Of a stretch of DNA of 64,000 bases, positions 1-64,000 are shown piece by piece; positions within the stretch are counted from its first letter, which is position 1; the number at the start of each line of letters is the position of its first letter. The notes beneath the pieces were generated by a model. That model was not told the DNA's origin and did not search any database. It saw only the letters and a program-made list of their open reading frames with translations. The DNA is taken from NCBI RefSeq assembly GCF_025465255.1, contig NZ_JAODNI010000112.1:62001-126000 (forward strand), given 5' to 3'. Both the position numbers and the translations under genes were made by a program. This stretch comes from Pseudonocardia sp. (GTDB taxonomy: Bacteria; Actinomycetota; Actinomycetes; Mycobacteriales; Pseudonocardiaceae).

Positions 1-1
1 G

Positions 2-229
2 GTCGACGAGGCGAGGCTGTACGGCCGCGACCCGAACGACGGCGTCGGCGGGGACGGGGCGTTCTTCCTCCTGCTCGACGAGCCCGAGGTGTACGGCCTG
101 CCGCCGGACCCCGTGGTACCCACCCGGAACGCGCCGCAGATGTGGCGGCGGGCCGGGGCGGCGGCCGCGGCGTTCGCGCTGGCCGGTATCGGCGCCTTCG
201 TCTCCTCGACCCTCGGGAGCAGGCGGTGA
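2..229 (+). CDS. 4Fe-4S ferredoxin subunit of a formate dehydrogenase-type complex (3' end only)
   Basis: Only the last 75 codons are in the window. The visible part is the C-terminal tail: an acidic loop with GRDPNDGVGGDG, a Pro-rich linker (LPPDPVVPTR), then one hydrophobic helix (AAAAAFALAGIGAFVSS) ending in Arg. This is the usual tail of the iron-sulfur subunit that pairs with an NrfD-type membrane protein in actinobacterial formate dehydrogenase or polysulfide-reductase-like complexes; the single helix would anchor it to the membrane. The Cys clusters lie outside the window, so assignment rests on this tail and on the NrfD gene that follows with a GTGA overlap (stop at 227-229, next GTG at 226), which implies translational coupling. 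Formate dehydrogenase is the likeliest parent complex, but this is inference. Confidence 0.75.
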   Translation, partial: VDEARLYGRDPNDGVGGDGAFFLLLDEPEVYGLPPDPVVPTRNAPQMWRRAGAAAAAFALAGIGAFVSSTLGSRR

Positions 230-1320
230 CCCGGCACACCGACCCGCCGCCGGCGGAGCGGCGCAGCGACGCGGGTGGCGCCGCCGACCGCGAAGCTCAG
301 CTGTTCCAGGGCAGCCGCCGAAGCAAGCGGCCGGGCGGCCGCAGGCGCGGGGGCGGCGAGCCGACGGTCGTCCCGGATGCCGAGTTCCGCTCCTACTACG
401 GCAGGCCGGTCCTCAAGGCTCCCGTCTGGGAGTGGAAGATCGCGGCGTACCTCTTCTGCGGAGGGCTCGCCGCCGGGTCGTCGGTGGTGGCCGCGGGCGC
501 GGACCTGACCGGCCGGCCCGGGCTGCGGCGTGCGGGATGGCTCGGGTCGTTCGGGGCGCTGCTGGCCAGCCTCTGGTTCCTGGTCTCCGACCTGGGCCGG
601 CCCGACCGCTTCCACCACATGCTGCGGGTGTTGAAGCCGACGTCCCCGATGAGCGTCGGGACCTGGATCCTCTCGGCGTTCGGGCCCGGCGTCGCCGTCG
701 CCGCCGCCGCCGAGCTGGTTCCCGCGAGGTGGCGGCGGACCTGGCCCGCGCGGCTGCTCGCCCGGCTGGCCCGGCCCGCGGGGTTGTCGTCCGCGGTCAC
801 GGCGCCCGGCGTCGCGTCCTACACGGCGGTCCTGCTCTCGCACACCGCGGTCCCGGGCTGGAGCGAGGTCCGCGACGAGCTGCCCTTCGTCTTCGTCGGA
901 TCCGCGGCCGCCAGCGGGGGCGGGTTCGGGATGCTCTGCGCGCCGGTGGCGGAGACCGGTCCGGCGCGCGCGTTCGCCGCGGTCGGGGCCGCGTCCGAGC
1001 TCGCCGCGTCCCGGGTGATGGAGCACCGGCTCGGGCTGGTCGGCGAGGTCTACCGGAAGGGGCACGTGGGCCGGCTGCGGCGGGCGTCGGAGCTGCTCAC
1101 CGCCGCCGGGCTCGCCGGGACCCTGCTCGTCGCGGGCCGCAGCCGGGCCGGGGCCGCCGCGTCCGGCCTCGCGCTGCTGGCCGGGAGCGCGCTGCAGCGG
1201 TTCGGGGTGTTCGAGGCGGGGGTCGCCTCGACGAAGGACCCGCGCTACGTCGTCGTCCCCCAGCGCGAGCGCCTCGAGGCTCGGGCGCAGGCGGGAGAAA
1301 CCGTCCGGGGTGAGGCGTAG
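226..1320 (+). CDS. nrfD: NrfD-family membrane subunit (quinone-interacting anchor)
   Basis: 364 residues from the GTG at 226, chosen because it overlaps the upstream stop (GTGA) and an upstream in-frame ATG would lie inside the previous gene. After a basic, low-complexity N-terminus of about 45 residues come PVWEWKIAAYLFCGGLAAGS and further hydrophobic segments. The pattern WxWxxxxYLFxGGLAAGS, the DLGRPDRFHHMLRVLKPTSPMS motif region (residues about 120-140) and YTAVLLSHTAVPGW are hallmarks of the NrfD/PsrC polytopic family, which exchanges electrons with the quinone pool. With the preceding ferredoxin-like subunit it forms the membrane module of a formate dehydrogenase-type oxidoreductase; the catalytic subunit should lie upstream of the window. 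Confidence 0.88.
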   Translation: MTRHTDPPPAERRSDAGGAADREAQLFQGSRRSKRPGGRRRGGGEPTVVPDAEFRSYYGRPVLKAPVWEWKIAAYLFCGGLAAGSSVVAAGADLTGRPGLRRAGWLGSFGALLASLWFLVSDLGRPDRFHHMLRVLKPTSPMSVGTWILSAFGPGVAVAAAAELVPARWRRTWPARLLARLARPAGLSSAVTAPGVASYTAVLLSHTAVPGWSEVRDELPFVFVGSAAASGGGFGMLCAPVAETGPARAFAAVGAASELAASRVMEHRLGLVGEVYRKGHVGRLRRASELLTAAGLAGTLLVAGRSRAGAAASGLALLAGSALQRFGVFEAGVASTKDPRYVVVPQRERLEARAQAGETVRGEA

Positions 1321-1394
1321 GTCCGTTCCGGCCGGGTACGACGCCCGGGTCCCCCGGGAACCGGCCCGGGTCCAACCCGAGGATGTGCAGGTCG

Positions 1395-1685
1395 ATGACG
1401 ACGACCTCGACGGTGTCGCCCTTCGCGGCCGCGCTCGCCCCCTTCATCGCGTGGCTCGCCACCCGCGAGAGCGACGAGGCGCTCCGCCGCGGGTACCGGG
1501 AGAGCGTCGAGGGCTACCTACGCTGGTCTCAGGCCGACCGGGGGGACGCCCACGACCGCCGCCGCCGCTACCTGGTCGCGATGCGGCGGGCCGGGAACGG
1601 CGATGTCGCGGCGACCCGGAGGGGCCTGGAGCGGCTGGCGGAGTACGAGACGATCGTCGCGCTGACCCTGCCGTTGGAGGCCTGA
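1395..1685 (+). CDS. Small hypothetical protein, mostly helical and charged
   Basis: 96 residues from ATG 1395; an ATG 12 bases earlier is also possible, but its GAGG is immediately adjacent. The protein is Arg/Glu/Ala-rich with likely amphipathic helices (SDEALRRGYRESVEGYLRW, GDVAATRRGLERLAEYETI). The middle weakly recalls the helical SAM-like N-terminal domain of tyrosine recombinases, but no catalytic domain follows, so I give no function. It stands alone between the NrfD gene and the convergent anti-sigma kinase, whose stop is 24 bases away. Codon bias matches neighbouring genes, which supports it being real. Confidence 0.55.
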   Translation: MTTTSTVSPFAAALAPFIAWLATRESDEALRRGYRESVEGYLRWSQADRGDAHDRRRRYLVAMRRAGNGDVAATRRGLERLAEYETIVALTLPLEA

Positions 1686-1709
1686 CTCCTCGGGTCGGAA
1701 CCGGACGCG

Positions 1710-2186
1710 CTACTCCGGGCACTCGAGCTTGCACCACAGGGTGAGCGTCGTGCCGGACTCCCCGCGGACGATCTCGACGGAGTCCACGTAGGCGCGGATC
1801 ATCGTCAGTCCCCGTCCGCGGTCCCCCGGGTCCGCGGGCGTCGGCCGCCACCGGCCCTGGTCCGACACCGAGACCGTGACCCCGGCGGGTCGCCGCCCAC
1901 CCCCCGTCCGGACGATCGCCAGCGCCGACGCCACGTCCGCGGCGGAACCCCGGGCCGGGTCGTCGTCGGCCGTCGCGCGGACGGTGATCGAGCCCCGCCC
2001 CCGGCCCGGGTAGGCGTGGTCGACACAGTTGGTGACGGCTTCGCTGACGGCGTAGACGACGTCGTCGCAGGTCTCGCACGATTCGCGACGTCCGCACACG
2101 GTGTGCAACCACACGGAGATCACCCGTCGGCACCGTGCGGCGGCGGTCGCTTCACTCGGAAGCACTAGCTCGAGGTCCGCAGCCAC
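1710..2186 (-). CDS. RsbW-like anti-sigma factor / Bergerat-fold ATP-binding protein
   Basis: 158 residues. It carries the motifs of the HATPase_c_2 (RsbW/SpoIIAB-like) family: the N-box (SEAVTNCVDHAYPG, about residues 48-61), a G1-like SVSDQGRW (about 107-114) and a G2-like GDRGRGLTMIRAYVD (about 121-135). A pair of Cys in CGRRESCETCDD near residue 35 is less common and could sense redox state or metal. Proteins of this type bind ATP and either hold a sigma factor or phosphorylate a STAS antagonist. A STAS protein (15.2 kb), a SigB/F-type sigma factor (12.2 kb) and a SpoIIE phosphatase (39.5 kb) are elsewhere in the window and could be partners; that link is inferred. Confidence 0.85.
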   Translation of the reverse strand: MAADLELVLPSEATAAARCRRVISVWLHTVCGRRESCETCDDVVYAVSEAVTNCVDHAYPGRGRGSITVRATADDDPARGSAADVASALAIVRTGGGRRPAGVTVSVSDQGRWRPTPADPGDRGRGLTMIRAYVDSVEIVRGESGTTLTLWCKLECPE

Positions 2187-2459
2187 ATCACTTTGTGCCC
2201 CGAGCGGAGGCAGGTCTAACCACTTACCGGGGAGTAAATCGTGTTCGCGCGCTCACGGTGGGTTCGACTCGACCCGCGGCGGAGGCGAGGTCCGAGAGCT
2301 CACCCCACGGGCGCCTCGTTCTTCGGCAAGGAGGTGTACAAAGCAATCCGGCAATTTCCCAGACCGCAGCATGCTCCGTATACGGTCGGTCACCTGAGCT
2401 CCATCATCGTGCCGACGCGGACGCTGACACCGCACCGTTGTGGGGACGAGGACGCGCCG
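2187..2459. other. Intergenic stretch upstream of the anti-sigma kinase and MarR remnant
   Basis: This stretch is less GC-rich than its surroundings and holds no convincing gene. It includes the 5' flank of the minus-strand anti-sigma kinase and the 5' flank of the decayed MarR gene. The segment around 2325-2400 (GGAGGTGTACAAAGCAATCC, then a CGTATACGG palindrome-like step) is the most AT-rich part and may contain promoter elements, but I cannot assign one with confidence. Confidence 0.4.
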
Positions 2460-2798
2460 GTGACCGAACCGACCGCCGGGCAGGACCGGGGCCAACCGGG
2501 CGATGCTCGTGCTGCGCGAGGCGCCGGGTCATCTGGTCCGCCGGGCCCCAGTACGCCGTGGTCGCCGCCGTCGGCGGGAACGCGGGCCTGGACCAGCGGG
2601 CGGTCGGTGAACGGGCCTCGCTGGACAAGTCCGGCGAGGCGGACATCGTCGCGCGGCTCCACGGGGCCAGGGCTGGCGGTGCGGCGGCTGCAGGACCGGA
2701 TGACCGAGCCGCTGGTGGAGGCGCAGCGGGAGCTCTTCCTGCTCGGCTGCCGGGCGCTGCCCTACCCGGAGGACCCGGAGCGGGAGGGGGGCCCTGAC
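2460..2798 (+). pseudogene. Decayed MarR-family transcriptional regulator
   Basis: Pieces of a MarR protein are spread over all three plus frames. GTG 2460 begins VTEPTAGQDR. The next piece, ANRAMLVLREAPGHLVRRA, is in another frame (about 2494-2550). QYAVVAAVGGNAGLDQ and RAVGERASLDKSGEADIVARL follow in a third (about 2550-2660). Finally GLAVRRLQDRMTEPLVEAQ with ELFLLGCRALPYPEDPE is back in the first frame (about 2668-2780). The order matches a MarR protein: N-terminal helix, helix-turn-helix, C-terminal dimerisation helices. The recognition wing and the usual DP.DGR motif are missing, so there is an internal deletion as well as at least two frameshifts. It cannot make a normal regulator. Confidence 0.7.
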
Positions 2799-3138
2799 CG
2801 ACCGGGGGTCCGCCGCCGGACCTCTGCGGTGAGGGAGCGGCCATGGAAGCGCCGTGGCGGACGTCGTCGGAACGCGTCGACCCCGTCGCGCCGGTTCCGG
2901 CGACGGAGACGGCGGCTGGATGGCTCCCCCGCCTACAGCGTTCGGACGATCTTGCGCGGGCAGCCTTGTCACCTCGGCGGGCGGTCCGCAAAATCGACTC
3001 CACGTGCGGGCCGATCGGAGTCACGCGCGGCGGGCTCGTGGGCGGATCCGCCCGGCTTCCCCGCGATCACGAGGTGCGTCGGCCACAACGGGCCGGTCCT
3101 CGTGCCCTGACCGCGATCCGTGCCCGTGAGGAGTATGG
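2799..3138. other. Non-coding stretch between MarR remnant and membrane protein gene
   Basis: About 340 bases in which every open frame has low-complexity Arg/Pro-rich content typical of shadow frames in GC-rich DNA. A GTGAGGAGT segment just before ATG 3139 supplies the ribosome binding site of the next gene. I see no RNA gene or convincing promoter. It may contain further debris of the decayed locus upstream. Confidence 0.4.
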
Positions 3139-4311
3139 ATGGCCGAGCACTCCGACCGGTACGCCGGGGCCGGGGCCGCGCCGCCGAAGATCGTCGTGGG
3201 TCTCGTCGCCACCCCGCCCGACTACCCGGCGCGGGTCGCCGACCGGCTCCGCGAGGAGCTCGCGGCGCTCCTCGCCGACCGGGTCGACTCCACCGTGGAC
3301 TGGGACGTCCGCACCGGTTGGGGCGCGATCGCGCCGCGACGCGACAGCGGCTACGACGGCTTGCTCGACGACGTGGCGGACCGTCGGCAGAAGGCCGGCT
3401 GGGGCATCGCCATCTGCCTCACCGACCTGCCGCTGCAGGTCCAGCGGGTGCCCCTGGTCGCCTACTCCTCGCTCCGCCGCCACGCCGGCCTGGTGTCCCT
3501 GCCGGCGCTCGGCTTCGGACAGATGCGGGCGGCCCGAGCCGCCGTCGCCGGGCTGATCGCCGGCCTGGTCACCGAACTCCTGATCGAGGACGACCTCGGC
3601 GGCGGCGGCCCCCGGGGTCGACGTGCCGCGAACGACCGGCGGATGACCGACACCGTCGTCCCGATCCATCGGGTCGTCACCGGCGCCGAGGACGGGGAGA
3701 TCGGGTACGCGGCGTCCCGCGGCACCGGTCAGCTGCGGCTGCTGGTCGGCATGGTCCGGGCCAACCGGCCGGGGCGAGCGCTGCTCGGCCTGTCCAAGCT
3801 CCTCGTCGGCGCGTTCGGCACCGCGGCGTTCGCCCTGGCGACCAACACCATCTGGCAGATGGGCGACGCCCTGGACGGGCTGCGCCTGACCGTGATCATG
3901 GTGCTCGGCATCACCGCGCTCATCGGCTGGCTCGTCATCGCCCACGACCTGTGGGAGAAACCCTCCGACGACACGACCAAGGAACTGGCCCGGCTGTTCA
4001 ACTTCGGCACCGTCATCACCCTGGGACTCGCCGTGGGGGTGTCCTACCTCGTGCTCTTCGTCGGGACCACCGCCGCAGCCGCCCTGTTCATCGACGGCTC
4101 GATACTCGAGGCCAACCTCGGGCACCCGTCCGGATTCGGGGACTACGCCACCCTCGCGTGGCTCATCACCTCCCTCGCCACGGTGGGCGGGGCCCTCGGT
4201 TCCGGGCTCGAGGACGAGGAGAACGTCCGGGCCGCCGCCTACGGCCACCACCCGACCCCGGAGGGCTGGCAGGACCTGGACCGCGACATGCGCGGGGACG
4301 ACCGGGGCTGA
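3139..4311 (+). CDS. Uncharacterised two-part membrane protein
   Basis: 390 residues from ATG 3139, with GTGAGGAG about 7 bases upstream. The N-terminal half (about 1-170) is soluble and begins with a Rossmann-like strand (KIVVGLVATPPDYPARVADR), followed by a conserved-looking WGIAICLTDLPLQ and a region resembling a nucleotide- or peptide-binding domain. The C-terminal half has four hydrophobic segments (near 210-235, 250-272, 285-318 and 335-355) and a short acidic/basic tail. I do not recognise a named function; the layout fits an integral membrane protein with a cytosolic sensor or enzyme-like head. It is transcribed alone and faces the convergent DUF2267 gene, whose stop lies 30 bases downstream. 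Confidence 0.75.
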   Translation: MAEHSDRYAGAGAAPPKIVVGLVATPPDYPARVADRLREELAALLADRVDSTVDWDVRTGWGAIAPRRDSGYDGLLDDVADRRQKAGWGIAICLTDLPLQVQRVPLVAYSSLRRHAGLVSLPALGFGQMRAARAAVAGLIAGLVTELLIEDDLGGGGPRGRRAANDRRMTDTVVPIHRVVTGAEDGEIGYAASRGTGQLRLLVGMVRANRPGRALLGLSKLLVGAFGTAAFALATNTIWQMGDALDGLRLTVIMVLGITALIGWLVIAHDLWEKPSDDTTKELARLFNFGTVITLGLAVGVSYLVLFVGTTAAAALFIDGSILEANLGHPSGFGDYATLAWLITSLATVGGALGSGLEDEENVRAAAYGHHPTPEGWQDLDRDMRGDDRG

Positions 4312-4341
4312 GCGCGGGCCGGACGAACCGCCGCGGTGGGC

Positions 4342-4713
4342 TCAGCTCGAGGTGGGCGAGGCCCAGACGTCGGGGGACGCCTGCGCGCGGCGGACGTCGT
4401 ACGACGCCGCGGCGTCACGGACGACCGAGAGCACGGCGGCGGCGCGGGCCGCGACGGCGTCGGGGGCACCGAGCCGGGACCGGCGCACCACCCGGCGTGC
4501 GAACTCGGCCGCGTCGAAGCACCGCGCGTCGTACCGGGCCCGCTGGAGGTCCTGGCGCAGGGCGCTCGGAAGCCGGGCCCGGAGCTTCCGGACCTCGCCG
4601 TCGTCCAGCATCTCCCCGAGCGTCTGCAGCACCGCCTGCGCCAGCAGCTCGGCGTCGTCACGCGGAAGCTCGGCACGCTCGGTGACGGCGTCGATGAACT
4701 CGTCGTAGTACAT
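4342..4713 (-). CDS. DUF2267 family protein
   Basis: 123 residues from ATG 4713. The opening MYYDEFIDAVTERAELPRDD and the following AVLQTLGEMLDDGEVRKL are the repeated helical unit of the DUF2267 family; a second unit follows (FDAAEFARRVVRRSRLG, AARAAAVLSVVRDA). Function is unknown; members often sit in stress-gene clusters. A longer ORF extends upstream, but the homologous start and the paralogue at 32.8 kb (MKYDEFIDAVSERAGLPRDE) fix the ATG. It lies 37 bases downstream of the glycosyltransferase gene on the same strand and may be co-transcribed. Confidence 0.88.
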   Translation of the reverse strand: MYYDEFIDAVTERAELPRDDAELLAQAVLQTLGEMLDDGEVRKLRARLPSALRQDLQRARYDARCFDAAEFARRVVRRSRLGAPDAVAARAAAVLSVVRDAAASYDVRRAQASPDVWASPTSS

Positions 4714-4750
4714 CTCCCACACCTTCGTCAGGGGACGTGGTCCCGCCCCG

Positions 4751-5998
4751 TCATTGCTCTCGGCCGGGGCCGGACGTGGCCGTCCGGACCGCCGTGTCCG
4801 CTCTCCGCCGGTCCGCCTGCCCTCCGTGCACCGCCTGGAAGGCGGACCTGTCCTTCGGGATCCTCTCCACCGCACGGCCCCCCGGTGCCGCGGCCGGCCG
4901 GAGGTGCGGCGGCCGGCCCTCCGGGACCGGCTGGGCGAGCCCTACGGCCTCCCGGTAGATCAGCTCGTAACAGTCGGCCATGTGATCGGCGCCGAACCGG
5001 GCCTCGACCTCCCTTCGGCAGCGGGCCGCGTCGAGGGACGGCGCCGCGAGGACGGCGTCGGCCAGCTCCCGCTCGTCGACGCAGACGAAGCCGGTCTCGC
5101 CGTGCCGCACGATCTCCGGCACCGATCCCCGCCGCAGGGCCACCACGGGCGTCCCGCAGGCCAGCGCCTCGATCATCACCATGCCGAACGGCTCCTCCCA
5201 CTCGATCGGGAACAGCAGGCACCGAGCCCGTCCGAGCAGGTCCAGCTTCTCCGCTCCCCCCACCTCGCCCCGCCATTCGACGTCGTCGCCCAGCAGCGGG
5301 GCGACCACCTCGTCGAAGTACCGCCGCTCGCCCGGCTCCCGGCACTTCGCCGCGATGACGAGCGGCACGCCCACGGATCGGGCGACGCGGATCGCGGTGG
5401 TCACCCCCTTGTCCGGGTTCATCCGGCCCAGGAAGAGCACGTAGTCGTCCTTCCGCAGGCTGATCGGATAGGCATGGGGATCGACGGCGTTGTGCACGCT
5501 GCCGAACCACGAGATGTCCGGGGCGGCCGCACGCTGCGCCTCGGAGATCGCCACGAGCCGCACCCAGCCGGACACCGCCCGGTAGTACTCGCCCATCTCG
5601 CCGACCACCGGCCCGTGCGCGGTGACGACGGTCGGCAGCCCGTGGGTTCGCGCCAGCAGGGGGCCGGCCAGCGTGTGGTCGTGCACCACGTCGACGTCGA
5701 GGCCGGCGAGGATCGACGGGAGCGCGGCCGCGTGCACCACCTCGGGCAACGCCTCGCCCATCCGGTCGGTCTGGGGCAGGCCGTAGGTGCGGGCGAAGGC
5801 GGCGTCGGTGCCGTTGCGCCCGACGCCGACGAGCGTCAGGTGGTGGCCGTTGCGCAGAAGAGCCGAGACGAGGTCCGCGCACACGGCCTCGATGCCGCCG
5901 TAGCCGCTCGGGGGCAGTTCGGCCCACGGCGGGGCGACGACCGCGATTCGCAACGGCGACAGGGGATCGGAGGAAGCGCAGGAGGCGGTGATCGGCAC
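4751..5998 (-). CDS. GT4-family glycosyltransferase
   Basis: 415 residues from GTG 5998. The N-terminus PLRIAVVAPPWAELPPSGYG is the GT-B opening strand and Gly-rich loop of GT4 enzymes. VDVVHDHTLAGPLLARTHG and TVVTAHGP follow. The donor-binding half shows LFLGRMNPDKGVTTAIRVA, the Lys/Arg pair around AAKCREPGE, and the EX7E-like motif in EWEEPFGMVMIEALACGTPV. The last 60 residues after REAVGLAQP are low-complexity and probably disordered. The enzyme would transfer a sugar from an activated nucleotide donor; the acceptor is unknown. The debranching enzyme 3 kb away makes storage glucan or capsular sugar work plausible but unproven. Confidence 0.88.
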   Translation of the reverse strand: MPITASCASSDPLSPLRIAVVAPPWAELPPSGYGGIEAVCADLVSALLRNGHHLTLVGVGRNGTDAAFARTYGLPQTDRMGEALPEVVHAAALPSILAGLDVDVVHDHTLAGPLLARTHGLPTVVTAHGPVVGEMGEYYRAVSGWVRLVAISEAQRAAAPDISWFGSVHNAVDPHAYPISLRKDDYVLFLGRMNPDKGVTTAIRVARSVGVPLVIAAKCREPGERRYFDEVVAPLLGDDVEWRGEVGGAEKLDLLGRARCLLFPIEWEEPFGMVMIEALACGTPVVALRRGSVPEIVRHGETGFVCVDERELADAVLAAPSLDAARCRREVEARFGADHMADCYELIYREAVGLAQPVPEGRPPHLRPAAAPGGRAVERIPKDRSAFQAVHGGQADRRRADTAVRTATSGPGREQ

Positions 5999-6287
5999 TA
6001 TTCGACCCTGCCTGCTCCCCCGGGGCGCGCACGTCGGCCCCGCAGGACGAACTCCGCGGACGAGGTGCTCCCCCGGGGGTTCACCTGCCTCGCCGTGTCG
6101 ACTCCCGTCGCCGACGTTCACCCTGCCGTGCCGACGACACGACGACACCCGCCCACCGACGATCGGGTGGTCCGGCCGGGATCGTGACACCGGCGGAGCG
6201 GGACCGGTCGGTGCACCGGCGACCGACGATGCACGGTCGGCCGGCGCTGGTCCGCGTGCCGGGCCATCCGACGAGCTGAGGAGACCC
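5999..6287. promoter_or_regulatory. Divergent intergenic region between glycosyltransferase and membrane-protein operons
   Basis: The region separates the minus-strand GT4 gene from the plus-strand gene at 6288, so it should hold two promoters. It contains a near-repeat, GCTCCCCCGGGG, at about 6015 and again at about 6068, each followed by a G/C-rich segment. I cannot identify -35 or -10 boxes with confidence. A GAGCTGAGGAGACCC segment provides the ribosome binding site for the gene at 6288. Confidence 0.4.
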
Positions 6288-6761
6288 ATGGCCCTCACGA
6301 AGACGATCGGTCGCGCGGCCGCGGTCGCCGGGGCGGTGGCGGGCGGCCTGGCCGCGCGCCGCAGCCGGCCACGGCAGGACGGCACCGACGCCCGACGGTG
6401 GTTCGTGGTCACCGTGAACCGCTCCCCGGAGGAGGTGATGCCGGACGGGAAGCTCCCCGAGCCCCTGGCGCGGCTCGGCGACGCGATCGAGGTGCGGATC
6501 CGGCCCGCGCCGGGCGACAAGGGCACCGAGCTCGCCGCGCGACTGACCCACCCCCCGGAGTCCGGCCCGGCCGGGGCGAAGGCGCGGCTGCACGGCGAGG
6601 ACCCGCGGCAGCAGGTCAGGACCGCGCTGCGCGAGGCGAAAGCCATCCTCGAGGTCGGCGAGGTCGTGCTGCCCGACGCGCCGGGGACCACCCATCCCGG
6701 CCTCGGCGGGCGGCTCGTGGCCGTGGCCGACCGCATCGCCCAGGGGAAGGGACGGCTGTGA
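6288..6761 (+). CDS. Hypothetical protein with N-terminal hydrophobic helix
   Basis: 157 residues from ATG 6288 (GAGGAG about 6 bases upstream). Residues 5-27 form a Gly/Ala-rich hydrophobic helix (TIGRAAAVAGAVAGGLAARR) that could be a membrane anchor. The rest is soluble and contains RRWFVVTVNRSPEEVMPDG and EVRIRPAPGDKGTELAARL, a beta-rich segment whose style resembles actinobacterial proteins with a START/cyclase-like fold, without a clear match. Its stop overlaps the GTG of the following dehydrogenase (GTGA at 6758-6761), so the two are translationally coupled. The function may relate to that enzyme's substrate, but this is a guess. Confidence 0.75.
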   Translation: MALTKTIGRAAAVAGAVAGGLAARRSRPRQDGTDARRWFVVTVNRSPEEVMPDGKLPEPLARLGDAIEVRIRPAPGDKGTELAARLTHPPESGPAGAKARLHGEDPRQQVRTALREAKAILEVGEVVLPDAPGTTHPGLGGRLVAVADRIAQGKGRL

Positions 6762-7930
6762 AGGCGCTGTGCTGGGAGGGCACGAACGAGGTCGCGATCG
6801 AGAACGTCCCGGATCCGCAGATCCGCAACAGCGGCGACGTCATCCTGAAGGTCCGCGCCAGCGCGGTGTGCGGCTCCGACCTGCACCTGCTCGGTGGCTA
6901 CATCCCGGCCATGCAGTCCGGCGACGTGCTCGGCCACGAGTTCCTGGGCGAGGTGGCCGAGGTCGGGCCCGGCGTGCGCGACCGCAAGGTGGGCGACCGG
7001 GTCGTGGTGTGCTCCTTCGTCGGATGCGGCAGGTGCTGGTACTGCACCCACGACCTCTGGTCGCTCTGCGACAACGCCAACACCAACCCGGGCATCACCG
7101 AGGCGTTGTGGGGCTCCGCCATCGGGGCCTGCTACGGCTACTCCCACGCCCTCGGCGGTTTCGCCGGCAGCCACGCCGAGTACATCCGGGTCCCCTTCGC
7201 CGATCACGGCACCTTCGTCGTCCCCGACGAGCTCGCCGACGACCTCGCCGCCGTCTTCGCCTCCGACGCCGGGCCGACGGGCTGGATGGGCGCCGACCTC
7301 GGCGGTGTCAAGTCGGGTGACGTCGTCGCCGTGTGGGGCTGCGGGGGCGTCGGCCAGGTCGCCGCCCGCGCCGCGGTGCTGCTCGGCGCCGAGCGCGTCA
7401 TCTCCATCGACCGCATCCCCGAGCGGCTCGCCCAGGCCGAGAAGTACATGGGCGTCGAGACGATCGACTACGCCAAGACCGACGTGGGCGCCGAGCTCCG
7501 CGAGCGCACGGGCGGCCGCGGCCCGGACGTCTGCATCGAGGCCGTCGGGATGGAGGCGCACAGTACCGGCCCGGAGTACCTCTACGACCAGATCAAACAG
7601 CAGCTCCGGCTGCAGACCGACCGCCCGACCGCTGTCCGGGAGGCCATCTACAACTGCCGCAAGGGCGGCTCGGTGTTCTGCCTCGGCGTGTTCGCCGGGG
7701 TGGTGGACAAGTTCCCGCTCGGCGCGCTGATGAACAAGGGGCTCACGTTCCGCGGCGCCCAGCAGCACGGGCACCGTTACATCCCGATGCTGCTCGACCG
7801 CATCGCCAGCGGCGACCTGCCCACCCGGCACCTGGCGACCCATCCCATGTCCCTCGACGAGGGGCCCGAGGGGTACCGGCTGTTCAAGGAGAAGGAGGAC
7901 AACTGTGTCCGGGCCGTGTTCCAGCCATGA
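6758..7930 (+). CDS. Zinc-dependent alcohol dehydrogenase (formaldehyde/threonine dehydrogenase-like MDR)
   Basis: 390 residues from GTG 6758. Catalytic zinc ligands are in SAVCGSDLH and LGHEFLGEV. The structural-zinc lobe has a reduced Cys pattern (VGCGRCWYCTHDLWSLC). The NAD-binding Rossmann motif is VWGCGGVGQVAARAAVL, and ISIDR supplies the acidic residue that usually selects NAD. The long sequence and the insert after VGMEAHSTGPEYLYDQIKQ resemble glutathione-independent formaldehyde dehydrogenases and related actinobacterial enzymes rather than simple ethanol dehydrogenases. It is coupled upstream to the hypothetical gene (GTGA) and is followed 27 bases later by a DUF1345 protein. The substrate cannot be fixed from sequence. 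Confidence 0.9.
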   Translation: MKALCWEGTNEVAIENVPDPQIRNSGDVILKVRASAVCGSDLHLLGGYIPAMQSGDVLGHEFLGEVAEVGPGVRDRKVGDRVVVCSFVGCGRCWYCTHDLWSLCDNANTNPGITEALWGSAIGACYGYSHALGGFAGSHAEYIRVPFADHGTFVVPDELADDLAAVFASDAGPTGWMGADLGGVKSGDVVAVWGCGGVGQVAARAAVLLGAERVISIDRIPERLAQAEKYMGVETIDYAKTDVGAELRERTGGRGPDVCIEAVGMEAHSTGPEYLYDQIKQQLRLQTDRPTAVREAIYNCRKGGSVFCLGVFAGVVDKFPLGALMNKGLTFRGAQQHGHRYIPMLLDRIASGDLPTRHLATHPMSLDEGPEGYRLFKEKEDNCVRAVFQP

Positions 7931-7957
7931 CGGACGGGAGCGGTGGGGGCAGGCCGG

Positions 7958-8626
7958 ATGAGCACGACGAGGACGCGGAGAGCCGGCGGGGGGCGGATCA
8001 TCTCCGTCTGGCGAGGGCTCTCCTCCCTCGCCGCGGGGATCGTCGCGGGCCTCGTCGCGGTGCTCCTCGGCGGGACGAGGATCGCCCCCCTCGTGGGCTG
8101 GAGCACCGGCGTGGGGAGCCTGCTGTTCCGGGTGTGGCTGGCCAGCTGGAGCCAGGGCCAGCTCGGCACCGAGGAGCTCGCCGAGGAGGAGCGCCGGACC
8201 CGCTCGACGGACACCTGGGTCCTCGTCGCCGCGGTGGCGAGCCTCGGCGTGATCACGGATGCGCTCGTCCAGTCCAGCGACAGCCAGGGTGGGACATCCG
8301 TGGCGCTGGTCATCCTCGGGGTCGTCTCCGTCATCCTCTCCTGGGCGATGACGAACACCGTCTTCGCCCTCAAGTACGCGCGCCTCTACTACCGCGACGA
8401 GGACGGGGGCATCGACTTCCTGCAGGAGGAGGAGCCGACCTACGCCGACTTCGCCTACATGGCGTTCGCCATCGGCATGACCTACGGGATCACGGACACC
8501 GTCGTCACCGACACCCGCATCCGCAAGACCGTGCTGGGGCACGCGCTGCTGGCCTACGCGTTCGGGACCGGCATCCTTGCGATCGCCATCAACCTGGTCG
8601 CGAACATCGGGGGAGGATCCCGGTGA
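7958..8626 (+). CDS. DUF1345 family membrane protein
   Basis: 222 residues from ATG 7958, chosen because an ATGA at 7927 would begin a different frame and the ATG at 7943 adds only five residues. Several hydrophobic helices are visible: SLAAGIVAGLVAVLLGG, GWSTGVGSLLFRVWLAS, TWVLVAAVASLGVITDAL, and SVALVILGVVSVILSWAM followed by TNTVFALKYARLYY. The segment FADFAYMAFAIGMTYGITDT-like (here YADFAYMAFAIGMTYGITDT), with charged residues after it, is diagnostic of DUF1345. The role is unknown; members are predicted inner-membrane proteins. It is part of the plus-strand run with the dehydrogenase and the debranching enzyme, with 28-base gaps on both sides. Confidence 0.88.
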   Translation: MSTTRTRRAGGGRIISVWRGLSSLAAGIVAGLVAVLLGGTRIAPLVGWSTGVGSLLFRVWLASWSQGQLGTEELAEEERRTRSTDTWVLVAAVASLGVITDALVQSSDSQGGTSVALVILGVVSVILSWAMTNTVFALKYARLYYRDEDGGIDFLQEEEPTYADFAYMAFAIGMTYGITDTVVTDTRIRKTVLGHALLAYAFGTGILAIAINLVANIGGGSR

Positions 8627-8654
8627 GGGAGGCCGTCGGGGCCGGGGCCGCGGG

Positions 8655-10772
8655 ATGACGGGGGCGTGGGCGTCCGGAGCCGGACCGCCGGTGCACGGCG
8701 GACCCGAGGGCACCACCACGGTGGTCGAGGGCTCGTCGTTCTGCGTGTCCTCCGTGTCGGGGGACGTGCTGCCCGACCGCGCGCAGGGGTTGTTCGTCGC
8801 CGACACCCGGCTCGTCTCCTGCTGGCTGCTGCGGGTGGACGGCGATGTCGTCGAGCCGCTCACCACCGTCGAGGACGAGAGCTACCGGGCGAGGTTCATC
8901 GCCCGTACCCCCCCGCGGCGCGGTCTCGCGGACAGCACCCTGCTGGTGCAGCGCACCCGCTACGTGGGCGACGGCATGCGGGAGGACATCCTCCTGCGCA
9001 ACGTCGGGGCCGAGGCCGCCGGTGTGATGGTCACGATCGCCGTCGACGTGGACTTCGCCGACCTGTTCGAGGTCAAGGAGGGCCGGGCGTCCGGCCGGCC
9101 CGGCGTGGAGGCCGAGGTCGGCGCGGACACGCTCACGTACCGGTGCGCGACCCACGGCAGCTCGCGGTCGATGACGGTCGTCGCCACGGGCGAGCCGATC
9201 GTCTCCCCCGGGCTGGTGACCTACCGGGCCGTCGTGCCCGCTCGCGACGAGTGGTCGGTGTGCGTGTCCGTGCAGGCCGCGGTCGACGGCCGGCAGCTGC
9301 CGCCGCTGTACCACTGCGGCAAGCGGGTCGAGGAGACCGTCCCCGCGCGCCGCCTACGCGAGTGGCGGCTGGCCAGTCCCAGCATCTCCACCCCCGACAC
9401 CGGCCTCGCGACGACCTTGCGGACCAGCAGCCGGGACCTCGGGGCGCTGCAGATCCACGATCCCGACCACCCGCAGCGCCGGGTCGTCGCCGCCGGGGCG
9501 CCCTGGTTCATGGCGCTGTTCGGCCGCGACTCGTTGCTGACCAGCTGGATGGCGCTGCCACTGGACCAGCAGCTCGCTCTGGGCACCCTGCAGACCCTCG
9601 CGCGCTTCCAGGGGGAGAAGGAGGACCCGCTCACCGAGGAGCAACCCGGCAAGATCCTGCACGAGGTCCGGCTCGGCCGGGAGGCGGCCCTCGCGCTCGG
9701 CGGCGGCCGCGCCTACTACGGCTCGGCCGACGCGACCCCGTTGTTCGTCGCGCTGCTCGGGGAGCTGCACCGCTGGGGCATCCCCACGGCCGACGTACTG
9801 GCGCTGCTTCCCGCCGCGGACCGGGCGCTGGCCTGGGTGGACGAGTACGGCGATCTCGACGGCGACGGCTTCGTCGAGTACCGCCGCGCGACCGACCACG
9901 GCCTGGCCAACCAGGGGTGGAAGGACTCGTTCGACGGGATCAACGACGCCGCGGGGCGGCTGGGGACACCCCCCATCGCGCTGTCCGAGGTGCAGGCGTA
10001 CGTGTACGCCGCGTACCGGGCTCGCGCGGCCATCGCGAACGCGGTGGACGACGCGGACACGGCGGCGAAGCTCGAGGACCGCGCCGCGACCCTCAAGACC
10101 GCCTTCAACGAGAGCTTCTGGTTGCCCGACCGCGAGTGGTACGCCGTGGCGCTGGACCGCGACAAGCGGCCCCTGGACGCGCTGACCTCCAACATGGGCC
10201 ACTGCCTGTGGTGCGGGATCGTCGACGACGACAAGGCGCCCGCGGTGGCGGCCCACCTCGTCGACGCACCGCTGTGGAGCGGGTTCGGCGTGCGGACGCT
10301 GGCCACCACGATGGGCGCCTACAACCCGATCAGCTACCACAACGGCTCGGTCTGGCCGCACGACAGCGCGATCGCCGCGGCGGGGCTCATGCGCTACGGG
10401 TTCGTCGCCGAGGCGCAACAGGTCGCGCTGGGCCTGTTCGACGCGGCCACCATGCTGGGCGGGCGGCTGCCCGAGCTGTTCTGCGGGCTGGACCGCACGG
10501 AGTTCCCCGCTCCCGTGCCCTACCCGACCTCCTGCTCACCCCAGGCCTGGGCCGCGGCGGCGCCGATCCTGCTGGTGCGCTCGCTGCTGCGGTTCGAGCC
10601 GGACCTGCCGGCCGGACGCGTGGGGTTCGACCCGGCGTTGCCCGAACGGATGCGCCCGCTCCGGGTCGAGCACCTGCCGCTGGCCGACGCGCGGCTCGTC
10701 CTGGACGTCCCGCCCGACGGGCGGCGCATCGAGGGCCTCCCGCCCGGCGTCGTGCTCGATCCCCCGGCGTGA
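8655..10772 (+). CDS. Glycogen debranching-type enzyme (amylo-alpha-1,6-glucosidase family)
   Basis: 705 residues from ATG 8655. The N-terminal 200 residues are the beta-rich debranching-enzyme N-terminal domain (SGDVLPDRAQGLFVADTRLV near the start). The C-terminal (alpha/alpha)6 toroid holds WFMALFGRDSLLTSWMALPL, the acidic pair region VDEYGDLDGDGFVEYRRAT, NQGWKDSFDGI and a C-terminal YHNGSVWPHDSAIAAAGL. These are hallmarks of the amylo-alpha-1,6-glucosidase / GH63-like family. Several actinobacterial members of this family act on glycogen branches or related alpha-glucans; the exact substrate is not shown by sequence. It ends the plus-strand cluster that begins at 6.3 kb. Confidence 0.9.
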   Translation: MTGAWASGAGPPVHGGPEGTTTVVEGSSFCVSSVSGDVLPDRAQGLFVADTRLVSCWLLRVDGDVVEPLTTVEDESYRARFIARTPPRRGLADSTLLVQRTRYVGDGMREDILLRNVGAEAAGVMVTIAVDVDFADLFEVKEGRASGRPGVEAEVGADTLTYRCATHGSSRSMTVVATGEPIVSPGLVTYRAVVPARDEWSVCVSVQAAVDGRQLPPLYHCGKRVEETVPARRLREWRLASPSISTPDTGLATTLRTSSRDLGALQIHDPDHPQRRVVAAGAPWFMALFGRDSLLTSWMALPLDQQLALGTLQTLARFQGEKEDPLTEEQPGKILHEVRLGREAALALGGGRAYYGSADATPLFVALLGELHRWGIPTADVLALLPAADRALAWVDEYGDLDGDGFVEYRRATDHGLANQGWKDSFDGINDAAGRLGTPPIALSEVQAYVYAAYRARAAIANAVDDADTAAKLEDRAATLKTAFNESFWLPDREWYAVALDRDKRPLDALTSNMGHCLWCGIVDDDKAPAVAAHLVDAPLWSGFGVRTLATTMGAYNPISYHNGSVWPHDSAIAAAGLMRYGFVAEAQQVALGLFDAATMLGGRLPELFCGLDRTEFPAPVPYPTSCSPQAWAAAAPILLVRSLLRFEPDLPAGRVGFDPALPERMRPLRVEHLPLADARLVLDVPPDGRRIEGLPPGVVLDPPA

Positions 10773-10968
10773 CCACCGGTCCGTCCGTGCACGGCACGGC
10801 GTCGCGGCGAGCGGGCGCATCCGCCGGGGCACCCGTCGCTCTCGGAGGCCGGTCTCGTGGGCTGCTTTCGCCCCGTCGGGACGAGGCGGGCGGACCGTGC
10901 GTTCAGCAGCATGGCGAGCACCGGGCCACCCGGGCCCGAGTCGACCGATCCCCCGGAGGACGAACCAG

Positions 10969-12126
10969 ATGAAGGCCGCTGTGTACCGAGGACCGCGTCA
11001 GATCGCCGTCGAGGAGGTGCCCGACGCGCGGATCGAGGATGCGAACGACATCCTCGTCCGCATCACCACGACGAACATCTGCGGCTCCGACCTCCACATG
11101 TACGAGGGCCGGACCGACATGGAGACGGGACGGGTCCTCGGCCACGAGAACATGGGCCAGGTCGTCGAGGTCGGGGACGCCGTCCGGAAGGTCAAGGTCG
11201 GCGAGTACGTCGTGCTGCCGTTCAACGTGGCCTGCGGCCACTGTAAGAACTGCGAGCGCGGCCTCACCAACTACTGCCTGACCATGCAGCCGGAGCCGTC
11301 GTGGGCCGGCGCCGCCTACGGGTTCGCCGACATGGGCCCCTACCAGGGCGGGCAGGCCGAGCTGCTGCGCGTGCCCTACGGGGACTTCAACGCCCTGCGC
11401 CTGGGCGAGGACGCCGCGGAACGCCAGACCGACTACGTGATGCTCGCGGACATCTTCCCCACCGGCTACCACGCCACCGAGATGGCCGGCGTGAAGCCCG
11501 GCGACCAGACGGTCATCATGGGCGGAGGGCCGGTCGGGCTGATGGCCGCCTACTCCGCGATCCTCAAGGGCGCAGGCCGGGTGTGGGTCGTGGACCGGCA
11601 TCCGGACCGCCTCGCGCTCGCCGACAAGATCGGCGCGATCCCGATCAACGACGCGGAGCAGGACCCCGTCGAGGTCGTCAAGCAGGCCACCCTCGGGCTC
11701 GGCGCCGACAACGGCTGCGAGTGCGTCGGCTACCAAGCGCACGACCCGCAGGGCCAGGAGAACGGCGCGCTCACGATGAACACTCTGATCAACGCCGTCC
11801 GGTTCACCGGCAAGATCGGCTGCGTGGGGGTCTTCGTGCCGCAGGACCCCGGCGGGCGGGAGAAGCAGGGGGACGTCGGCGAGCTCGAGGCGCAGGGCAA
11901 GCTACCGCTGGACTTCGGGATGATGTGGTTCAAGGGCCAGTCCGTCGGCACCGGGCAGTGCCCGGTGAAGAAGTACAACCGGTGGCTGCGCGACCTCGTC
12001 GCGGGCGAGAAGGCCCGGCCGAGCTTCCTCGTCTCGCACGAGCTGCCGCTCGACCAGGCCGCGGAGGCCTACGAGCACTTCGACAACCGCGACAACGGCT
12101 ACACCAAGATCGTCCTGCATCCCTGA
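10969..12126 (+). CDS. fdhA: Glutathione-independent formaldehyde dehydrogenase-like zinc enzyme
   Basis: 385 residues from ATG 10969 with GGAGGA eight bases upstream. The zinc motifs are NICGSDLHMYEGR and LGHENMGQVVEVG. The structural zinc site is NVACGHCKNCERGLTNYC. The Rossmann motif is IMGGGPVGLMAAYSAI with VVDRHPDR after it. The long central insert (PEPSWAGAAYGFADMGPYQG) and C-terminal NRWLRDLV are typical of the formaldehyde dismutase/formaldehyde dehydrogenase group, which oxidises formaldehyde to formate with tightly bound NAD. A formate dehydrogenase-type module lies at the left edge of the window, so a formaldehyde-to-CO2 route is plausible. The gene is followed by a strong bidirectional terminator. 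Confidence 0.9.
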   Translation: MKAAVYRGPRQIAVEEVPDARIEDANDILVRITTTNICGSDLHMYEGRTDMETGRVLGHENMGQVVEVGDAVRKVKVGEYVVLPFNVACGHCKNCERGLTNYCLTMQPEPSWAGAAYGFADMGPYQGGQAELLRVPYGDFNALRLGEDAAERQTDYVMLADIFPTGYHATEMAGVKPGDQTVIMGGGPVGLMAAYSAILKGAGRVWVVDRHPDRLALADKIGAIPINDAEQDPVEVVKQATLGLGADNGCECVGYQAHDPQGQENGALTMNTLINAVRFTGKIGCVGVFVPQDPGGREKQGDVGELEAQGKLPLDFGMMWFKGQSVGTGQCPVKKYNRWLRDLVAGEKARPSFLVSHELPLDQAAEAYEHFDNRDNGYTKIVLHP

Positions 12127-12159
12127 ACGGGCCAGGACCCGCCGCCGGCGGTGAACCAC

Positions 12160-12196
12160 GGGCCGGGGCCCGCAGCAGCGCTGCGGGCCCCGGCCC
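12160..12196. terminator. Perfect 17-bp hairpin between convergent genes
   Basis: GGGCCGGGGCCCGCAGC (12160-12176), a three-base AGC loop and the exact reverse complement (12180-12196). It lies between the stop of the formaldehyde dehydrogenase gene (12126) and the stop of the minus-strand sigma factor gene (12244), so it can serve both transcripts. No T-run follows, as is common for terminators in GC-rich actinobacteria. Confidence 0.85.
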
Positions 12197-12243
12197 TCGT
12201 CCACATCCGGCCGCCGGTGGTGGCGGGAGCCGTCGGGCGGTCG

Positions 12244-13086
12244 TCACTCCTCGATGGTCAGCGCGCCGTGCAGCTCCGCGAGCGAGGCGCTGAGCAGCCG
12301 GGACACGTGCATCTGCGAGATGCCGAGGCGGCTCCCGATCTCGAACTGGGTCAGGCCGCCGAAGAAGCGCAGCAGCACGATGGTCCGTTTCCGCTCCGGC
12401 AGGGCCCTGAGCAGGGGGCCGAGCGTCTCCCGGTACTCCATCAGATCCAGCTCGGGATCCAGGGAGCCGAGGTGGGCGTCGAACCGGCTGTACTCCTCCG
12501 ACGAGGAGTCCTCGAAGGACTCGTCGAGGGAGGCGCAGCGGCTGGCGTTCTGCACCTGGAGCCCGTCCACCACCCGGCTGAGCGGCATGTCCAGGCGGGC
12601 GGCGATCTCACTGGGCCGGGGGGCCCGGCCGAGCTGCTGGCCGAGGCGCTCGGCGGCCTCGTACATCTCCCGCTGGAGCTCGGTGAGGCGGCGGGGAAGG
12701 CGGATCGTCCGTGTGCGGTCGCGGAAGTGGCGCTGCACCTCGCCGGTGATGGTCGGCACCGCGAACGACAGGAAGTCGACCCCGCGATCCAGCTCGAAGC
12801 GGTCGACGGCGTGGATGAGGCCGACCGCCGCCACCTGCTCGAGGTCCTCCAGGTTCTCCCCCCGGTAGGCGTACCGGCGGGCGATGTGCTGGGCGACCGG
12901 CAGGTAGCCGGTGATCAGCTGACGGCGGATGACGGGGCCGCGCGGATGCCCCGCGGGCAGGCAGGCCCGTTCCTCGATCAACGACCGGAGGTGCTCATAG
13001 CTCCTCCGCTGGCGCCGCTGCGGCGTCGCGACTGTCGGATTGCGCACGGGCGAACTCCTCTCGACGGTCACCGCGATCGTGTCCAC
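12244..13086 (-). CDS. SigB/SigF-type RNA polymerase sigma factor
   Basis: 280 residues. Region 2 is visible as GYLPVAQHIARRYAYRGEN followed by LEDLEQVAAVGLIHAVDRFE, then FLSFAVPTITGEVQRHFRD (core binding and -10 recognition). Region 3 is LTELQREMYEAAERLGQQLG with RAPRPSEIAARLDM. Region 4 is a helix-turn-helix, LTQFEIGSRLGISQMHVSR. The order and motifs place it in the group of SigB/F/G stress and sporulation sigma factors, which are normally controlled by anti-sigma kinases and STAS antagonists; both types are encoded in the window. No partner gene is directly adjacent. A weak hairpin at 13107-13124 separates it from the PucR gene upstream. Confidence 0.92.
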   Translation of the reverse strand: MDTIAVTVERSSPVRNPTVATPQRRQRRSYEHLRSLIEERACLPAGHPRGPVIRRQLITGYLPVAQHIARRYAYRGENLEDLEQVAAVGLIHAVDRFELDRGVDFLSFAVPTITGEVQRHFRDRTRTIRLPRRLTELQREMYEAAERLGQQLGRAPRPSEIAARLDMPLSRVVDGLQVQNASRCASLDESFEDSSSEEYSRFDAHLGSLDPELDLMEYRETLGPLLRALPERKRTIVLLRFFGGLTQFEIGSRLGISQMHVSRLLSASLAELHGALTIEE

Positions 13087-13106
13087 GAGAGGTACGGGTG
13101 TGCACC

Positions 13107-13124
13107 GGCTCGCAAGAGCGAACC
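13107..13124 (-). terminator. Short hairpin between PucR-type gene and sigma factor gene
   Basis: On the minus strand, GGTTCGC, a TCTT loop and GCGAGCC form a seven-pair stem with one G-T pair. It sits 70 bases downstream of the PucR-type gene and just upstream of the sigma factor start, where a terminator would insulate the two genes. The stem is short, so the call is tentative. Confidence 0.4.
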
Positions 13125-13194
13125 GGCGGTCCTCGGTTGGGCCCGGGAGGTCGGCGCCCCCCGCCGCACGCCCCGCCCGGCGCCTCGCGGCCGC

Positions 13195-14898
13195 TCAGGA
13201 GCCGCCGCGCAGGATGTGCCAGGCGCGGGTGGCGACGTGCAGGTTGAGCCTGGTGTCCACCGCACCCAGGTCGTGACCGCTGACCTCCTTGATGCGGCGC
13301 AACCGGTAACGCAACGTGCTTCGGTGGATGAGCAGTGCCCTGGCCGTGGCGTCGTAGTTCCCACCCTGCTCGAGGTACTGCCACAGGGTGGTGACGAGAT
13401 CGGACCTGCTCGTCGAGTCGTAGTCCAGAAGTGCGCCGAGCCACTCCCGGACGAACTGCTGCACCTCCCGGTTGTCCTCGCCGAGGGTGAGGACCCGGTA
13501 GATCCCCAGGTCCTCGTACACGGTGACGCCGGTGGGGGACGCCGAGCCCAACCGGACGCGCAGCGCCCGTTGTGCCTCGGCGTAGGACTTCGGGACCCCG
13601 GTCGGGGTCGAGCACACCCCGCCCACCCCGATGGCGCCCGCGGTCGAGCGCACGCTCCTGCCCACCGTGCGGTGCAGCTCGCTCCACCGGCGCCGCTCGT
13701 CGGGCCCGGGTGACGGAGCGACGAGCACCACCCCGTCCGGGCGGCGCGCGAGCAGGGCGTTGGTGTTCAGCAACCGGACGACGGCCTGCTCGACGGCGCG
13801 GACGAGCCCGTTCTCGGTCGGCGCGTCGGACCAGCGGATGACCAGGACCTGGTGCGGCGTGCGCAGGTCGTGACCGAGCGCCTCGGCCCGCGACAGGGCG
13901 CTCACGTCGTCGGTCCCGGTGAGCAGGTCGTCCACCAGATCCCGGCGCAGCCTCAGCTCGGTCTCGGCCAGGCCCCGCAGGTGCGCCAGCTCCATCGTCA
14001 ACATCACCGCGCCGTGCTGGAGCGCGAAGAGCTCGTGCTCACCGGCTAGGCCCGCCGGGTCGACCAGGGCCAGCACGCCGAGCACCTCGTCACGCGGCTG
14101 GGCGACGGCGATCAGCCGGTCCCGGTCGCGTATCGGGTGCGGGCTGCGGCGGGCGTCGGCGAGCATCGCCTCGCGGCGCCGCGCCGGGAGCCGCGGATAC
14201 GGGTCGGGCCTGCTCGGGCCGGCCCACGCGCGCAGGTTGCCGAAGGGGTCCTCGGCCGCGACACGCAGCCCGGTGAGCCGGTGCAGGGCATCCGCGATCC
14301 CCGCCTCCCCGGCCCCCGACGCGGCCACGGCGGTGAGCGTCTCGTGGACCTTGCGGCGCCGCTCCAGGTCGACGACGGTCGCGGCGAGGCGGTTGTTGAC
14401 CTCGGCGAGGGTCGCGTTGAGCGTGCGGAGCTGGCCGGCGGTCTCCCGCTCGCGGCGGTGCAGCACGGCGGTGGTGAGGGCGAGGCCGGTCTGCTGCGCG
14501 AGTATCTGGAGCACCAGGAGCTCATCCGGTGGCGGCTCGCCGTCGGCGGCGACGACCAGATAACCGGCGTGGTGGCCGATCGACTCCAGGGCATAGGCCA
14601 TGCCCCACGCCGAACCGGTCCCGCCCACCGGGCCGTCGGCGCCGTTGAGGTAGGCGAGCTGCTCGGCGAGGGCGGGCCGGGCGAGGATGGTGCCGTCCGG
14701 GGAGCGCAGCCCCTCGTCGTCACCGGTGAGGAGGGTGGCGACGGCACCGCACGAGGTGAGGGTGCAGACCGACGTCGTGGCCTGCTCCAGGATCTCCTCC
14801 TCCCCACACCCGTTGGACATCTTCAGCGAGAGCGTGAACAGGCTGCACAGGTTCGAGAGCTGCTGGCGCAACGCGTGGATCGTCGGGCCCTGCTTCAT
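13195..14898 (-). CDS. GAF and PucR-type helix-turn-helix transcriptional regulator
   Basis: 567 residues from ATG 14898, with a GAGGAGAACGG ribosome binding site directly upstream; a longer reading frame extends further but lacks family resemblance. The N-terminal 180 residues resemble a GAF sensor, ending in a helix ERETAGQLRTLNATLAEVNN. A CdaR-like GGDEF-related segment follows (LRRDLVDDLLTGTDD to RALRVRLGSA), then the C-terminal PucR helix-turn-helix with NYDATARALLIHRSTLRYRL (about residues 525-545). Such regulators respond to small ligands. Neither gene beside it identifies a target, so its regulon is unknown. Confidence 0.88.
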   Translation of the reverse strand: MKQGPTIHALRQQLSNLCSLFTLSLKMSNGCGEEEILEQATTSVCTLTSCGAVATLLTGDDEGLRSPDGTILARPALAEQLAYLNGADGPVGGTGSAWGMAYALESIGHHAGYLVVAADGEPPPDELLVLQILAQQTGLALTTAVLHRRERETAGQLRTLNATLAEVNNRLAATVVDLERRRKVHETLTAVAASGAGEAGIADALHRLTGLRVAAEDPFGNLRAWAGPSRPDPYPRLPARRREAMLADARRSPHPIRDRDRLIAVAQPRDEVLGVLALVDPAGLAGEHELFALQHGAVMLTMELAHLRGLAETELRLRRDLVDDLLTGTDDVSALSRAEALGHDLRTPHQVLVIRWSDAPTENGLVRAVEQAVVRLLNTNALLARRPDGVVLVAPSPGPDERRRWSELHRTVGRSVRSTAGAIGVGGVCSTPTGVPKSYAEAQRALRVRLGSASPTGVTVYEDLGIYRVLTLGEDNREVQQFVREWLGALLDYDSTSRSDLVTTLWQYLEQGGNYDATARALLIHRSTLRYRLRRIKEVSGHDLGAVDTRLNLHVATRAWHILRGGS

Positions 14899-15185
14899 TC
14901 CGTTCTCCTCACCCACCAGGGTGTGCTCCAGACCACAACTGCGTCGGAAACCGACCGTACGATGCTCCTCTCCTTTTCGGCCCCCGACTCCCCGACGGTC
15001 CGACGCGTTTCCGCGGGCGGGGTGGCGCCGGACGCGGGGAGAACAGTGCTGCCCCGCTCGTGGGCGAGCCGGAGGTACCCGGTCCCGGGAGGTCGATGCC
15101 CGCGGGACAGGCCGATGTTCGTGCGGATCTGCCGATGCGCCCGGCGGTCGGAGCTCGGTGCGGATGCGCGTTCCGTGCGGGCCGT

Positions 15186-15608
15186 TCAGTCCAGCGTGCC
15201 GAGCGCGGCCCGCTGATCCGGGTGGATCTCGAACAGGGACGCCACCCCCGCGGCGTGCAGGGCGAGGGGGACCGGGTCGCCGGGACGGTCCCCGCACACC
15301 AGGCACAGGCCGATGTCGCCCGCACCCGCCTCGCACGCGATGTCGACGAGGGCGGAGACCCCGTCCGGCGACAGCCGGGAGAGCGGGCGCAGATCGACGA
15401 TCACCAGCCGCGGACCCCGGGCCAGCTGCGCGTACACCGACTGTCGGAGCTGGGCCGCCGCCTCTGCGGAGATCCCGTCGCCGACCCGGACGAGCAGGAC
15501 GTCGTCGGTCAGCCCGTGCACGACCGGAACGCTCCCGGCGGGAGCTGAGCCGTCCGGCCCATGGCCGTCGGACCGTTCGGGCGCGGAACGGCCCTCTGCA
15601 TCACACAT
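15186..15608 (-). CDS. STAS-domain anti-sigma factor antagonist
   Basis: 140 residues from ATG 15608. The STAS core is visible: VLLVRVGDGISAEAAAQLRQ, LVIVDLRPLSRLSPDGVSAL and LCLVCGDRPGDPVPLALHAAG with VASLFEIHPD. The Ser in LSPDG occupies the position phosphorylated by RsbW-type kinases in this family. It may belong to a partner-switching circuit with the anti-sigma kinase at 1.7-2.2 kb and the sigma factor at 12.2 kb, although none of these genes are adjacent. About 290 bases separate it from the PucR-type gene downstream. Confidence 0.85.
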   Translation of the reverse strand: MCDAEGRSAPERSDGHGPDGSAPAGSVPVVHGLTDDVLLVRVGDGISAEAAAQLRQSVYAQLARGPRLVIVDLRPLSRLSPDGVSALVDIACEAGAGDIGLCLVCGDRPGDPVPLALHAAGVASLFEIHPDQRAALGTLD

Positions 15609-15967
15609 GATTCGACATTCAAGCGCGAGCCGGGGCGGCGGCGCCATTCGGGGGAATCCGGAGACACTCGGCAGAGGCGGGACCCCGGAGTACTTTCCGT
15701 GGGCCCCGTTCGACCCGTCGGGCCGAGGATCTCGGTCGGCGTTCGCATCTCCGGACCGGTTCGGAGGCGGAGACGGCCGCCCATGATGGTGGGAGTTCAG
15801 CCGGGTTCTGTCTCCGGCCGAGTCCCACGGGGAGGTGATGATCGAGTCCGACGACATGAATGGCACCCACGCCGACGCCGGACGACGAGTCACCTTCGCC
15901 GATCCGGCGTCGGCGGCCCCGTTCCCCCCGCGCGGGCGCGTTCAGCTCCCCCGGCGATCGGCAGGAG

Positions 15968-16816
15968 GTGAAGTGGCCGTTGGCGGCACTCGTCGTTCTC
16001 GTCCCCACACGCAACCGGCCTGCCGAGCTCGCCACCACCCTCGCCGGGCTCGCCGCCCAGGATCACCCGTTCGACCTCGTGGTGAGCGACCAGTCCGACG
16101 GGTCCCCGTCCTATGCCACCCCTGCGGCGGCCACGCTGCTCCGGGTGCTGGCCGGCGCCGACCACCGCGTGACGGTCCGCCGTCACCTTCCACGACGTGG
16201 GCTGGCCGAGCACCGGGCGTCGCTGCTCGCCGCCTCCACCGCCCGATACGTGCTGTTCTGCGACGACGACGTCTGGCTGGAGCCGGGCACGGTGGCGCGG
16301 CTGCACGAGGCGATCGTCGAACTGCGGTGCGGGCTGGTCGGGGCGGCGGTCCAGGGCCTGTCGTACCTGCACGACCACCGTCCGGCCGAGCTGGCCCCCT
16401 TCGAACGGTGGCAGGGCAGACCCGAGCCCGAGCGCATCACCCCCGGAACCCCCGCGTGGGCCCGCTGGACGCTGCACAACGCGGCGAACCCGAGGCACCT
16501 CGCCCGCCGGCATCTGCGCCCCGGCGAGCCGTGGGTCGCCTACAAGATCGCGTGGGTCGGCGGCTGCGTGCTCTACGACCGGGACGTCCTCGAGGCCGTC
16601 GGCAGCTTCGACTTCTGGCCCGACCTGCCCGAGGAACACTGCGGCGAGGACGTCCTCGTCCAGCACAGGGTGATCGCCCGGGCCGGCGGTGCCGGGATCC
16701 TCCCGTCGGGCGCCGTCCATCTGGAGGCCCCGACGACCGTGCCCGACCGACGGGTGCAGGCCCGCGACGTCGTCGGCCGCCACGACCCGCTCGGCTCGCC
16801 GTCACCGCCGTCGTGA
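15968..16816 (+). CDS. GT2-family glycosyltransferase
   Basis: 282 residues from GTG 15968. Motifs in order are LVVLVPTRNRPAELATTLAG (nucleotide-binding strand), VVSDQSDGS, YVLFCDDDVWLEPGTVARLH (a DDD variant of the DXD metal site), then KIAWVGGCVLYDRDVLEAVG and LPEEHCGEDVLVQHRVIAR (the catalytic ED motif). These define an inverting GT-A transferase. The start is uncertain: a TTG at 15980 has a well-spaced AGGAGGTG, the GTG at 15968 is closest to family-like length, and the frame is open back to 15860. A strong GGGGAGGTGATG at about 15829 precedes a different frame. The acceptor is unknown. Confidence 0.85.
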   Translation: MKWPLAALVVLVPTRNRPAELATTLAGLAAQDHPFDLVVSDQSDGSPSYATPAAATLLRVLAGADHRVTVRRHLPRRGLAEHRASLLAASTARYVLFCDDDVWLEPGTVARLHEAIVELRCGLVGAAVQGLSYLHDHRPAELAPFERWQGRPEPERITPGTPAWARWTLHNAANPRHLARRHLRPGEPWVAYKIAWVGGCVLYDRDVLEAVGSFDFWPDLPEEHCGEDVLVQHRVIARAGGAGILPSGAVHLEAPTTVPDRRVQARDVVGRHDPLGSPSPPS

Positions 16817-16875
16817 TCGGGCGGAGCACTCCTGCGGACCCTCCCCACTCCCGACCGGTTAGGAAGCTGAGCGAC

Positions 16876-16974
16876 ATGGCGTCGGCACTGTTCACCCACC
16901 CCGTGCACGAGGTCGAGGTCGAGCCCGTCCGGTTCGGCTCGGCGGTGTGCCACGGATCGGAGCCGCGGTCATGA
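16876..16974 (+). CDS. 32-residue ORF coupled to ctaD
   Basis: Starts ATG 16876 and ends TGA 16974, overlapping the ctaD start as ATGA. The peptide begins [20 protein letters not shown] and has no membrane segment. It has no known domain. The overlap suggests a translational leader or a tiny partner of the oxidase subunit. It is possible that it is a chance frame, since short frames are common in GC-rich DNA. Confidence 0.4.
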
Positions 16975-18728
16975 CGACCACCCGTCCCGCACCGATCGTC
17001 GTGAGCGCCCCGCGACCGCAGACGCACGGCAAGGGCTCACGGCTGCTGCACATGCTGCGGACCACGGACCCCAAGGACATCGGGATCCTCTACCTGGTCG
17101 CCTCGTTCCTGTTCTTCCTGGCGGGGGGAGCCATGGCCCTGCTGATGCGGGCCGAGCTGGCGAGGCCGGGCCAGCAGTTCCTGTCCGCCGAGCAGTACAA
17201 CCAGCTGATGACCATGCACGGCACCGTGATGCTGCTGCTGTACGCCACACCGATCCTGTTCGGCTTCGCGAACTACATCCTGCCCCTGCAGATCGGCGCA
17301 CCGGACGTCGCGTTCCCGCGGCTCAACGCGTTGTCCTTCTGGCTGTTCCTCTTCGGCGGGTCCATCGTGATGTCGGGTTTCCTCACCGCCGGCGGGGCCC
17401 CCGACTTCGGCTGGTACGCCTACGCCCCGCTGGCCGGGCAGACCTACACCCCCGGCGTGGGCGGGAACCTGTGGTTCGCGGGGCTCATCGTGGCGGGGCT
17501 GGGCACCATCCTGGGCGCCGTCAACATGATCACGACGGTCATCTGCCTGCGCGCGCCGGGGATGACGATGTTCCGGATGCCGATCTTCTGCTGGAACATC
17601 TTCGCCACCGCCATCCTCGTCCTCATCGCCTTCCCGGTCCTCACCGCGGCGCTGTTCGGCCAGCTGATGGACCGCCACCTCGGTTCGCACGTGTTCACCC
17701 CGGCCAACGGCGGGGCGATCCTGTGGCAACACCTGTTCTGGTTCTTCGGCCACCCCGAGGTCTACATCGTGGCGCTGCCGTTCTTCGGGATCGTCACCGA
17801 GATCATCCCGGTGTTCAGCCGGAAACCCCTCTTCGGCTACAAGGGGATGATCTTCGCCACCATCACGATCACGTTCTACTCCGCCGCCGTGTGGGGCCAC
17901 CACATGTTCGCCACGGGAGCGGTCCTGCTCGCGTTCTTCTCGGCGACCACCTTCATCATCGCCATCCCGACCGGTATCAAGTTCGTGAACTGGATCGGGA
18001 CGCTGTGGAAGGGGAAACTGACGTTCGAGACGCCGATGCTGTTCGCCGTCGGGTTCCTCGCGACGTTCCTCTTCGGCGGCCTCACCGGCGTCCTCCTGGC
18101 CTCGCCGCCGTTGGACTTCCACCTCAACGACACGTACTTCGTCGTCGGCCACTTCCACTACGTGCTGTTCGGGACCATCGTCTTCTCGGTGTTCGCCGGC
18201 ATCTACTTCTGGTTCCCGAAGATGACCGGCCGGATGATGGACGAGACCCTGGGCAAGATCCATTTCTGGACCATGTTCATCGGGTTCCACACGACCTTCC
18301 TGGTCCACCACTGGCTCGGCAACGAGGGCATGCCGCGCCGCTACGTGGACTACCTGCCCACCGACGGCTTCACGACGCTGCACATGATCTCCTCGATCGG
18401 CTCCTTCCTGCTCGGCATGTCGACGCTGCCGTTCCTCTGGAACGTGTTCAAGAGCTACCGGTACGGCCGGAGGGTGACCGTCGACGACCCGTGGGGCCAC
18501 GGCAACTCCCTGGAGTGGGCCACGTCCTGCCCGCCGCCACGGCACAACTTCACCGAGCTGCCCCGCATCCGCTCCGAGCGCCCGGCCTTCGAGCTGCACT
18601 ACCCGGAGTACGTCGAGCGGTACCGCCTGGAGGCCCACGTCGGGCGCCGCCCGTCCCCGTTCGAGGTCGCGGCCGAGCGGGTCACACCGGACCAGGGGCA
18701 CGACGACGACGACCCGAGATCCCGCTGA
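16971..18728 (+). CDS. ctaD: Cytochrome c oxidase subunit I
   Basis: 585 residues from ATG 16971. Twelve hydrophobic helices are expected, and the haem-copper oxidase signatures are present: [20 protein letters not shown] (low-spin haem His), [18 protein letters not shown] (CuB His and Tyr cross-link region), [12 protein letters not shown] (CuB His pair) and [17 protein letters not shown] (haem a3 and low-spin haem His). [19 protein letters not shown] is typical of the aa3 type. It receives electrons from cytochrome c via subunit II and reduces O2. No subunit II, III or cytochrome bc genes are nearby, so this is a detached, probably paralogous copy. The N-terminus continues from a 32-codon ORF by an ATGA overlap. 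Confidence 0.96.
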
Positions 18729-18759
18729 CCTGCGTGGGACGACCACGGGAAGGCCTGCC

Positions 18760-18798
18760 ATGACGACCGCCGACGTCGACGTCCGGGGCGCCGGATGA
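18760..18798 (+). CDS. 12-residue ORF coupled to the MFS gene
   Basis: MTTADVDVRGAG from ATG 18760 to TGA 18798, overlapping the MFS start codon at 18795 as ATGA. GGGAAGG lies upstream as a ribosome binding site. It is most likely a translational leader that delivers ribosomes to the exporter gene rather than a functional peptide; a chance reading frame cannot be excluded. Confidence 0.3.
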   Translation: MTTADVDVRGAG

Positions 18799-20405
18799 CC
18801 CTTCCCCTCCCCGGCGAGACTCCCGTTCCCGTGGCGGTGACCCCGACGTGGGCGCCGTTGCGGCACCCGGTGTTCCGCGCCCTGTGGATCGCGCAGTTCG
18901 GCGGCAACATCGGGACCTGGGCGCAGATGGTCGGGGCGCAGTGGCTGATGGGCGACCTGGGCGGCGGCGGGCTCGCCATCGGCCTCGTGCAGACCGCCGC
19001 GACGCTGCCGGTGTTCCTGTTCGTCGTGCCGGCCGGTGCCCTGGGCGACAGCGTCGACCGCCGCAAGCTGCTGCTCCTCGGGCAGTCGGTGATGACCGTC
19101 GCCGCCACGGTCCTGCTCCTGGTCACCGTCACCCACGTGGTGAACCCGGTGCTGTTGCTCGGGCTGACCGCCGTGATGGCCGCCGGGCAGGGCCTGGCGG
19201 CGCCGGCGTTCCAGGCGGTGCAACCCGAGCTCGTCGGGCGCGACCAGATTCCCGCCGCCGCGCTCCTGAACGGCGTGAACGCGAACGTGGGCCGGGCCAT
19301 CGGCCCGGCGCTCGGCGGGGTGCTCATCGCCGCGGCGGGCCCGGCGGCGGCGTTCGCGCTCAACGTCGCCTCGTTCGTCGGCCTGCTGGTGGTGCTCGCG
19401 AGGTGGCGCCGCGAGGTCGCTCCGCGCCCGCTGGGCGCGGAGCGGGTGCTCGCCGCGGTCCGCACGGGTGCCCGCTACGTCCGCAGCGCCCCGAGGTTCG
19501 GGGCGGTGCTGGCCCGGTCCACCGTCTTCATGGTGTTCGCGAGCTCGCTGTGGGCGTTGCTGCCGATCCTCGCCCGCGGTCCGTTGCGGCTCGGCCCCGG
19601 CGGATACGGGCTCCTGCTGGGCGGGATCGGGGTCGGGGCCGTGCTCGGCGCCCTCGTGGTCCCGGCCATCCGGGCGCGCGCCGAGCCGGGGGTCGTCGTC
19701 AGCGCGGGAACGCTGGTCTACGCGGCGACCCTGGTCCTCACCGGGCCGTCGCGCTCGGTCCCCCTCGTGGCGGTGACGCTGGTGGTCACCGGGCTGACGT
19801 GGGTGACGGTGCTGTCCACGCTGAACAGCGGCGCGCAGATGGTGCTGCCGGACTGGACGCGAGCCCGCGCGCTCGCCTACTACCAACTCGCCATCATGGG
19901 TGGGCAGGCGCTCGGCGGGGTCGTGTGGGGCCTGGTCGCGCAGCTCTGGGGCGCCTCGACGGCGCTCGTGGCCGCCGGGATCGGGCTCGCCGTCAGCCTG
20001 CCCGTCGGATGGCGGTGGGCGCCGATGGCCGGCCCGACCCCCGACCTGAGCGCCGAGCAGCACCTGCCCGACCCGCCGGACGTCCCGGTCACCGGCCTCG
20101 GGCACGTGCTCGTCCTCATCGAATGGCGGGTACCCGACGAGTCCGCGACCGCCTTCACCGAAGCCATGCGCGCCGTCGGGCTGTCCCGACGACGCACCGG
20201 CGCCACGCTGTGGGGTCTGTTCCGCGACGTGGAGGACCCCGAGTGCTTCGTCGAGGCGTTCACGGTGCCCGACTGGACCGAACACCTGCGCCAGCACCTC
20301 GAGCGCGGCACCGCCATGGATCGCCTCGCCGAGGCCGCCGCGCGCCAGCTGGTGGTGCCGGGCACCGAGCCGCAGGTCCGCCACCTGGTCCGGGAGGATT
20401 CCTGA
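18795..20405 (+). CDS. MFS_3-type exporter with C-terminal dimeric alpha/beta-barrel-like domain
   Basis: 536 residues from ATG 18795. The first 410 residues form an MFS transporter (RALWIAQFGGNIGTWAQMVG, QWLMG, then AGALGDSVDRRKLLLLGQ, the loop 2-3 signature; helices continue to ALVAAGIGLAVSLPVGWRW). This is the EntS/DUF894-like exporter subfamily. The last 100 residues (HVLVLIEWRVPDESATAFTE, LFRDVEDPECFVEAFTVPDW, TEHLRQHLERGTAMDRLAEA) look like a cytosolic ABM-type ferredoxin-like domain, which may regulate transport or bind the exported molecule. Substrate unknown. Its stop is only 24 bases from that of the convergent redox operon. Confidence 0.88.
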   Translation: MTLPLPGETPVPVAVTPTWAPLRHPVFRALWIAQFGGNIGTWAQMVGAQWLMGDLGGGGLAIGLVQTAATLPVFLFVVPAGALGDSVDRRKLLLLGQSVMTVAATVLLLVTVTHVVNPVLLLGLTAVMAAGQGLAAPAFQAVQPELVGRDQIPAAALLNGVNANVGRAIGPALGGVLIAAAGPAAAFALNVASFVGLLVVLARWRREVAPRPLGAERVLAAVRTGARYVRSAPRFGAVLARSTVFMVFASSLWALLPILARGPLRLGPGGYGLLLGGIGVGAVLGALVVPAIRARAEPGVVVSAGTLVYAATLVLTGPSRSVPLVAVTLVVTGLTWVTVLSTLNSGAQMVLPDWTRARALAYYQLAIMGGQALGGVVWGLVAQLWGASTALVAAGIGLAVSLPVGWRWAPMAGPTPDLSAEQHLPDPPDVPVTGLGHVLVLIEWRVPDESATAFTEAMRAVGLSRRRTGATLWGLFRDVEDPECFVEAFTVPDWTEHLRQHLERGTAMDRLAEAAARQLVVPGTEPQVRHLVREDS

Positions 20406-20429
20406 CGGGCGGCGCCGTCCCCTCCTCCC

Positions 20430-22142
20430 TCACACGGAGGCGAGGCGCTCGTGCACCATGCGGACCGCCATCGCGCCCTCCCCCACCGCCGACGCGACGC
20501 GCTTCACCGACCCGCTGCGGACGTCCCCTGCCGCGAACACCCCGCGCACGCTCGTCTCCAGCAGCAGCGGCGCCGCACCCCCGGGCTCCTCGCGCGCCGC
20601 CGCCGCGGGACCGGTCAGGACGTAGCCCCCGCCGTCGAGTGCCACGACGTCGCCCAGCCAGCCCGTGCACGGTGACGCACCGATGAACACCGCCAGCTCG
20701 CGGGCCGGCAGCGTCCGGCGCTCGCCGGTCCGGTTGTCCTCGACGACGACGGCCTCCAGCGCGCCTCGCTCCCCCACCAGCTCGCGCACCTCGGTGTGCA
20801 GGTGCAGCTCGATGCGGGAGTCGTGCAGGATGCGGTCGGCCAGGTACCGGGACATGTCCTGGAGGGCGGGCTCGCGGACCACGAGTCGGACCGCGCCCGC
20901 GTGGTCGGCGAGGAAGAGCGAGGCCTGGCCCGCCGAGTTGCCGCCGCCCACGACCACGACCGGGTCGCCGGCGCACAGCTGGGCCTCGACGAGGGTCGCC
21001 GCATAGAGGACGCACGTGTCCTCGAACTCCTCCAGCCGCGGCACCGGCAGCCGCCGGTAGTGGGCCCCGCAGGCGAGGATGACCGCGCGTGCCATGAGGC
21101 TGTCGTCGCCACCGAGCCCGAGCCGATGGTGCCCCTCGCGGCCCGCCTCCAGGGTCATGGCGTCGGCGGGCACCGCCATCCGGACGCCGAACTTCTCGGC
21201 CTGCACGACGGCCCGCTCGGCGAGCTCCCCGCCGGAGATCCCGGCCGGGAACCCGAGATAGTTCTCGATCCGGGAGGTCGTCGCCGCCTGCCCGCCCGTG
21301 GCGACGTGGTCGAGCAGGACCGTGCTGAGTCCCTCCGACGCGCCGTAGACCGCTGCCGCCAGTCCGGAAGGCCCGGCCCCGACGACCGCCAGGTCACAGA
21401 CCTCGACCTCGCTCCGGCTCGGCCGGATGCCGGTCAGCTCGGCGAGGTCCTCGGGACGGGGGTTGCGCAACACCCGGTCCCGCCACACGACCACCGGCGT
21501 CTCCGCGGGGCTGATCCCCAGCTGCTGCAGGAGCGACTCCGCGTGGGGGTCGGACTCGAGGTCGACGAACCGGTGCGGCAGCCGGTTGCGGGCGGCGAAC
21601 TCGCGGAGCCGGTGACTGTCCGGGGAGTACCGGGACCCGATGATCCGGAACCCGGCTCCCTCGCCAAGCACCAGCATCCGCCGGACGAGGTAGGCCCGCA
21701 GGATCTCGTCGCCGAGCGTGGGGTTCTGGGCGAGGTGATCACGGAAGCGGTCCGCGGGGACCACGAGGAGCTCGCCGGGGTCGGCCGCGATCCAGGTCAG
21801 GAAGGACACCTGCCCGGTGAGCAACCCGAGCTCGCCGAGGAACCGTCCCGGGCCGTGCACCCGCAGGACCCGCTGCTCGGGGGTGCCGAAGGCCTCCACC
21901 GACGCGACCCGCCCGGAGAGGATCACCCGGAACGCGTCGTCCGGCGTGCCCTCGGCGATCAGCACCTGGCCGCGCTCCGTCCGGGTGCGCTCGCCGAGCG
22001 CGGACAGCGTGCGGATGCGGGCCTCGTCGAGCCGGGGGAACGCCCCCTGCAGGTCCGGCGTCTCCCCGTCGGGGACGGACTCGAGCAGCTGCTCGAGGCC
22101 GGCCCCCGCCGTGTCCGTCGTGTCCGGGTCCGTGCGCGTCAT
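20430..22142 (-). CDS. Cyclic-nucleotide-binding, thioredoxin-reductase-like flavoprotein without the redox CxxC
   Basis: 570 residues. Domain order: cNMP-binding domain (about 35-150, GRFLGELGLLTGQVSFLTW), a thioredoxin/glutaredoxin-like linker domain without active-site Cys (about 165-240, IIGSRYSPDSHRLREFAARN), then a TrxR fold with FAD motif VVGAGPSGLAAAVYGASEG (255-270), GGQAATTSRIENYLGFP, an NADPH site VVVGGGNSAGQASLFLAD (about 397-412) and C-terminal GVFAAGDVRSGSVKRVASA. Where TrxB has CATC, this protein reads CVLYAATLV, so both redox Cys are missing. It may pass electrons directly from FAD to another acceptor, perhaps gated by a cyclic nucleotide. It is the last gene of the chaperone/redox operon and overlaps the UBP-finger gene by four bases (ATGA). 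Confidence 0.9.
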   Translation of the reverse strand: MTRTDPDTTDTAGAGLEQLLESVPDGETPDLQGAFPRLDEARIRTLSALGERTRTERGQVLIAEGTPDDAFRVILSGRVASVEAFGTPEQRVLRVHGPGRFLGELGLLTGQVSFLTWIAADPGELLVVPADRFRDHLAQNPTLGDEILRAYLVRRMLVLGEGAGFRIIGSRYSPDSHRLREFAARNRLPHRFVDLESDPHAESLLQQLGISPAETPVVVWRDRVLRNPRPEDLAELTGIRPSRSEVEVCDLAVVGAGPSGLAAAVYGASEGLSTVLLDHVATGGQAATTSRIENYLGFPAGISGGELAERAVVQAEKFGVRMAVPADAMTLEAGREGHHRLGLGGDDSLMARAVILACGAHYRRLPVPRLEEFEDTCVLYAATLVEAQLCAGDPVVVVGGGNSAGQASLFLADHAGAVRLVVREPALQDMSRYLADRILHDSRIELHLHTEVRELVGERGALEAVVVEDNRTGERRTLPARELAVFIGASPCTGWLGDVVALDGGGYVLTGPAAAAREEPGGAAPLLLETSVRGVFAAGDVRSGSVKRVASAVGEGAMAVRMVHERLASV

Positions 22143-22420
22143 GCGAAGGCCTCATCGACGAAGCACCAGCGCCAGTCCTCCCCCGGCTCGAACGACCGCA
22201 CGATCGGGTGCCCGACGGCCCCGGCGTGCACCCGCGCGTGCCGCATCGGCGAGGAGTCGCAGCACCCGACGTGCCCGCACGTCAGGCACAGCCGCAGGTG
22301 CACCCAGGGGGTGCCCGAGCGCAGGCACTCCTCGCACCCGTCGGGGGTGCGCGGCACGACGTCGCGGACCCACGTGACGTGCGGGTCGACGCCCCCGCCG
22401 GAGATGGGCGCCGTGGTCAT
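22139..22420 (-). CDS. UBP-type zinc-finger protein
   Basis: 93 residues from ATG 22420. The Zn-binding pattern is complete: CEECLRSGTPWVHLRLCLTC then GHVGCCDSSPMRHARVHAG, followed by GHPIVRSFEPGEDWRWCFVD. In eukaryotes the ZnF-UBP domain binds the C-terminal Gly-Gly of ubiquitin; bacterial copies are common in Actinobacteria next to cNMP-TrxR proteins and have no known ligand. The gene overlaps both neighbours by ATGA (22417-22420 with DoxX, 22139-22142 with the flavoprotein), so the three are translationally coupled. No other domain is attached, which suggests an adaptor role. Confidence 0.93.
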   Translation of the reverse strand: MTTAPISGGGVDPHVTWVRDVVPRTPDGCEECLRSGTPWVHLRLCLTCGHVGCCDSSPMRHARVHAGAVGHPIVRSFEPGEDWRWCFVDEAFA

Positions 22421-22911
22421 CGCGTCGTCCGGTCGCCGAGCACCAGCGCCGCCCCGATCGCGGCAAGCCAGGCGTCCTTGGCCAGCGGGATCCCCTCCTG
22501 GCTGGGGAAGGGTGAGCCCGGGCGGCGCATCCCGGGCGTCCGGGCGTACAACCCGATCAGTCCCGCGCCGAACCCGAGCAGCCCGAGCCCGGCCACGCCC
22601 GCCGGCACGAACGGGAGTAACAGGCTCGCCCCGAGCAGGATCTCGCCGACCGAGAGCGCCTTCGTGAACGCGGTGGGCTCGACCGTGGCCACGAACGGGT
22701 AGGCCCCGCTCGCGAAGCCGTGCAGGTACTTCGCCGTCTCCTCGTCCGCGCTCCACTTGCCCAGGCCGGAGTCCAGGATGTAGGCGCCGGTGGCGAGCCG
22801 CAGCGGCACCTGCCAGGTGAGGGACGGCCACAACCTCGCGGGCGGCGGGACCGGCTTCGCGGACGAGATCCGGGCCGGGACGAGGGTGGCGATCCGGTCG
22901 CGCAGGGTCAT
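22417..22911 (-). CDS. DoxX-like membrane protein
   Basis: 164 residues from ATG 22911. Four hydrophobic helices are visible (TWQVPLRLATGAYILDSGLG, LSVGEILLGASLLLPF with VPAGVAGLGLLGFGAGLIGL, and KDAWLAAIGAALVLG). ILDSGLGKW is the typical DoxX family opening. Proteins of this family are linked to quinone or thiol-dependent redox defence in Actinobacteria (MRC complex in mycobacteria). Here the gene sits between thioredoxin and the UBP-finger gene, overlapping each by four bases, so it probably acts with them at the membrane. The precise substrate is not known. Confidence 0.85.
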   Translation of the reverse strand: MTLRDRIATLVPARISSAKPVPPPARLWPSLTWQVPLRLATGAYILDSGLGKWSADEETAKYLHGFASGAYPFVATVEPTAFTKALSVGEILLGASLLLPFVPAGVAGLGLLGFGAGLIGLYARTPGMRRPGSPFPSQEGIPLAKDAWLAAIGAALVLGDRTTR

Positions 22912-23380
22912 GAGGTGACCGCAGAGTCGGTGGGGTCGGTGAGCGCCTGGTCCAGCCAGCTGCGCAGCGCAGGCAGCGGTGCGGCGCCCGGCTGCCTGGC
23001 GATGACCTCGCCGTCGCGGAGCACCATCAGTGTGGGCACCGCGCGGACCTCGAAGCGCTGCGAGAGCTTGGGGGCGCTGTCGACGTCGACCTTCACCAGC
23101 TTGATCTCGCCGGCCCGCTCGGTGGCCAGCTGTTCCAGGGCCGGGCTCACCATCCGGCACGGGCCGCACCAGGTCGCCCAGAGGTCCACCACCACCGGCA
23201 GCGGCGCGCGCTCGGCCACCTCGGCGAAGTCGTCGTCGCCCGCGTCGGCGATCCACGGCAGCGGGTTGTGGCAGTTCCCGCACTTGGGGACGCCGTCACC
23301 GACCGCGGGCACCCGGTTCTTCTTCCCGCAGTGCGCGCACGTGACCACGGTGGAGCGCGACGTCCGGGTCGTCGGTGTAC

Positions 23381-23384
<4 letters not shown>
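22908..23384 (-). CDS. trxC: Thioredoxin with N-terminal zinc finger (Trx2/TrxC type)
   Basis: 158 residues from ATG 23384. An N-terminal zinc ribbon ([11 protein letters not shown], then [10 protein letters not shown]) precedes a thioredoxin fold with the standard active site [19 protein letters not shown] (Cys pair about residues 73-76) and the cis-Pro loop [11 protein letters not shown]. The two added CxxC motifs mark the Trx2 type, whose activity depends on redox state and zinc in E. coli. It follows ClpB by an ATGA overlap (23381-23384). Together with the ATP-dependent chaperones this suggests coupling of disulfide reduction with protein refolding under stress. Confidence 0.95.
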
Positions 23385-26022
<2,638 letters not shown>

Positions 26023-26023
<1 letters not shown>

Positions 26024-26388
26024 CAGAGACTCCGTACCCCGTCGGTGTCGTGCCGTTCGGTGCGGCTCGGTTCGATGCGGTTGAGGGCGGCGCGCTGCTG
26101 CCGGTGCAGCGCGATCTCCAGCGCCTGGATGCGGTCGAGCAGCTCGACCACCAGACCGAGCGCCGCGTAGTTCAGGGACAGCCCGCTGCGCAGCCGTTCG
26201 ATCCGGGCGACGGACATCAGCTGGCCGGGGGCGAACCACAGCGCGCCGTCGCCGCTGCGGCTCGCGCGCACCAGGCCCAGCGCGACGAAGCGGCGGACCA
26301 GGTCGGGGTGCACGCCGCTGCGGCGCGCGAACTCCTCCTGGCTCAGCAGCCGCCGGGGCCGCCGCACCGGCAGATATCGGCTCGTCAT
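26023..26388 (-). CDS. cbpM: CbpM-like chaperone modulator (MerR-type helix-turn-helix)
   Basis: 121 residues from ATG 26388. A MerR_2-type helix-turn-helix ([20 protein letters not shown] with [15 protein letters not shown]) is followed by a helix [20 protein letters not shown]. This fits CbpM, the modulator of CbpA, better than HspR, which has the RTYDRLGLV motif. The position, directly after a CbpA-type DnaJ (four-base overlap) and before ClpB (one shared base, TGATG), is the classical cbpA-cbpM context. It may inhibit or tune the J-protein. Whether it also binds DNA is unknown. Confidence 0.85.
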
Positions 26389-27368
26389 CGCTCTGCGCCC
26401 TTCGTGGCGGCCTCGCGGCGCGGGTCGAACGACGACACGGCGGCGAGTTCGGTGAACAGCTCTCGCTCGCGGTCCGTCAGCCGCGGCGGGACCATGATCT
26501 TGGCCTCGGCGTAGAGGTCGCCGGGCTTCCCCTTCGGGTTCGGCATGCCCTCCCCGCGCAACCGCAGCCGCCGCCCGGTCGACGTCCCCGGCGGAACGGT
26601 CACCTTGGTCTCGCCCCCCGGGGTCGGGACCGGCACGGTCGCTCCGAGCGCGGCCTCCCACGGTGCCAACGGGAGGTCGACGTAGATGTCGCGGCCCTGC
26701 ACCCGGAACCGCGGGTGCGGCAGGATCCGCACGACGAAGTAGAGGTCGCCCCGCTCCCCGCCGTTGATCCCGCGGCCGCCCTCGCCGGAGAGCCGGATGC
26801 GCTGCCCGTCGGTGACGCCGCGCGGGATCGTGACCGTGTAACTGCGCGGCCCCGCGGTGCCCTCGAGCGTGATCGAACGTCTGCCGCCGCGGTACGCCTC
26901 CTCCACGGTCAGCGGCAGCTCGGCCTCCTGGTCCGCGCCCGCCACCGGGCCGGAGCGGCCGCGGGCACGGCCGCCCCCGCCGAAGATCCCCCCGAACAGG
27001 TCCTCGATGTCGACCCCGCCGGCACCGCCGAAGCCCTCGAAACCCCCGCCGTAGCCCTCGGACGCGTAGCCGCCGCCGGGCCGGCCGCCGCGGGACCCGC
27101 CGGAGCGGGCCCTGCCCGCGCCCACGCGCTCCTCCCAGTCCTCGGGGACCTGCCGGTAGTTCTCCCCGAACCGGTCGTAGCGTTTGCGCTGCTCCGGGTC
27201 CGACAGCACGCTGTAGGCCTCGTTGGCCTCCTTGAAGCGCTCCTCCGCCGCCGGGTCCTTGTTGACGTCGGGATGGTTCGCCCTGGCCAGCCGCCGGTAG
27301 GCCTGCTGCAGCTCGTCGGACCCGGCGTCCCGTGACACACCGAGGACCTCGTAGTAGTCCCGGGCCAT
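26385..27368 (-). CDS. cbpA: CbpA-type DnaJ co-chaperone
   Basis: 327 residues. The J domain ([20 protein letters not shown]) includes the HPD motif (residues 37-39) and a Gly/Phe/Arg-rich linker (about 85-135). The C-terminal substrate domains follow ([39 protein letters not shown]). No CxxCxGxG zinc-finger repeats are present, so this is a type II (CbpA) protein. It stimulates DnaK's ATPase and delivers unfolded clients. The next gene, cbpM, overlaps it by four bases. [19 protein letters not shown]-like C-terminal segment, [19 protein letters not shown], is typical. Confidence 0.95.
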
Positions 27369-27372
27369 GCGC

Positions 27373-27981
27373 TCAGTCCCCCGAGGCCCTGGTGACGGTC
27401 ACCGACGCCGGCCGCAACTGGCGGTCCGGAGCCCCGTAGCCGGGCCGTACGACCGCCGCGACCGCACCCGGCGGAACGTTCGCGTCCTCGGGCGCGACGA
27501 CGCCGACCACCTCGTGCCGCGCCGGGTCGAACGGCACGCCGGACTCCTCCTGACGGGGGTAGCCGAGCCCTGCCAGCAGCGCCATCGCCTGTTCACGTAC
27601 CGCCCGGACGCCCTCGACGATCGAAGACGGGTCGGCCTCGGCGTGCCGCAGCGCCAGGTCGATGTTGTCCAGGACGGGGAGGAACGCCGCCGCCACCCGG
27701 TCGCGCTCGGCGCCGCGCTCCCGCGTGAGGTCGCGCTGGTAGCGCTTGCGGAGGTTGTCCAGGTCCGCGGCGGTGCGCCGCCAGCGGTCCTCCAACTCGG
27801 CCGGGGCCGGCCCCGCCCCGGCCGCGGTCTCCAGGCCCTCCGGCCGCTGCCCCGTCCCGTCGGCCCCGCCCGGGCCGGAGGCCGTGGCCTCCGACCCCGG
27901 CTGTTCCTGCCGGGCCGGTTCGTCGGACCGCTGCTGGGCGGAGAGCGAGGGCGCGGGGCTCTCGGGTCGCTGGGCTGTCAT
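27373..27981 (-). CDS. grpE: GrpE nucleotide exchange factor
   Basis: 202 residues. The first 70 residues are a low-complexity, acidic/Gln-rich stretch, followed by the coiled coil with the conserved [20 protein letters not shown] and [18 protein letters not shown], then the beta domain [20 protein letters not shown] with [20 protein letters not shown]. GrpE promotes ADP release from DnaK. The gene lies 11 bases after dnaK and four before cbpA. The long tail and the reduced coiled coil are common in actinobacteria. Confidence 0.95.
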
Positions 27982-27992
27982 CGCATCCGCCC

Positions 27993-29879
27993 TCAGCTGC
28001 GGTCGAACTCGGCGTCGATCACGTCGTCGTCCGCGGCGGACGACTCGGACCGGTCATCGCTCGCCCCGGCCGGCTGACCGCCTCCGGCGGAGACGGTCTG
28101 CAGCCCGGCCAGCACACCCTGAAGCTCCTGGGTGAGCTCGCGGACCCGCTCGATCGGCGCCTGGTCCGACACCGCCTGCCGGGCGTCGGTCACCAGCATC
28201 TCCGCACGCGACCGCTCGTGGGGCGGGGCGGCGTCGCCGAGCTCGTCGAGCCGGCGCTGCACCTGGTAGGCGAGGGCGTCGAGCTCGTTGCGCGCGTCGA
28301 TCTCCTGCCGCAGCTCCTGGTCCGCCGCACGGTTGCGGTCGGCCTCCTGCACCATCCGGTCGACGTCGCCCGCGTCGAGGTTGGAGCTCTCCGAGATGGT
28401 GATGCCCTGTTCCTTGCCGGTGTCCTTGTCCCTGGCCGTCACGTTCAGGATGCCGTTGGCGTCGAGATCGAGGGTCACCTCCACCTGAGGTTCGCCGCGT
28501 GGCGCCGGCCGGATGTCGGTGAGCTGGAACCGGCCCAGCACTCGGTTGTCGGCCGCGCGCTCCCGCTCGCCCTGCAGCACCACGACGTCCACGGCGGGCT
28601 GGTTGTCCGCGGCGGTCGAGAACGTCTCGGCGCGCCGGGCCGGGATCGTGGTGTTGCGTTCCACGATGCGGGTCATCACGCCGCCCTGGGTCTCCACGCC
28701 CAGCGACAGCGGTGTGACGTCGAGCAGCAGCACGTCGGACACGTCGCCCTTGAGCACCCCGGCCTGGATCCCCGCGCCGACCGCGACGACCTCGTCGGGG
28801 TTGACCGTCATGTTCGGGTCCTTGCCGCCGGTGAGCCGCCGCACGAGGCTCTGGACGGCGGGGATCCGGGTGGAGCCGCCGACGAGGATGACCTCGTCGA
28901 TGTCGTCGGAGCTGACCTTCGCGTCGGACATGGCCCGCTTGACCGGCTCCATCGTGCGCTCGATCAGGTCCGAGGTGATCTGTTCGAACGTCGAACGCAT
29001 CAGCGTCGCCGTCAGGTGCTTCGGCCCGTTCTGGTCCGCGGTGACGAACGGCAGGTTCACCTGCGTCTGCGTCACCGAGCTCAGCTCGATCTTCGCCTTC
29101 TCGGCCGCCTCGTAGAGACGCTGCAGCGCCTGCGGGTCCTTGCGCAGGTCGATGCGGTTCTCCTTCTGGAACTCCTCGGCCAGGTGGTCGACGATCCGCC
29201 GGTCGAAGTCGTCGCCGCCGAGGTGGGTGTCCCCGGCCGTCGCCCGCACCTCCACGACGCCGTCGCCGACGTCGAGGATGCTCACGTCGAACGTGCCGCC
29301 GCCGAGGTCGAACACCAGCACGGTCTCGTGCTGCTGCTTGTCCAGCCCGTAGGCCAGCGCCGCCGCCGTCGGCTCGTTGATGATCCGCAGCACCTCGAGG
29401 CCGGCGATCTTCCCGGCGTCCCTGGTCGCGGTCCGCTGCGCGTCGTTGAAGTAGGCGGGGACCGTGATGACGGCCTCGTTGACCTTCTCGCCGAGGTGGC
29501 GCCCCGCGTCGTCGGCGAGCTTGCGCAGGATCATCGCGCTGATCTCCTCCGGGGCGTACAGCTTGCCCCGGACGCTGATCCGCGCGTTGCCCTGGTCGTC
29601 CGCCACCACGTCGTAGGTGACCTGCTCGGCCTCCTCGCGGATCTCGTCGAACTTGCGCCCGATGAAGCGCTTGACCGAGTGGATCGTGCCCTTCGGGTTG
29701 AGGATCGCCTGCCTGCGGGCCAGCTGGCCGACCAGCCGCTCGCCGTTCTCGGTGAACGCCACGACCGACGGGGTCGTGCGCTGCCCCTCGGCGTTGGGGA
29801 CGACGTCTGCCTCGCCGCCCTCCCACGCGGCGATCACGGAGTTGGTGGTGCCCAGGTCGATACCGGCGGCTCGCGCCAT
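27993..29879 (-). CDS. dnaK: DnaK (Hsp70) chaperone
   Basis: 628 residues from ATG 29879. N-terminal ATPase signatures: [56 protein letters not shown]. The substrate-binding domain and the C-terminal helical lid with [12 protein letters not shown] at the end complete it. It is the second gene of a ten-gene operon and lies two bases downstream of the general-stress membrane protein gene. Since the operon carries cbpA-cbpM rather than dnaJ1-hspR, this is likely a second, stress-specific chaperone set in addition to a housekeeping set elsewhere; that is inference. Confidence 0.97.
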
Positions 29880-29881
29880 GA

Positions 29882-30415
29882 TCAGATCCTCCGCTCGAGC
29901 TTGCGCAGGGCCTCGTCGGCCACGTCGGCGTCGACCATCACCTCGTACCGGGAGGGAAGCATCGCCGAGACCGAGGAGAAGTCCCGCCTGCCTCGCTGCA
30001 TCGCATAGACGATCAGGCCCACGACCGCCCCGATCACGGCACCGAAGACCACGCCGTACAGCGCCAGCAACACCGCGTTGATCAGCGGGTTGACCCAGCT
30101 GAACAGACCGAAGATCCAGCCGATCAGGGCGCCGGGCACGGCGCCGCTCAGCGCGCCGCGCCAGAGGGCCCGGCCCCAGGTCATCTTGCCGACGACCTGT
30201 TCGACGACCTGCAGGTCGTGCCCGACGATCGACACCCGCTCGACCGGGAAGTCGAGGTCGGCCAACCGGTCGACGATCCGTTCGGCCGCGGCGTAGTCGG
30301 TCGTGGTGGCGATGGCTCGCCGGACAGGGGCATGGGACGGCGTGGTCGGCTCCGCGGCGGCACCGCTGGCACCGGGCGCGACCGCCGGCCCGACGGGGCT
30401 CGGCTGATCGGTCAT
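29882..30415 (-). CDS. General stress protein 17M-like membrane protein
   Basis: 177 residues from ATG 30415. After a Pro/Ala-rich start comes the alpha/beta domain ([39 protein letters not shown]), which resembles the YflT/GSP17M domain of general stress proteins. A Gly-rich hydrophobic region follows ([40 protein letters not shown]), likely two membrane helices or a glycine zipper, then a second alpha/beta half ([17 protein letters not shown]). It begins the chaperone operon. It may sense envelope stress for the chaperones, though no function is demonstrated in the family. Confidence 0.8.
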
Positions 30416-30714
30416 GGCTGGGCTCCTGGAGTAGTGGTCGGCCGGCGACCTGTTCGCCGGGTGGATGTCGGGTCGGGAGGCGGACCGGGGGTCCCCCTCG
30501 GTCTCCTCGCTCTGTCGCGGGGTCTCGGGCGGGTCCGTCCACACGGCGTCCTGCGAGGGCCGGTGGTGCCCGGCACTGCGCCCGTGCGGTCGAGCCGTAG
30601 GTACACGATGGCAGCGCAGCCGCTGCGGCGAACGGGTCCCGCGGGGCAACCTTCGTGCGGCCGTTGGCCCCACGGGGCCGGTGCCGGTCCGGCCGGACGT
30701 CGATCGCGGTCCGG
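30416..30714 (-). promoter_or_regulatory. Leader and probable promoter region of the chaperone/redox operon
   Basis: About 300 bases upstream of the first operon gene. I see no CIRCE (GCACTC-N9-GAGTGC) or HAIR (CTTGAGT-N7-ACTCAAG) element. On the minus strand a GAAGG / CCGTT pair spaced about 17 apart near 30634-30655 is reminiscent of a SigH/SigR promoter (GGGAAY-N18-GTT) but incomplete. A GGCCCCACGGGGCC palindrome near 30665 may belong to the terminator of the protease gene that ends at 30715. Control of this operon cannot be assigned to a known repressor from this sequence. Confidence 0.4.
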
Positions 30715-31806
30715 TCATCCGCTCGGCAGCTCGCCGAGGGTCACCGGCACGGTCGTCGGACCGCCCGGCGGGCGCACGAACGTCACCCGCACGACGTCGC
30801 CCGGGCGGTGCTCGGCCAGGGCTTTCTGGAGTTGCTGGGCTTCCTTGACCTCCGTCGCGTCGATCATGGTGATGATGTCCCCGTCGCGGATGCCGGCGTT
30901 CGCCGCGGGGCCGCCGGGCTGTACGGCCGCCACCCCGACACCGGCGGGCTGCCCGCTGTCGTCGGTGACCGTGACCGCCGACAGGCCGAGGGCGGCGCGC
31001 CGGGAGTCGACGACCCTGCCGTTGTCCACGATCTGGCGGGCCAGGTCGGTGGCCAGGTCGCTGGGCACGGCGAACCCGATGCCCGGCGCGGCGCCGCCCG
31101 CCTCGGGGTTCACCGCGGCCAGCGTCGGGATGCCGATGACCTCACCGTTGAGGTTGACCAGCGCCCCGCCGCTGTTCCCCGGGTTGATCGCTGCGCTGGT
31201 CTGGATCGCGTCGCGCAGCACGGCGCCGGGCGAGTTCGGCCCGGCCGGCTCGCTCACGGTGCGCCCGAGCGCCGAGACGATCCCGTCGGTCACGCTGCTG
31301 TCGAGCCCGAACGGGTTGCCCATCGCGATCACGATGTCGCCGACCACGAGGTCCGACGACCGGCCGAAGGCGGCGGGCCGCACCGGTGGCGCCCCGGTCA
31401 GCTTGATCACCGCGAGGTCGTCGGGCGGCCAGGAGGCCACCAGGGCCGCGGGATAGGTCGCGGTGCCGGAGGGCAGCCGCACCTGGAAGCTGGTCGAGCT
31501 CCCGACGACGTGCGCGTTGGTCAGGACGTGCCCCGCGCTGTCGAAGACCACCCCGGAGCCGAGGCCGCTGCCGGTGCTGATCTCCACGACGGACGGCAGC
31601 GCCCGGGTCGCGGCCTGGGCGTAGTCCTGCTCGAGCAGCTCGGCTACCCGGGCCGGGGGGGCGTCGGGCGCGGACGGGGCGTTCCCCACCGTGGTGCAGG
31701 CCGTCGTCCCCGCCACGACCGCGGCGCACAGGGCGGGCACCACCGCGCGGCGCCGCCGTCCGGGCCGGCGGCGGGTGGCGGTCCCGGCGCGGTCGTGGGT
31801 CCTCAC
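30715..31806 (-). CDS. Trypsin-like serine protease with PDZ domain (HtrA/DegP-like lipoprotein)
   Basis: 363 residues from GTG 31806, which overlaps the AraC stop. An N-terminal Arg-rich stretch and a hydrophobic segment [18 protein letters not shown] form a probable lipoprotein signal (lipobox near AGTTAC). The catalytic triad is visible as [13 protein letters not shown] (His), [12 protein letters not shown] (Asp) and [20 protein letters not shown] (Ser). The C-terminal PDZ domain ([40 protein letters not shown]) binds exposed C-termini. This enzyme would degrade or refold proteins in the envelope. It is coupled to the AraC regulator upstream, an unusual pair. Confidence 0.93.
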
Positions 31807-32783
31807 CCCGTACGTCCGACGTGCAGCGTCTCCGCCGGCGACCGGCCGTACACGCGCCCATAGTCTTCGGTGAAGCGGCCCGGGTCGTCGAAGCCCCAGC
31901 GACCGGCGACCCCGTCCACGGAGGTCTCGTCGTCCGAGCCGTCCCGCAGATCGTGGTACGCACGCTCCAGCCGGACCCGGCGCAGGTAGGTCATCGGAGG
32001 CCACCCGACGTGCCGGAGGAACCCCTCGTACAGGGAACGCTCGCTCACCCCGCTCGCGCGCGCGAGCAGCGCCGGGGTGAACGGGTACTCCGGCTGGTCG
32101 TGCATGGTCTCGGTCGTCCGGTGCACCGGCTCCAGGCACCACGAGTGGACGGGGCGCTCCATCTCGGCGCGGTCGCGGTGGTCGGCCGCGGCCAGCAGCC
32201 CTTCGACGACCGCGTCGTGCAGCGGCGCGGCGACCAGCGGGTTCCTCAGGACGGGGCTGCGTGCCTCCGCGGCAGCGCAGAGCAGCTGCACCAGCCGGGC
32301 CCATCGCATGCCGGCGGGAGCCCGCAGGTCCATGCTCGCCTCGGGGTCGAGCGGGTGGCCGGGCGAGTGCCCGAGCAGCTCGAGCAGCGTGTCGTCGAGC
32401 GCGTCCCGGTCGATCCGCACGGTGTAGGCCGAGTACCCGTCGCCGATCGTCATGCTGACGTCGCCCACGTCCTGGCAGATCACCGCGCGTCCGGGGAACG
32501 CCTCGGTGGACTCCGACCGGTGCTCGACCTGCTTGACGCCGGTGTCGGGGAGGTCGACCGAGAAGCAGGTCTGCAGGTCCGACGTGCCGGTCCGGACGGC
32601 AGCGCCGGACCGGTACCGGACCACGCTCACCGCGCCGAATTCCACGCCGTCGAACCGGACGTCGTAGGGCGTTCGCCGATCCACCATGTCGAGACGGGTC
32701 GTGGAGCCGTCCCGGCCGACGTCGGCCTTCGCGTGGTCGAGGTCGTCCTCGTGGAACGAGATGTAGTTCGCGGTCCCCACCAT
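31803..32783 (-). CDS. AraC-family transcriptional regulator
   Basis: 326 residues. The N-terminal half (VEFGAVSVVRYRSGAAVRTG, FPGRAVICQDVGDVSMTIGD) matches the AraC-binding-like domain used for ligand sensing. The C-terminal double helix-turn-helix shows LLARASGVSERSLYEGFLRH and LRRVRLERAYHDLRDGS, then the second HTH with VAGRWGFDDPGRFTEDYGRV and YGRSPAETL. Its stop overlaps the GTG of the lipoprotein protease, so it is probably co-transcribed and may control the protease. No ligand can be named. Confidence 0.92.
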   Translation of the reverse strand: MVGTANYISFHEDDLDHAKADVGRDGSTTRLDMVDRRTPYDVRFDGVEFGAVSVVRYRSGAAVRTGTSDLQTCFSVDLPDTGVKQVEHRSESTEAFPGRAVICQDVGDVSMTIGDGYSAYTVRIDRDALDDTLLELLGHSPGHPLDPEASMDLRAPAGMRWARLVQLLCAAAEARSPVLRNPLVAAPLHDAVVEGLLAAADHRDRAEMERPVHSWCLEPVHRTTETMHDQPEYPFTPALLARASGVSERSLYEGFLRHVGWPPMTYLRRVRLERAYHDLRDGSDDETSVDGVAGRWGFDDPGRFTEDYGRVYGRSPAETLHVGRTG

Positions 32784-32839
32784 TGACCGTTCACTCCCTC
32801 CGGGTGGAGCCGGGCGACGGGCGTACCGTGCACGACCGG

Positions 32840-33217
32840 CTACGTCTGGGCGTCGATCAGTGCGGCGTACTCGAGACCGAGCTGGCTGAGCACGTCGTCG
32901 AACTCCCCCGCGCTGACGGCGTCGGGGATCACGGAGAGCACGGCGGCGGTCGCGGCGGCCGCGTCCGCCGGGTCGATGCCGGAACGCTGCACGACCCGGC
33001 GCGTGAACTCCGAGACGTCGAAGCCCTGCGCCTCCTCCTGCGGTGGGATGAGATCCTCCTGCAACCCCTTGGGCAGCTGAGCGCGCAGGTCCTCGGCCTC
33101 GCCGCCGCTCAGGCGCTCGGAGAGCGTCCGCAGTACGGCGTGCGTGAGCGACTCGGCCTCGTCGCGCGGCAGGCCGGCGCGTTCGCTGACCGCATCGATG
33201 AACTCGTCGTACTTCAT
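32840..33217 (-). CDS. DUF2267 family protein (paralogue of the 4.3-kb gene)
   Basis: 125 residues from ATG 33217 with GGAGGTG just upstream. MKYDEFIDAVSERAGLPRDE and SLTHAVLRTLSERLSGGEAE are nearly identical to the paralogue at 4.3 kb, followed by a second unit, FDVSEFTRRVVQRSGI, and a C-terminal extension FDDVLSQLGLEYAALIDAQT absent from the paralogue. Function unknown. It lies between the AraC regulator and the divergent methyltransferase gene. Confidence 0.9.
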   Translation of the reverse strand: MKYDEFIDAVSERAGLPRDEAESLTHAVLRTLSERLSGGEAEDLRAQLPKGLQEDLIPPQEEAQGFDVSEFTRRVVQRSGIDPADAAAATAAVLSVIPDAVSAGEFDDVLSQLGLEYAALIDAQT

Positions 33218-33393
33218 CTTCACCTCCTCCGCGGAGGTGCCAGCGTGGCTGGTCGCTCCCGGCCGGGGCACCGGCCTGATGCGCCCAACCGGGGGCGCGC
33301 GTCTCGACTCGGCAGAACCACGCGGCGGCGGTCCTTCCCCGCCCTCGACACGCGTCCGCGCTCGGACACGGTCCCTCTGGAATCGTGGGCAGG

Positions 33394-34244
33394 ATGAGCA
33401 GTGATCATCCTGTCGACCCGTCGAACGCGGCCCGGTCCGCCAACTGGGACGGCGACGGAGGCGTCTTCTGGGCTGCCCACGCCGACCGCTTCGACGAGGG
33501 GGTGGCCGCCTACCGCGAGCCCTTCCTGGCGGCTGCGGCGATCGCCGACGGGGCGACGGTGCTCGACGTCGGATGCGGAAACGGCAGGGTCACGATCGAA
33601 GCAGCTCGACGCGCCGGTTCCGGATCGGCGCTGGGGGTGGATCTGTCCTCGGAGATGCTCGGAGTCGCACGTCGCCGCGCCGAGATCGAGCGGGTGCCGA
33701 ACCCGACCTTCCTGCTCGCCGACGCACAACTCCACCCGTTCCCGGCCGAGTCCTTCGACCTCGTCGTGAGCCGGCACGGGACGATGTTCTTCGGTGATCC
33801 GGTCGCCGCGTTCCGCAATCTCGCGCGGGCGCTCCGCCCGGGAGGCTGTCTCGTCCTGTTGACCTGTCAGCGGTGGGAGCACAACGAGTGGCTCCGCGCC
33901 TTCCGTACCGCCTCGACGCAGGCCGCGGTCTGCCCGTCCCGCCGACGACCACGCCGAGTCCTCTCGCGCTGAGCGACCCCGAGCGCGTGAGGTCGCTGCC
34001 CACGGTCGCCGGCTTCTCCGACGTCCGTCTGCGGGGCCTCACCGCGCCGATGTACTTCGGTGCCGATCCCGACGACGCCTTCCGGTTCGTCTCCGCCCAG
34101 AACGCCGGGACGGTGCGGGACCTGGACCCGGACGACAGGAGTAGCGCGCTCGGCGCGCTGCGCGCGAGCCTGGTCGATCACCACCTCGCCGGTGGCGTGT
34201 ACTACGAGTCCGCGGCCTGGCTCGTCGAGGCCCGGCGACCCTGA
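33394..34244 (+). pseudogene. Frameshifted class I SAM-dependent methyltransferase
   Basis: ATG 33394 opens a methyltransferase: WDGDGGVFWAAHADRFDEGV, motif I ATVLDVGCGNGRVTIEAAR, GVDLSSEMLGVARRRAEI and DLVVSRHGTMFFGD, with LRPGGCLVLLTC. This frame breaks after WLRAFRTASTQAAVCP. In the next frame the sequence carries on as LDAGRGLPVPPTTTPSPLAL then VAGFSDVRLRGLTAPMYFGA, DDAFRFVSAQNAGTVRDLDP and YYESAAWLVEARRP to TGA 34244. One base is missing around 33911-33914 (a run of GCCTCGACG). A sequencing error would also explain this, because both halves retain good codon use. Confidence 0.8.
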
Positions 34245-34561
34245 TCCGGCCACGAGGCGAGCGTCATCCGGCGATTCACCCTCCGCTGCGGCGAACCGCT
34301 CGACGACCGGCCGCCGAGCGAACCGGACGTGGTCGGCGCAACGGGACGATCCCTCACCACATACACCCGCTCGGGTGGACCATGGCATCGTCTGGAACTG
34401 TGCTCGGAGGCGGAACGGCAGCGGCGCGAGCGGCCCTGCCCGGGCTGAGCGCCGCGATCGGTCCCGCCTCGCCCCCGAGGTCCGGTGGACCGGCGGCCGG
34501 CTGCCCGGTTCGGGCGCGGCGGGCGACACCGTCGCCGCGGCCGGAGTCAGGAGAGGTGCCC
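34245..34561. other. Gap between methyltransferase remnant and MprF-like gene
   Basis: 317 bases. An open frame from ATG 34382 joins the next gene but encodes an Ala/Gly/Pro-rich stretch with no resemblance to known proteins; the preferred start is ATG 34562, which has AGGAGAG upstream. There is no hairpin of note and no RNA gene. The region probably holds the promoter of the MprF-like gene. Confidence 0.4.
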
Positions 34562-36352
34562 ATGTCCCGCGCTGACGCTCCTGCCCCCGACGAACGCCGA
34601 AGGACACCGGAGGCACCCGATCCGGGCGCCCGCGGTCGTCGCATCGCCGGCGCCGCGGCCGTGCGCACGGTCGTGTGGTCGACCCGGCTCGTCGCCCTGC
34701 TGACCATCGTCTCGACCGTGTTCCCCGGGCCCCGCCGGATGCTCACCCCTGAGCTGCGGAGCTCGCTCGGCCTGCCTCCGACGATCGGTCTCGCGGGTGT
34801 CGTCATCGCCCTGGTCGCCGGCGTCGGGCTGCTGCTGGCGGCCACCGGGCTGCGCCGTCGCAAGCGGCGCGCGTGGCAGCTGGGCGTCGTCGTCACGGCG
34901 GTGCTCGCGGTCGCCGACGCGACGCGCGGCATCGCGACCCGGCACGGGTACTTCGCGGCCGCGGCCGCGGCCCTGCTGTGCGCGGCCCTGCTCTTCAACC
35001 GGCGGTGGTTCGTCGCGCGCCCGGATCCGCACGGTCTCGTGCGGGCCGTCGTCCTGTTCGCGCAGTTCGCGGCGGCCGGGTTCGGGCTGGTCTGGCTGCT
35101 GCTGGCGATCAACGGCCGTCGGCTCGAGGGCCGCCCCGGCGCGCTCGACGAGGCGACCCACGCGGCGCTGTCGCTGGTCGGCGTCAGCGGTCCCGTGCAG
35201 TTCCGGGTGGACTGGCTCGACGACCTGACCGCCACAGCCGGCCTGACCTTCGGCGTCGTGGCCGTCGTGGTGGCCGGCTACCACCTGCTCCGTTCTGCCG
35301 AACCCCGTCCGGGGCAGAGCGCGGAGGACTCCGAACGGCTCCGTGCACTGCTGGCCAAGGACCGCGATCCGGAGTCCCTGGGCTATTTCGCGCTCCGCCC
35401 GGACAAGGCCGTGGTCCTCGCCCCGGGCGGCCACGCGGCCGTCGCCCACCGGGTGCTCGCCGGCGTCGCGCTGGCCTCCGGCGACCCGCTCGGCGACACC
35501 GGAGCATGGCCCGGCGCGATCGAGGCGTACCTGGCCGAATGCGTCGAGCACGGCTGGACCCCGGCGGTGCTCGCGTGCTCGGAACGCGGGGCGACCGCCT
35601 ACGCCAAGGCGGGCCTGGACGCGCTCGAGCTCGGCGACGAAGCCGTCCTGTCGACGGACACCTTCACCCTCGACGGCCGTCCGATGAAGGGCGTCCGCCA
35701 GGCACACGCCCGTATCGTCCGCGCCGGGTACACGGTGCGCGTCCGTCGCTGCGGGGAGCTCGACGACCAGGAGCGGGCCGCCCTCGCCGAGCTCGCCGCG
35801 AGCTGGCGCGGGGACGCCACCGAACGCGGCTTCTCGATGGCATTGTCCCGGGTGGCCGAGCCGCAGGACCCGGCCGCCGTGCTGGTCACCGCCCACGGCC
35901 CGGACGGCGCCGGCGGTGATCGGGTCCGCGGGCTGCTCCAGCTCGTCCCCTGGGGCGCCGACGGCCTGTCGCTCGATCTCATGCGCCGCGCTCCGGACAC
36001 CGAGAACGGGGTGACCGAGGCGATGATCGTCGAGCTGATGAGGGCCGCCGAGGGTCTCGGCGTGGCTCGTGTGTCGCTCAACTTCGCCTTGTTCAGGGCC
36101 GCTCTCGAACGCGGCGAGCGCATCGGTGCGGGGCCGGCCACCCGGCTGTGGGCGAAGCTCCTGCGCCTCGGCTCGCGCTGGTGGCAGATCGACAGCCTCT
36201 ACCGGTTCAACGCCAAGTTCTCCCCGGCCTGGACGCCGCGCTACCTCGTCTTCCCGCTGGTCCGCGACGTGCCACGAATCCTGCTGGCCGCGCTGGAGGC
36301 GGAAGGCTTCGGCGGCCGGCCGCCGGCTCTGCTCCGCCTCCTGCGCCGCTGA
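34562..36352 (+). CDS. MprF-like membrane protein with DUF2156 domain (phosphatidylglycerol aminoacyl-transferase-like)
   Basis: 596 residues from ATG 34562. The N-terminal third has about six hydrophobic helices (LVALLTIVSTVFPG; VVIALVAGVGLLLAATGL; LGVVVTAVLAVADATR; VVLFAQFAAAGFGLVWLLLA; TFGVVAVVVAGYHLL). The C-terminal half is the GNAT-fold DUF2156 domain: LGYFALRPDKAVVLAPGG, WTPAVLACSERGATAYAKAG, the substrate-binding VRQAHARIVRAGYTVRVRRC, and FNAKFSPAWTPRYLVFP near the end. In MprF and LysX this domain transfers aminoacyl groups from tRNA to phosphatidylglycerol. Here no tRNA synthetase domain is attached, so aminoacyl-tRNA would have to come from the cell pool. The substrate is unproven. 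Confidence 0.9.
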   Translation: MSRADAPAPDERRRTPEAPDPGARGRRIAGAAAVRTVVWSTRLVALLTIVSTVFPGPRRMLTPELRSSLGLPPTIGLAGVVIALVAGVGLLLAATGLRRRKRRAWQLGVVVTAVLAVADATRGIATRHGYFAAAAAALLCAALLFNRRWFVARPDPHGLVRAVVLFAQFAAAGFGLVWLLLAINGRRLEGRPGALDEATHAALSLVGVSGPVQFRVDWLDDLTATAGLTFGVVAVVVAGYHLLRSAEPRPGQSAEDSERLRALLAKDRDPESLGYFALRPDKAVVLAPGGHAAVAHRVLAGVALASGDPLGDTGAWPGAIEAYLAECVEHGWTPAVLACSERGATAYAKAGLDALELGDEAVLSTDTFTLDGRPMKGVRQAHARIVRAGYTVRVRRCGELDDQERAALAELAASWRGDATERGFSMALSRVAEPQDPAAVLVTAHGPDGAGGDRVRGLLQLVPWGADGLSLDLMRRAPDTENGVTEAMIVELMRAAEGLGVARVSLNFALFRAALERGERIGAGPATRLWAKLLRLGSRWWQIDSLYRFNAKFSPAWTPRYLVFPLVRDVPRILLAALEAEGFGGRPPALLRLLRR

Positions 36353-37020
36353 GCGGGACGCCGCGGCGGGACGCGCAGGTGAGCGGGAGGCAGGAGGAGC
36401 CGGGCCGCCGTGGCCACGGTCAGCGTGTTCGGGACGATGGCCGCCGACGTGGGTCAGTGCACCGTGCAGGTGCAGAACGGCTGGCGGCACGAGAAGCACG
36501 GGGGCCTGTTCCGACAGCACCCGCATCCGCAGTCCTCGGGTGAATGCGCCCGCACCTCGTACGCGTCCCGGGGGTCGAACCCGCGCCGACAGGTCGAGCA
36601 CGTGACGGGCTCGACTCGCGCGGGGACGTCCATGGCGCCCATCTTCACCACGACGGCGCCGCCTCGACAGGGGTCTACCCCGACAGGGGTGCCCCGGACC
36701 GCCGCCGGCGACCGATCCGCGCGGTGCGCGGTCCCCGATTCGAGGTTTCGATCGGCAGCGCGTGAGCATGCTGCCGGACAGGAACTGGATTGGTGCGCGC
36801 ACTCGACAGTTCCCAGGTCCGGCCGGTAAGGCAGATTGCCGGCCGGACCGACTCATCGACACAGCCGCATGTGACGCGGGCAACGCCGATGGCCGGGCTA
36901 TCGATCACGCGGAGCGGCTACCTCGCTCCCGACACCACGCCGAGCTCGCTGTCCCCTCGACCCCGTGCGGAAGACGACGTCGCCTCCGACCGGCCGGCAC
37001 CCCCCGACCCGAAGGACGCC
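36353..37020. other. Intergenic stretch with a Cys-rich minus-strand reading frame
   Basis: 670 bases between two plus-strand genes. Apart from the Cys-rich frame on the minus strand (listed separately), I see no convincing gene. An open frame runs into the hydrolase from 36790 but has low-complexity content and an in-frame ATG start at 37021 is preferred. A short T-arm-like GGTTCGACCCC sequence near 36570 on the minus strand is not part of a tRNA. Confidence 0.4.
36454..36651 (-). CDS. Candidate Cys-rich small protein
   Basis: 65 residues from ATG 36651. It contains eleven Cys in short spacings: VTCSTCRRGFDPRDAYEVRA, HSPEDCGCGCCRNRPPCFSC and RQPFCTCTVH. The spacing could bind two zinc ions or an iron-sulfur cluster, or form disulfides. 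No domain is recognised. Rivals are a chance frame; Cys-dense content is rare in shadow frames because TGC/TGT would have to recur, which favours a real product. It lies opposite a plus-strand open frame without features. Confidence 0.4.
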   Translation of the reverse strand: MVKMGAMDVPARVEPVTCSTCRRGFDPRDAYEVRAHSPEDCGCGCCRNRPPCFSCRQPFCTCTVH

Positions 37021-38049
37021 ATGCCCCTGCTCCCCCGACCCGGCCCCGCACGCTCCGAACCGGTGCGGCGGACCCGCCGGCTCCGCTGCGGCACCCGACC
37101 GGCCCCGGCCGCGCCCGTCACCCGCCACGAGATCACCCTCCACGACCAGCAGGTGACCTTCCTGGAGACGGGGGAACGCAGCGGCGGACCGACGGTGGTG
37201 CTGCTGCACGGGCTGGCGAGCAGCTCGGCGACCTGGCTGCCGGTCCTGCCCCTGCTCGGCCGCCACGCCCACGTCATCGCGCCGGACCTGCTCGGCCACG
37301 GCGAATCGGCCAAACCCCGCAACGGCGACTACTCCCTCGGCGCCTACGCCGCCGGTCTGCGCGACCTCCTCGTCGCGTTGCACCTGGACGGCGCCACCGT
37401 GGTGGGGCACTCGTTCGGCGGTGGCGTCGCGATGCAGTTCGCCTACCAGTTCCCCGAGCTCACCGAACGGCTCGTCCTCGACGCCAGCGGCGGGCTCGGC
37501 CCGGACGTGAGCATCGCCCTGCGCGCCGCGAGCCTGCCCGGCACCGCGACGGTGCTCCGGGTGCTGAACGCCCTCACCCCGCGCAGGTTCGCCGACCTCG
37601 CGCACCGGGCCGTCCGCACCGTTCCGGGTGTACCGATCGCCGACCTCGACGAACTGGCCCGCGCCCTCACCTCCTTCGCCGACGACGGCGCGCGCGGCGC
37701 GTTCGTCCAGACGGTGCGCAGCGCGCTGAACTGGTCCGGACAACGCCTCGACGGCAACGGCAGGCTCTACCTGCTCGCCGACGTGCCGGTCCTCCTCGTC
37801 GGCGGCACCGCCGACGCGGTCATCCCGCTCGCCCACACCACCGCCGCCCACGACCGGATGCCGGGAAGCCGGCTCGAGATATTCGACGACACCGGGCACT
37901 TCCCGCATTCCGAGCACCCGGCGCGGTTCGCCGGCGTACTCCTCGACTTCCTCCGCACCACCAGCCCGGCGCACGCCGACGTCGACTCGTTCCGGCGGCA
38001 ACTGCTGGCGAAGGGTCCACGACCCGCAGCCGACGTGGTGCCGGCGTGA
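37021..38049 (+). CDS. Alpha/beta hydrolase
   Basis: 342 residues from ATG 37021. The fold signatures are VVLLHGLASSSATWLPVLPL (oxyanion hole HG), DLLGHGESAKPRNGDY, the nucleophile elbow VVGHSFGGGVAMQFAYQ (Ser), LLVGGTADAVIPLAHT (Asp) and IFDDTGHFPHSEHP (His). The central lid region (RFADLAHRAVRTVPGV) is variable, so the ester, epoxide or other substrate cannot be named. It is alone on its strand between two intergenic stretches. A Pro/Arg-rich N-terminus of 40 residues precedes the catalytic domain and has no signal-peptide pattern. Confidence 0.92.
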   Translation: MPLLPRPGPARSEPVRRTRRLRCGTRPAPAAPVTRHEITLHDQQVTFLETGERSGGPTVVLLHGLASSSATWLPVLPLLGRHAHVIAPDLLGHGESAKPRNGDYSLGAYAAGLRDLLVALHLDGATVVGHSFGGGVAMQFAYQFPELTERLVLDASGGLGPDVSIALRAASLPGTATVLRVLNALTPRRFADLAHRAVRTVPGVPIADLDELARALTSFADDGARGAFVQTVRSALNWSGQRLDGNGRLYLLADVPVLLVGGTADAVIPLAHTTAAHDRMPGSRLEIFDDTGHFPHSEHPARFAGVLLDFLRTTSPAHADVDSFRRQLLAKGPRPAADVVPA

Positions 38050-38437
38050 ACCCTTGCCGGAACGGGCGATCCGCCGCTCCCATCGTGGCGATCGATGAGT
38101 TCCTCGATAATTGTCGCGATCATGTCAGGAGGTCCACCTCCGTCCGTTCCACGACGAGCGCCGCTCGACTTGTCCGGATCCCGGAATTGCGTATGCTCGA
38201 GTCGTTGCCCATCTTCGTCGAAGCCCGGGACGGCCGACAGCACATTCCCCGGATCTTGAGCAGCAGGTCACGGGGCCGTACTCGACAGGTCGCAATCGCG
38301 CCCACCTCGCCCTGCATTCGTCGTCTGTCAGCGAAGCGCGACCACGTGGCGCCATTGGGACCACACCAGAATCCGTCACAGAATGCTGCGCATCACCGTG
38401 CCGCAGCGCGTTCTCGAACCGTCGAAAGGCTTTTCTC
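38050..38437 (+). promoter_or_regulatory. Low-GC leader region of the collagen-like gene
   Basis: This 388-base stretch is visibly less GC-rich than its surroundings and contains no gene. A possible promoter is TTGTCC at 38170-38175 and TATGCT at 38192-38197, 16 bases apart. A ribosome binding site (GAAAGG) precedes ATG 38438 by 9 bases. The long distance from promoter to start, if correct, gives a 5' leader of about 240 bases, which may carry structure. Confidence 0.4.
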
Positions 38438-39316
38438 ATGACTCAGCCCGCTGATGCACGCAAGCCCGACAAGGGCGACAGGGAACCACAGGGCCCGGGC
38501 GGCGACAGGAAGGTCAGGCGTGAGCCCGGCGCCAAGGGCGACGTCGGCCCGAAGGGCCCGGCGGGCCCCGCCGGAGACCCGGGACCCAAGGGCGAGGCCG
38601 GCCCGAAGGGCCCGGTGGGTCCCGTCGGGGACAAGGGCCCGCAGGGCGAGCAGGGCCCGAAGGGCCTGACCGGGGAGACCGGCGACAAGGGTCCGACCGG
38701 CGCCGTCGGGCTCCCCGGGGAGCGTGGCGACCAGGGCCCGGCCGGCATCGCGGGGTTGCCGGGCGAGCGCGGGGACAAGGGCCCCGAGGGGCCGACCGGG
38801 GAGCAGGGGCCCCGTGGGGCACAGGGCTCCACCGGCGAGCAGGGCGCGCCCGGCGAGGACGGCGCGCCCGGACCGGCCGGTCTTCCCGGCGCCCAGGGCC
38901 AGCGAGGCGTCATCGGGGAGACCGGTGAGCAGGGCGAACGCGGGCCTCGCGGCCTGCCCGGGGAGCAGGGCGAGGACGGCCCGCGCGGCATCGCCGGACC
39001 GCAGGGCGTGCAGGGCGAGCAGGGTCCCCCCGGACCGGTCGGCCCGGTCGGCGTTCCCGGCGTGCAGGGGGCTCCCGGTCCGTCCGGCCCGGCCTGGCTG
39101 GTCCAGCCCGCGCCGTCGGAGTTGTTCCGCAACGTGCTCCACGCCGCCGCGGACGTCTCGCCGCGGACCGTGATCGATCCCCGCGCCGGCTTCCGCTACC
39201 TCACCACGCTCACCTCGCAGCTGGTCAAGCTGCAGGGCGGACTCGTCCTGCGCGCCATCACCCCGACCGAGGAGTCCGCCCACGACGTGGCGGACAACGT
39301 CCGCTTCATCGCCTAG
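38438..39316 (+). CDS. Collagen-like protein with 63 Gly-X-Y triplets
   Basis: 292 residues from ATG 38438. After a charged 30-residue start comes an uninterrupted run of Gly-X-Y from residue 31 to 219 (63 triplets), rich in GPK, GEQ, GPA and GER, with many E/K/D/R in the X and Y positions. The last 73 residues (LVQPAPSELFRNVLHAAADV, FRYLTTLTSQLVKLQGGLVL) are a separate, non-repetitive domain that could trimerise the triple helix. There is no signal peptide, sortase motif or membrane helix, so export is unclear. Bacterial collagen-like proteins occur in spore coats and cell surfaces. It ends just before a strong terminator. Confidence 0.93.
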   Translation: MTQPADARKPDKGDREPQGPGGDRKVRREPGAKGDVGPKGPAGPAGDPGPKGEAGPKGPVGPVGDKGPQGEQGPKGLTGETGDKGPTGAVGLPGERGDQGPAGIAGLPGERGDKGPEGPTGEQGPRGAQGSTGEQGAPGEDGAPGPAGLPGAQGQRGVIGETGEQGERGPRGLPGEQGEDGPRGIAGPQGVQGEQGPPGPVGPVGVPGVQGAPGPSGPAWLVQPAPSELFRNVLHAAADVSPRTVIDPRAGFRYLTTLTSQLVKLQGGLVLRAITPTEESAHDVADNVRFIA

Positions 39317-39330
39317 GACGCGGGTCGGTC

Positions 39331-39367
39331 GTCGGCGCCCCGTCCCACGCAGGGACGGGGCGCCGAC
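39331..39367 (+). terminator. 16-bp perfect hairpin after the collagen-like gene
   Basis: GTCGGCGCCCCGTCCC, loop ACGCA, and its exact complement GGGACGGGGCGCCGAC, starting 15 bases after the stop. No T-run follows. This is strong evidence for transcription termination between the collagen-like gene and the SpoIIE phosphatase gene. Confidence 0.85.
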
Positions 39368-39512
39368 CTCGTGCGCTCGTTCCCTTCCCGGTCCGCTCGT
39401 TGCCGCTAGATTGCTCCCAGGCTCCGCACGGAGGGACCAGCCGGCCCTCCGCGGCGGGGATCCGTGGTGCCGGCGTCGGGTGTTGCCGGGAGCTGGAGAA
39501 GGTGGCGGTTCG

Positions 39513-41960
39513 GTGGACGAGCGTGCACCGTTGTGGGCTGCGTTGCTGGATCACGCACGGGTCGGGGCGTTCGCCCTCGACGCGCGGGGCCGGGTCGTCG
39601 TCTGGACCGCCGAGGCGGAGCGGCTGACCGCGCGGACCAGCTCCGAGGTCCTCGGGGCGGACGGCGTCGTCGTGGGGATCGCGCCGCCGGACGAGGCTGC
39701 CGGGTGGGAGACGACGGCCGACGCGCAGGCGGGAGCGACCTGGTCCGGCACGCTCCCGAGCACCTCGGAGCACGACCGGCCGGTGTGGTACCGGTGCCAC
39801 CCGGTCCACGCGGACGGCCGGTTCCTCGGGGTCGTCGGGATCCTGTCCGACGAGTCCGGGAGCCCGGACTCGTCGGACGAGACCCTCGCCCTGCTCGACG
39901 GGCTGTTCGAGAACGCGCCGGTCGGCTTCACCTACGTCGACACCGATCTCCGGTACCGGCGGGTCAACGCCACGGTCGCCTCGATCAACGGGGGGACGGT
40001 GGAGGAACGGATCGGCCGGACGATCGACGAGGTCCACGGCGAGCCCTGCGGCCCGCGGTTCTCCGCGGTGTGCCGGGAGGTCATCCGCACGGGCGAGGCC
40101 CAGCGGGTCCGCATCGAGGGCCGGCTCTGGCACGGCCGGGGGCCGCACCAGGTCTGGCGGATGAACTACTACCCCGTCTTCGGCGCCGGAGGCGAGGTCG
40201 TCGGGGTGGGCGACGTCTTCGTCGACGTGACCGAGGCCGAGACGACCGGACGAGAGCTGACCGAGCTCGCCGCGGCCCGGCTGCGGACCGTGACCCGCTA
40301 CCGGAGCCTCATCGAGGCGACGAGCGCCGAGGTCTGGACCGTCACCGCCGACGGCGACCCGGTGCCGGACCCAGACGCCTCGGCGGCGGACCGGGCGCCC
40401 TTCCTGACAAGGGTCCATCCCCACGATCGGGAGGACGCGGAACGACGCTGGCGCGAGGCGCTCAACACCGGCTCGGTCTTCGACGAGGTCGCCCGGCTCG
40501 CCGCCGAAGGGGGCGGGCACCGCCACTTCAGGATCCGCGCGGTGCCGGTGGTCGTGGCGGGCCGCACCGTCGAGTGGGTCGGCACCGAGACCGACATCGA
40601 CGCCGAGGTCCGGGCCCGCACCCGCCTGGAGCTGCTCGCCCGGGCGACCGAGGCCGTCAACCGCGAGCTCGAACCGCTCAGCGAGCTGCAGGCGCTCGTC
40701 GACGTCCTCGTCCCCACCTTCGCCGACGGCTGCACCGTCCATCTCCTCGACCCGCTGGTGGCGGGCGGCCCCGTCACGGGACGGCGGTTGACCAGCCGGG
40801 TCGACATCGAGGTCCCCGACGCCTCCGCCGAGCCGTTCACCTACGCCGACGACCATCCCTTCGCCGAGCTCGTGCGCACGCGTCGCCCCCTCCTGCTGCA
40901 CCATCCCCTGGACGACCGTGCCCGTTGGGCGCGCGACACCGCCCTCGCCGACTGGGAGCGCAGGCTCGGCTGGCACACCTCGCTCCTGACCCCCATCCGC
41001 TCCGGCGACGCCGTCATCGCCGCCCTGACCTTCGTCGCCTGGGGCGACCGGCCGCGCTTCACCGACGAGGACCTGACGTTCGTCAGCGAGCTCGCCGCGC
41101 GAGCCTCCGTGGCCATCGAGCACGCGCAGCGGTTCCAGGAGACGCGGCGCGCCGCGCTCACCCTGCAGAAGGCGATGCTCAGCGAGCTCCCCCCGCGCCG
41201 CGACGTCGAGATCCAGGCCCGGTACCAACCCGCGCTCGACACCCTCGAGGTCGGTGGGGACTGGTACGACGCCTTCACCCTCCCCGGCGGCGACCTCGGT
41301 CTCGTCGTCGGGGACGTCGTGGGCCACGACCTGGACGCCGCCACCGTGATGGGACAGCTGCGCAGCATGTTCCGCGGCATCGCCATGGACGACTCCATGG
41401 AGCCGGCGAGGGCCGTCGAACGCCTCGACGAGCTCGCGGTCGCGCTCGGGATCACGGACTTCGCGAGCCTGCTCTACGCCCGGCTCCGACCACGTCCGGA
41501 CGGCGGCGCCACCCTCACCTGGAGCAGCGCGGGCCATCCGGCCCCGCTGCTGGTCCACCCCGCGCACGGCCCCCGGTCCCTCCTCGAAGGAGCGGGAATG
41601 GTGCTCGGCGTGACCACGCGCGGCCCCTCCCGGTCCCAGGGCCGCGCGACAATCGAACCGGGCTCGACCCTGCTGCTCTACACCGACGGCCTCGTGGAAC
41701 AGCGCCGCAGGGACCTCGACGAGACGACGTCCCGGCTCGAGGCCGTCGCCTCGGAACTCCTCGACACGCCGCTGGCGACGTTCTGCGACGAGCTCCTCGC
41801 CCGCAGCGAGTCCGACACCAGCGACGACATCGCCCTCCTCGCCGTGCGGCTACCCGACGCCCTCCCGGCCGCCCCCCCGGTGCGGCCGGGACGGAGCGGG
41901 CAGACACAGCACCGGCCTCCCGAGGTCGTCGGGAGCGGAGCCGTCAGATCTCGGTCTTGA
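39513..41960 (+). CDS. PAS/GAF-domain SpoIIE-type PP2C phosphatase
   Basis: 815 residues from GTG 39513, with GGAGAAGG upstream. Domains in order: PAS (about 5-120, ARVGAFALDARGRVVVWTAE), PAS (about 135-250, APVGFTYVDTDLRYRRVNAT), a PAC/PAS-like segment (265-370, RFRIRAVPVVVAGR-like HFRIRAVPVVVAGRTVEWVG), GAF (about 380-545, ADWERRLGWHTSLLTPIRSG) and the SpoIIE/RsbU phosphatase (570-785, LEVGGDWYDAFTLPGGDLGL, VVGDVVGHDLDAATVMGQLR, YTDGLVEQRRRDLDE, SDTSDDIALLAVRL). Such enzymes dephosphorylate STAS antagonists in response to signals. It overlaps the convergent gene by 17 bases. Confidence 0.94.
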   Translation: MDERAPLWAALLDHARVGAFALDARGRVVVWTAEAERLTARTSSEVLGADGVVVGIAPPDEAAGWETTADAQAGATWSGTLPSTSEHDRPVWYRCHPVHADGRFLGVVGILSDESGSPDSSDETLALLDGLFENAPVGFTYVDTDLRYRRVNATVASINGGTVEERIGRTIDEVHGEPCGPRFSAVCREVIRTGEAQRVRIEGRLWHGRGPHQVWRMNYYPVFGAGGEVVGVGDVFVDVTEAETTGRELTELAAARLRTVTRYRSLIEATSAEVWTVTADGDPVPDPDASAADRAPFLTRVHPHDREDAERRWREALNTGSVFDEVARLAAEGGGHRHFRIRAVPVVVAGRTVEWVGTETDIDAEVRARTRLELLARATEAVNRELEPLSELQALVDVLVPTFADGCTVHLLDPLVAGGPVTGRRLTSRVDIEVPDASAEPFTYADDHPFAELVRTRRPLLLHHPLDDRARWARDTALADWERRLGWHTSLLTPIRSGDAVIAALTFVAWGDRPRFTDEDLTFVSELAARASVAIEHAQRFQETRRAALTLQKAMLSELPPRRDVEIQARYQPALDTLEVGGDWYDAFTLPGGDLGLVVGDVVGHDLDAATVMGQLRSMFRGIAMDDSMEPARAVERLDELAVALGITDFASLLYARLRPRPDGGATLTWSSAGHPAPLLVHPAHGPRSLLEGAGMVLGVTTRGPSRSQGRATIEPGSTLLLYTDGLVEQRRRDLDETTSRLEAVASELLDTPLATFCDELLARSESDTSDDIALLAVRLPDALPAAPPVRPGRSGQTQHRPPEVVGSGAVRSRS

Positions 41961-42243
41961 GGATGCAGATCGGCAGGTGGGCGTCGAGCACCGCCTGACG
42001 GGCCTCCTCGCCCAGGCCCGAGTCGGCCTCGGCCGCAGCCTTGGCGCTGTCGCCGGCCTGTTCGAGCTCGATGACGGAGTCACGGGCCTCGCCGGTGTCC
42101 GCGACCACCCGGTCCGCCTTGCTGTCGAACTCCCGGACCACGGCGACGAGCACGGCCGACGCCCCCTGGTCGCTCTCGGACGCCCGCACGGCGTCGGACG
42201 TCTTGGTCTCGATATCGCCGAGCCGCGTCTTCATGTCGGTCAT
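41944..42243 (-). CDS. Small helical hypothetical protein
   Basis: 99 residues from ATG 42243 (an ATG nine bases upstream is the alternative; GGGGAAAGG precedes both). The sequence MTDMKTRLGDIETKTSDAVR and EARDSVIELEQAGDSAKAAA predicts a mostly alpha-helical, charged protein, perhaps a coiled coil. No family recognised. It converges on the SpoIIE gene with a 17-base overlap of the two coding ends, so neither can be changed without affecting the other. Confidence 0.6.
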   Translation of the reverse strand: MTDMKTRLGDIETKTSDAVRASESDQGASAVLVAVVREFDSKADRVVADTGEARDSVIELEQAGDSAKAAAEADSGLGEEARQAVLDAHLPICILKTEI

Positions 42244-42269
42244 GGCCAGCATGGCCTTTCCCCGGTGAG

Positions 42270-42294
42270 TGCGGTCCTGGCTTGCGGGACCGCA
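42270..42294 (-). terminator. Hairpin upstream of the small helical gene
   Basis: TGCGGTCC, a nine-base loop and GGACCGCA form an eight-pair perfect stem between the helical-protein gene and the GntR gene that ends at 42427. It may end the long sugar-catabolism operon. The position, about 130 bases past the GntR stop, is reasonable for a terminator. Confidence 0.5.
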
Positions 42295-42426
42295 TTCAAG
42301 ACCTCACCGCCGACGCCGCCTATGACCGGAAGCACGTAGAGCGGACATACCGGGTGCACCGTCAGGATGGGAGGTTCTGCCGGAACGCAGTCGATCCCCG
42401 TGCGGCCACCGGGCAGGTTCTCCCGC

Positions 42427-43140
42427 TCAGTCCCGCGCGAGGTGCGCGATGATGTCGCGCTCGACGTCCCGGATGTGCTTCACCGCGGCCGCGCGAGCGT
42501 CGTCGACCCGGTGCCCGCCGACTGCGTCGACGATCTGGCGGTGCCCGGCGTGGGCGGCTTCCCGGCGGCCCCGCAGCCCGACGACCTGGTGCGAGTAGTC
42601 GACGAACAAGGGCTCGATCGTCGAGTGGAGCTTGAGCAGCAGCGAGTTCTTCGTCGTCTGCGCGATCGCGCGGTGCAGGTCGGCGTCGAGCGCGACGAAG
42701 TCCTTGTCGCTGAGGTCGGGACTCGCCATCGCCTCGATGATGCCGCGCAACTCGGCGGTCTCGTCCTCGGTCGCGCGTTCCGCGGCCAACCCGGCGGCGT
42801 CCCGCTCGAGGGTGATCCGGACCTCGAACAGCTCCTGCACCGTGTACTCGTCGAGTACGAGCAGCTGCGACAGGTCGGGCGCGCGGCGTGACCGGCTGAC
42901 GACGAAGACACCGACGCCGTGGTCGGTCCGGAGCATCCCGTTCGCCTCGACGACGCGGATCGCCTCGCGCATCGAGCTGCGCCCGACCCCGAACTGCTCG
43001 GCCAGTGCCCGCTCCGGCGGCAGCTTGTCCCCGGGCGCGAAGTCTCCTCGGACGATCATCGACTCGAGCTGCTCGGCGACGGAGTCCGCCACCTTCAGCC
43101 TGCGGACGGGCTCGATCCTGCCGCGGCTCGTGCTGGACAT
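42427..43140 (-). CDS. FadR-subfamily GntR transcriptional regulator
   Basis: 237 residues. The N-terminal winged helix-turn-helix (MIVRGDFAPGDKLPPERALA with EQFGVGRSSMREAIRVVEAN and GMLRTDHGVGVFV) and the all-helical FCD ligand domain (VQELFEVRITLERDAAGLAA, FVALDADLHRAIAQTTKNSL) define the FadR subfamily, which typically binds TNGTNNNACNA operators and responds to sugar acids or other organic acids. It is the last gene of the operon, 12 bases after kdgK, consistent with autoregulation. A matching operator lies upstream of the first gene at 53.1 kb. Confidence 0.94.
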   Translation of the reverse strand: MSSTSRGRIEPVRRLKVADSVAEQLESMIVRGDFAPGDKLPPERALAEQFGVGRSSMREAIRVVEANGMLRTDHGVGVFVVSRSRRAPDLSQLLVLDEYTVQELFEVRITLERDAAGLAAERATEDETAELRGIIEAMASPDLSDKDFVALDADLHRAIAQTTKNSLLLKLHSTIEPLFVDYSHQVVGLRGRREAAHAGHRQIVDAVGGHRVDDARAAAVKHIRDVERDIIAHLARD

Positions 43141-43152
43141 CCGGCCCCCCTC

Positions 43153-44238
43153 TTACCCTTGACCCGGCAGGTCGGTGGTCGCGTCCCCCAGGACCACGAG
43201 GTCGCCAGTGGTCCGGTGGTCTGAAGAGTAGTGGCCGTGGTCACCGTCCGCCACCGCGCAACGCCGCGAGCCGGCGAACCGGTCGTGGTCCACGGCGGCC
43301 GGAGGTCCGGCCACGCCGCGTCGCGGGAGGATGTCCTCGGGCAGGATCGCCCCGGGAGTGCCCACGACCAGGGACGCGAGCCGATGGCCGGCCGCCGCCG
43401 CCTGCGCCGGTCGTTCACCGCGCAGCCGCGCGGCCAGGTACCCCGCGTTGAAGGAGTCCCCCGCCGCAGTCGTGTCGACGACCGGGACGTCGCGCCGCGC
43501 CGGCACGGGGACGACGTCGCCGCCGGTCACGACGAGACATCCCTCCGGCCCCGTCTTGACCACCGCCTCGGCGACGCCGAGCCCGGCCAGGCGGGCCGCG
43601 CACGCCTGCGCGTCCCGGTCCCCGTACAGCGCCCGCTCGTCGTCGAACGTGGGCAGGTAGACGTCGGTCAGCTCCAGCGTGCGGGTGACGGCCGCCCGCG
43701 CGGCCGCCGCGTCGGGCCAGCCGCGCGGGCGGAAGTTGCTGTCGAACGCGACCCGCGCGCCCCGGGCCCGGGCGGCCGCCAGGACCGACCACAGCCGCTC
43801 GCGGGCCGGTGCGGAGAGGATCTGCAACGTTATCGCCGACAGGTAGACCAGATCGCTGTCCGCGACCGCCCGGTCGACCCGCTCCGGCCAGCTCGCGTCG
43901 AACAGGCACCGGGCCGGGGACTCGGACCGGTGGTAGGTGAAGCTGCGCTCCCCCGCCCCGTCCGTCCGGACCAGGTACAGCCCCGGCGTGCGCCCGGGCA
44001 TCCGCTCCACCAGGCCGGTGCCGATGCCCTCCGCGGCCGCGGCGGCGACGAGCTCGTCGCTGTACCGGTCGTCGCCCACCGCGGACACGTAGTCGACGGA
44101 CACCTCGTCCGCCGGGGCGCTGCGGGCCAGGTAGACCGCGGTGTTGAAGGTGTCCCCGGCGAACCCGAGGGCGAGCGTGCGGTCCGTCCGGTGGGTGAGC
44201 TCGACCATGCACTCGCCGATCGCGGTCACCCGGGTCAC
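43153..44238 (-). CDS. kdgK: 2-keto-3-deoxygluconate kinase (PfkB family)
   Basis: 361 residues from GTG 44238 (overlapping the eda stop as GTGA). PfkB features: VTAIGECMVELTHRTDRTLA, GFAGDTFNTAVYLARSAPAD, PGLYLVRTDGAGERSFTYHR, VYLPTFDDERALYGD and the nucleotide site VVDTTAAGDSFNAGYLAARL with the catalytic Asp. This fold and the neighbouring eda gene indicate KDG phosphorylation to KDPG. The C-terminal 55 residues after DILPRRGVAGPP are unusual and may be disordered. An inserted pair of GGTCC/GGTGGTC repeats in its end lies just upstream of the GntR gene and could serve as an internal operator. Confidence 0.93.
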   Translation of the reverse strand: MTRVTAIGECMVELTHRTDRTLALGFAGDTFNTAVYLARSAPADEVSVDYVSAVGDDRYSDELVAAAAAEGIGTGLVERMPGRTPGLYLVRTDGAGERSFTYHRSESPARCLFDASWPERVDRAVADSDLVYLSAITLQILSAPARERLWSVLAAARARGARVAFDSNFRPRGWPDAAAARAAVTRTLELTDVYLPTFDDERALYGDRDAQACAARLAGLGVAEAVVKTGPEGCLVVTGGDVVPVPARRDVPVVDTTAAGDSFNAGYLAARLRGERPAQAAAAGHRLASLVVGTPGAILPEDILPRRGVAGPPAAVDHDRFAGSRRCAVADGDHGHYSSDHRTTGDLVVLGDATTDLPGQG

Positions 44239-44855
44239 GGCCGCGCCCCGATCAGGTCGCGCAGCTCCGCCACCTTCGCCTCGAGGTCGTCCGCGGCGTA
44301 CACGTCGCTGCCCACCCCCACCGCGAACGCACCCGCGTCGAGCCAGGCCGGGACGTCGCGCACCGCGATCCCCCCGGTCGGGACGATCCGGGCCCCGGGC
44401 AGGACCGAGAGCACGGACTTCAGGTACTGCGGCCCGCCCAGGTGTGCCGGGAACATCTTGGCCACCCCGCGGTCCGCGGCGGCCCCGATCTCGGCGGGGG
44501 TGATGCCACCCTCGACGAACAGCACGTCCCCCTCGGCGGCGACCGCCCGCGCGGCCGGAACCGGGTACGGGCTGACCAGGAAGTCCGCGCCGTACACCAC
44601 CGCACACTGCGCGTCGGCCGCCGTCCGGACCGTACCCAGCCCGACCACCGCGTCCGGCGCCTCGGCCTTCACCGCCGCGACGAGATCCGGCCAACCCGGG
44701 ATCGTCGCGGTGAGCTCGAGGACGTCGAGACCCGCCGCGACCAGCCGCAGCGCGATGACGCGACCGGCGTCGGCGTCGGGCGCGCGCAGCACCGGGACGA
44801 TCCGGGCGCTGCGGATCCGCTCGGCGGTGCGCTCCTGAGCCGCGGACAGGGTCAT
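44235..44855 (-). CDS. eda: KDPG (2-dehydro-3-deoxyphosphogluconate) aldolase
   Basis: 206 residues from ATG 44855 (AAGGAGGAC upstream). Class I aldolase motifs: RIVPVLRAPDADAGRVIALR, VLELTATIPGWPDLVAAVKA, AVVGLGTVRTAADAQ, ADFLVSPYPVPAARA, and GVAKMFPAHLGGPQYLKSVL with the Schiff-base Lys; PTGGI closes the phosphate site. It splits KDPG into pyruvate and glyceraldehyde 3-phosphate, the last step of the Entner-Doudoroff route. It sits between the lactonase gene and kdgK, overlapping kdgK by four bases. Confidence 0.95.
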   Translation of the reverse strand: MTLSAAQERTAERIRSARIVPVLRAPDADAGRVIALRLVAAGLDVLELTATIPGWPDLVAAVKAEAPDAVVGLGTVRTAADAQCAVVYGADFLVSPYPVPAARAVAAEGDVLFVEGGITPAEIGAAADRGVAKMFPAHLGGPQYLKSVLSVLPGARIVPTGGIAVRDVPAWLDAGAFAVGVGSDVYAADDLEAKVAELRDLIGARP

Positions 44856-44869
44856 TGCTGGGTCCTCCT

Positions 44870-45760
44870 TCAGAACGCCCGGACGCCGGAAACCCGGGTC
44901 CGGAACCGGTGCAGCGTGGTACTGGCGCAGATGTAGAGCGAGCACAGGTCGTCGTCGCCCCAGGTGAAGTTGGCGGTCACCTCGGGAACCCGGATGACGC
45001 CGAGCGCGACGCCCGCGGGGTCGAAGACGTGGATGCCGCCCGGCCCGCAGCTGAACAGGTTTCCGGCGCTGTCGACCTTCAGGCCGTCGGGTTCGCCGGG
45101 ACCGGCGCCCGTGGTGCGGGCCCAGACCTCGCCGCCGGTGACACCGCTCCCGGTGAGCGCGAACCGGCGGATGTGCATCCGTTCGGTGTCGGCCACGAAG
45201 AGGTGCCGCTCGTCGAGGGACAGGCACAGCCCGTTGGGGCCCTCGACGTCGTCGGTCAGCAGCTCGAGGCCGCGGGCGCCGAGCCGGTAGACCCCGCAGA
45301 AGGGCAGCTCCCGCGACCGCGGCACGCCGTAGGGGGCGGCGCGACCGTAGCCGGGATCGGTGAAGTAGATCGTCCCGTCCCGGGCCACGACCACGTCGTT
45401 GGGGCTGTTCAGCTCCTTGCCCTGGTAACGGTCCGCGAGGGTGACCACCGAGCCGTCGGCCTCCTGCCGGACCAGCCTGCTCGTCGCGTGCTCGCAGGTC
45501 AGCAGGCGGCCCTGCCGGTCGTAGGCGTTCCCGTTCGCCATGTGGCTGGGATCCCGGAAGACCGACAGCTCACCGGCGGCGGACAGCCTCGACATCCGCG
45601 CGGCGGGGATGTCGCTGAACACGAGCGACCGCTCCCGCGGATGCCACACCGGGCCCTCGAGGAACCGGAACCCCGTGGCCACGCGGCGCAGCGGCTCGTC
45701 GGCCACCACGTCGTGCAGCCGGGGGTCCCGGACCTCGAGAGCGGACACGGCAGGGATCAC
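44870..45760 (-). CDS. SMP-30/gluconolactonase family protein
   Basis: 296 residues from GTG 45760, overlapping the stop of the dehydratase (GTGA). The six-bladed propeller's metal-binding residues are suggested by GFRFLEGPVWHPRERSLVFS, ELNSPNDVVVARDGTIYFTD, DDVEGPNGLCLSLDERHLFV and PGEPDGLKVDSAGNLFSCGP. It would hydrolyse a sugar lactone produced by the GMC flavoproteins. Cys-rich, unusual C-terminal LYICASTTLHRFRTRVSG has no added motif. The linked genes make an aldonolactonase role likely. Confidence 0.92.
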   Translation of the reverse strand: MIPAVSALEVRDPRLHDVVADEPLRRVATGFRFLEGPVWHPRERSLVFSDIPAARMSRLSAAGELSVFRDPSHMANGNAYDRQGRLLTCEHATSRLVRQEADGSVVTLADRYQGKELNSPNDVVVARDGTIYFTDPGYGRAAPYGVPRSRELPFCGVYRLGARGLELLTDDVEGPNGLCLSLDERHLFVADTERMHIRRFALTGSGVTGGEVWARTTGAGPGEPDGLKVDSAGNLFSCGPGGIHVFDPAGVALGVIRVPEVTANFTWGDDDLCSLYICASTTLHRFRTRVSGVRAF

Positions 45761-46929
45761 CGCGCGCCGAAGGCCGGCGGTGTGGCGCCGGGCGGGCGGG
45801 CGGAGCCCCGCGAGAGGGCGAACCGCTCGTCGGCGTCCGGGGCGAGCTCGACGCCCAGCCCGGGCGCGTCCTGCGCGGCCAGGTACCCGTCCTTCACCAC
45901 CAGCGGGTCGACCAGCATCCCGTCCCAGCCCGGCCCGCCGTAGGCGTCGACCTCGATCAGCGGGGTGTTCTCGCAGGCCAGGATCATGTGCAGGCCTGCG
46001 GCCAGCGCGATCCCGGTGCCCGAGGAGCAGGCGATGTGCGGGATGCAGCTGAGGTTCCAGGTGCTGGCCATGTCGGCCACCCGCTTCGCCTCGGAGATCC
46101 CGCCGACGCTGGTGGCGTCGGGCTGCAGGATGTCGAAGGTCCGCCGGGTGAGCAGGTCGATGAACTCGAACCGGGTCAGGAGGGACTCCCCGCCCGACAG
46201 CTTGAGCGAGACCCGGTCCGCCAGCCACGTGTGGTCGTCGGCGTACTGGGTCAGGCTGCGCGCGAGGATCGGCTCCTCGAGCCAGGCCACGTTCAGGCCC
46301 TCGAGCTCGCGGGCGAGCTGCAGGGCCCCGCGCCGGTCGTAGGACATGTTGGCGTCCACCCCGAGGTCGACGCCGGGGCCGACGGCGTCGCGCACCGAGC
46401 CGACCAGGTGCACGGCGTCGCCGATGTCCCCGAGGACCCGCAGCTTCATCGCGGTGTAGCCGTCGGCCACCGCCCGCCGGGCCTCGTCGACGATCTGGTC
46501 GACCGGCTTGAGCGAGGGCGCGAAGTACGCCCGCACCTTCGACTTGGAGGAGCCCAGCAGCCGGTGGACCGGCTGGCCGGCGATCTTGCCCAGCAGGTCC
46601 CACAGCGCGATGTCGATGCCGCTGAGGGCATAGGTCTCGATCCCGCGGCGGCCCCACATGTGGGTCGCGTCGAGCATCTGCTGCCAGAGGGCGCCGATGT
46701 CACGGGGGTCCTTGCCGACGAGCATCGGGGCGAGCTGCTGGTTGATGATCGGCCCGACGGTCGGGAAGTACTCCGAGGAGAACCCGGCCTCGCCGATCCC
46801 GACCAGGCCTTCGTCGGTGGTGACCCGGACGACGATGCCGCCCTTCGACGTGACCACCATGGCGCCCCACCGCAGCGGCTCGTCGAGCGGTGACCCGAGT
46901 GGCGTCGCCTCGACGCTGGTGATCCGCAT
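45757..46929 (-). CDS. Enolase-superfamily (mandelate racemase/MLE) sugar-acid dehydratase
   Basis: 390 residues. The capping domain (TSVEATPLGSPLDEPLRWGA) is followed by the TIM barrel with catalytic Lys motif YTAMKLRVLGDIGDA, metal ligands DLGVDANMSYDRRGALQLAR (Asp), LNVAWLEEPILARSL (Glu) and the later SLKLSGGESLLTRF, with DATSVGGISEAKRVADMA and IPHIACSSGTGIALAAG (catalytic His). These residues fit an acid-sugar dehydratase producing a 2-keto-3-deoxy sugar acid; gluconate or galactonate are possible substrates. Its stop overlaps the lactonase start, and its ATG shares a base with the preceding gene's stop (TGATG). Confidence 0.92.
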   Translation of the reverse strand: MRITSVEATPLGSPLDEPLRWGAMVVTSKGGIVVRVTTDEGLVGIGEAGFSSEYFPTVGPIINQQLAPMLVGKDPRDIGALWQQMLDATHMWGRRGIETYALSGIDIALWDLLGKIAGQPVHRLLGSSKSKVRAYFAPSLKPVDQIVDEARRAVADGYTAMKLRVLGDIGDAVHLVGSVRDAVGPGVDLGVDANMSYDRRGALQLARELEGLNVAWLEEPILARSLTQYADDHTWLADRVSLKLSGGESLLTRFEFIDLLTRRTFDILQPDATSVGGISEAKRVADMASTWNLSCIPHIACSSGTGIALAAGLHMILACENTPLIEVDAYGGPGWDGMLVDPLVVKDGYLAAQDAPGLGVELAPDADERFALSRGSARPPGATPPAFGAR

Positions 46930-47627
46930 CAGCCGGCCTTCCCGAGGTGCGGGACGAGCTCGTTCCAGTCGTACTCACCGACGAAGTACTCGGTGGTGCT
47001 GTAGGTGCCGTCCATGGTGTCCTTCAGCGACTTCGGGCCGGGGAAGCCGATGACCTTCCAGCCGATCCGGTCCTTGTTCCCGCCGTAGACGGGGTCGCAG
47101 TAGAAGCCCTGCCGGGTGTGCAGGCACAGCGCCTCGAAGAACGGCAGGCCCTGGTCGAACGTGCCCTGCAGGAACGTCCCGACCGCGAGGCTCGAGCCGA
47201 GGGTGACGGGGCCCGGCTTCGGCGCACCGGAGAAGGCCTCGAGCGCCAGGTCCTGCTCAGCCTCCGTGAGCTCGATGAAGGCCTTGGCGAACTGTTCCCG
47301 GGCCGCGGCGTCGAGGGCCGCGATGCCCTCCCGGTAGGTCTGTTGCATGTCGTACATGCGCGAGCGCCAGGCGTCGGCGAACTTGCCGGTCAGCTTGAGG
47401 AACCCGCTGCCGTCCGCGGCGGCGAAGATGTAGTCGATGCCGGACAGGTAGCGGTCGATGAACACGACCACGCGGGCCTCGCGGGCGCCCGGGTCGTGGT
47501 CGGTGGGGATGATGCGGGCGGTGGCCGCCTCGATCGTGTCCCACTCGTGGTCGGTGAAGAACAGGCGCTCGTCGGAGTCGGGATCGATCGGGGAACCGAC
47601 GATCTCCCAGTCGGCCTTCAGGGTCAT
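46929..47627 (-). CDS. Gluconate 2-dehydrogenase subunit 3-like protein (pair with GMC-1)
   Basis: 232 residues from ATG 47627 (AAAGGAGGAC upstream). LFFTDHEWDTIEAATARIIP and VVVFIDRYLSGIDYIF are the defining start of the subunit-3 family. Further conserved elements are LGKFADAWRSRMYDMQQTYR-like (here LTGKFADAWRSRMYDMQQTY), FEALCLHTRQGFYCDPVYGG and DRIGWKVIGFPGPK. In membrane gluconate and glucoside 3-dehydrogenases this small subunit partners the FAD subunit and is exported by Tat; here no Tat signal precedes it. The gene follows the GMC-1 gene by 28 bases, so the two likely form a cytosolic complex. Confidence 0.93.
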   Translation of the reverse strand: MTLKADWEIVGSPIDPDSDERLFFTDHEWDTIEAATARIIPTDHDPGAREARVVVFIDRYLSGIDYIFAAADGSGFLKLTGKFADAWRSRMYDMQQTYREGIAALDAAAREQFAKAFIELTEAEQDLALEAFSGAPKPGPVTLGSSLAVGTFLQGTFDQGLPFFEALCLHTRQGFYCDPVYGGNKDRIGWKVIGFPGPKSLKDTMDGTYSTTEYFVGEYDWNELVPHLGKAG

Positions 47628-47655
47628 GACGTCCTCCTTTCCTCGGGGTTGGGGT

Positions 47656-49323
47656 TCAGGCGACCTTGATGTGCTCATCACGGCCCTTGGACCAGGCGTC
47701 CGCGATGTAGTCCGACACCCGCCAGGCGTTGGCCATCATGGTCAGCGTCGGGTTGACACCGGTCGAGGTCGGGAAGCAGGACCCGTCGACGACGAAGAGG
47801 TTGTCGACGTCGTGGGACTGGCACCACTCGTTGAGCACCGTGTTCGACGGATCGGTGCCCATCCGGGCCGTCCCGTGCTGGTGGCAGGTGTTGCCGGTCA
47901 TCCGGTCCAGGTAGACCGGGACGGTCTTGCGCGCGCCGGCGACCTGCAGGATCTCCGCGTTCTTGTCGACCTGCCACTTGCTCATGGCCACGTCGTTGCC
48001 GTGCGGCTTGTGCGTGATCCGGGCGACCGGGAGGCCCCAGGCGTCCTTCACCGTCGGGTCGAGGTCGACGCGGTTCCCCTCGACCGGCATGTCGTGCAGG
48101 ATCGCGCCGATCTTCATCGCGAAGTTGAAGTAGCTGCGGTCGGCGTCCTTGAGCGACTGGCCCCACTGCGGCCGGCCGGGGAAGACCCAGTTGATCGGGT
48201 GGCACGTCTGAGAGGCCGAGATCAGGCAGCCGCCGATGTGCCCGCGGTTCTCGTCGGTCTCGTAGAACTCGAAGGTGCCGCCGCTGATGTAGTTGCCGGC
48301 CCAGCCGTGCAGCGGGTCGTCGATCTCCTGGTCGAACAGGCCGACCGCGAAGACGTACTCGTGGAAGGTCGCGTTCTTGCCGACCATGCCGCTGGAGTTG
48401 CCCAGGCCCTCGGGGAACTGCGGGGACCTCGACATCAGCATCAGCCGCGCGGACTCGATCGCGCCGAGCCCGAGGACGACGACCTTCGCCTCCTGGGCGA
48501 CCTCGTTGCCGTCCGGGTCGATGTAGACGACGCCGGTGGCCTTGCCGTCCTTGCCGACCGTGATCTCCCGGACGAAGGACTCCGAGCGCAGCTCGAAGTT
48601 GCCGGTGGCGACGGCCTCGGGGATGAACGTGGTCAGCGTGTTCGACCGCGCCGTGCTCGGGTCGCCGTACTGGTTCCAGAAGCTGGTGGTGTTGAACGGG
48701 TCGCGGCCCTTGTGGTTGTTCGTCACCATCGCGTGCGGGATGGGGAAGCCGTTGATCCCCATCTTGTTGCAGGCCTCGTAGAAGCGCTTGCCGAACTTCG
48801 TCGGGCCCAGCGGCTCGCTCGGGTAGGCCTTGCTGCGGAAGGGCTCGTACTTGTCGGCGCCGGCGATGCCGGAGATGCCGAACTCCCACTCCACCTTGGT
48901 CAGGTAGGGCTCGAGGTGCTCGTAGCGGATCGGCCAGTCGGCCAGGCTCGCGCCCTCGATGTCACCGTGCAGGCTGCGGACCATGAAGTCCGACTCGCGC
49001 GGCCGGGGCACCCAGCCGGCCCAGTGGTTCGTGCCGCCACCGACCAGCTGCGGGGTCGGCGAGAACGGGAAGCGCTCGGCCTCGGAGGTCTCGTCGTGGC
49101 GCAGTGTGCGGGGGAACAGGTTCGGGTCCGGCCACAGGTAGTTGCGGTTGACGTACTTGAGCTCGTCGCCGGAGTAGTGGTCCTGGGCCGACAGCCACGG
49201 GCCGCGGTCGAAGCCGACGACCTTGAGGCCGGCTTCGCTGAGCACCTTGGCCGCGGTGGCCCCGGTGGCCCCGAGTCCGACGACGATCGCATCGACCTGC
49301 TCGGGCTTCTTGACGTGACGCAC
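47656..49323 (-). CDS. GMC-family FAD-dependent oxidoreductase 1
   Basis: 555 residues from GTG 49323 (GAGAGGAGAG upstream). FAD-binding AIVVGLGATGATAAKVLSEA, LVGGGTNHWAGWVPRPRESD (second FAD signature), VVVLGLGAIESARLMLMSRS, and the C-terminal GMC domain with GNTCHQHGTARMGTDPSNTV and NLFVVDGSCFPTSTGVNPTL (active-site His and Asn region). It resembles the large subunit of gluconate 2-dehydrogenase and glucoside 3-dehydrogenases. It would oxidise a sugar or sugar acid. The small subunit lies immediately downstream. It has no Tat signal or cytochrome partner. Confidence 0.94.
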   Translation of the reverse strand: MRHVKKPEQVDAIVVGLGATGATAAKVLSEAGLKVVGFDRGPWLSAQDHYSGDELKYVNRNYLWPDPNLFPRTLRHDETSEAERFPFSPTPQLVGGGTNHWAGWVPRPRESDFMVRSLHGDIEGASLADWPIRYEHLEPYLTKVEWEFGISGIAGADKYEPFRSKAYPSEPLGPTKFGKRFYEACNKMGINGFPIPHAMVTNNHKGRDPFNTTSFWNQYGDPSTARSNTLTTFIPEAVATGNFELRSESFVREITVGKDGKATGVVYIDPDGNEVAQEAKVVVLGLGAIESARLMLMSRSPQFPEGLGNSSGMVGKNATFHEYVFAVGLFDQEIDDPLHGWAGNYISGGTFEFYETDENRGHIGGCLISASQTCHPINWVFPGRPQWGQSLKDADRSYFNFAMKIGAILHDMPVEGNRVDLDPTVKDAWGLPVARITHKPHGNDVAMSKWQVDKNAEILQVAGARKTVPVYLDRMTGNTCHQHGTARMGTDPSNTVLNEWCQSHDVDNLFVVDGSCFPTSTGVNPTLTMMANAWRVSDYIADAWSKGRDEHIKVA

Positions 49324-49376
49324 GTGCTCTCCTCTCCGCGCCCGCAGCAGTGCCGGCGCGTGATGGCGTGCCCCGG

Positions 49377-49398
49377 CCCGAGGGAGAGCGCCCTCGGG
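49377..49398 (-). terminator. Internal hairpin between the two GMC gene pairs
   Basis: CCCGAGGG, a six-base AGAGCG loop and CCCTCGGG form a perfect eight-pair stem in the 107-base gap between GMC-2 and GMC-1, the largest internal gap of the operon. It may weaken read-through or stabilise the upstream message, giving differing levels of the two pairs. No T-run is present. Confidence 0.5.
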
Positions 49399-49430
49399 CG
49401 GGGTGACGGGGTGGGGGTCGGACGCGCGCG

Positions 49431-51092
49431 CTACAGCGCGGGCGCTTCCGCGTTGCTCGGGGTCGTCGTCTGCGACGCGATGTCCCGGTGGCGGCGCTTG
49501 ATGTACTCGGCGGCCCGGACCGCGACGGCCTGCAGCGTGCTGGTCGGGTTCACCGCGGCGCCCGTGGTGAGCGAGCTGGCGTCGGTGATGAACAGGTTGG
49601 GCAGGTCCCAGGTCTGGTTCCACTTGTTGGTGACCGAGTCCTCGGGCGTGTTGCCCATCCGGCAGGTGCCCATGATGTGCCAGCCGGGCGGCGGCGCGTC
49701 GATGCCGCCGATGCCCGTCGTGGTGGTGTCGATGACGCCGCCGGCCGCGTCCGCGGCCTCGCGGGCCCGCTGCTGCCCCCACTCGACGAGCCGGCGGTCG
49801 TTCTCGTGCAGCTCGTAGTGGACGTGCGGCGCGGGGAGCCCGCTGGAGTCCTTCACCTCGGGGTCGAGGGTGACCCGGTTGGTGCGGACCGGCAGGTCCT
49901 CGCCCTGGACGTAGACCAGCGCGTGCCGGCCGAAGTGGTCGTCGAAGAACCTGCGGTGCCCGGCGCCCCAGGGGGCCGTGTTGCCGGTGTTCGTCCCGAG
50001 CGCGCTGGTGGCGGCACCCAGCGAGGTGCCGACCTGCAGCGAGAAGCCGTTGACGAAGCCGCGCGACGGGTCGCTGTCGTAGAACTCCTGACTGTAGAGC
50101 ACGGCGGGCTCCGGGCCCTTGAAGCCCTCGAGCGGCTCGTCGAACCAGAAGTCGACGAAGGACCAGCTGTGGTACATCAGGTGCGTGCCGACGAGGCCGT
50201 TGGAGTTGGCCAGCCCGTCCGGGTGGCCGTTCTGGGCGGACATCAGCAGCAGCCGGGGCGTGCCGATCGAGTTCGCGGCGACCACCACGATCCCGGCCCG
50301 CACCTCGTGGTGCTGCCCGGTGACCCGGTCGATGTAGGTGGCGCCGGTGGCGCGGCCGCCCTTCGCGTTGATCTGCTCGACGCGCGCGTTCACCCGCAGG
50401 TCGACCCCGTTGCGCAGGGCCGCCGGCCAGTAGGACACGTCCGTCGAGGCGATCGAGTGCCGGGGGCAGCCGGCGAGGCAGAAACCGCAGTCGTTGCACG
50501 CCAGGCGGGCGTCCTTGGCGCGGGTGAGGATCGCGTTGTCCGCGGGCCACCAGTGCCAGCCGAGCTTGTCGAAGCCCGAGCCCATCTTGTGGCCGACCTT
50601 GCCGCCTCGGCTGGCCGGGCCCCAGCCCTCGGGGCGCGCCGGGTTGCCGGGGTCACCGGTCCGGCGCGCGACGCCGATCTCGGCGTCGTTGATCGCGTAG
50701 AACGGCTCGAGCTCCTCGTAGGAGATCGGCCAGTCGATCGTGCCCTCGACGCCGTGCTCGGTGCCCTTGCGGAAGTCGACGGGCTTGAACCGGGGCCACG
50801 CCGCCGCGTAGTGCAGCGTGGAGCCGCCCACCCCGGTGAAGGTGTACGGCGTGGTGTTGCCGGTGACCGGGTAGTCCTCGGGGAACCGGCGGACGTTGGG
50901 CTCGAACGACCAGCTCCGCTTGCGCTCGAGCTCCCACCCGTCGTACATGTGCGGGTGCTCCATCGCGTGGACCCAGTCGCCCTGCTCGAGGCAGACGACC
51001 TTGATCCCGGCGTCGCTGAGCCGCTTGCTCACCGCTCCGCCGCCCGCGCCGGCCCCGATCACCAGGACGTCGGTCTCGGTGTACGCCGCCAT
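49431..51092 (-). CDS. GMC-family FAD-dependent oxidoreductase 2 with a CxxCxxCxxxC motif
   Basis: 553 residues from ATG 51092. FAD-binding VLVIGAGAGGGAVSKRLSDA, GGSTLHYAAAWPRF, and the C-terminal PPPGWHIMGTCRMGNTPEDS with NLFITDASSLTTGAAVNPTS. The insert LACNDCGFCLAGCPRHS (Cys 199, 202, 205, 209) resembles an iron-sulfur or structural motif found in bacterial FAD glucose dehydrogenases; whether it binds a cluster is untested. The subunit-3-like gene lies just upstream and shares one base with this start (TGATG). No Tat signal is seen. It may oxidise a different sugar than GMC-1. Confidence 0.94.
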   Translation of the reverse strand: MAAYTETDVLVIGAGAGGGAVSKRLSDAGIKVVCLEQGDWVHAMEHPHMYDGWELERKRSWSFEPNVRRFPEDYPVTGNTTPYTFTGVGGSTLHYAAAWPRFKPVDFRKGTEHGVEGTIDWPISYEELEPFYAINDAEIGVARRTGDPGNPARPEGWGPASRGGKVGHKMGSGFDKLGWHWWPADNAILTRAKDARLACNDCGFCLAGCPRHSIASTDVSYWPAALRNGVDLRVNARVEQINAKGGRATGATYIDRVTGQHHEVRAGIVVVAANSIGTPRLLLMSAQNGHPDGLANSNGLVGTHLMYHSWSFVDFWFDEPLEGFKGPEPAVLYSQEFYDSDPSRGFVNGFSLQVGTSLGAATSALGTNTGNTAPWGAGHRRFFDDHFGRHALVYVQGEDLPVRTNRVTLDPEVKDSSGLPAPHVHYELHENDRRLVEWGQQRAREAADAAGGVIDTTTTGIGGIDAPPPGWHIMGTCRMGNTPEDSVTNKWNQTWDLPNLFITDASSLTTGAAVNPTSTLQAVAVRAAEYIKRRHRDIASQTTTPSNAEAPAL

Positions 51093-51697
51093 CAGTTCTC
51101 TCCTGCTTCCCGGGCCTGCCGTGCCGAACACATCGGGAGGTCGGCGGGGATCGCGACCCGCCGCACGTCCTCGGTCCGGATGTAGGTGCCGCGGACGCGG
51201 CTCAGCAGCTCGTCGTCCCAGTCGTCCATGACGTCGGAGTAGCCGTAGGGCTGCGGCGTGTTGCGGTAGTCCCGGCCCGCGGGCAGGCGGTTGATGGCCC
51301 GGATGACCTCGGGCCGGGAGTAGTACGCGTGGTAGACGACGTCCCGCAGGCGCGTGAAGAACTCCGGCTCGTCGCGCTCCAGCCCTTCCAGGACCGTCAC
51401 GCGCCGCGCGGAGGCGGCGTCGGCGAACTCCTGCCCGAGCCCGTCGAGGCGGGCCCGGAAGTCGTCCTCACCGAGGAACGGGAACCACTTGGGCTCCAGC
51501 CCCGACGGCGTCACGTACCGGGCGATGAACGAGATCACGTCGACCTCGCTGGGCGCCGGGAAGCCGCCGCCGCCCGGGATGAGCTCGTCCGCCGCGGCGT
51601 CGAGCACCGCGGTCTGCGCCCCGCTCAGCCGGATTCCCGGTAACCAGCCGCCGATCGGCGGCTTGGCGTCACGGGGTGTCACGCTCAGTTCGGTCAC
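51092..51697 (-). CDS. Gluconate 2-dehydrogenase subunit 3-like protein (pair with GMC-2)
   Basis: 201 residues from GTG 51697 (AAAGGAGAGG upstream; a longer frame begins at 51727). Family elements are LSGAQTAVLDAAADELIPGG, VISFIARYVTPSGLEPK and RLRDVVYHAYYSRPEVIRAI with YGYSDVMDDWDDELLSR. It is shorter than its paralogue at 46.9 kb and shares only family features. No Tat signal. The stop and the GMC-2 start share a base, so a one-to-one complex is very likely. Confidence 0.9.
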   Translation of the reverse strand: MTELSVTPRDAKPPIGGWLPGIRLSGAQTAVLDAAADELIPGGGGFPAPSEVDVISFIARYVTPSGLEPKWFPFLGEDDFRARLDGLGQEFADAASARRVTVLEGLERDEPEFFTRLRDVVYHAYYSRPEVIRAINRLPAGRDYRNTPQPYGYSDVMDDWDDELLSRVRGTYIRTEDVRRVAIPADLPMCSARQAREAGEN

Positions 51698-51736
51698 GAT
51701 CCCTCTCCTTTGTGGGACGTCGTCCACCGGTGTGGA

Positions 51737-52261
51737 TCAGGCGCGCTCGAGGTAGTTGACGATCGCCCGGCCGAAGTCGGGCAGGTCGACCGGCGTGCGG
51801 GAGGTGATGACGTTGCCGTCCTCGACGACCGGCGCGTCGACCCAGGTGCCGCCGGCGTTCTCGACGTCGGTCCTGATCGGCAGGTAGCCGGTGATCTTGC
51901 GGCCCTTGGTGGCGCCGGCGGAGGCGAGCATCCAGCCGCCGTGGCAGATCGCGGCGACGAGCTTGCCGGACTCGTAGGCGTCCTTGACGAGGTCGATCAT
52001 CTCCGGGTGCAGGCGCATGTTGTCGGGCGCGAACCCGCCGGGGATGACGACGGCGTCGAAGTCGGAGGCCGAGACCTCGGAGGCGGCGGCGTCCGCCTCC
52101 ATCGGGTAGTGCTCCTTGCTGTCGTAGCTGCCCTTGGTGCCGCTACCGATCACCTTCACGTCGGCGCCCGCCTCCTGCAGGCGCAGGTAGGGGTACCAGC
52201 CCTCGAGGATCTGGTACTCGTCCTCGATCAGCAGGGCGACCTTCTTGCCGGAAATCGACAT
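51737..52261 (-). CDS. DJ-1/PfpI-family protein
   Basis: 174 residues. The glutamine-amidotransferase-like fold is shown by KVALLIEDEYQILEGWYPYL, FDAVVIPGGFAPDNMRLHPE and LVAAICHGGWMLASAGATKG with the nucleophile Cys (about residue 106) and neighbouring His. DGNVITSRTPVDLPDFGRAI completes it. Family members include proteases, glyoxalases and deglycases; glyoxal detoxification would fit sugar oxidation but is not shown. It is the second gene of the operon, 39 bases before the GMC-2 small subunit. Confidence 0.92.
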   Translation of the reverse strand: MSISGKKVALLIEDEYQILEGWYPYLRLQEAGADVKVIGSGTKGSYDSKEHYPMEADAAASEVSASDFDAVVIPGGFAPDNMRLHPEMIDLVKDAYESGKLVAAICHGGWMLASAGATKGRKITGYLPIRTDVENAGGTWVDAPVVEDGNVITSRTPVDLPDFGRAIVNYLERA

Positions 52262-52316
52262 CTCACGTCCTCGCGTTCGTCGGTTCGTCGGGGCTGTGCG
52301 GGGTGTTCCGGCGCGC

Positions 52317-53018
52317 TCAGGCGTCGATCATCTGGAGGAACTCGATGCTGGTGCGCACGTCGCCGTGGTTGGCCTGGATCTGGCGCAGGGCCTCCCAGTG
52401 CTGCCCGTAGCCCATCGGGTCGTCCTTGCCCGAGGGGATGGCGGCGGTGGTGTCGGCCAGCACGACGATCTTGAAGTCCTGGTTCGCCCCGTCGATCGCG
52501 GTGGCGAGCTGGCAGTTGCCGGTGGACAGGCCCGCGACGACGAGGGTGTCGCAGCCGGCCCGGCGCATGTACTCGGTCAGCGCGGTGCCGTAGAACGAGC
52601 TGAAGCGGTGCTTGCGGATGACCGGCTCGTCGGGCAGGGGATTGAGCTCGTCGACCAGCTCGTCGCCGCCGTTGCCCCAGGACCCGGGGAACGTCGCCAG
52701 CTGGTCGACCAGGCCCCACTTCACATCGGCGAAGCCGGCGTCCTTGCCGTCCGGGCGCAGGCCCCAGAGCGACCACACGACCGGGATGCCCTTGGCGCGG
52801 CAGGCCTCGAGGACGTCGACGACGGGCTGGACGACGTCCTTGCCCTCGGGGGCGCCACCGACGCTGGGGATGTACATCGCGCCGCCGGGCTCCGCACACG
52901 CCTTCTGCATGTCCAGGACCAGCAGCATCGTCTTCTTCGGGTCGATCGTCGGCGCGAGCATGGCCGAGCGGTCGATGTGGTCGTCGATGTGCTTGTACGT
53001 GAAGTCGAGCGAGGACAT
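52317..53018 (-). CDS. Isochorismatase-family hydrolase
   Basis: 233 residues from ATG 53018 (AAAGGAGCAGC upstream). The catalytic triad positions are visible: TMLLVLDMQKACAEPGG (Asp), PVIRKHRFSSFYGTAL (Lys) and VVAGLSTGNCQLATAIDGAN (Cys). The family hydrolyses amides or ureas such as nicotinamide, N-carbamoylsarcosine or biuret. It opens the operon, downstream of the promoter/operator. Its relation to sugar catabolism is unclear: it may release sugar from an N-linked or other conjugate. Confidence 0.92.
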   Translation of the reverse strand: MSSLDFTYKHIDDHIDRSAMLAPTIDPKKTMLLVLDMQKACAEPGGAMYIPSVGGAPEGKDVVQPVVDVLEACRAKGIPVVWSLWGLRPDGKDAGFADVKWGLVDQLATFPGSWGNGGDELVDELNPLPDEPVIRKHRFSSFYGTALTEYMRRAGCDTLVVAGLSTGNCQLATAIDGANQDFKIVVLADTTAAIPSGKDDPMGYGQHWEALRQIQANHGDVRTSIEFLQMIDA

Positions 53019-53132
53019 CGCTGCTCCTTTGCGTTGATGCGAGTGATCGAAACGACGGGGTACGTTCACCTGGTCACGGCGCTCGTCCCGAAGGTCTCCG
53101 ACCGCCCGAGCCGGTAGAGCTCAGGTGATCAG

Positions 53133-53145
53133 GTGGTCTGACCAC
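53133..53145 (-). promoter_or_regulatory. Probable GntR/FadR operator
   Basis: GTGGTCAGACCAC (minus strand) is an almost perfect palindrome with a one-base centre and contains TGGTCAGACCA, which matches the FadR-subfamily consensus TNGTNNNACNA. It begins at the base after the -10 box and lies about 115 bases upstream of the isochorismatase start. A FadR-type regulator is encoded at the operon's end. Binding here would block transcription initiation. Confidence 0.75.
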
Positions 53146-53174
53146 TTTAACCCGGCGGTCGCCGGCCCTGTCAA
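53145..53174 (-). promoter_or_regulatory. Promoter of the sugar-catabolism operon
   Basis: On the minus strand, TTGACA (53174-53169) is followed by an 18-base spacer and TTAAAG (53150-53145). The -35 box is perfect and the -10 is a moderate match. The palindromic operator follows directly. The divergent fur gene starts 156 bases away on the other strand and needs its own promoter in the same region. Confidence 0.65.
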
Positions 53175-53329
53175 GAGTCTGTTCCGGGGGCTCTGGGCGG
53201 CTGTGGCACAGAAGCGCCGACATGGATCGGCCCTGCGTTGCTGGCGCTCGTGGCTAGCTTCCGAGCCCCACATGGTTCCGTTCCTCTACCGCAGGTTTGG
53301 GACGACCCTGGTGCGGGGACGCCCGACGC

Positions 53330-53785
53330 ATGGCGATAGGCCACGTGCCGGCGCAGATCGACGTGACGGCGCAGTTGAGGACCGCGGGCCTGCGGGTGAC
53401 CGCGCCGCGGAAGGCCGTGCTGACCTGGCTCGCCGGGCATCCGCATGCGACGGCGGACGAGGTTCGGGCCGGCGTCGCCGCCGAGCTCGGGTCGGTGTCG
53501 CACCAGACCGTCTACGACGTGCTCCGGGCCGGCTGCGACGCGGGCCTGGTCCGCGTCATCGAGCCCGCCGGCCTGCCGGCGCTGTTCGAGCGGCGCACCG
53601 GGGACAACCACCATCACGTCGTGTGCCGCGGATGCGGCAGGACCCAGGACGTCGACTGCGTGCAGGGTCGCGCACCGTGCCTGTCCCCCGACGACGACCA
53701 GGGGTTCACCGTCGACGAGGCGGAGATCCTCTTCTGGGGCCTCTGCCCGATCTGCAGGAGTAACCACCACGAGGAGCGGCGATGA
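53330..53785 (+). CDS. Fur-family metalloregulator
   Basis: 151 residues from ATG 53330. The winged helix domain contains [20 protein letters not shown] and [20 protein letters not shown]. The metal-binding half has [20 protein letters not shown] and the second Cys pair in [13 protein letters not shown]. It overlaps the catalase gene by four bases (ATGA at 53782-53785), as FurA does with katG in mycobacteria. It probably represses katA in response to iron or peroxide, with a binding site in its own upstream region. Confidence 0.93.
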
Positions 53786-55305
53786 CCGACCCGAAAGCGA
53801 ACTTCACGACCACCGACGCCGGCGTCCCGGTCGAGAGCGACGAGCACTCGCTCACCGTGGGGCCGGGCGGGCCGATCCTGCTGCAGGACAGCTACCTCCT
53901 CGAGCAGATGGCCCAGTTCAACCGTGAGCGCATCCCCGAGCGGCAGCCCCACGCCAAGGGCAGCGGGGCCTTCGGACACTTCGAGGTGACGAACGACGTC
54001 AGCGCCTACACCAAGGCGGCGCTGTTCCAGCCCGGGGCGAAGACCGACCTGGGCATCCGGTTCTCCACCGTCGCGGGCGAGCGCGGCAGCCCGGACACCT
54101 GGCGGGACCCGCGCGGTTTCGCGATCAAGTTCTACACGTCCGAGGGCAACTACGACATGGTCGGCAACAACACGCCGGTCTTCTTCGTCAAGGACCCGAT
54201 GAAGTTCCAGCACTTCATCCGCAGCCAGAAGCGCCGGGCCGACAACAACCTGCGCGACCACGACATGCAGTGGGACTTCTGGACCCTCTCCCCCGAATCC
54301 GCCCACCAGGTGACCTGGCTGATGGGTGACCGCGGCATCCCCCGCTCCTGGCGGCACATGAACGGCTACACCTCCCACACCTACATGTGGATCAACGAGC
54401 CCGGCGAGGAGTTCTGGGTCAAGTACCACTTCAAGACCGACCAGGGCATCGAGTTCTTCACCCAGCACGAGGCCGACCAGATGGCGGCCGCCGACACCGA
54501 TTACCACATGCGGGACCTCTTCGAGCACATCCGCGACGGCGATCACCCGAGCTGGACACTGTACGTGCAGGTCATGCCGTACGAGGACGCGGAGAACTAC
54601 CGCTTCAATCCCTTCGACCTGACGAAGGTGTGGCCGCACGGCGACTACCCGCTGATGGAGGTCGGCCGGATGACGCTCGACCGGAACCCGACCGACAACC
54701 ACACCGAGATCGAGCAGATCGCGTTCCAGCCCAACAACCTGGTGCCGGGCATCGGCCCGTCGCCGGACCGGATGCTGCTGGCCCGGCTGTTCTCCTACGC
54801 CGACGCCCACCGGCACCGCCTGGGGGCCAACTACCAGCAGATCCCGGTGAACGCGCCGGTCACCCCCGTCCGCTCGTACAGCAAGGACGGCGCGATGCGG
54901 ATCCAGAAGGTGTCGGATCCGGTGTACGCGCCGAACTCCTACGGCGGCCCCGCGGCGGACGTCGAGCGCTACGGGAAGGTCCCGACCTGGTACGCCGACG
55001 GCAACATCATGCGCACCGCCTACGTCGACCATGCCGAGGACGACGACTGGGGCCAGCCCGGCACCCTGGTCCGCGAGGTGCTCGACGACGCCGCCCGCGA
55101 ACGGCTCGTCGACAACGTCGTCGGACATCTGCTCAACGGGGTGTCCGAGCCGGTCCTCCAGCGTGCCTTCGCCTACTGGCACAACATCGACAAGAACATC
55201 GGCGACCAGATCGAGTCGGGGGTCCGTGCGAAGGCCTCCGAGAAGGACCCGAAGGCCGACGAGCAGGGCAACCCGGCGCGGAGCAGCATGCAGGCGAAGG
55301 CCTGA
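53782..55305 (+). CDS. katA: Clade-3 type small-subunit catalase
   Basis: 507 residues from ATG 53782. Active-site elements: [18 protein letters not shown] (distal His), [39 protein letters not shown] (distal Asn), and the proximal haem Tyr in [20 protein letters not shown]. It converts H2O2 to water and oxygen. Length is that of small-subunit enzymes. It is translationally coupled to the Fur gene. About 235 bases separate it from the convergent AfsR-like gene. Confidence 0.97.
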
Positions 55306-55541
55306 CGGGTAGTCCGGTGCCCGCCTCTGGCTCGCGAGATGCCGGGAGCGGGCAGCTACGTGAGCGTCGAACGAGGCCGGCCGATGCTCGGGTCCTGGCA
55401 TGGCGCGCCCACGGACGCGGGCGAGGGTGCGGCCGAGCGCCCCCGTACCGATCGTTCCGGGATTCCGGCCTCCAGCATCGCGTCGACCGCTGCGACGGTG
55501 ACGCGCGCCCACCTGCGAGCGAGGCGCCGACACATACGGGT

Positions 55542-58532
55542 CTAGAACGTGCTCGGTGTCCTCGCGTCGAGGTGTTCCAGTGTCATGCGGACAACTTCCT
55601 CGTCGCGCATCGACCGGCCGTGGTTGACGGCCGCGTCGAAGGCGGCCGCCCCGTAGCGGGCGCGGACGGTGTCGGCCAGGCCGTTTACCCGGGCGGCCCT
55701 GGAGGGCTCGAACGGTAGGGCCGTCGCCGCTCCGGCCGCGTCGAGCGCGCCGTGGAGTACGGCGGCGATCTCGTCGTCGCCGAGGGAGGCGAAGACCCCG
55801 AACAGGTGGCGGAGGGACAACCATTGGTTGGCCCACTCGCCGCCGCGGAACCAGGTGTCCACGACCTCCCGGTATCCGGTGAGCGCCTCGTCGATGTCGC
55901 CGCGCTGGGCGCGGAGATAGAGCTCCTCGGTGCGTGCGAAGGACCGCAGCCATCGGTTGCCGACGGCGCCGGCCAGCCGTTCGCTGCTCACGAGCAGTTC
56001 GACTGCTCGACCGGGGTCGTCACGCTCGCAGGAGAGCCCGGCGGCGTAGGCGGCCTGGGCCAGCGCGGTCGGGCTGCCGCACCGTTGCGCGGCGCGCTGG
56101 GCCTCGGCGGCCAGCCGCCGGGCGGCGTCGTGGTCGCCGACGCTGGTGTGGGCCACCGAGCGCATGTAGCAGCCGTGGGCGAGCAGGCTGGCGTCCCCGG
56201 ATTCCTGGGCGACCTCGACCATCCGGTCCATCCACACGAGCGCGTCGGCGGTCTCGCCTCGGAAGAACAGGGCGTTGCCCAGGACGCGCTCGGCCAGCGC
56301 CAGGGTGGGCACGCCGAGCCGCGCGGCCGCCGCGACGGCGTTGCGAGCGGCGACCACAGCGCCGGTGAGCTCGCCGCGGACGAAGCGCCCGTAGGCGAGG
56401 ATCCCGAGGACTACCGGGTAGAGGGGTCGCTCCTCGGTGCCGGGCATGGTCGAGACCGTGTGCGCCCAGTCGACGATCTCGTAGCGGACGCTGCGGAAGG
56501 CGAACTCCCGGATCGCGACCACCAGCTCGAGCGCGGTGTCCAGGTCACCGAGGCGCAGGCTGGCGCCGAACGCCTCCCGCAGGTCCTCGAGGTCGTCATC
56601 GATCCGGCGCGACCAGTGCCGCTCGTCCGGGCCGCCCAGGCCCTGACCGGCAGCCTGGGCGGTGCGCAGGTGCGAGCGGGCGTGCGCGCGCCGAGTCGCG
56701 GTCGCGTCCGACCGCGTCCGCAGCTGTGTCCGGGCGAACTCGCGCAGGGTCTCCAGGAGTCGGTAGCGCATGCGCCCGTCCGACTCGGCGGCCACGACCA
56801 TCGACTTGTCCACCAGCGCAGCGAGCAGCGCCGCCACCGCCGGCTGGTCGAGATCGGCCGAGGTGCACACGTCTTCGGCCCGAGGGAGGTCGAAACTGCC
56901 GGCGAACACGCACAGGCGGGCGAAGAGCGTCTGCTCTGCGGGGCCGAGCAGGTCGTAAGACCAGCGCACGACGTCGAGCAGGGCGCGGTGGCGCATATCC
57001 GGTGACCGGGTGCCGGCCAGTAACCGGAACCGGGCGTCGAGACGGTCTGCAATGTCGGCGGGGGTCATCGAGCGGACCCGCGCAGCGGCCAGCTCGAGGG
57101 CGAGTGGGAGCCCGTCGAGCCGGATACAGATCTCGGCGACGGCCCGACGGTTGGCCTCGTCGAGGATGAAGCCGGTTCGCGCCGCGCCGGCGCGCGCAGT
57201 GAACAGAGCGACTGCGGTGCTCGCGCGTATTTCGGTCAGTGATGCGGTGCCCGAGGACGGAACGTCGAGCGGGGGCAGGGCCCAGGTCGCCTCACCGGGC
57301 AGGCCGAGGGGTTCGCGGGTGGTGGTCAGGACCCTCGTCGAGGGGCACCGGCGCAGGATCCGAGCGACCAGCGGGGCGATGCTCTCTAGAACGTGTTCGC
57401 AGTTGTCGAGCACAAGCAGCAGGGTCTGCAGGGCCAGGACCTCGACGATCGAGTCTTCCAACGACCGTTCCGGTCGCCGCTGCAGATCGAGCGCGGTCGC
57501 GACCGCGGCCACGGCCGGTTCGCCGTCGCGGACCGGGGCCAGCTCGACCCACCGGATGCCGCCGGGATGGGCGTCGGCGAACTCCTCGAGCAGTTCCTGC
57601 ACGAGGCGGGTCTTGCCGACCCCACCCGGCCCGGTCACGCTCACCAGACGGTTCTCGGCGACGAGCCGGCGCACGATGGTGAGCTCGCCGTTGCGCCCGA
57701 GCAGGGGCGCGGGGTCCCGAGGTACCGCCCTCACGGCCTGCGGGGCCGGGTCCGGGACAGGCGGCCCGACCCAGGTCAGCTCGGGACGTTCGGCCAGGAC
57801 GTCGCTCTCCAATGCCCGGACCTCGGCCGAGGGCGAGAGGCCCAGCTGCTCCCGCAGCAGGCTCCGCAACTCGGCCCCGCGCTGAAGGGCCTCCCCTGGC
57901 CGGCCGCTGCGATAGAGGGCCAGCATGAGCTGCGCCCACAGCCGTTCCCGAAGGGGGTACTCGGCCACCAGCGCTTCCAGGACCCCGATGACGTCGGCGT
58001 GCTCCCCACATGCCAGCCGGGCGCCGATGGCCACCTCATGGGCGACGACGCGGAGCTCCTCGAGACGGGCGGCCTCGGCGCGCAGGACGTCCTCGCCGGC
58101 GAACTCCGCGAACGCGGGCCCTCGCCACTCGCGCAGGGCCGCCTCTGCGGCGCGCAACGCATGCCGCGGATTGTCATGGTCGAGTTCGCGGCGGGCGCAG
58201 CCGACACCGGCCTCGAAGCGAGCCGCGTCCAGGCGCTGCGGCGCAACCTCGAGCCGGTAGCCAGGAGGTCGGGTCTCGATCCGGGGCGGGTCCGTTGCGG
58301 CCAGGAACAGGCGGCGCAGCCGGGAGACGTGGGTCTGCAACGTCGGGACAGCGCTCACTGGCGGGCTCGGCCCCCACAGCGCGTCGACGAAGCGGTCGAG
58401 GGAGACGACGTGGCCACGCTCTGCGAGCAACATCGCCAAGATCAACCGGGGCTTGGACCCGCCCAGCGACAGCGCTGAGCCCTCGTCCACCACCTCGACA
58501 GGGCCCAGCACCCGGCAGTCCACACCAGGCAT
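55542..58532 (-). CDS. AfsR/SARP-type transcriptional regulator with NB-ARC and TPR domains
   Basis: 996 residues from ATG 58532 (an ATG 51 bases upstream gives a longer, less family-like start). Order: OmpR-type DNA-binding domain (VDCRVLGPVEVVDEGSALSL, RLILAMLLAERGHVVSLDRF), bacterial transcriptional activation domain (LRREL-rich AARFEAGVGCARRELDHD), NB-ARC ATPase with P-loop VSVTGPGGVGKTRLVQELLE and LLLVLDNCEHVLESIAPLVA, then helical repeats (ADALVWMDRMVEVAQESGD). These regulators integrate signals for secondary metabolism or stress. No biosynthetic cluster is adjacent. Confidence 0.93.
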   Translation of the reverse strand: MPGVDCRVLGPVEVVDEGSALSLGGSKPRLILAMLLAERGHVVSLDRFVDALWGPSPPVSAVPTLQTHVSRLRRLFLAATDPPRIETRPPGYRLEVAPQRLDAARFEAGVGCARRELDHDNPRHALRAAEAALREWRGPAFAEFAGEDVLRAEAARLEELRVVAHEVAIGARLACGEHADVIGVLEALVAEYPLRERLWAQLMLALYRSGRPGEALQRGAELRSLLREQLGLSPSAEVRALESDVLAERPELTWVGPPVPDPAPQAVRAVPRDPAPLLGRNGELTIVRRLVAENRLVSVTGPGGVGKTRLVQELLEEFADAHPGGIRWVELAPVRDGEPAVAAVATALDLQRRPERSLEDSIVEVLALQTLLLVLDNCEHVLESIAPLVARILRRCPSTRVLTTTREPLGLPGEATWALPPLDVPSSGTASLTEIRASTAVALFTARAGAARTGFILDEANRRAVAEICIRLDGLPLALELAAARVRSMTPADIADRLDARFRLLAGTRSPDMRHRALLDVVRWSYDLLGPAEQTLFARLCVFAGSFDLPRAEDVCTSADLDQPAVAALLAALVDKSMVVAAESDGRMRYRLLETLREFARTQLRTRSDATATRRAHARSHLRTAQAAGQGLGGPDERHWSRRIDDDLEDLREAFGASLRLGDLDTALELVVAIREFAFRSVRYEIVDWAHTVSTMPGTEERPLYPVVLGILAYGRFVRGELTGAVVAARNAVAAAARLGVPTLALAERVLGNALFFRGETADALVWMDRMVEVAQESGDASLLAHGCYMRSVAHTSVGDHDAARRLAAEAQRAAQRCGSPTALAQAAYAAGLSCERDDPGRAVELLVSSERLAGAVGNRWLRSFARTEELYLRAQRGDIDEALTGYREVVDTWFRGGEWANQWLSLRHLFGVFASLGDDEIAAVLHGALDAAGAATALPFEPSRAARVNGLADTVRARYGAAAFDAAVNHGRSMRDEEVVRMTLEHLDARTPSTF

Positions 58533-58651
58533 TGTCGCTGAGCCGGGCCAGTAGCCGAACGACGATCGACCGACCGATTGCACCCGATCTGCAAGCGGAC
58601 CAGGTCACGGTATCGGAGTCCGGCACAGCGCCGGCGACCAGAGGAGTAATC

Positions 58652-58882
58652 ATGCCCTACGTTCAGGTGAAAGTGATCGAAGGCGTCTTCGGATCCGAGG
58701 AGAAGGCCCAGATCGTCCGCGCTGTGACCGACGCGATGGTCAGTGTGGAGGGCGAGGCCATGCGCGGAGTGACATGGGTGACCGTCGAGGAGATCGCCAG
58801 CGGCTCCTGGGCCATCGGTGGCACACCGCTCACCACCGCAGACGTCACCTCGATGCGAACCACAACCCCGGCCCACGCCTGA
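58652..58882 (+). CDS. 4-Oxalocrotonate tautomerase-like protein
   Basis: 76 residues from ATG 58652 (GAGGAG upstream). After removal of Met the N-terminal Pro is free, the catalytic residue of the family: MPYVQVKVIEGVFGSEEKAQ then RAVTDAMVSVEGEAM and GVTWVTVEEIASGSWAIGG. It is slightly longer than the classic 62-residue enzyme. It would tautomerise an unsaturated keto acid. No catabolic genes are beside it. Confidence 0.93.
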   Translation: MPYVQVKVIEGVFGSEEKAQIVRAVTDAMVSVEGEAMRGVTWVTVEEIASGSWAIGGTPLTTADVTSMRTTTPAHA

Positions 58883-59306
58883 CCGGCAACCGCGCCGGTC
58901 GCGCGAAGCCCCACTCCATTGCCCGCAGCCCGCGCGGCAATGGAGCAGGGGTTGTTCGGACAGGGGTTGTTGGACGTGGTCGTTCTCGATCGACCCTGAA
59001 GCGCAGTGCTGCGGGCTCTCTTCGAGATCTGGCACCAGCACGCCCAGGGGTAGCGCGCACGACCGCAGCCGCTCGCGCCCTGGCGGCTCGTCGCTTCGGC
59101 CTTCCCTGCAGCACCCGCCGTGTTCGCCCGGCCTCGGACCGGCGGTCGATCCGCCGACTTGGCGACAGAGCGTGCACCGGAGTTGCTGGAGTCTCTCGCG
59201 TGGTCTCCTCCAGCGGGAGGGGCAGCGGTGCAGCGCGGCGATGGATCGGTCGGGGCTCGGCCTACGACAGTGTGTGGTGAAGTCTGCCTACGAGGAGGAA
59301 AGGGTA
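58883..59306. other. Intergenic stretch with a hairpin after the tautomerase gene
   Basis: Contains the terminator at 58914-58945 and an immediate direct repeat of CAGGGGTTGTT (near 58944 and 58960). The remainder has open frames without family features. A ribosome binding site (GAGGAGGAAAGG) precedes GTG 59307. Nothing else is recognised. Confidence 0.4.
58914..58945 (+). terminator. 10-bp perfect hairpin
   Basis: CTCCATTGCC, a 12-base loop and GGCAATGGAG, located 32 bases after the tautomerase stop. The stem is less GC-rich than others in the window but perfect. Probably terminates the tautomerase transcript. Confidence 0.65.
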
Positions 59307-59648
59307 GTGAGCGTTCTGGTCCGCGCAGAGTTGGCGGTTACGCCCGGCCGGGCTGCCGACGCAGTCGAGCTGGCGCGCAAGCTCGCACGCGCGGCCGCCG
59401 ACGAGGCCGGCACTCTTCGCTACGACTGGTTCGGGTCGGAGGACGACGGAGCGCTCGTGGTCATCGAGGAGTACGACTCGCCGGAAGCTGCGATCCAGCA
59501 CAACGAGCATTGTGCGGACCTGTTGGGGCGGATGGGCGAGGTCACGAGGTTGACCAGGGTTGACGTGCATGGCGACCTCGACGCAGCCCTGCTCGCGTGG
59601 ATCGCCGGCCGTCCGCAGGCCCGCGCACACTCGCCGCTAGCTCTCTGA
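59307..59648 (+). CDS. Antibiotic biosynthesis monooxygenase (ABM) domain protein
   Basis: 113 residues from GTG 59307 with GGAGGAAAGG upstream. The ferredoxin-like fold is indicated by SVLVRAELAVTPGRAADAVE, EAGTLRYDWFGSEDDGALVV and IEEYDSPEAAIQHNEHCADL. These small proteins act as cofactor-free monooxygenases or quinol oxidases on polyphenolic substrates, or serve as detoxifiers. A long open frame extends upstream but is low complexity. No associated pathway genes. Confidence 0.88.
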   Translation: MSVLVRAELAVTPGRAADAVELARKLARAAADEAGTLRYDWFGSEDDGALVVIEEYDSPEAAIQHNEHCADLLGRMGEVTRLTRVDVHGDLDAALLAWIAGRPQARAHSPLAL

Positions 59649-59842
59649 CCGCTCGAAAAGGCCCCGGCGACATTCTCCGGGAGGCCGGTCCCACCGGGCG
59701 TGACCCCCTTCGAGGCGGAGGTCCAGATCATCAGGGCGAGCCCCGCCTTCGGACAACGCTGTGGATCAGCCACGACGGGCGGCGGCGTGACACGTTGGGA
59801 TTTGCCGAGTTCGCCGCCGCACGGCTCACGGCCGGGTCGCCT

Positions 59843-60235
59843 TCAAGCTCGACGCGTGTTCTCGTCCGGGTCGATGACCGTGCGGTAGCGCCAGCGCAGG
59901 GCGCTGCCTGGGATGTACTGCGCGGGCAGGTGGGCGTAGCCGGGGGCCGGTGGCAGTGGATTGCGGGCTTGTTGCCTCTGCATCGCCAGGATGAGGCGGG
60001 GGGCCAATGCATGCGGTGGTAGCTGCCCCCCGTCCTCGGCGTAGTTGCGTAGCTCCCGGCTGAGGACCTCGCCGATCGGGCCGGGGTATGCGTGTTCGGC
60101 GTACCTGGCCGCTACCGTCGCGTCCTGGCGGGCCTGCGCGGTGAGAGATCCTGAGCCGTGGGGGTCGACGGGTGTGTTGACGGTGGCAGGACGTGCCTCA
60201 GTCGTCGGATCGGTTGTCGGAACGGTGGGGTTCAT
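59843..60235 (-). CDS. Hypothetical protein
   Basis: 130 residues from ATG 60235. The N-terminal 45 residues are Thr/Pro-rich (MNPTVPTTDPTTEARPATVN), followed by a probably folded part: ARQDATVAARYAEHAYPGPI, GEVLSRELRNYAEDGGQLPP and IPGSALRWRYRTVIDPDEN. No domain is recognised; similar small proteins occur in accessory regions of actinomycetes. An upstream ATG extends the frame by 39 residues of unclear value. Confidence 0.6.
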   Translation of the reverse strand: MNPTVPTTDPTTEARPATVNTPVDPHGSGSLTAQARQDATVAARYAEHAYPGPIGEVLSRELRNYAEDGGQLPPHALAPRLILAMQRQQARNPLPPAPGYAHLPAQYIPGSALRWRYRTVIDPDENTRRA

Positions 60236-60402
60236 CGAGGGCTCCCTCGTGGTTGCTGGTTCGTCGTGCAGCCGTTCGACCCCGTGCCGCTCCTTCGGGG
60301 CCCGCGGTGTCGTGGGGTGGAACCCCGTTGCCGCGGTCTCGGTTGCAGGCACGACAGCGGGCGCCCGTGTGCGGCCCGGATCAGCACTCGTAATCTGGCG
60401 GC

Positions 60403-60879
60403 GTGCCGCCCGAGCTCCGCATCGAGACCGCCCCCTTCGACCACCCCGACGCCGCTGCGCTGCGCCCCGCCCAGCGCGCGGAGCTCGCCGTCCGGTACGG
60501 CACGCCCGACAGCGAGCCCGGCCCCGCCCCGACCGCCGCCGACACCGCCGTGTTCCTGCTGGCCCGCGACGTGCAGGGCGGCGCGGTCGGGTGCGGCGCG
60601 CTGCGCGAGCTGGGCGAGGGCCTCGGTGAGGTGAAGCGGATGTACGTCGTGCCCGAGCGGAGGCGGTCGGGCGTCGCGGCCGCGCTGGAGGCCGAGGCCC
60701 TCACCTGGGGGTGGACGCACCTGCGGGTGGGGACGGGAACGCTGCAACCGGACGCCATCGCGTTCTACGAGCGGCACGGCTACCGGCGGATCGAGAACTA
60801 CGGCCCGTACGTGGGTGAGCCGCTCTCGGTCTGCTACGAGCGCCCGCTCGCCCCGCGCGCCGCCGTCGCGGGCGGGTGA
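60403..60879 (+). CDS. GNAT-family N-acetyltransferase
   Basis: 158 residues from GTG 60403. The fold's acetyl-CoA loop is VKRMYVVPERRRSGVAAALE, and the last strand contains AIAFYERHGYRRIENYGPYV, both standard GNAT features. The acceptor may be a small molecule or a protein N-terminus. It is alone, with 61 bases to the Lsr2 gene downstream, which may be co-transcribed. Confidence 0.92.
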   Translation: MPPELRIETAPFDHPDAAALRPAQRAELAVRYGTPDSEPGPAPTAADTAVFLLARDVQGGAVGCGALRELGEGLGEVKRMYVVPERRRSGVAAALEAEALTWGWTHLRVGTGTLQPDAIAFYERHGYRRIENYGPYVGEPLSVCYERPLAPRAAVAGG

Positions 60880-60940
60880 GCCGACCTGAGCCGCGCGGAT
60901 CAGGTCGGTGGGAGCGGTGGACCGAGAGACGAGGACAGCG

Positions 60941-61273
60941 ATGGCTCAGCAGGTCAACACGATGCTGGTCGATGACAAGGACGGCGGCCGCGCCGACGAG
61001 ACGGTTGCCTTCGGTCTCGACGGCAGGCAGTACGAGATCGACCTATCGCGTGCCAACGCCGAAAGTCTGCGGGCAATCTTCGATCCCTTCGTGGCTGCTG
61101 GCCGGCGTCAACGCCGAGGTCGTCGTCGCGTGACGACACCAAGGGCGGGGAGCGGTGGCCGGGAGCGTAACCAGGCAATCCGGGAGTGGGCTCGGCAAGA
61201 GGGTATGCAGGTGTCATCCCGAGGCCGTATCCCCGTGGAGATCGCGATCCGCTACGACAATCAAACCTCCTGA
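60941..61273 (+). CDS. lsr2: Lsr2-type nucleoid-associated protein
   Basis: 110 residues from ATG 60941 (GAGGAC upstream). N-terminal dimerisation domain: MAQQVNTMLVDDKDGGRADE with VAFGLDGRQYEIDLSRANA. The C-terminal DNA-binding domain ends in AIREWARQEGMQVSSRGRIP, with the RGR AT-hook-like motif. Lsr2 binds AT-rich DNA and silences foreign genes in Actinobacteria. This copy lies in a region with degraded genes, so it may be an accessory paralogue carried with mobile DNA. Confidence 0.95.
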   Translation: MAQQVNTMLVDDKDGGRADETVAFGLDGRQYEIDLSRANAESLRAIFDPFVAAGRRQRRGRRRVTTPRAGSGGRERNQAIREWARQEGMQVSSRGRIPVEIAIRYDNQTS

Positions 61274-61311
61274 GCGTCCGCACTGCCAGCGATGTGGCAT
61301 CACTCCGATGG

Positions 61312-61587
61312 TCACAGAGCGGCCGCCTCGACGAGAGACATGGGGCCGGCGGTTTCGGTGACTGCGCTGACTGTGAAGCCGGCGCGGCCGAGGAGCGCCG
61401 CCGACTCGCTCGCGGTCCGTTCGCGCCCACCCGTCACGGTCAGCATGATGACGTCGAGGGTCTGGGCGCGTGGGTCGGGCTGCTTCTCTGTGATGACGCC
61501 CTCGGTGATGAGCAGCGTGGTGCCGCTAGGCGCGGCACGGCGGATCGCGCTCAGGATGGCTACGGCCTCCTCGTCGGCAGCACCTGA
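61312..61587 (-). pseudogene. C-terminal fragment of an O-methyltransferase
   Basis: The minus-strand frame ending at the TGA 61312-61314 reads EEAVAILSAIRRAAPSGTTL, LITEGVITEKQPDPRAQTLD, VIMLTVTGGRERTASESAAL then LGRAGFTVSAVTETAGPMSL and VEAAAL. This is the last 90 residues of a dimeric plant/actinobacterial-type O-methyltransferase. Immediately upstream, at 61588-61590, the frame has a TGA, and there is no SAM-binding half in any frame, so the gene is truncated. It lies between Lsr2 and a plus-strand hypothetical gene. Confidence 0.75.
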
Positions 61588-61603
61588 TCAAGGAGCGAAC
61601 GTC

Positions 61604-62092
61604 ATGATCGAGATGCACGAGACCGTTGCTCTGGCACGTGAGGCCTCCCTTCGTCCGGATCGCCAGTGGTCGCCAACGGGATGGCAGGCCATGTACGTCA
61701 GCAGGGTGCACGACGGCCCCGAACCGTGGACACCCAACTACGACCCGATGAGCGGCAACGTCTACGGCCGGGCGGTTGAAGCGTGGGGAAGGGACGGCGA
61801 AGCACTCGTCGTGGACCCGCTGAAGGGCGCTCTCGTGGACGCTACGACCGAGCCTGGCTACGTCCGCCTGGTGCAGACCGGGCGACTGCAGAGCATCCTA
61901 CGTGCCGACCCGGGTTGGACCGTGGAGATGGACGACGGAACCGGGACGCTGCCGGTAGCGGCATGGATGGTCGACATCGACGGGACCATGCGACCCGTTC
62001 CCGCGGTCGACGTCGACGGCGCGCTGATGGCCGCTGAAGATCTCAAGGCGCTGCAGGTTCGACCGCCGGTCGAGGACCACACCACGCCATAG
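61604..62092 (+). CDS. Hypothetical protein
   Basis: 162 residues from ATG 61604 with AAGGAGCG upstream. Residues 5-30 (HETVALAREASLRPDRQWSP) are helical; the rest is probably beta-rich: NVYGRAVEAWGRDGEALVVD, YVRLVQTGRLQSILRADPGW, TLPVAAWMVDIDGTMRPVPA. No family recognised. The beginning of the frame overlaps nothing else. It may have replaced or been inserted beside the truncated methyltransferase. Confidence 0.65.
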   Translation: MIEMHETVALAREASLRPDRQWSPTGWQAMYVSRVHDGPEPWTPNYDPMSGNVYGRAVEAWGRDGEALVVDPLKGALVDATTEPGYVRLVQTGRLQSILRADPGWTVEMDDGTGTLPVAAWMVDIDGTMRPVPAVDVDGALMAAEDLKALQVRPPVEDHTTP

Positions 62093-62444
62093 CTTCACGA
62101 CACCTCCGTGAGGGAGGGTCGAGCCGGCCGCTTGCTGTCGAGCTGCACCGGGCGAGCCCTGGGCGTTGCGGCCCCTGGTGGAGGTGCTGCGCGGCCGGCA
62201 CGCCGCGAAGCGGGATCGGGGGCTGGGGACACGAGAGCTCCCGAGGGGAGTCGAGCGCCCCGTAACCGAGAGGGATCGGTCCACCGCCGCTACAAATAAC
62301 CTGAATGACACTGTCCCCACAGGGCACGCAGGGTCAAGGGGACGTCGAGCGACTGGTGCTGTCCCGCGACCTGCGCCGGCACCTGAAGGACCGGGTGCTC
62401 GTGCACGGCAACAAGACGGTGGTCTTCCGCTGACTGGGTAGATG
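62093..62444. other. Gap with one short candidate frame
   Basis: 352 bases between a plus-strand hypothetical gene and the convergent PPOX gene. A short frame from ATG 62305 to TGA 62433 encodes 42 residues ([20 protein letters not shown] then [20 protein letters not shown]), possibly the tail of a lost gene. I cannot name it. Nothing else is visible. Confidence 0.35.
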
Positions 62445-62876
62445 TCACAAGCCGCGGACCCGCCGCACGTCGACGCGCACCGGCACCGAGTAGGTCGACG
62501 CGAAGTTCTCCGGGTCCTGCCAGCCCTCCCTGATCCGCTCGCCGTACTTCGCGAGGTAGTCCGGGTTCCGGTCCACTGGCGGATCGTCGGTGCCCACACG
62601 CGCCGCCCCGGTCAGCACGACCACGTCCCCTCCGAGGGGGCTGCAGTTCAGGTGCAGCGCCACCCGCGGGCGTTCCCGCAGGTGGGAGAGCCGCTTCGCG
62701 TCGTGCTGGCTGTAGACCAGCACCGTCCCCGAGGCGGGGTCCCATAGGAACCACACCGGTGCCGGCTGCGGGGTCCCCGCGCCGTCGACGACGGTCAACC
62801 ACATGACCCGGTCGTCGGCGAGGCGGCGGGCGACCCGCGCACCGAACTCGGTACCGGGGTCCGGCAGGACGGGCAT
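62445..62876 (-). CDS. PPOX-class F420/FMN-dependent enzyme
   Basis: 143 residues from ATG 62876 (CAGGAGGAG upstream). The split-barrel fold is indicated by VMWLTVVDGAGTPQPAPVWF with LWDPASGTVLVYSQHDAKRL and RERPRVALHLNCSPLGGDVV, VLTGAARVGTDDPPVDRNPD. This is the TIGR03667-like group of pyridoxamine 5'-phosphate oxidase-fold proteins, common in actinobacteria with F420. The reaction is unknown. Upstream, its frame is open into a remnant of a Lon protease. Confidence 0.88.
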   Translation of the reverse strand: MPVLPDPGTEFGARVARRLADDRVMWLTVVDGAGTPQPAPVWFLWDPASGTVLVYSQHDAKRLSHLRERPRVALHLNCSPLGGDVVVLTGAARVGTDDPPVDRNPDYLAKYGERIREGWQDPENFASTYSVPVRVDVRRVRGL

Positions 62877-62984
62877 GTCTCCTCCTGGGGTCGAACTAGC
62901 CGATGCGCCCCCGAGGGGTGTTCCCCAAAACGCCCGAAAGGCACCGCCGGACACCGCGCGTGTTCGCGGTGCCGTTCGGGGTTG

Positions 62985-63170
62985 CGGCTCTGGCGCGGCG
63001 GCGGCCACCAGCGCCGGCTCCAGCACCTCGGCCACCTCGGCGACCGGTTGCACCCGGAGCGCACCGCGCACCGACTCCGGCAGGTGGTCGAGCTCGGGGC
63101 TCGTTGCACCTCGAAATGATCACGTCGGTCAGGCCCGCCCGGTGCGCGGCCAGCAGCAGACCAGGTGAGC
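62985..63170 (-). pseudogene. Remnant of the Lon protease C-terminus
   Basis: On the minus strand, GLLLAAHRAGLTDVIISRCN followed by EP (about 63168-63098) reads as the Lon motif just before its end. In another frame the sequence continues ELDHLPESVRGALRVQPVAE, VAEVLEPALVAAAAP (63095-62985). In an intact Lon these parts are in one frame (usually ..AHRAGLTDVIIPRRNEPDL and ..DEVLALAL). The rest of the enzyme is absent; at least one frameshift is present. The second frame reads on without a stop into the PPOX gene. Confidence 0.75.
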
Positions 63171-63484
63171 CACCCCTGCCGGGTGATGCGGCTCTTGTAT
63201 CGAGCAGCTTCGCTCGGCACGGGCGGTAACGACGAGACGACAGGCCTGTGTCGCGCCTGTTGGGCGGTGGCGACCGCGAGAGGAATGGGATGGCGAAGTT
63301 CGACAACACGCAGGTGAACGTGGCGGGGTCCGGCGCTGCTGGAACAGACGGAGACCCCACGTCCCGCCTCCCCGCCAAGAACGTCTCATGGCGCCGAGCG
63401 GCCGATGCTGGTTCGCGTCGACCAGCCCAGCGACTCGATCGAGACCTTCCGCAGCCGAGAATGCGAGCCATAACACGAGGTGCG
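63171..63484. other. Gap between the Lon remnant and the sigma factor
   Basis: About 310 bases. A GAGAGGAATGGG ribosome-binding-like sequence precedes ATG 63290, which opens the same frame as the sigma factor and encodes MAKFDNTQVNVAGSGAAGTD, then a basic stretch. It may be a genuine N-terminal extension, a separate gene start, or debris. No other feature is visible. Confidence 0.4.
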
Positions 63485-64000
63485 ATGTTCTGCGAACGAC
63501 ACGACGTCCTTGTCGAGACACCACAACCCAGCACCGCGCGGCCCCGCCGATCCGGTGTCGGCGACGAGATCGACGCCCTGGTCGGCCCCGCCCACGACGG
63601 CGACGGACAGGCCGTCACCGCCCTGATCCGGCTCCTCCGGCCGCTGATCGTGCGCTACTGCTCCCACCGGCTCCACGGCTCACCCGTCTCCGCCGAGGAC
63701 GTCACCCAGGACACATGCATGGCGATCATCCGCGCCCTGCCGGGCTACCGCGATCGCGGCCGGCCCTTCCTCGCCTTCGTCCAGACCGTCGCGAGCCACC
63801 GGATCGCCAGCGCCTACGCCGCAGCGGCGCGGAGCCGCGAGGTGGTGGTGTCGGAAGTACCCGACGCCATGACCACAGCCGACGACCCCGAGCAGCACCT
63901 GCTGCAAGCCGCCGACGCGGCCGCGCTCGCAGCACTGCTCGACCGGCTACCACCACGGCAACGCGACGTACTCCAGCTCAGGATCGTCTGGGGACTCTCC
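63485..64000 (+). CDS. ShbA-like RNA polymerase sigma factor (5' part, cut by window end)
   Basis: 172 residues are visible from ATG 63485; an in-frame ATG at 63290 with a better ribosome binding site is an alternative. Region 2 is HDGDGQAVTALIRLLRPLIV, RYCSHRLHGSPVSAEDVTQD, TCMAIIRALPGYRDRGRPFL and AFVQTVASHRIASAYAAAAR. The start of region 4 (LLDRLPPRQRDVLQLRIVWG) is reached at the window edge. It resembles ShbA, which in Streptomyces directs transcription of the principal sigma factor. The rest of the gene is outside the window. Confidence 0.88.
   Translation, partial: MFCERHDVLVETPQPSTARPRRSGVGDEIDALVGPAHDGDGQAVTALIRLLRPLIVRYCSHRLHGSPVSAEDVTQDTCMAIIRALPGYRDRGRPFLAFVQTVASHRIASAYAAAARSREVVVSEVPDAMTTADDPEQHLLQAADAAALAALLDRLPPRQRDVLQLRIVWGLS

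Follow-up and report, generated by a model that had tools for sequence, protein, structure and literature searches.

A Pseudonocardia sugar-oxidation operon with two unlike FAD enzymes and an amidase-like partner hints at a nitrogen-bearing sugar

The window, a 64,000-nucleotide stretch of a Pseudonocardia sp. contig (NZ_JAODNI010000112.1, positions 62,001 to 126,000), carries eleven minus-strand genes between 53018 and 42427 whose spacing and families mark them as one operon. The successive gaps between the genes are 55, 39, -1, 107, 28, -1, -4, 14, -4 and 12 bases. Related loci in other genomes retain the same gene set and order, and the arrangement therefore goes beyond chance. A sequence-only reading of this DNA had named two GMC oxidoreductases, two subunit-3 partners, a lactonase, a dehydratase, a kinase and an aldolase. 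All were present in the interval, with Pfam matches above the curated cut-off, but three other genes of the operon had been overlooked: the first gene, ISOCH (52317..53018), encoding an isochorismatase-like cysteine hydrolase of 233 aa (PF00857, 5.1e-31); DJ1 (51737..52261), encoding a DJ-1/PfpI family protein of 174 aa (PF01965, 5.4e-51); and the last gene, encoding a GntR/FCD-family regulator of 237 aa (42427..43140; PF00392, 4.6e-20; PF07729, 1.2e-25). The catabolic operon would be controlled by a regulator of its own.

GMC1 (49431..51092, 553 aa; PF05199, 8.1e-23) and GMC2 (47656..49323, GTG start, 555 aa; PF05199, 3.0e-25) are both FAD GMC oxidoreductases. At 32% identity, they are not recent duplicates, judging by their sequences. 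The best solved relative of GMC1 was the fructose dehydrogenase large subunit (2.9e-50). For GMC2, sequence search gave Burkholderia cepacia FAD-glucose dehydrogenase (BcGDH; 4.8e-33), and the top structural match of its predicted model was fructose dehydrogenase (Z 35.0). The solved structures nearest to this model were 22-24% identical to it, and its fold similarity to the pyranose-oxidase kind was lower (Z about 26-28). Both are thus GMC enzymes of the sugar type, and the alignment with non-sugar alcohol oxidases that the earlier account had named as a refuting outcome was not seen. The catalytic fold is that of BcGDH and Gluconobacter fructose dehydrogenase over nearly the whole length, and the catalytic His and Asn and the FAD-region His were matched to BcGDH in an alignment made by eye.

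The two enzymes differ at the iron-sulphur loop. The motif CX2CX2CX3CP was found in 12 of 13 aligned GMC1 sequences, and the thirteenth has the four cysteines but ends in CT. In alignment these cysteines sit at the 3Fe-4S ligand positions of BcGDH; GMC1 appears to retain the iron-sulphur ligands, and the cluster itself is predicted. GMC2 had the ligands in none of 45 readable sequences, the 46th being a fragment without the loop. In all 45, the cysteine loop is replaced by FWN[QT][YF]GDP, which reads FWNQYGDP in the window. By these alignments, GMC2 with its partner SUB3B has lost the iron-sulphur relay. The sequence-only reading did not mention this difference between the two GMC enzymes.

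SUB3A (51092..51697, GTG start, 201 aa; PF13618, 3.7e-07) and SUB3B (46929..47627, 232 aa; PF13618, 2.4e-33) belong to the gluconate 2-dehydrogenase subunit 3 family. The SUB3A stop and the GMC1 start share one base. The SUB3A model had a mean pLDDT of 60.8 and no Foldseek match at E 0.001. GMC1, GMC2, SUB3A and SUB3B all lack a Tat motif within their first 45 residues. A wider scan for RRx[FLIVM] in the first 50 residues, window sequences included, found 0/44 SUB3B, 1/59 GMC (L062_9) and 1/12 SUB3A sequences, the last solely from the window's ORF when called at an earlier start. Pfam detected no cytochrome among the 11 operon proteins, and across 45 related loci, in which 753 ORFs were called, no ORF had two or more CXXCH motifs. 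These results agree with the earlier description of FAD enzymes that lack export signals and cytochrome subunits. Since Tat motif and cytochrome were both absent in these searches, the two GMC complexes are probably cytosolic. The B. cepacia and Gluconobacter complexes, which consist of a GMC enzyme, a small subunit and a cytochrome, resemble the operon in the subunit-3 partner and, for GMC1, in the cysteines at ligand positions. Unlike them, the operon has no detected Tat motif or cytochrome gene, and GMC2 is without ligands. Searches with the SUB3A and SUB3B profiles returned no solved hitchhiker chain at E 1.

The semi-phosphorylative Entner-Doudoroff or De Ley-Doudoroff pathway couples an NAD(P) dehydrogenase to a lactonase, an acid-sugar dehydratase, a 2-keto-3-deoxygluconate (KDG) kinase and a KDPG-type aldolase. 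In the operon, FAD GMC enzymes replace the NAD(P) dehydrogenase, and ISOCH and DJ1 are added. The remaining genes are DEHYD (45757..46929), an enolase-superfamily (MR/MLE) acid-sugar dehydratase of 390 aa (PF13378, 1e-59; PF02746, 1.9e-21); SMP30 (44870..45760, GTG start), an SMP-30/gluconolactonase-like lactonase of 296 aa (PF08450, 5.2e-45); ALDO (44235..44855), a KDPG/KHG-type aldolase of 206 aa (PF01081, 1.9e-29); and KDGK (43153..44238, GTG start), a PfkB-family KDG kinase of 361 aa (PF00294, 3.6e-52). The dehydratase, kinase and aldolase thus occur together, assigned at family level and below equivalog cut-offs: KDGK scored 329.5 bits against the NCBIfam KdgK cut-off of 400, ALDO scored 119.7 bits against 156 for the eda subfamily, and DEHYD was below cut-off for its nearest families, arabinonate, galactonate and talarate/galactarate dehydratase. 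DEHYD residues D192, E218, E219, E248 and D271 were conserved in 28/28 sequences and H298 in 27. The oxidative, semi-phosphorylative route to KDPG proposed from sequence is supported at the family level by Pfam and NCBIfam.

Related loci varied in how these steps were encoded. The dehydratases formed two groups with 27-36% identity between them (16 of 28 sequences compared). The nearest solved structure to the window's DEHYD was 3sjn (6.6e-62). The dehydratase of a Pseudorhodobacter locus (L081) matched 5olc, labelled 'galactonate dehydratase' (1.2e-99), and 4ggb (8.9e-94), which we take to be 3,6-anhydro-D-galactonate and galactarolactone cycloisomerases; the window's DEHYD belongs to another subfamily. 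The PfkB kinases fell into several subfamilies, and both dehydratase and kinase subfamilies differed between phyla. Lactonase candidates, either SMP-30 or metallo-beta-lactamase-fold genes, were seen in 20 of 45 loci. This variation suggests a conserved pathway and not a frozen gene block. Against the route, nine loci had a dehydratase and no recognised lactonase. GMC1 was present in 10/10 loci with SMP30 versus 2/35 other loci.

ISOCH lies beside GMC2 in 40 of the 45 related loci, and in relatives from three phyla an enzyme of the amide-cutting type nearly always adjoined the operon. The nearest NCBIfam family of ISOCH was RutB (7e-20), and its score of 71.6 bits was far under the equivalog cut-off of 378, so that ISOCH probably represents a separate subfamily. 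The best of its solved relatives was the cysteine hydrolase 3irv (2.1e-22), with RutB at 1.2e-15. Asp36 and Cys169 were each conserved in 42/42 sequences and Lys136 in 38/42, with Arg in the other 4, an Asp/Lys/Cys pattern shared with the isochorismatase-like amidohydrolases RutB and biuret hydrolase. Five loci, one from the 45 and four additional, instead carried a CN_hydrolase (PF00795, 1e-24) that is not homologous to ISOCH. All five were without ISOCH, and no locus had both. One Glu, one Lys and one Cys were conserved in 5/5 of these proteins, presumably at the nitrilase triad positions. GMC relatives at 51-58% identity (L098, L112, L115 and L116) had neither hydrolase. The apparent exchange of two unrelated C-N hydrolases beside GMC2 is a concrete clue to the class of substrate. 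That class may be called amide-like, a term to be read broadly, as isochorismatase-like and CN hydrolases vary in their substrates.

DJ1 matched TIGR01382 at 167 bits (cut-off 139), with Glu13, Cys106 and His107 in 30/30 sequences. It was present in 26 of 28 loci with DEHYD versus 1 of 17 without. Three pairs on well supported branches bore on this link, and with so few independent events the sign test was not significant. In a clade of 11 loci lacking DJ1, ISOCH occurred in 11/11 and the dehydratase in none; these loci had an aldo/keto reductase (8/11), a Gfo/Idh gene beside GMC2 (8/11) and an AP_endonuc_2-type xylose isomerase (7/11). GMC2 and ISOCH are thus not tied to the KDPG route.

Taken together, we favor a reading to which we give about an even chance: an imported sugar would be oxidized in the cytosol by two non-redundant FAD enzymes, an amide-like bond would be cut, and the carbon, in the form of an aldonate, would drain into the semi-phosphorylative route. 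GMC1/SUB3A would most likely form a lactone by oxidation at C1, as the iron-sulphur ligands are kept in GMC1 and the SMP-30 lactonase accompanies it. The substrate or product of GMC2/SUB3B would most likely hold the amide-like bond needing cleavage, as GMC2 goes with ISOCH, and with DJ1 where the dehydratase is present. DEHYD would then yield a 2-keto-3-deoxy-aldonate, KDGK would phosphorylate it and ALDO would release pyruvate and glyceraldehyde 3-phosphate, an order of steps and a carbon number that we presume. The operon's food is probably a sugar containing a C-N bond that must be hydrolyzed, and there are hints that it is an undescribed nitrogen-bearing sugar.

A plain aldose such as glucose, galactose or a pentose is a rather doubtful substrate. 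Both GMC enzymes would then oxidize free sugars at C1, each using a different acceptor or anomer. ISOCH and DJ1 would stand outside the pathway and serve damage control only, for example of reactive carbonyls. The sugar dehydrogenases among the best solved GMC relatives and the lactonase candidates in nearly half of the loci are consistent with this, as is the frequent naming of DJ-1 in the available part of a 2025 review of glyoxal stress. The frequency of ISOCH beside GMC2, and an unrelated C-N hydrolase in loci without it, are hard to square with an incidental gene.

It is unlikely, though compatible with our favored reading, that GMC2 is an oxidase passing electrons to O2, with a divergent catalase clearing the peroxide and GMC1 acting as a respiratory dehydrogenase. 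In BcGDH the iron-sulphur cluster accepts electrons from FAD, according to the accessible part of PMC6719666, and GMC2 lacks its ligands. Fur and catalase genes are the divergent neighbors of the operon; however, the window's Fur and catalase queries matched 0 of 60 genome-contig loci. No ETF domain was found in the genome assembly, a weak absence given 92.5% completeness.

The sequence-only reading had suggested that one or both GMC enzymes oxidize C3 of a sugar or glycoside, with elimination or reduction to follow, which we consider improbable. The Rhizobium flavin glycoside 3-dehydrogenase GlycDH is a GMC enzyme. In the available text of PMC10628242, GlycDH was coproduced with a TAT-pathway signal protein, and its Rhizobium/Agrobacterium operon has genes for a TIM-barrel sugar phosphate isomerase/epimerase and a Gfo oxidoreductase. 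A flavin sugar dehydrogenase with a small partner is common to both operons. The Gfo/Idh and xylose isomerase genes of the clade lacking DJ1 also fit this suggestion, as does a 51%-identical Mesorhizobium relative with adjoining Gfo/Idh and sugar phosphate isomerase/epimerase genes. However, Pfam found neither a TIM-barrel eliminase or hydratase nor a Gfo/Idh oxidoreductase in the set of 11 operon proteins, which include a lactonase, an acid-sugar dehydratase, a kinase and an aldolase instead, and 3-keto formation was not borne out for this operon.

The chemistry of DJ-1/PfpI proteins is disputed. In a speculative and long-shot reading, the operon would belong to a pathway, so far undescribed and spread horizontally, that consumes sugars with an N-linkage or an amide. 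GMC2/SUB3B would oxidize beside the C-N bond; DJ1, by deglycase or glyoxalase-III chemistry, would turn an alpha-keto (hemi)aminal or aldehyde into the aldonate for the dehydratase; ISOCH or a nitrilase-superfamily hydrolase would free the nitrogen; and GMC1 and SMP-30 would handle the freed sugar. If DJ1 is a pathway enzyme, the operon offers a bacterial, growth-based test of DJ-1/PfpI chemistry. A clade related to sugar dehydrogenases that retains its subunit-3 partner, having lost the iron-sulphur ligands and bearing no export signal, also raises the question of a role for subunit 3 beyond export.

An ABC sugar transporter adjoined 30 of the 45 related loci. The earlier claim that no transporter is present held for the operon but not for the genome, where a relative of this ABC transporter lies on another contig (C103) together with DhaK/DhaL.

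The operon comprises 11 minus-strand genes running from 53018 to 42427 of the window: an isochorismatase-like cysteine hydrolase (ISOCH), a DJ-1/PfpI protein (DJ1), a gluconate 2-dehydrogenase subunit 3-like protein (SUB3A) and its partner FAD GMC oxidoreductase (GMC1), a second such oxidoreductase (GMC2) and small partner (SUB3B), an enolase-superfamily acid-sugar dehydratase (DEHYD), an SMP30 lactonase, a KDPG/KHG-type aldolase (ALDO), a PfkB-family KDG kinase (KDGK) and a GntR/FCD regulator (GntR). Successive intergenic gaps were 55, 39, -1, 107, 28, -1, -4, 14, -4 and 12 bases, with gene starts picked among candidate codons and upstream sequence considered. Domains were assigned against Pfam and NCBIfam for ten of the proteins and against Pfam for the GntR regulator. 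The sequence-only reading had the families right for the genes it listed but passed over ISOCH, DJ1 and the regulator, although all three lie inside the span it described. The KDGK carries a C-terminal extension (43153-43290, minus strand) and has 361 residues compared to 315 in the L038 homologue; the L039 homologue has a tail too, but one unlike that of the window.

A scan of genome contigs yielded 60 loci, 45 of which (L038-L082, from Actinomycetota, Pseudomonadota and Bacillota) encode a GMC2 with at least about 65% identity. The group is uncommon: within the order, a match to GMC2 at E 1e-120 or better was obtained in 8 of 298 genomes, six of them with an FWN loop, and 3 of 396 genomes in a phylum sample matched, with the loop only in the window's own genome, which is counted in both samples. 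This patchy distribution suggests that the GMC2 group spread horizontally. Gene calls over the 45 loci gave ISOCH in 40, DJ1 in 28, DEHYD in 27, SUB3B in 43, GMC1 in 12, an ABC ATPase in 30, a permease in 30, a binding protein in 26, DhaK in 10 and DhaL in 9; absences among these calls are soft because the caller is a home-made composition score. SUB3B of L082 was skipped by the caller and detected by tblastn, the L076 contig stops within GMC2, and GMC2 of L079 was called as a fragment. Window copies are included in the residue and motif counts (GMC, ISOCH, DJ1 and DEHYD rows), the cysteine-motif regex and the Tat scan, and a 415-residue GMC1 fragment from L063 is counted within the 13 GMC1 rows. 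L114 and L044 are one locus (100%), and L010 is probably L049. Neighbour annotation covered the clusters other than F31 and F34-F36, and a minority of the ORFs confined to one locus.

GMC1 and GMC2 share 31.9% identity. The best solved relative of GMC1 was the fructose dehydrogenase large subunit (2.9e-50) and that of GMC2 was the B. cepacia FAD-glucose dehydrogenase, BcGDH (4.8e-33). Structural comparison of the GMC2 model placed fructose dehydrogenase and BcGDH in the first nine positions (Z 35.0 to 28.9), with a C-glycoside oxidase close behind (Z 28.0); mean pLDDT was 71.1, with loop residues 211-227 below 50, and the overall match was to the expected family. The SUB3A model (mean pLDDT 60.8) gave no useful fold match, and SUB3A and SUB3B were only remotely alike (profile comparison probability 49.6%).

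PMC6719666 describes Cys212, Cys218 and Cys222 of BcGDH as binding a 3Fe-4S cluster, with electrons passing from FAD through the cluster to a cytochrome subunit, and the small subunit as a Tat hitchhiker. CX2CX2CX3CP was found at this cluster position in 12 of 13 GMC1 rows, and the same four cysteines were present in the 13th. None of the 45 readable GMC2 rows, the window included, had the cluster cysteines; FWN[QT][YF]GDP stood in their place. The catalytic His, catalytic Asn and FAD-region His, matched to BcGDH by eye, were kept in GMC2. Cysteine loss is not unique to GMC2, since other GMC clades have lost them as well (QDGFNFQGDK and AFAQQHGDP loops), and L018, 60% identical to GMC1, also lacks them. 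The cysteine-motif regex returned 'none' for 20 of 59 ORFs, at least three of which (L029, L034 and the second GMC of L099) have cysteines at other spacing. Outside the 45 loci, the loop read FWNG in L108 and L109, FWNL in L099 and FWQQYPDP in L100. The proposed absence of Tat signals and cytochrome subunits was borne out: the Tat motif was missing from both SUB3A and SUB3B, and 0 of 753 ORFs called in the 45 loci had two or more CXXCH motifs.

Two GMC enzymes were also seen together elsewhere. A cluster-less GMC2 lies about 11 and 7 kb from a different, cysteine-bearing GMC in L108 and L109, respectively, and in L099 the two GMCs are parted only by a small-subunit gene and a short ORF. L111 and L113 each have a pair of cysteine-bearing GMCs, with small partners, close to an enolase-superfamily gene, in what is probably another sugar-acid cluster; L111 also carries an IlvD/Edd dehydratase together with a protein related to nickel-pincer isomerases. 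Pairing is thus recurrent and not a local duplication.

A GMC on an Agrobacterium plasmid (L104), 34.7% identical to GMC2, stands in a row (L104:5971-11752) with two electron transfer flavoprotein (ETF) genes and genes for a 145-aa protein and a 4Fe-4S/CCG protein, a hint that some GMC relatives may use ETF as an electron path. ETF and ETF_alpha domains were not found in the window's own genome assembly (92.5% complete); each was found in 10 of 14 control genomes. GMC2 may act as an oxidase.

To the 45 loci were added five with a GMC2 62-68% identical to that of the window, read with their flanks (plasmids L099 and L100, and L108, L109 and L110); these came from GMC2 searches, not from a random draw. 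Across the 50 loci, ISOCH was found in 41 (the 40 above and L110), and five (L057, L099, L100, L108 and L109) carry a CN_hydrolase (PF00795), those of the latter four being 63-68% identical to that of L057. The two hydrolases never occurred together (0 of 50). Neither was found in four loci: L058 and L065 start just upstream of GMC2, L076 ends within it, and L062, with its flanks visible, is a true exception. Catalytic residues were kept in both families. The presence of an unrelated amidase-like enzyme in ISOCH's stead suggests that some C-N bond needs hydrolysis. GMC relatives at 51-58% identity (L098, L112, L115 and L116) had neither ISOCH nor CN_hydrolase and carry a different loop, read directly in L098 and via L014 and L102-L103 in the others. 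Apiose and hamamelose (branched sugars), nucleosides, N-acetylglucosamine and glycosylamines were weighed as substrates, with no evidence singling one out. True isochorismatase chemistry (vinyl-ether hydrolysis) was set aside because the ISOCH Cys is invariant; true isochorismatases are not known to carry this Cys.

DEHYD was present in 26 of 28 loci with DJ1 compared to 1 of 17 without it (45 loci), the exceptions being L049 (a short contig) and L056, which have DJ1 without DEHYD, and L065, which has DEHYD without DJ1. GMC1 was present in all 10 SMP30 loci compared to 2 of the 35 others, and DEHYD in 18 of 20 loci with any lactonase candidate compared to 9 of 25 without. These numbers are inflated because the loci are related. 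DJ1 changed state five times on the GMC2 tree, three of the changes being forced by well supported branches; in the three supported independent pairs, DEHYD followed DJ1 in 2.2 on average and opposed it in 0.1, and a sign test was not significant. Enzyme replacement speaks more strongly for a pathway than these counts. In proteobacterial and Bacillus loci, and in L055, the dehydratase belongs to a subfamily that shares 27-36% identity with the actinobacterial one (comparison of 16 of the 28 rows). The nearest solved structures to the L081 dehydratase were 5olc and 4ggb, and other PfkB kinases were found in some loci.

An 11-row clade lacking DJ1 showed a different gene content: all 11 loci have ISOCH, 10 an HbpS-like protein and 9 a mutarotase, while aldo/keto reductase and Gfo/Idh were each found in 8, xylose isomerase in 7 and an FGGY xylulokinase in 4. 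DEHYD was present in 0 of 11 by gene call. With such a gene set, GMC2 and ISOCH can feed another route, and the set would also be compatible with an oxidation-reduction scheme acting on a different carbon.

The best reading of the operon is a cytosolic scheme in which a sugar would be oxidised to an aldonate and the aldonate cleaved via the KDPG route. GMC1 would make a lactone for SMP30 to open, and GMC2, with ISOCH and DJ1, would handle a C-N-bonded substrate. The steps from aldonate to pyruvate are putative, as family assignments below equivalog cut-offs. The 3-keto formation raised in the sequence-only reading is improbable: the accessory genes of the GlycDH (glycoside 3-dehydrogenase) operon, as described in PMC10628242, are missing here, although some relatives' loci do carry them. 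Titles and abstract openings of the open-licence papers searched described no operon joining isochorismatase, DJ-1/PfpI and GMC dehydrogenase.

A candidate transporter was found on another contig of the window's genome (C103), where DhaL-DhaK is divergent from an ATPase, two permeases and a binding protein. The same arrangement flanks several of the related loci, and the best matches share 48-67% identity. Within the order the binding protein (E 1e-60) was found in 4 of 298 genomes, three of which belong to the eight matching GMC2 at 1e-120 (Fisher p 5e-5, relatedness not corrected). A search at E 1e-40 of 12 genomes, reached through their loci (L056 and 11 that have GMC1), found it in only 2, and four of the operons have an MFS gene nearby; transporters therefore vary.

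Divergent from the operon are plus-strand genes for a Fur-family regulator (53297-53785) and a catalase (53782-55305), neither of which had a tblastn match in the 60 genome-contig loci L038-L097. The window also encodes a large SARP-like regulator that combines BTAD and AAA/NB-ARC-type domains (55542-58583, minus strand), a PAS/GAF/SpoIIE-phosphatase sensor protein (39480-41960, plus strand) and, in this actinobacterial genome, a collagen triple-helix repeat protein (38438-39316, plus strand; PF01391, 1.4e-32).
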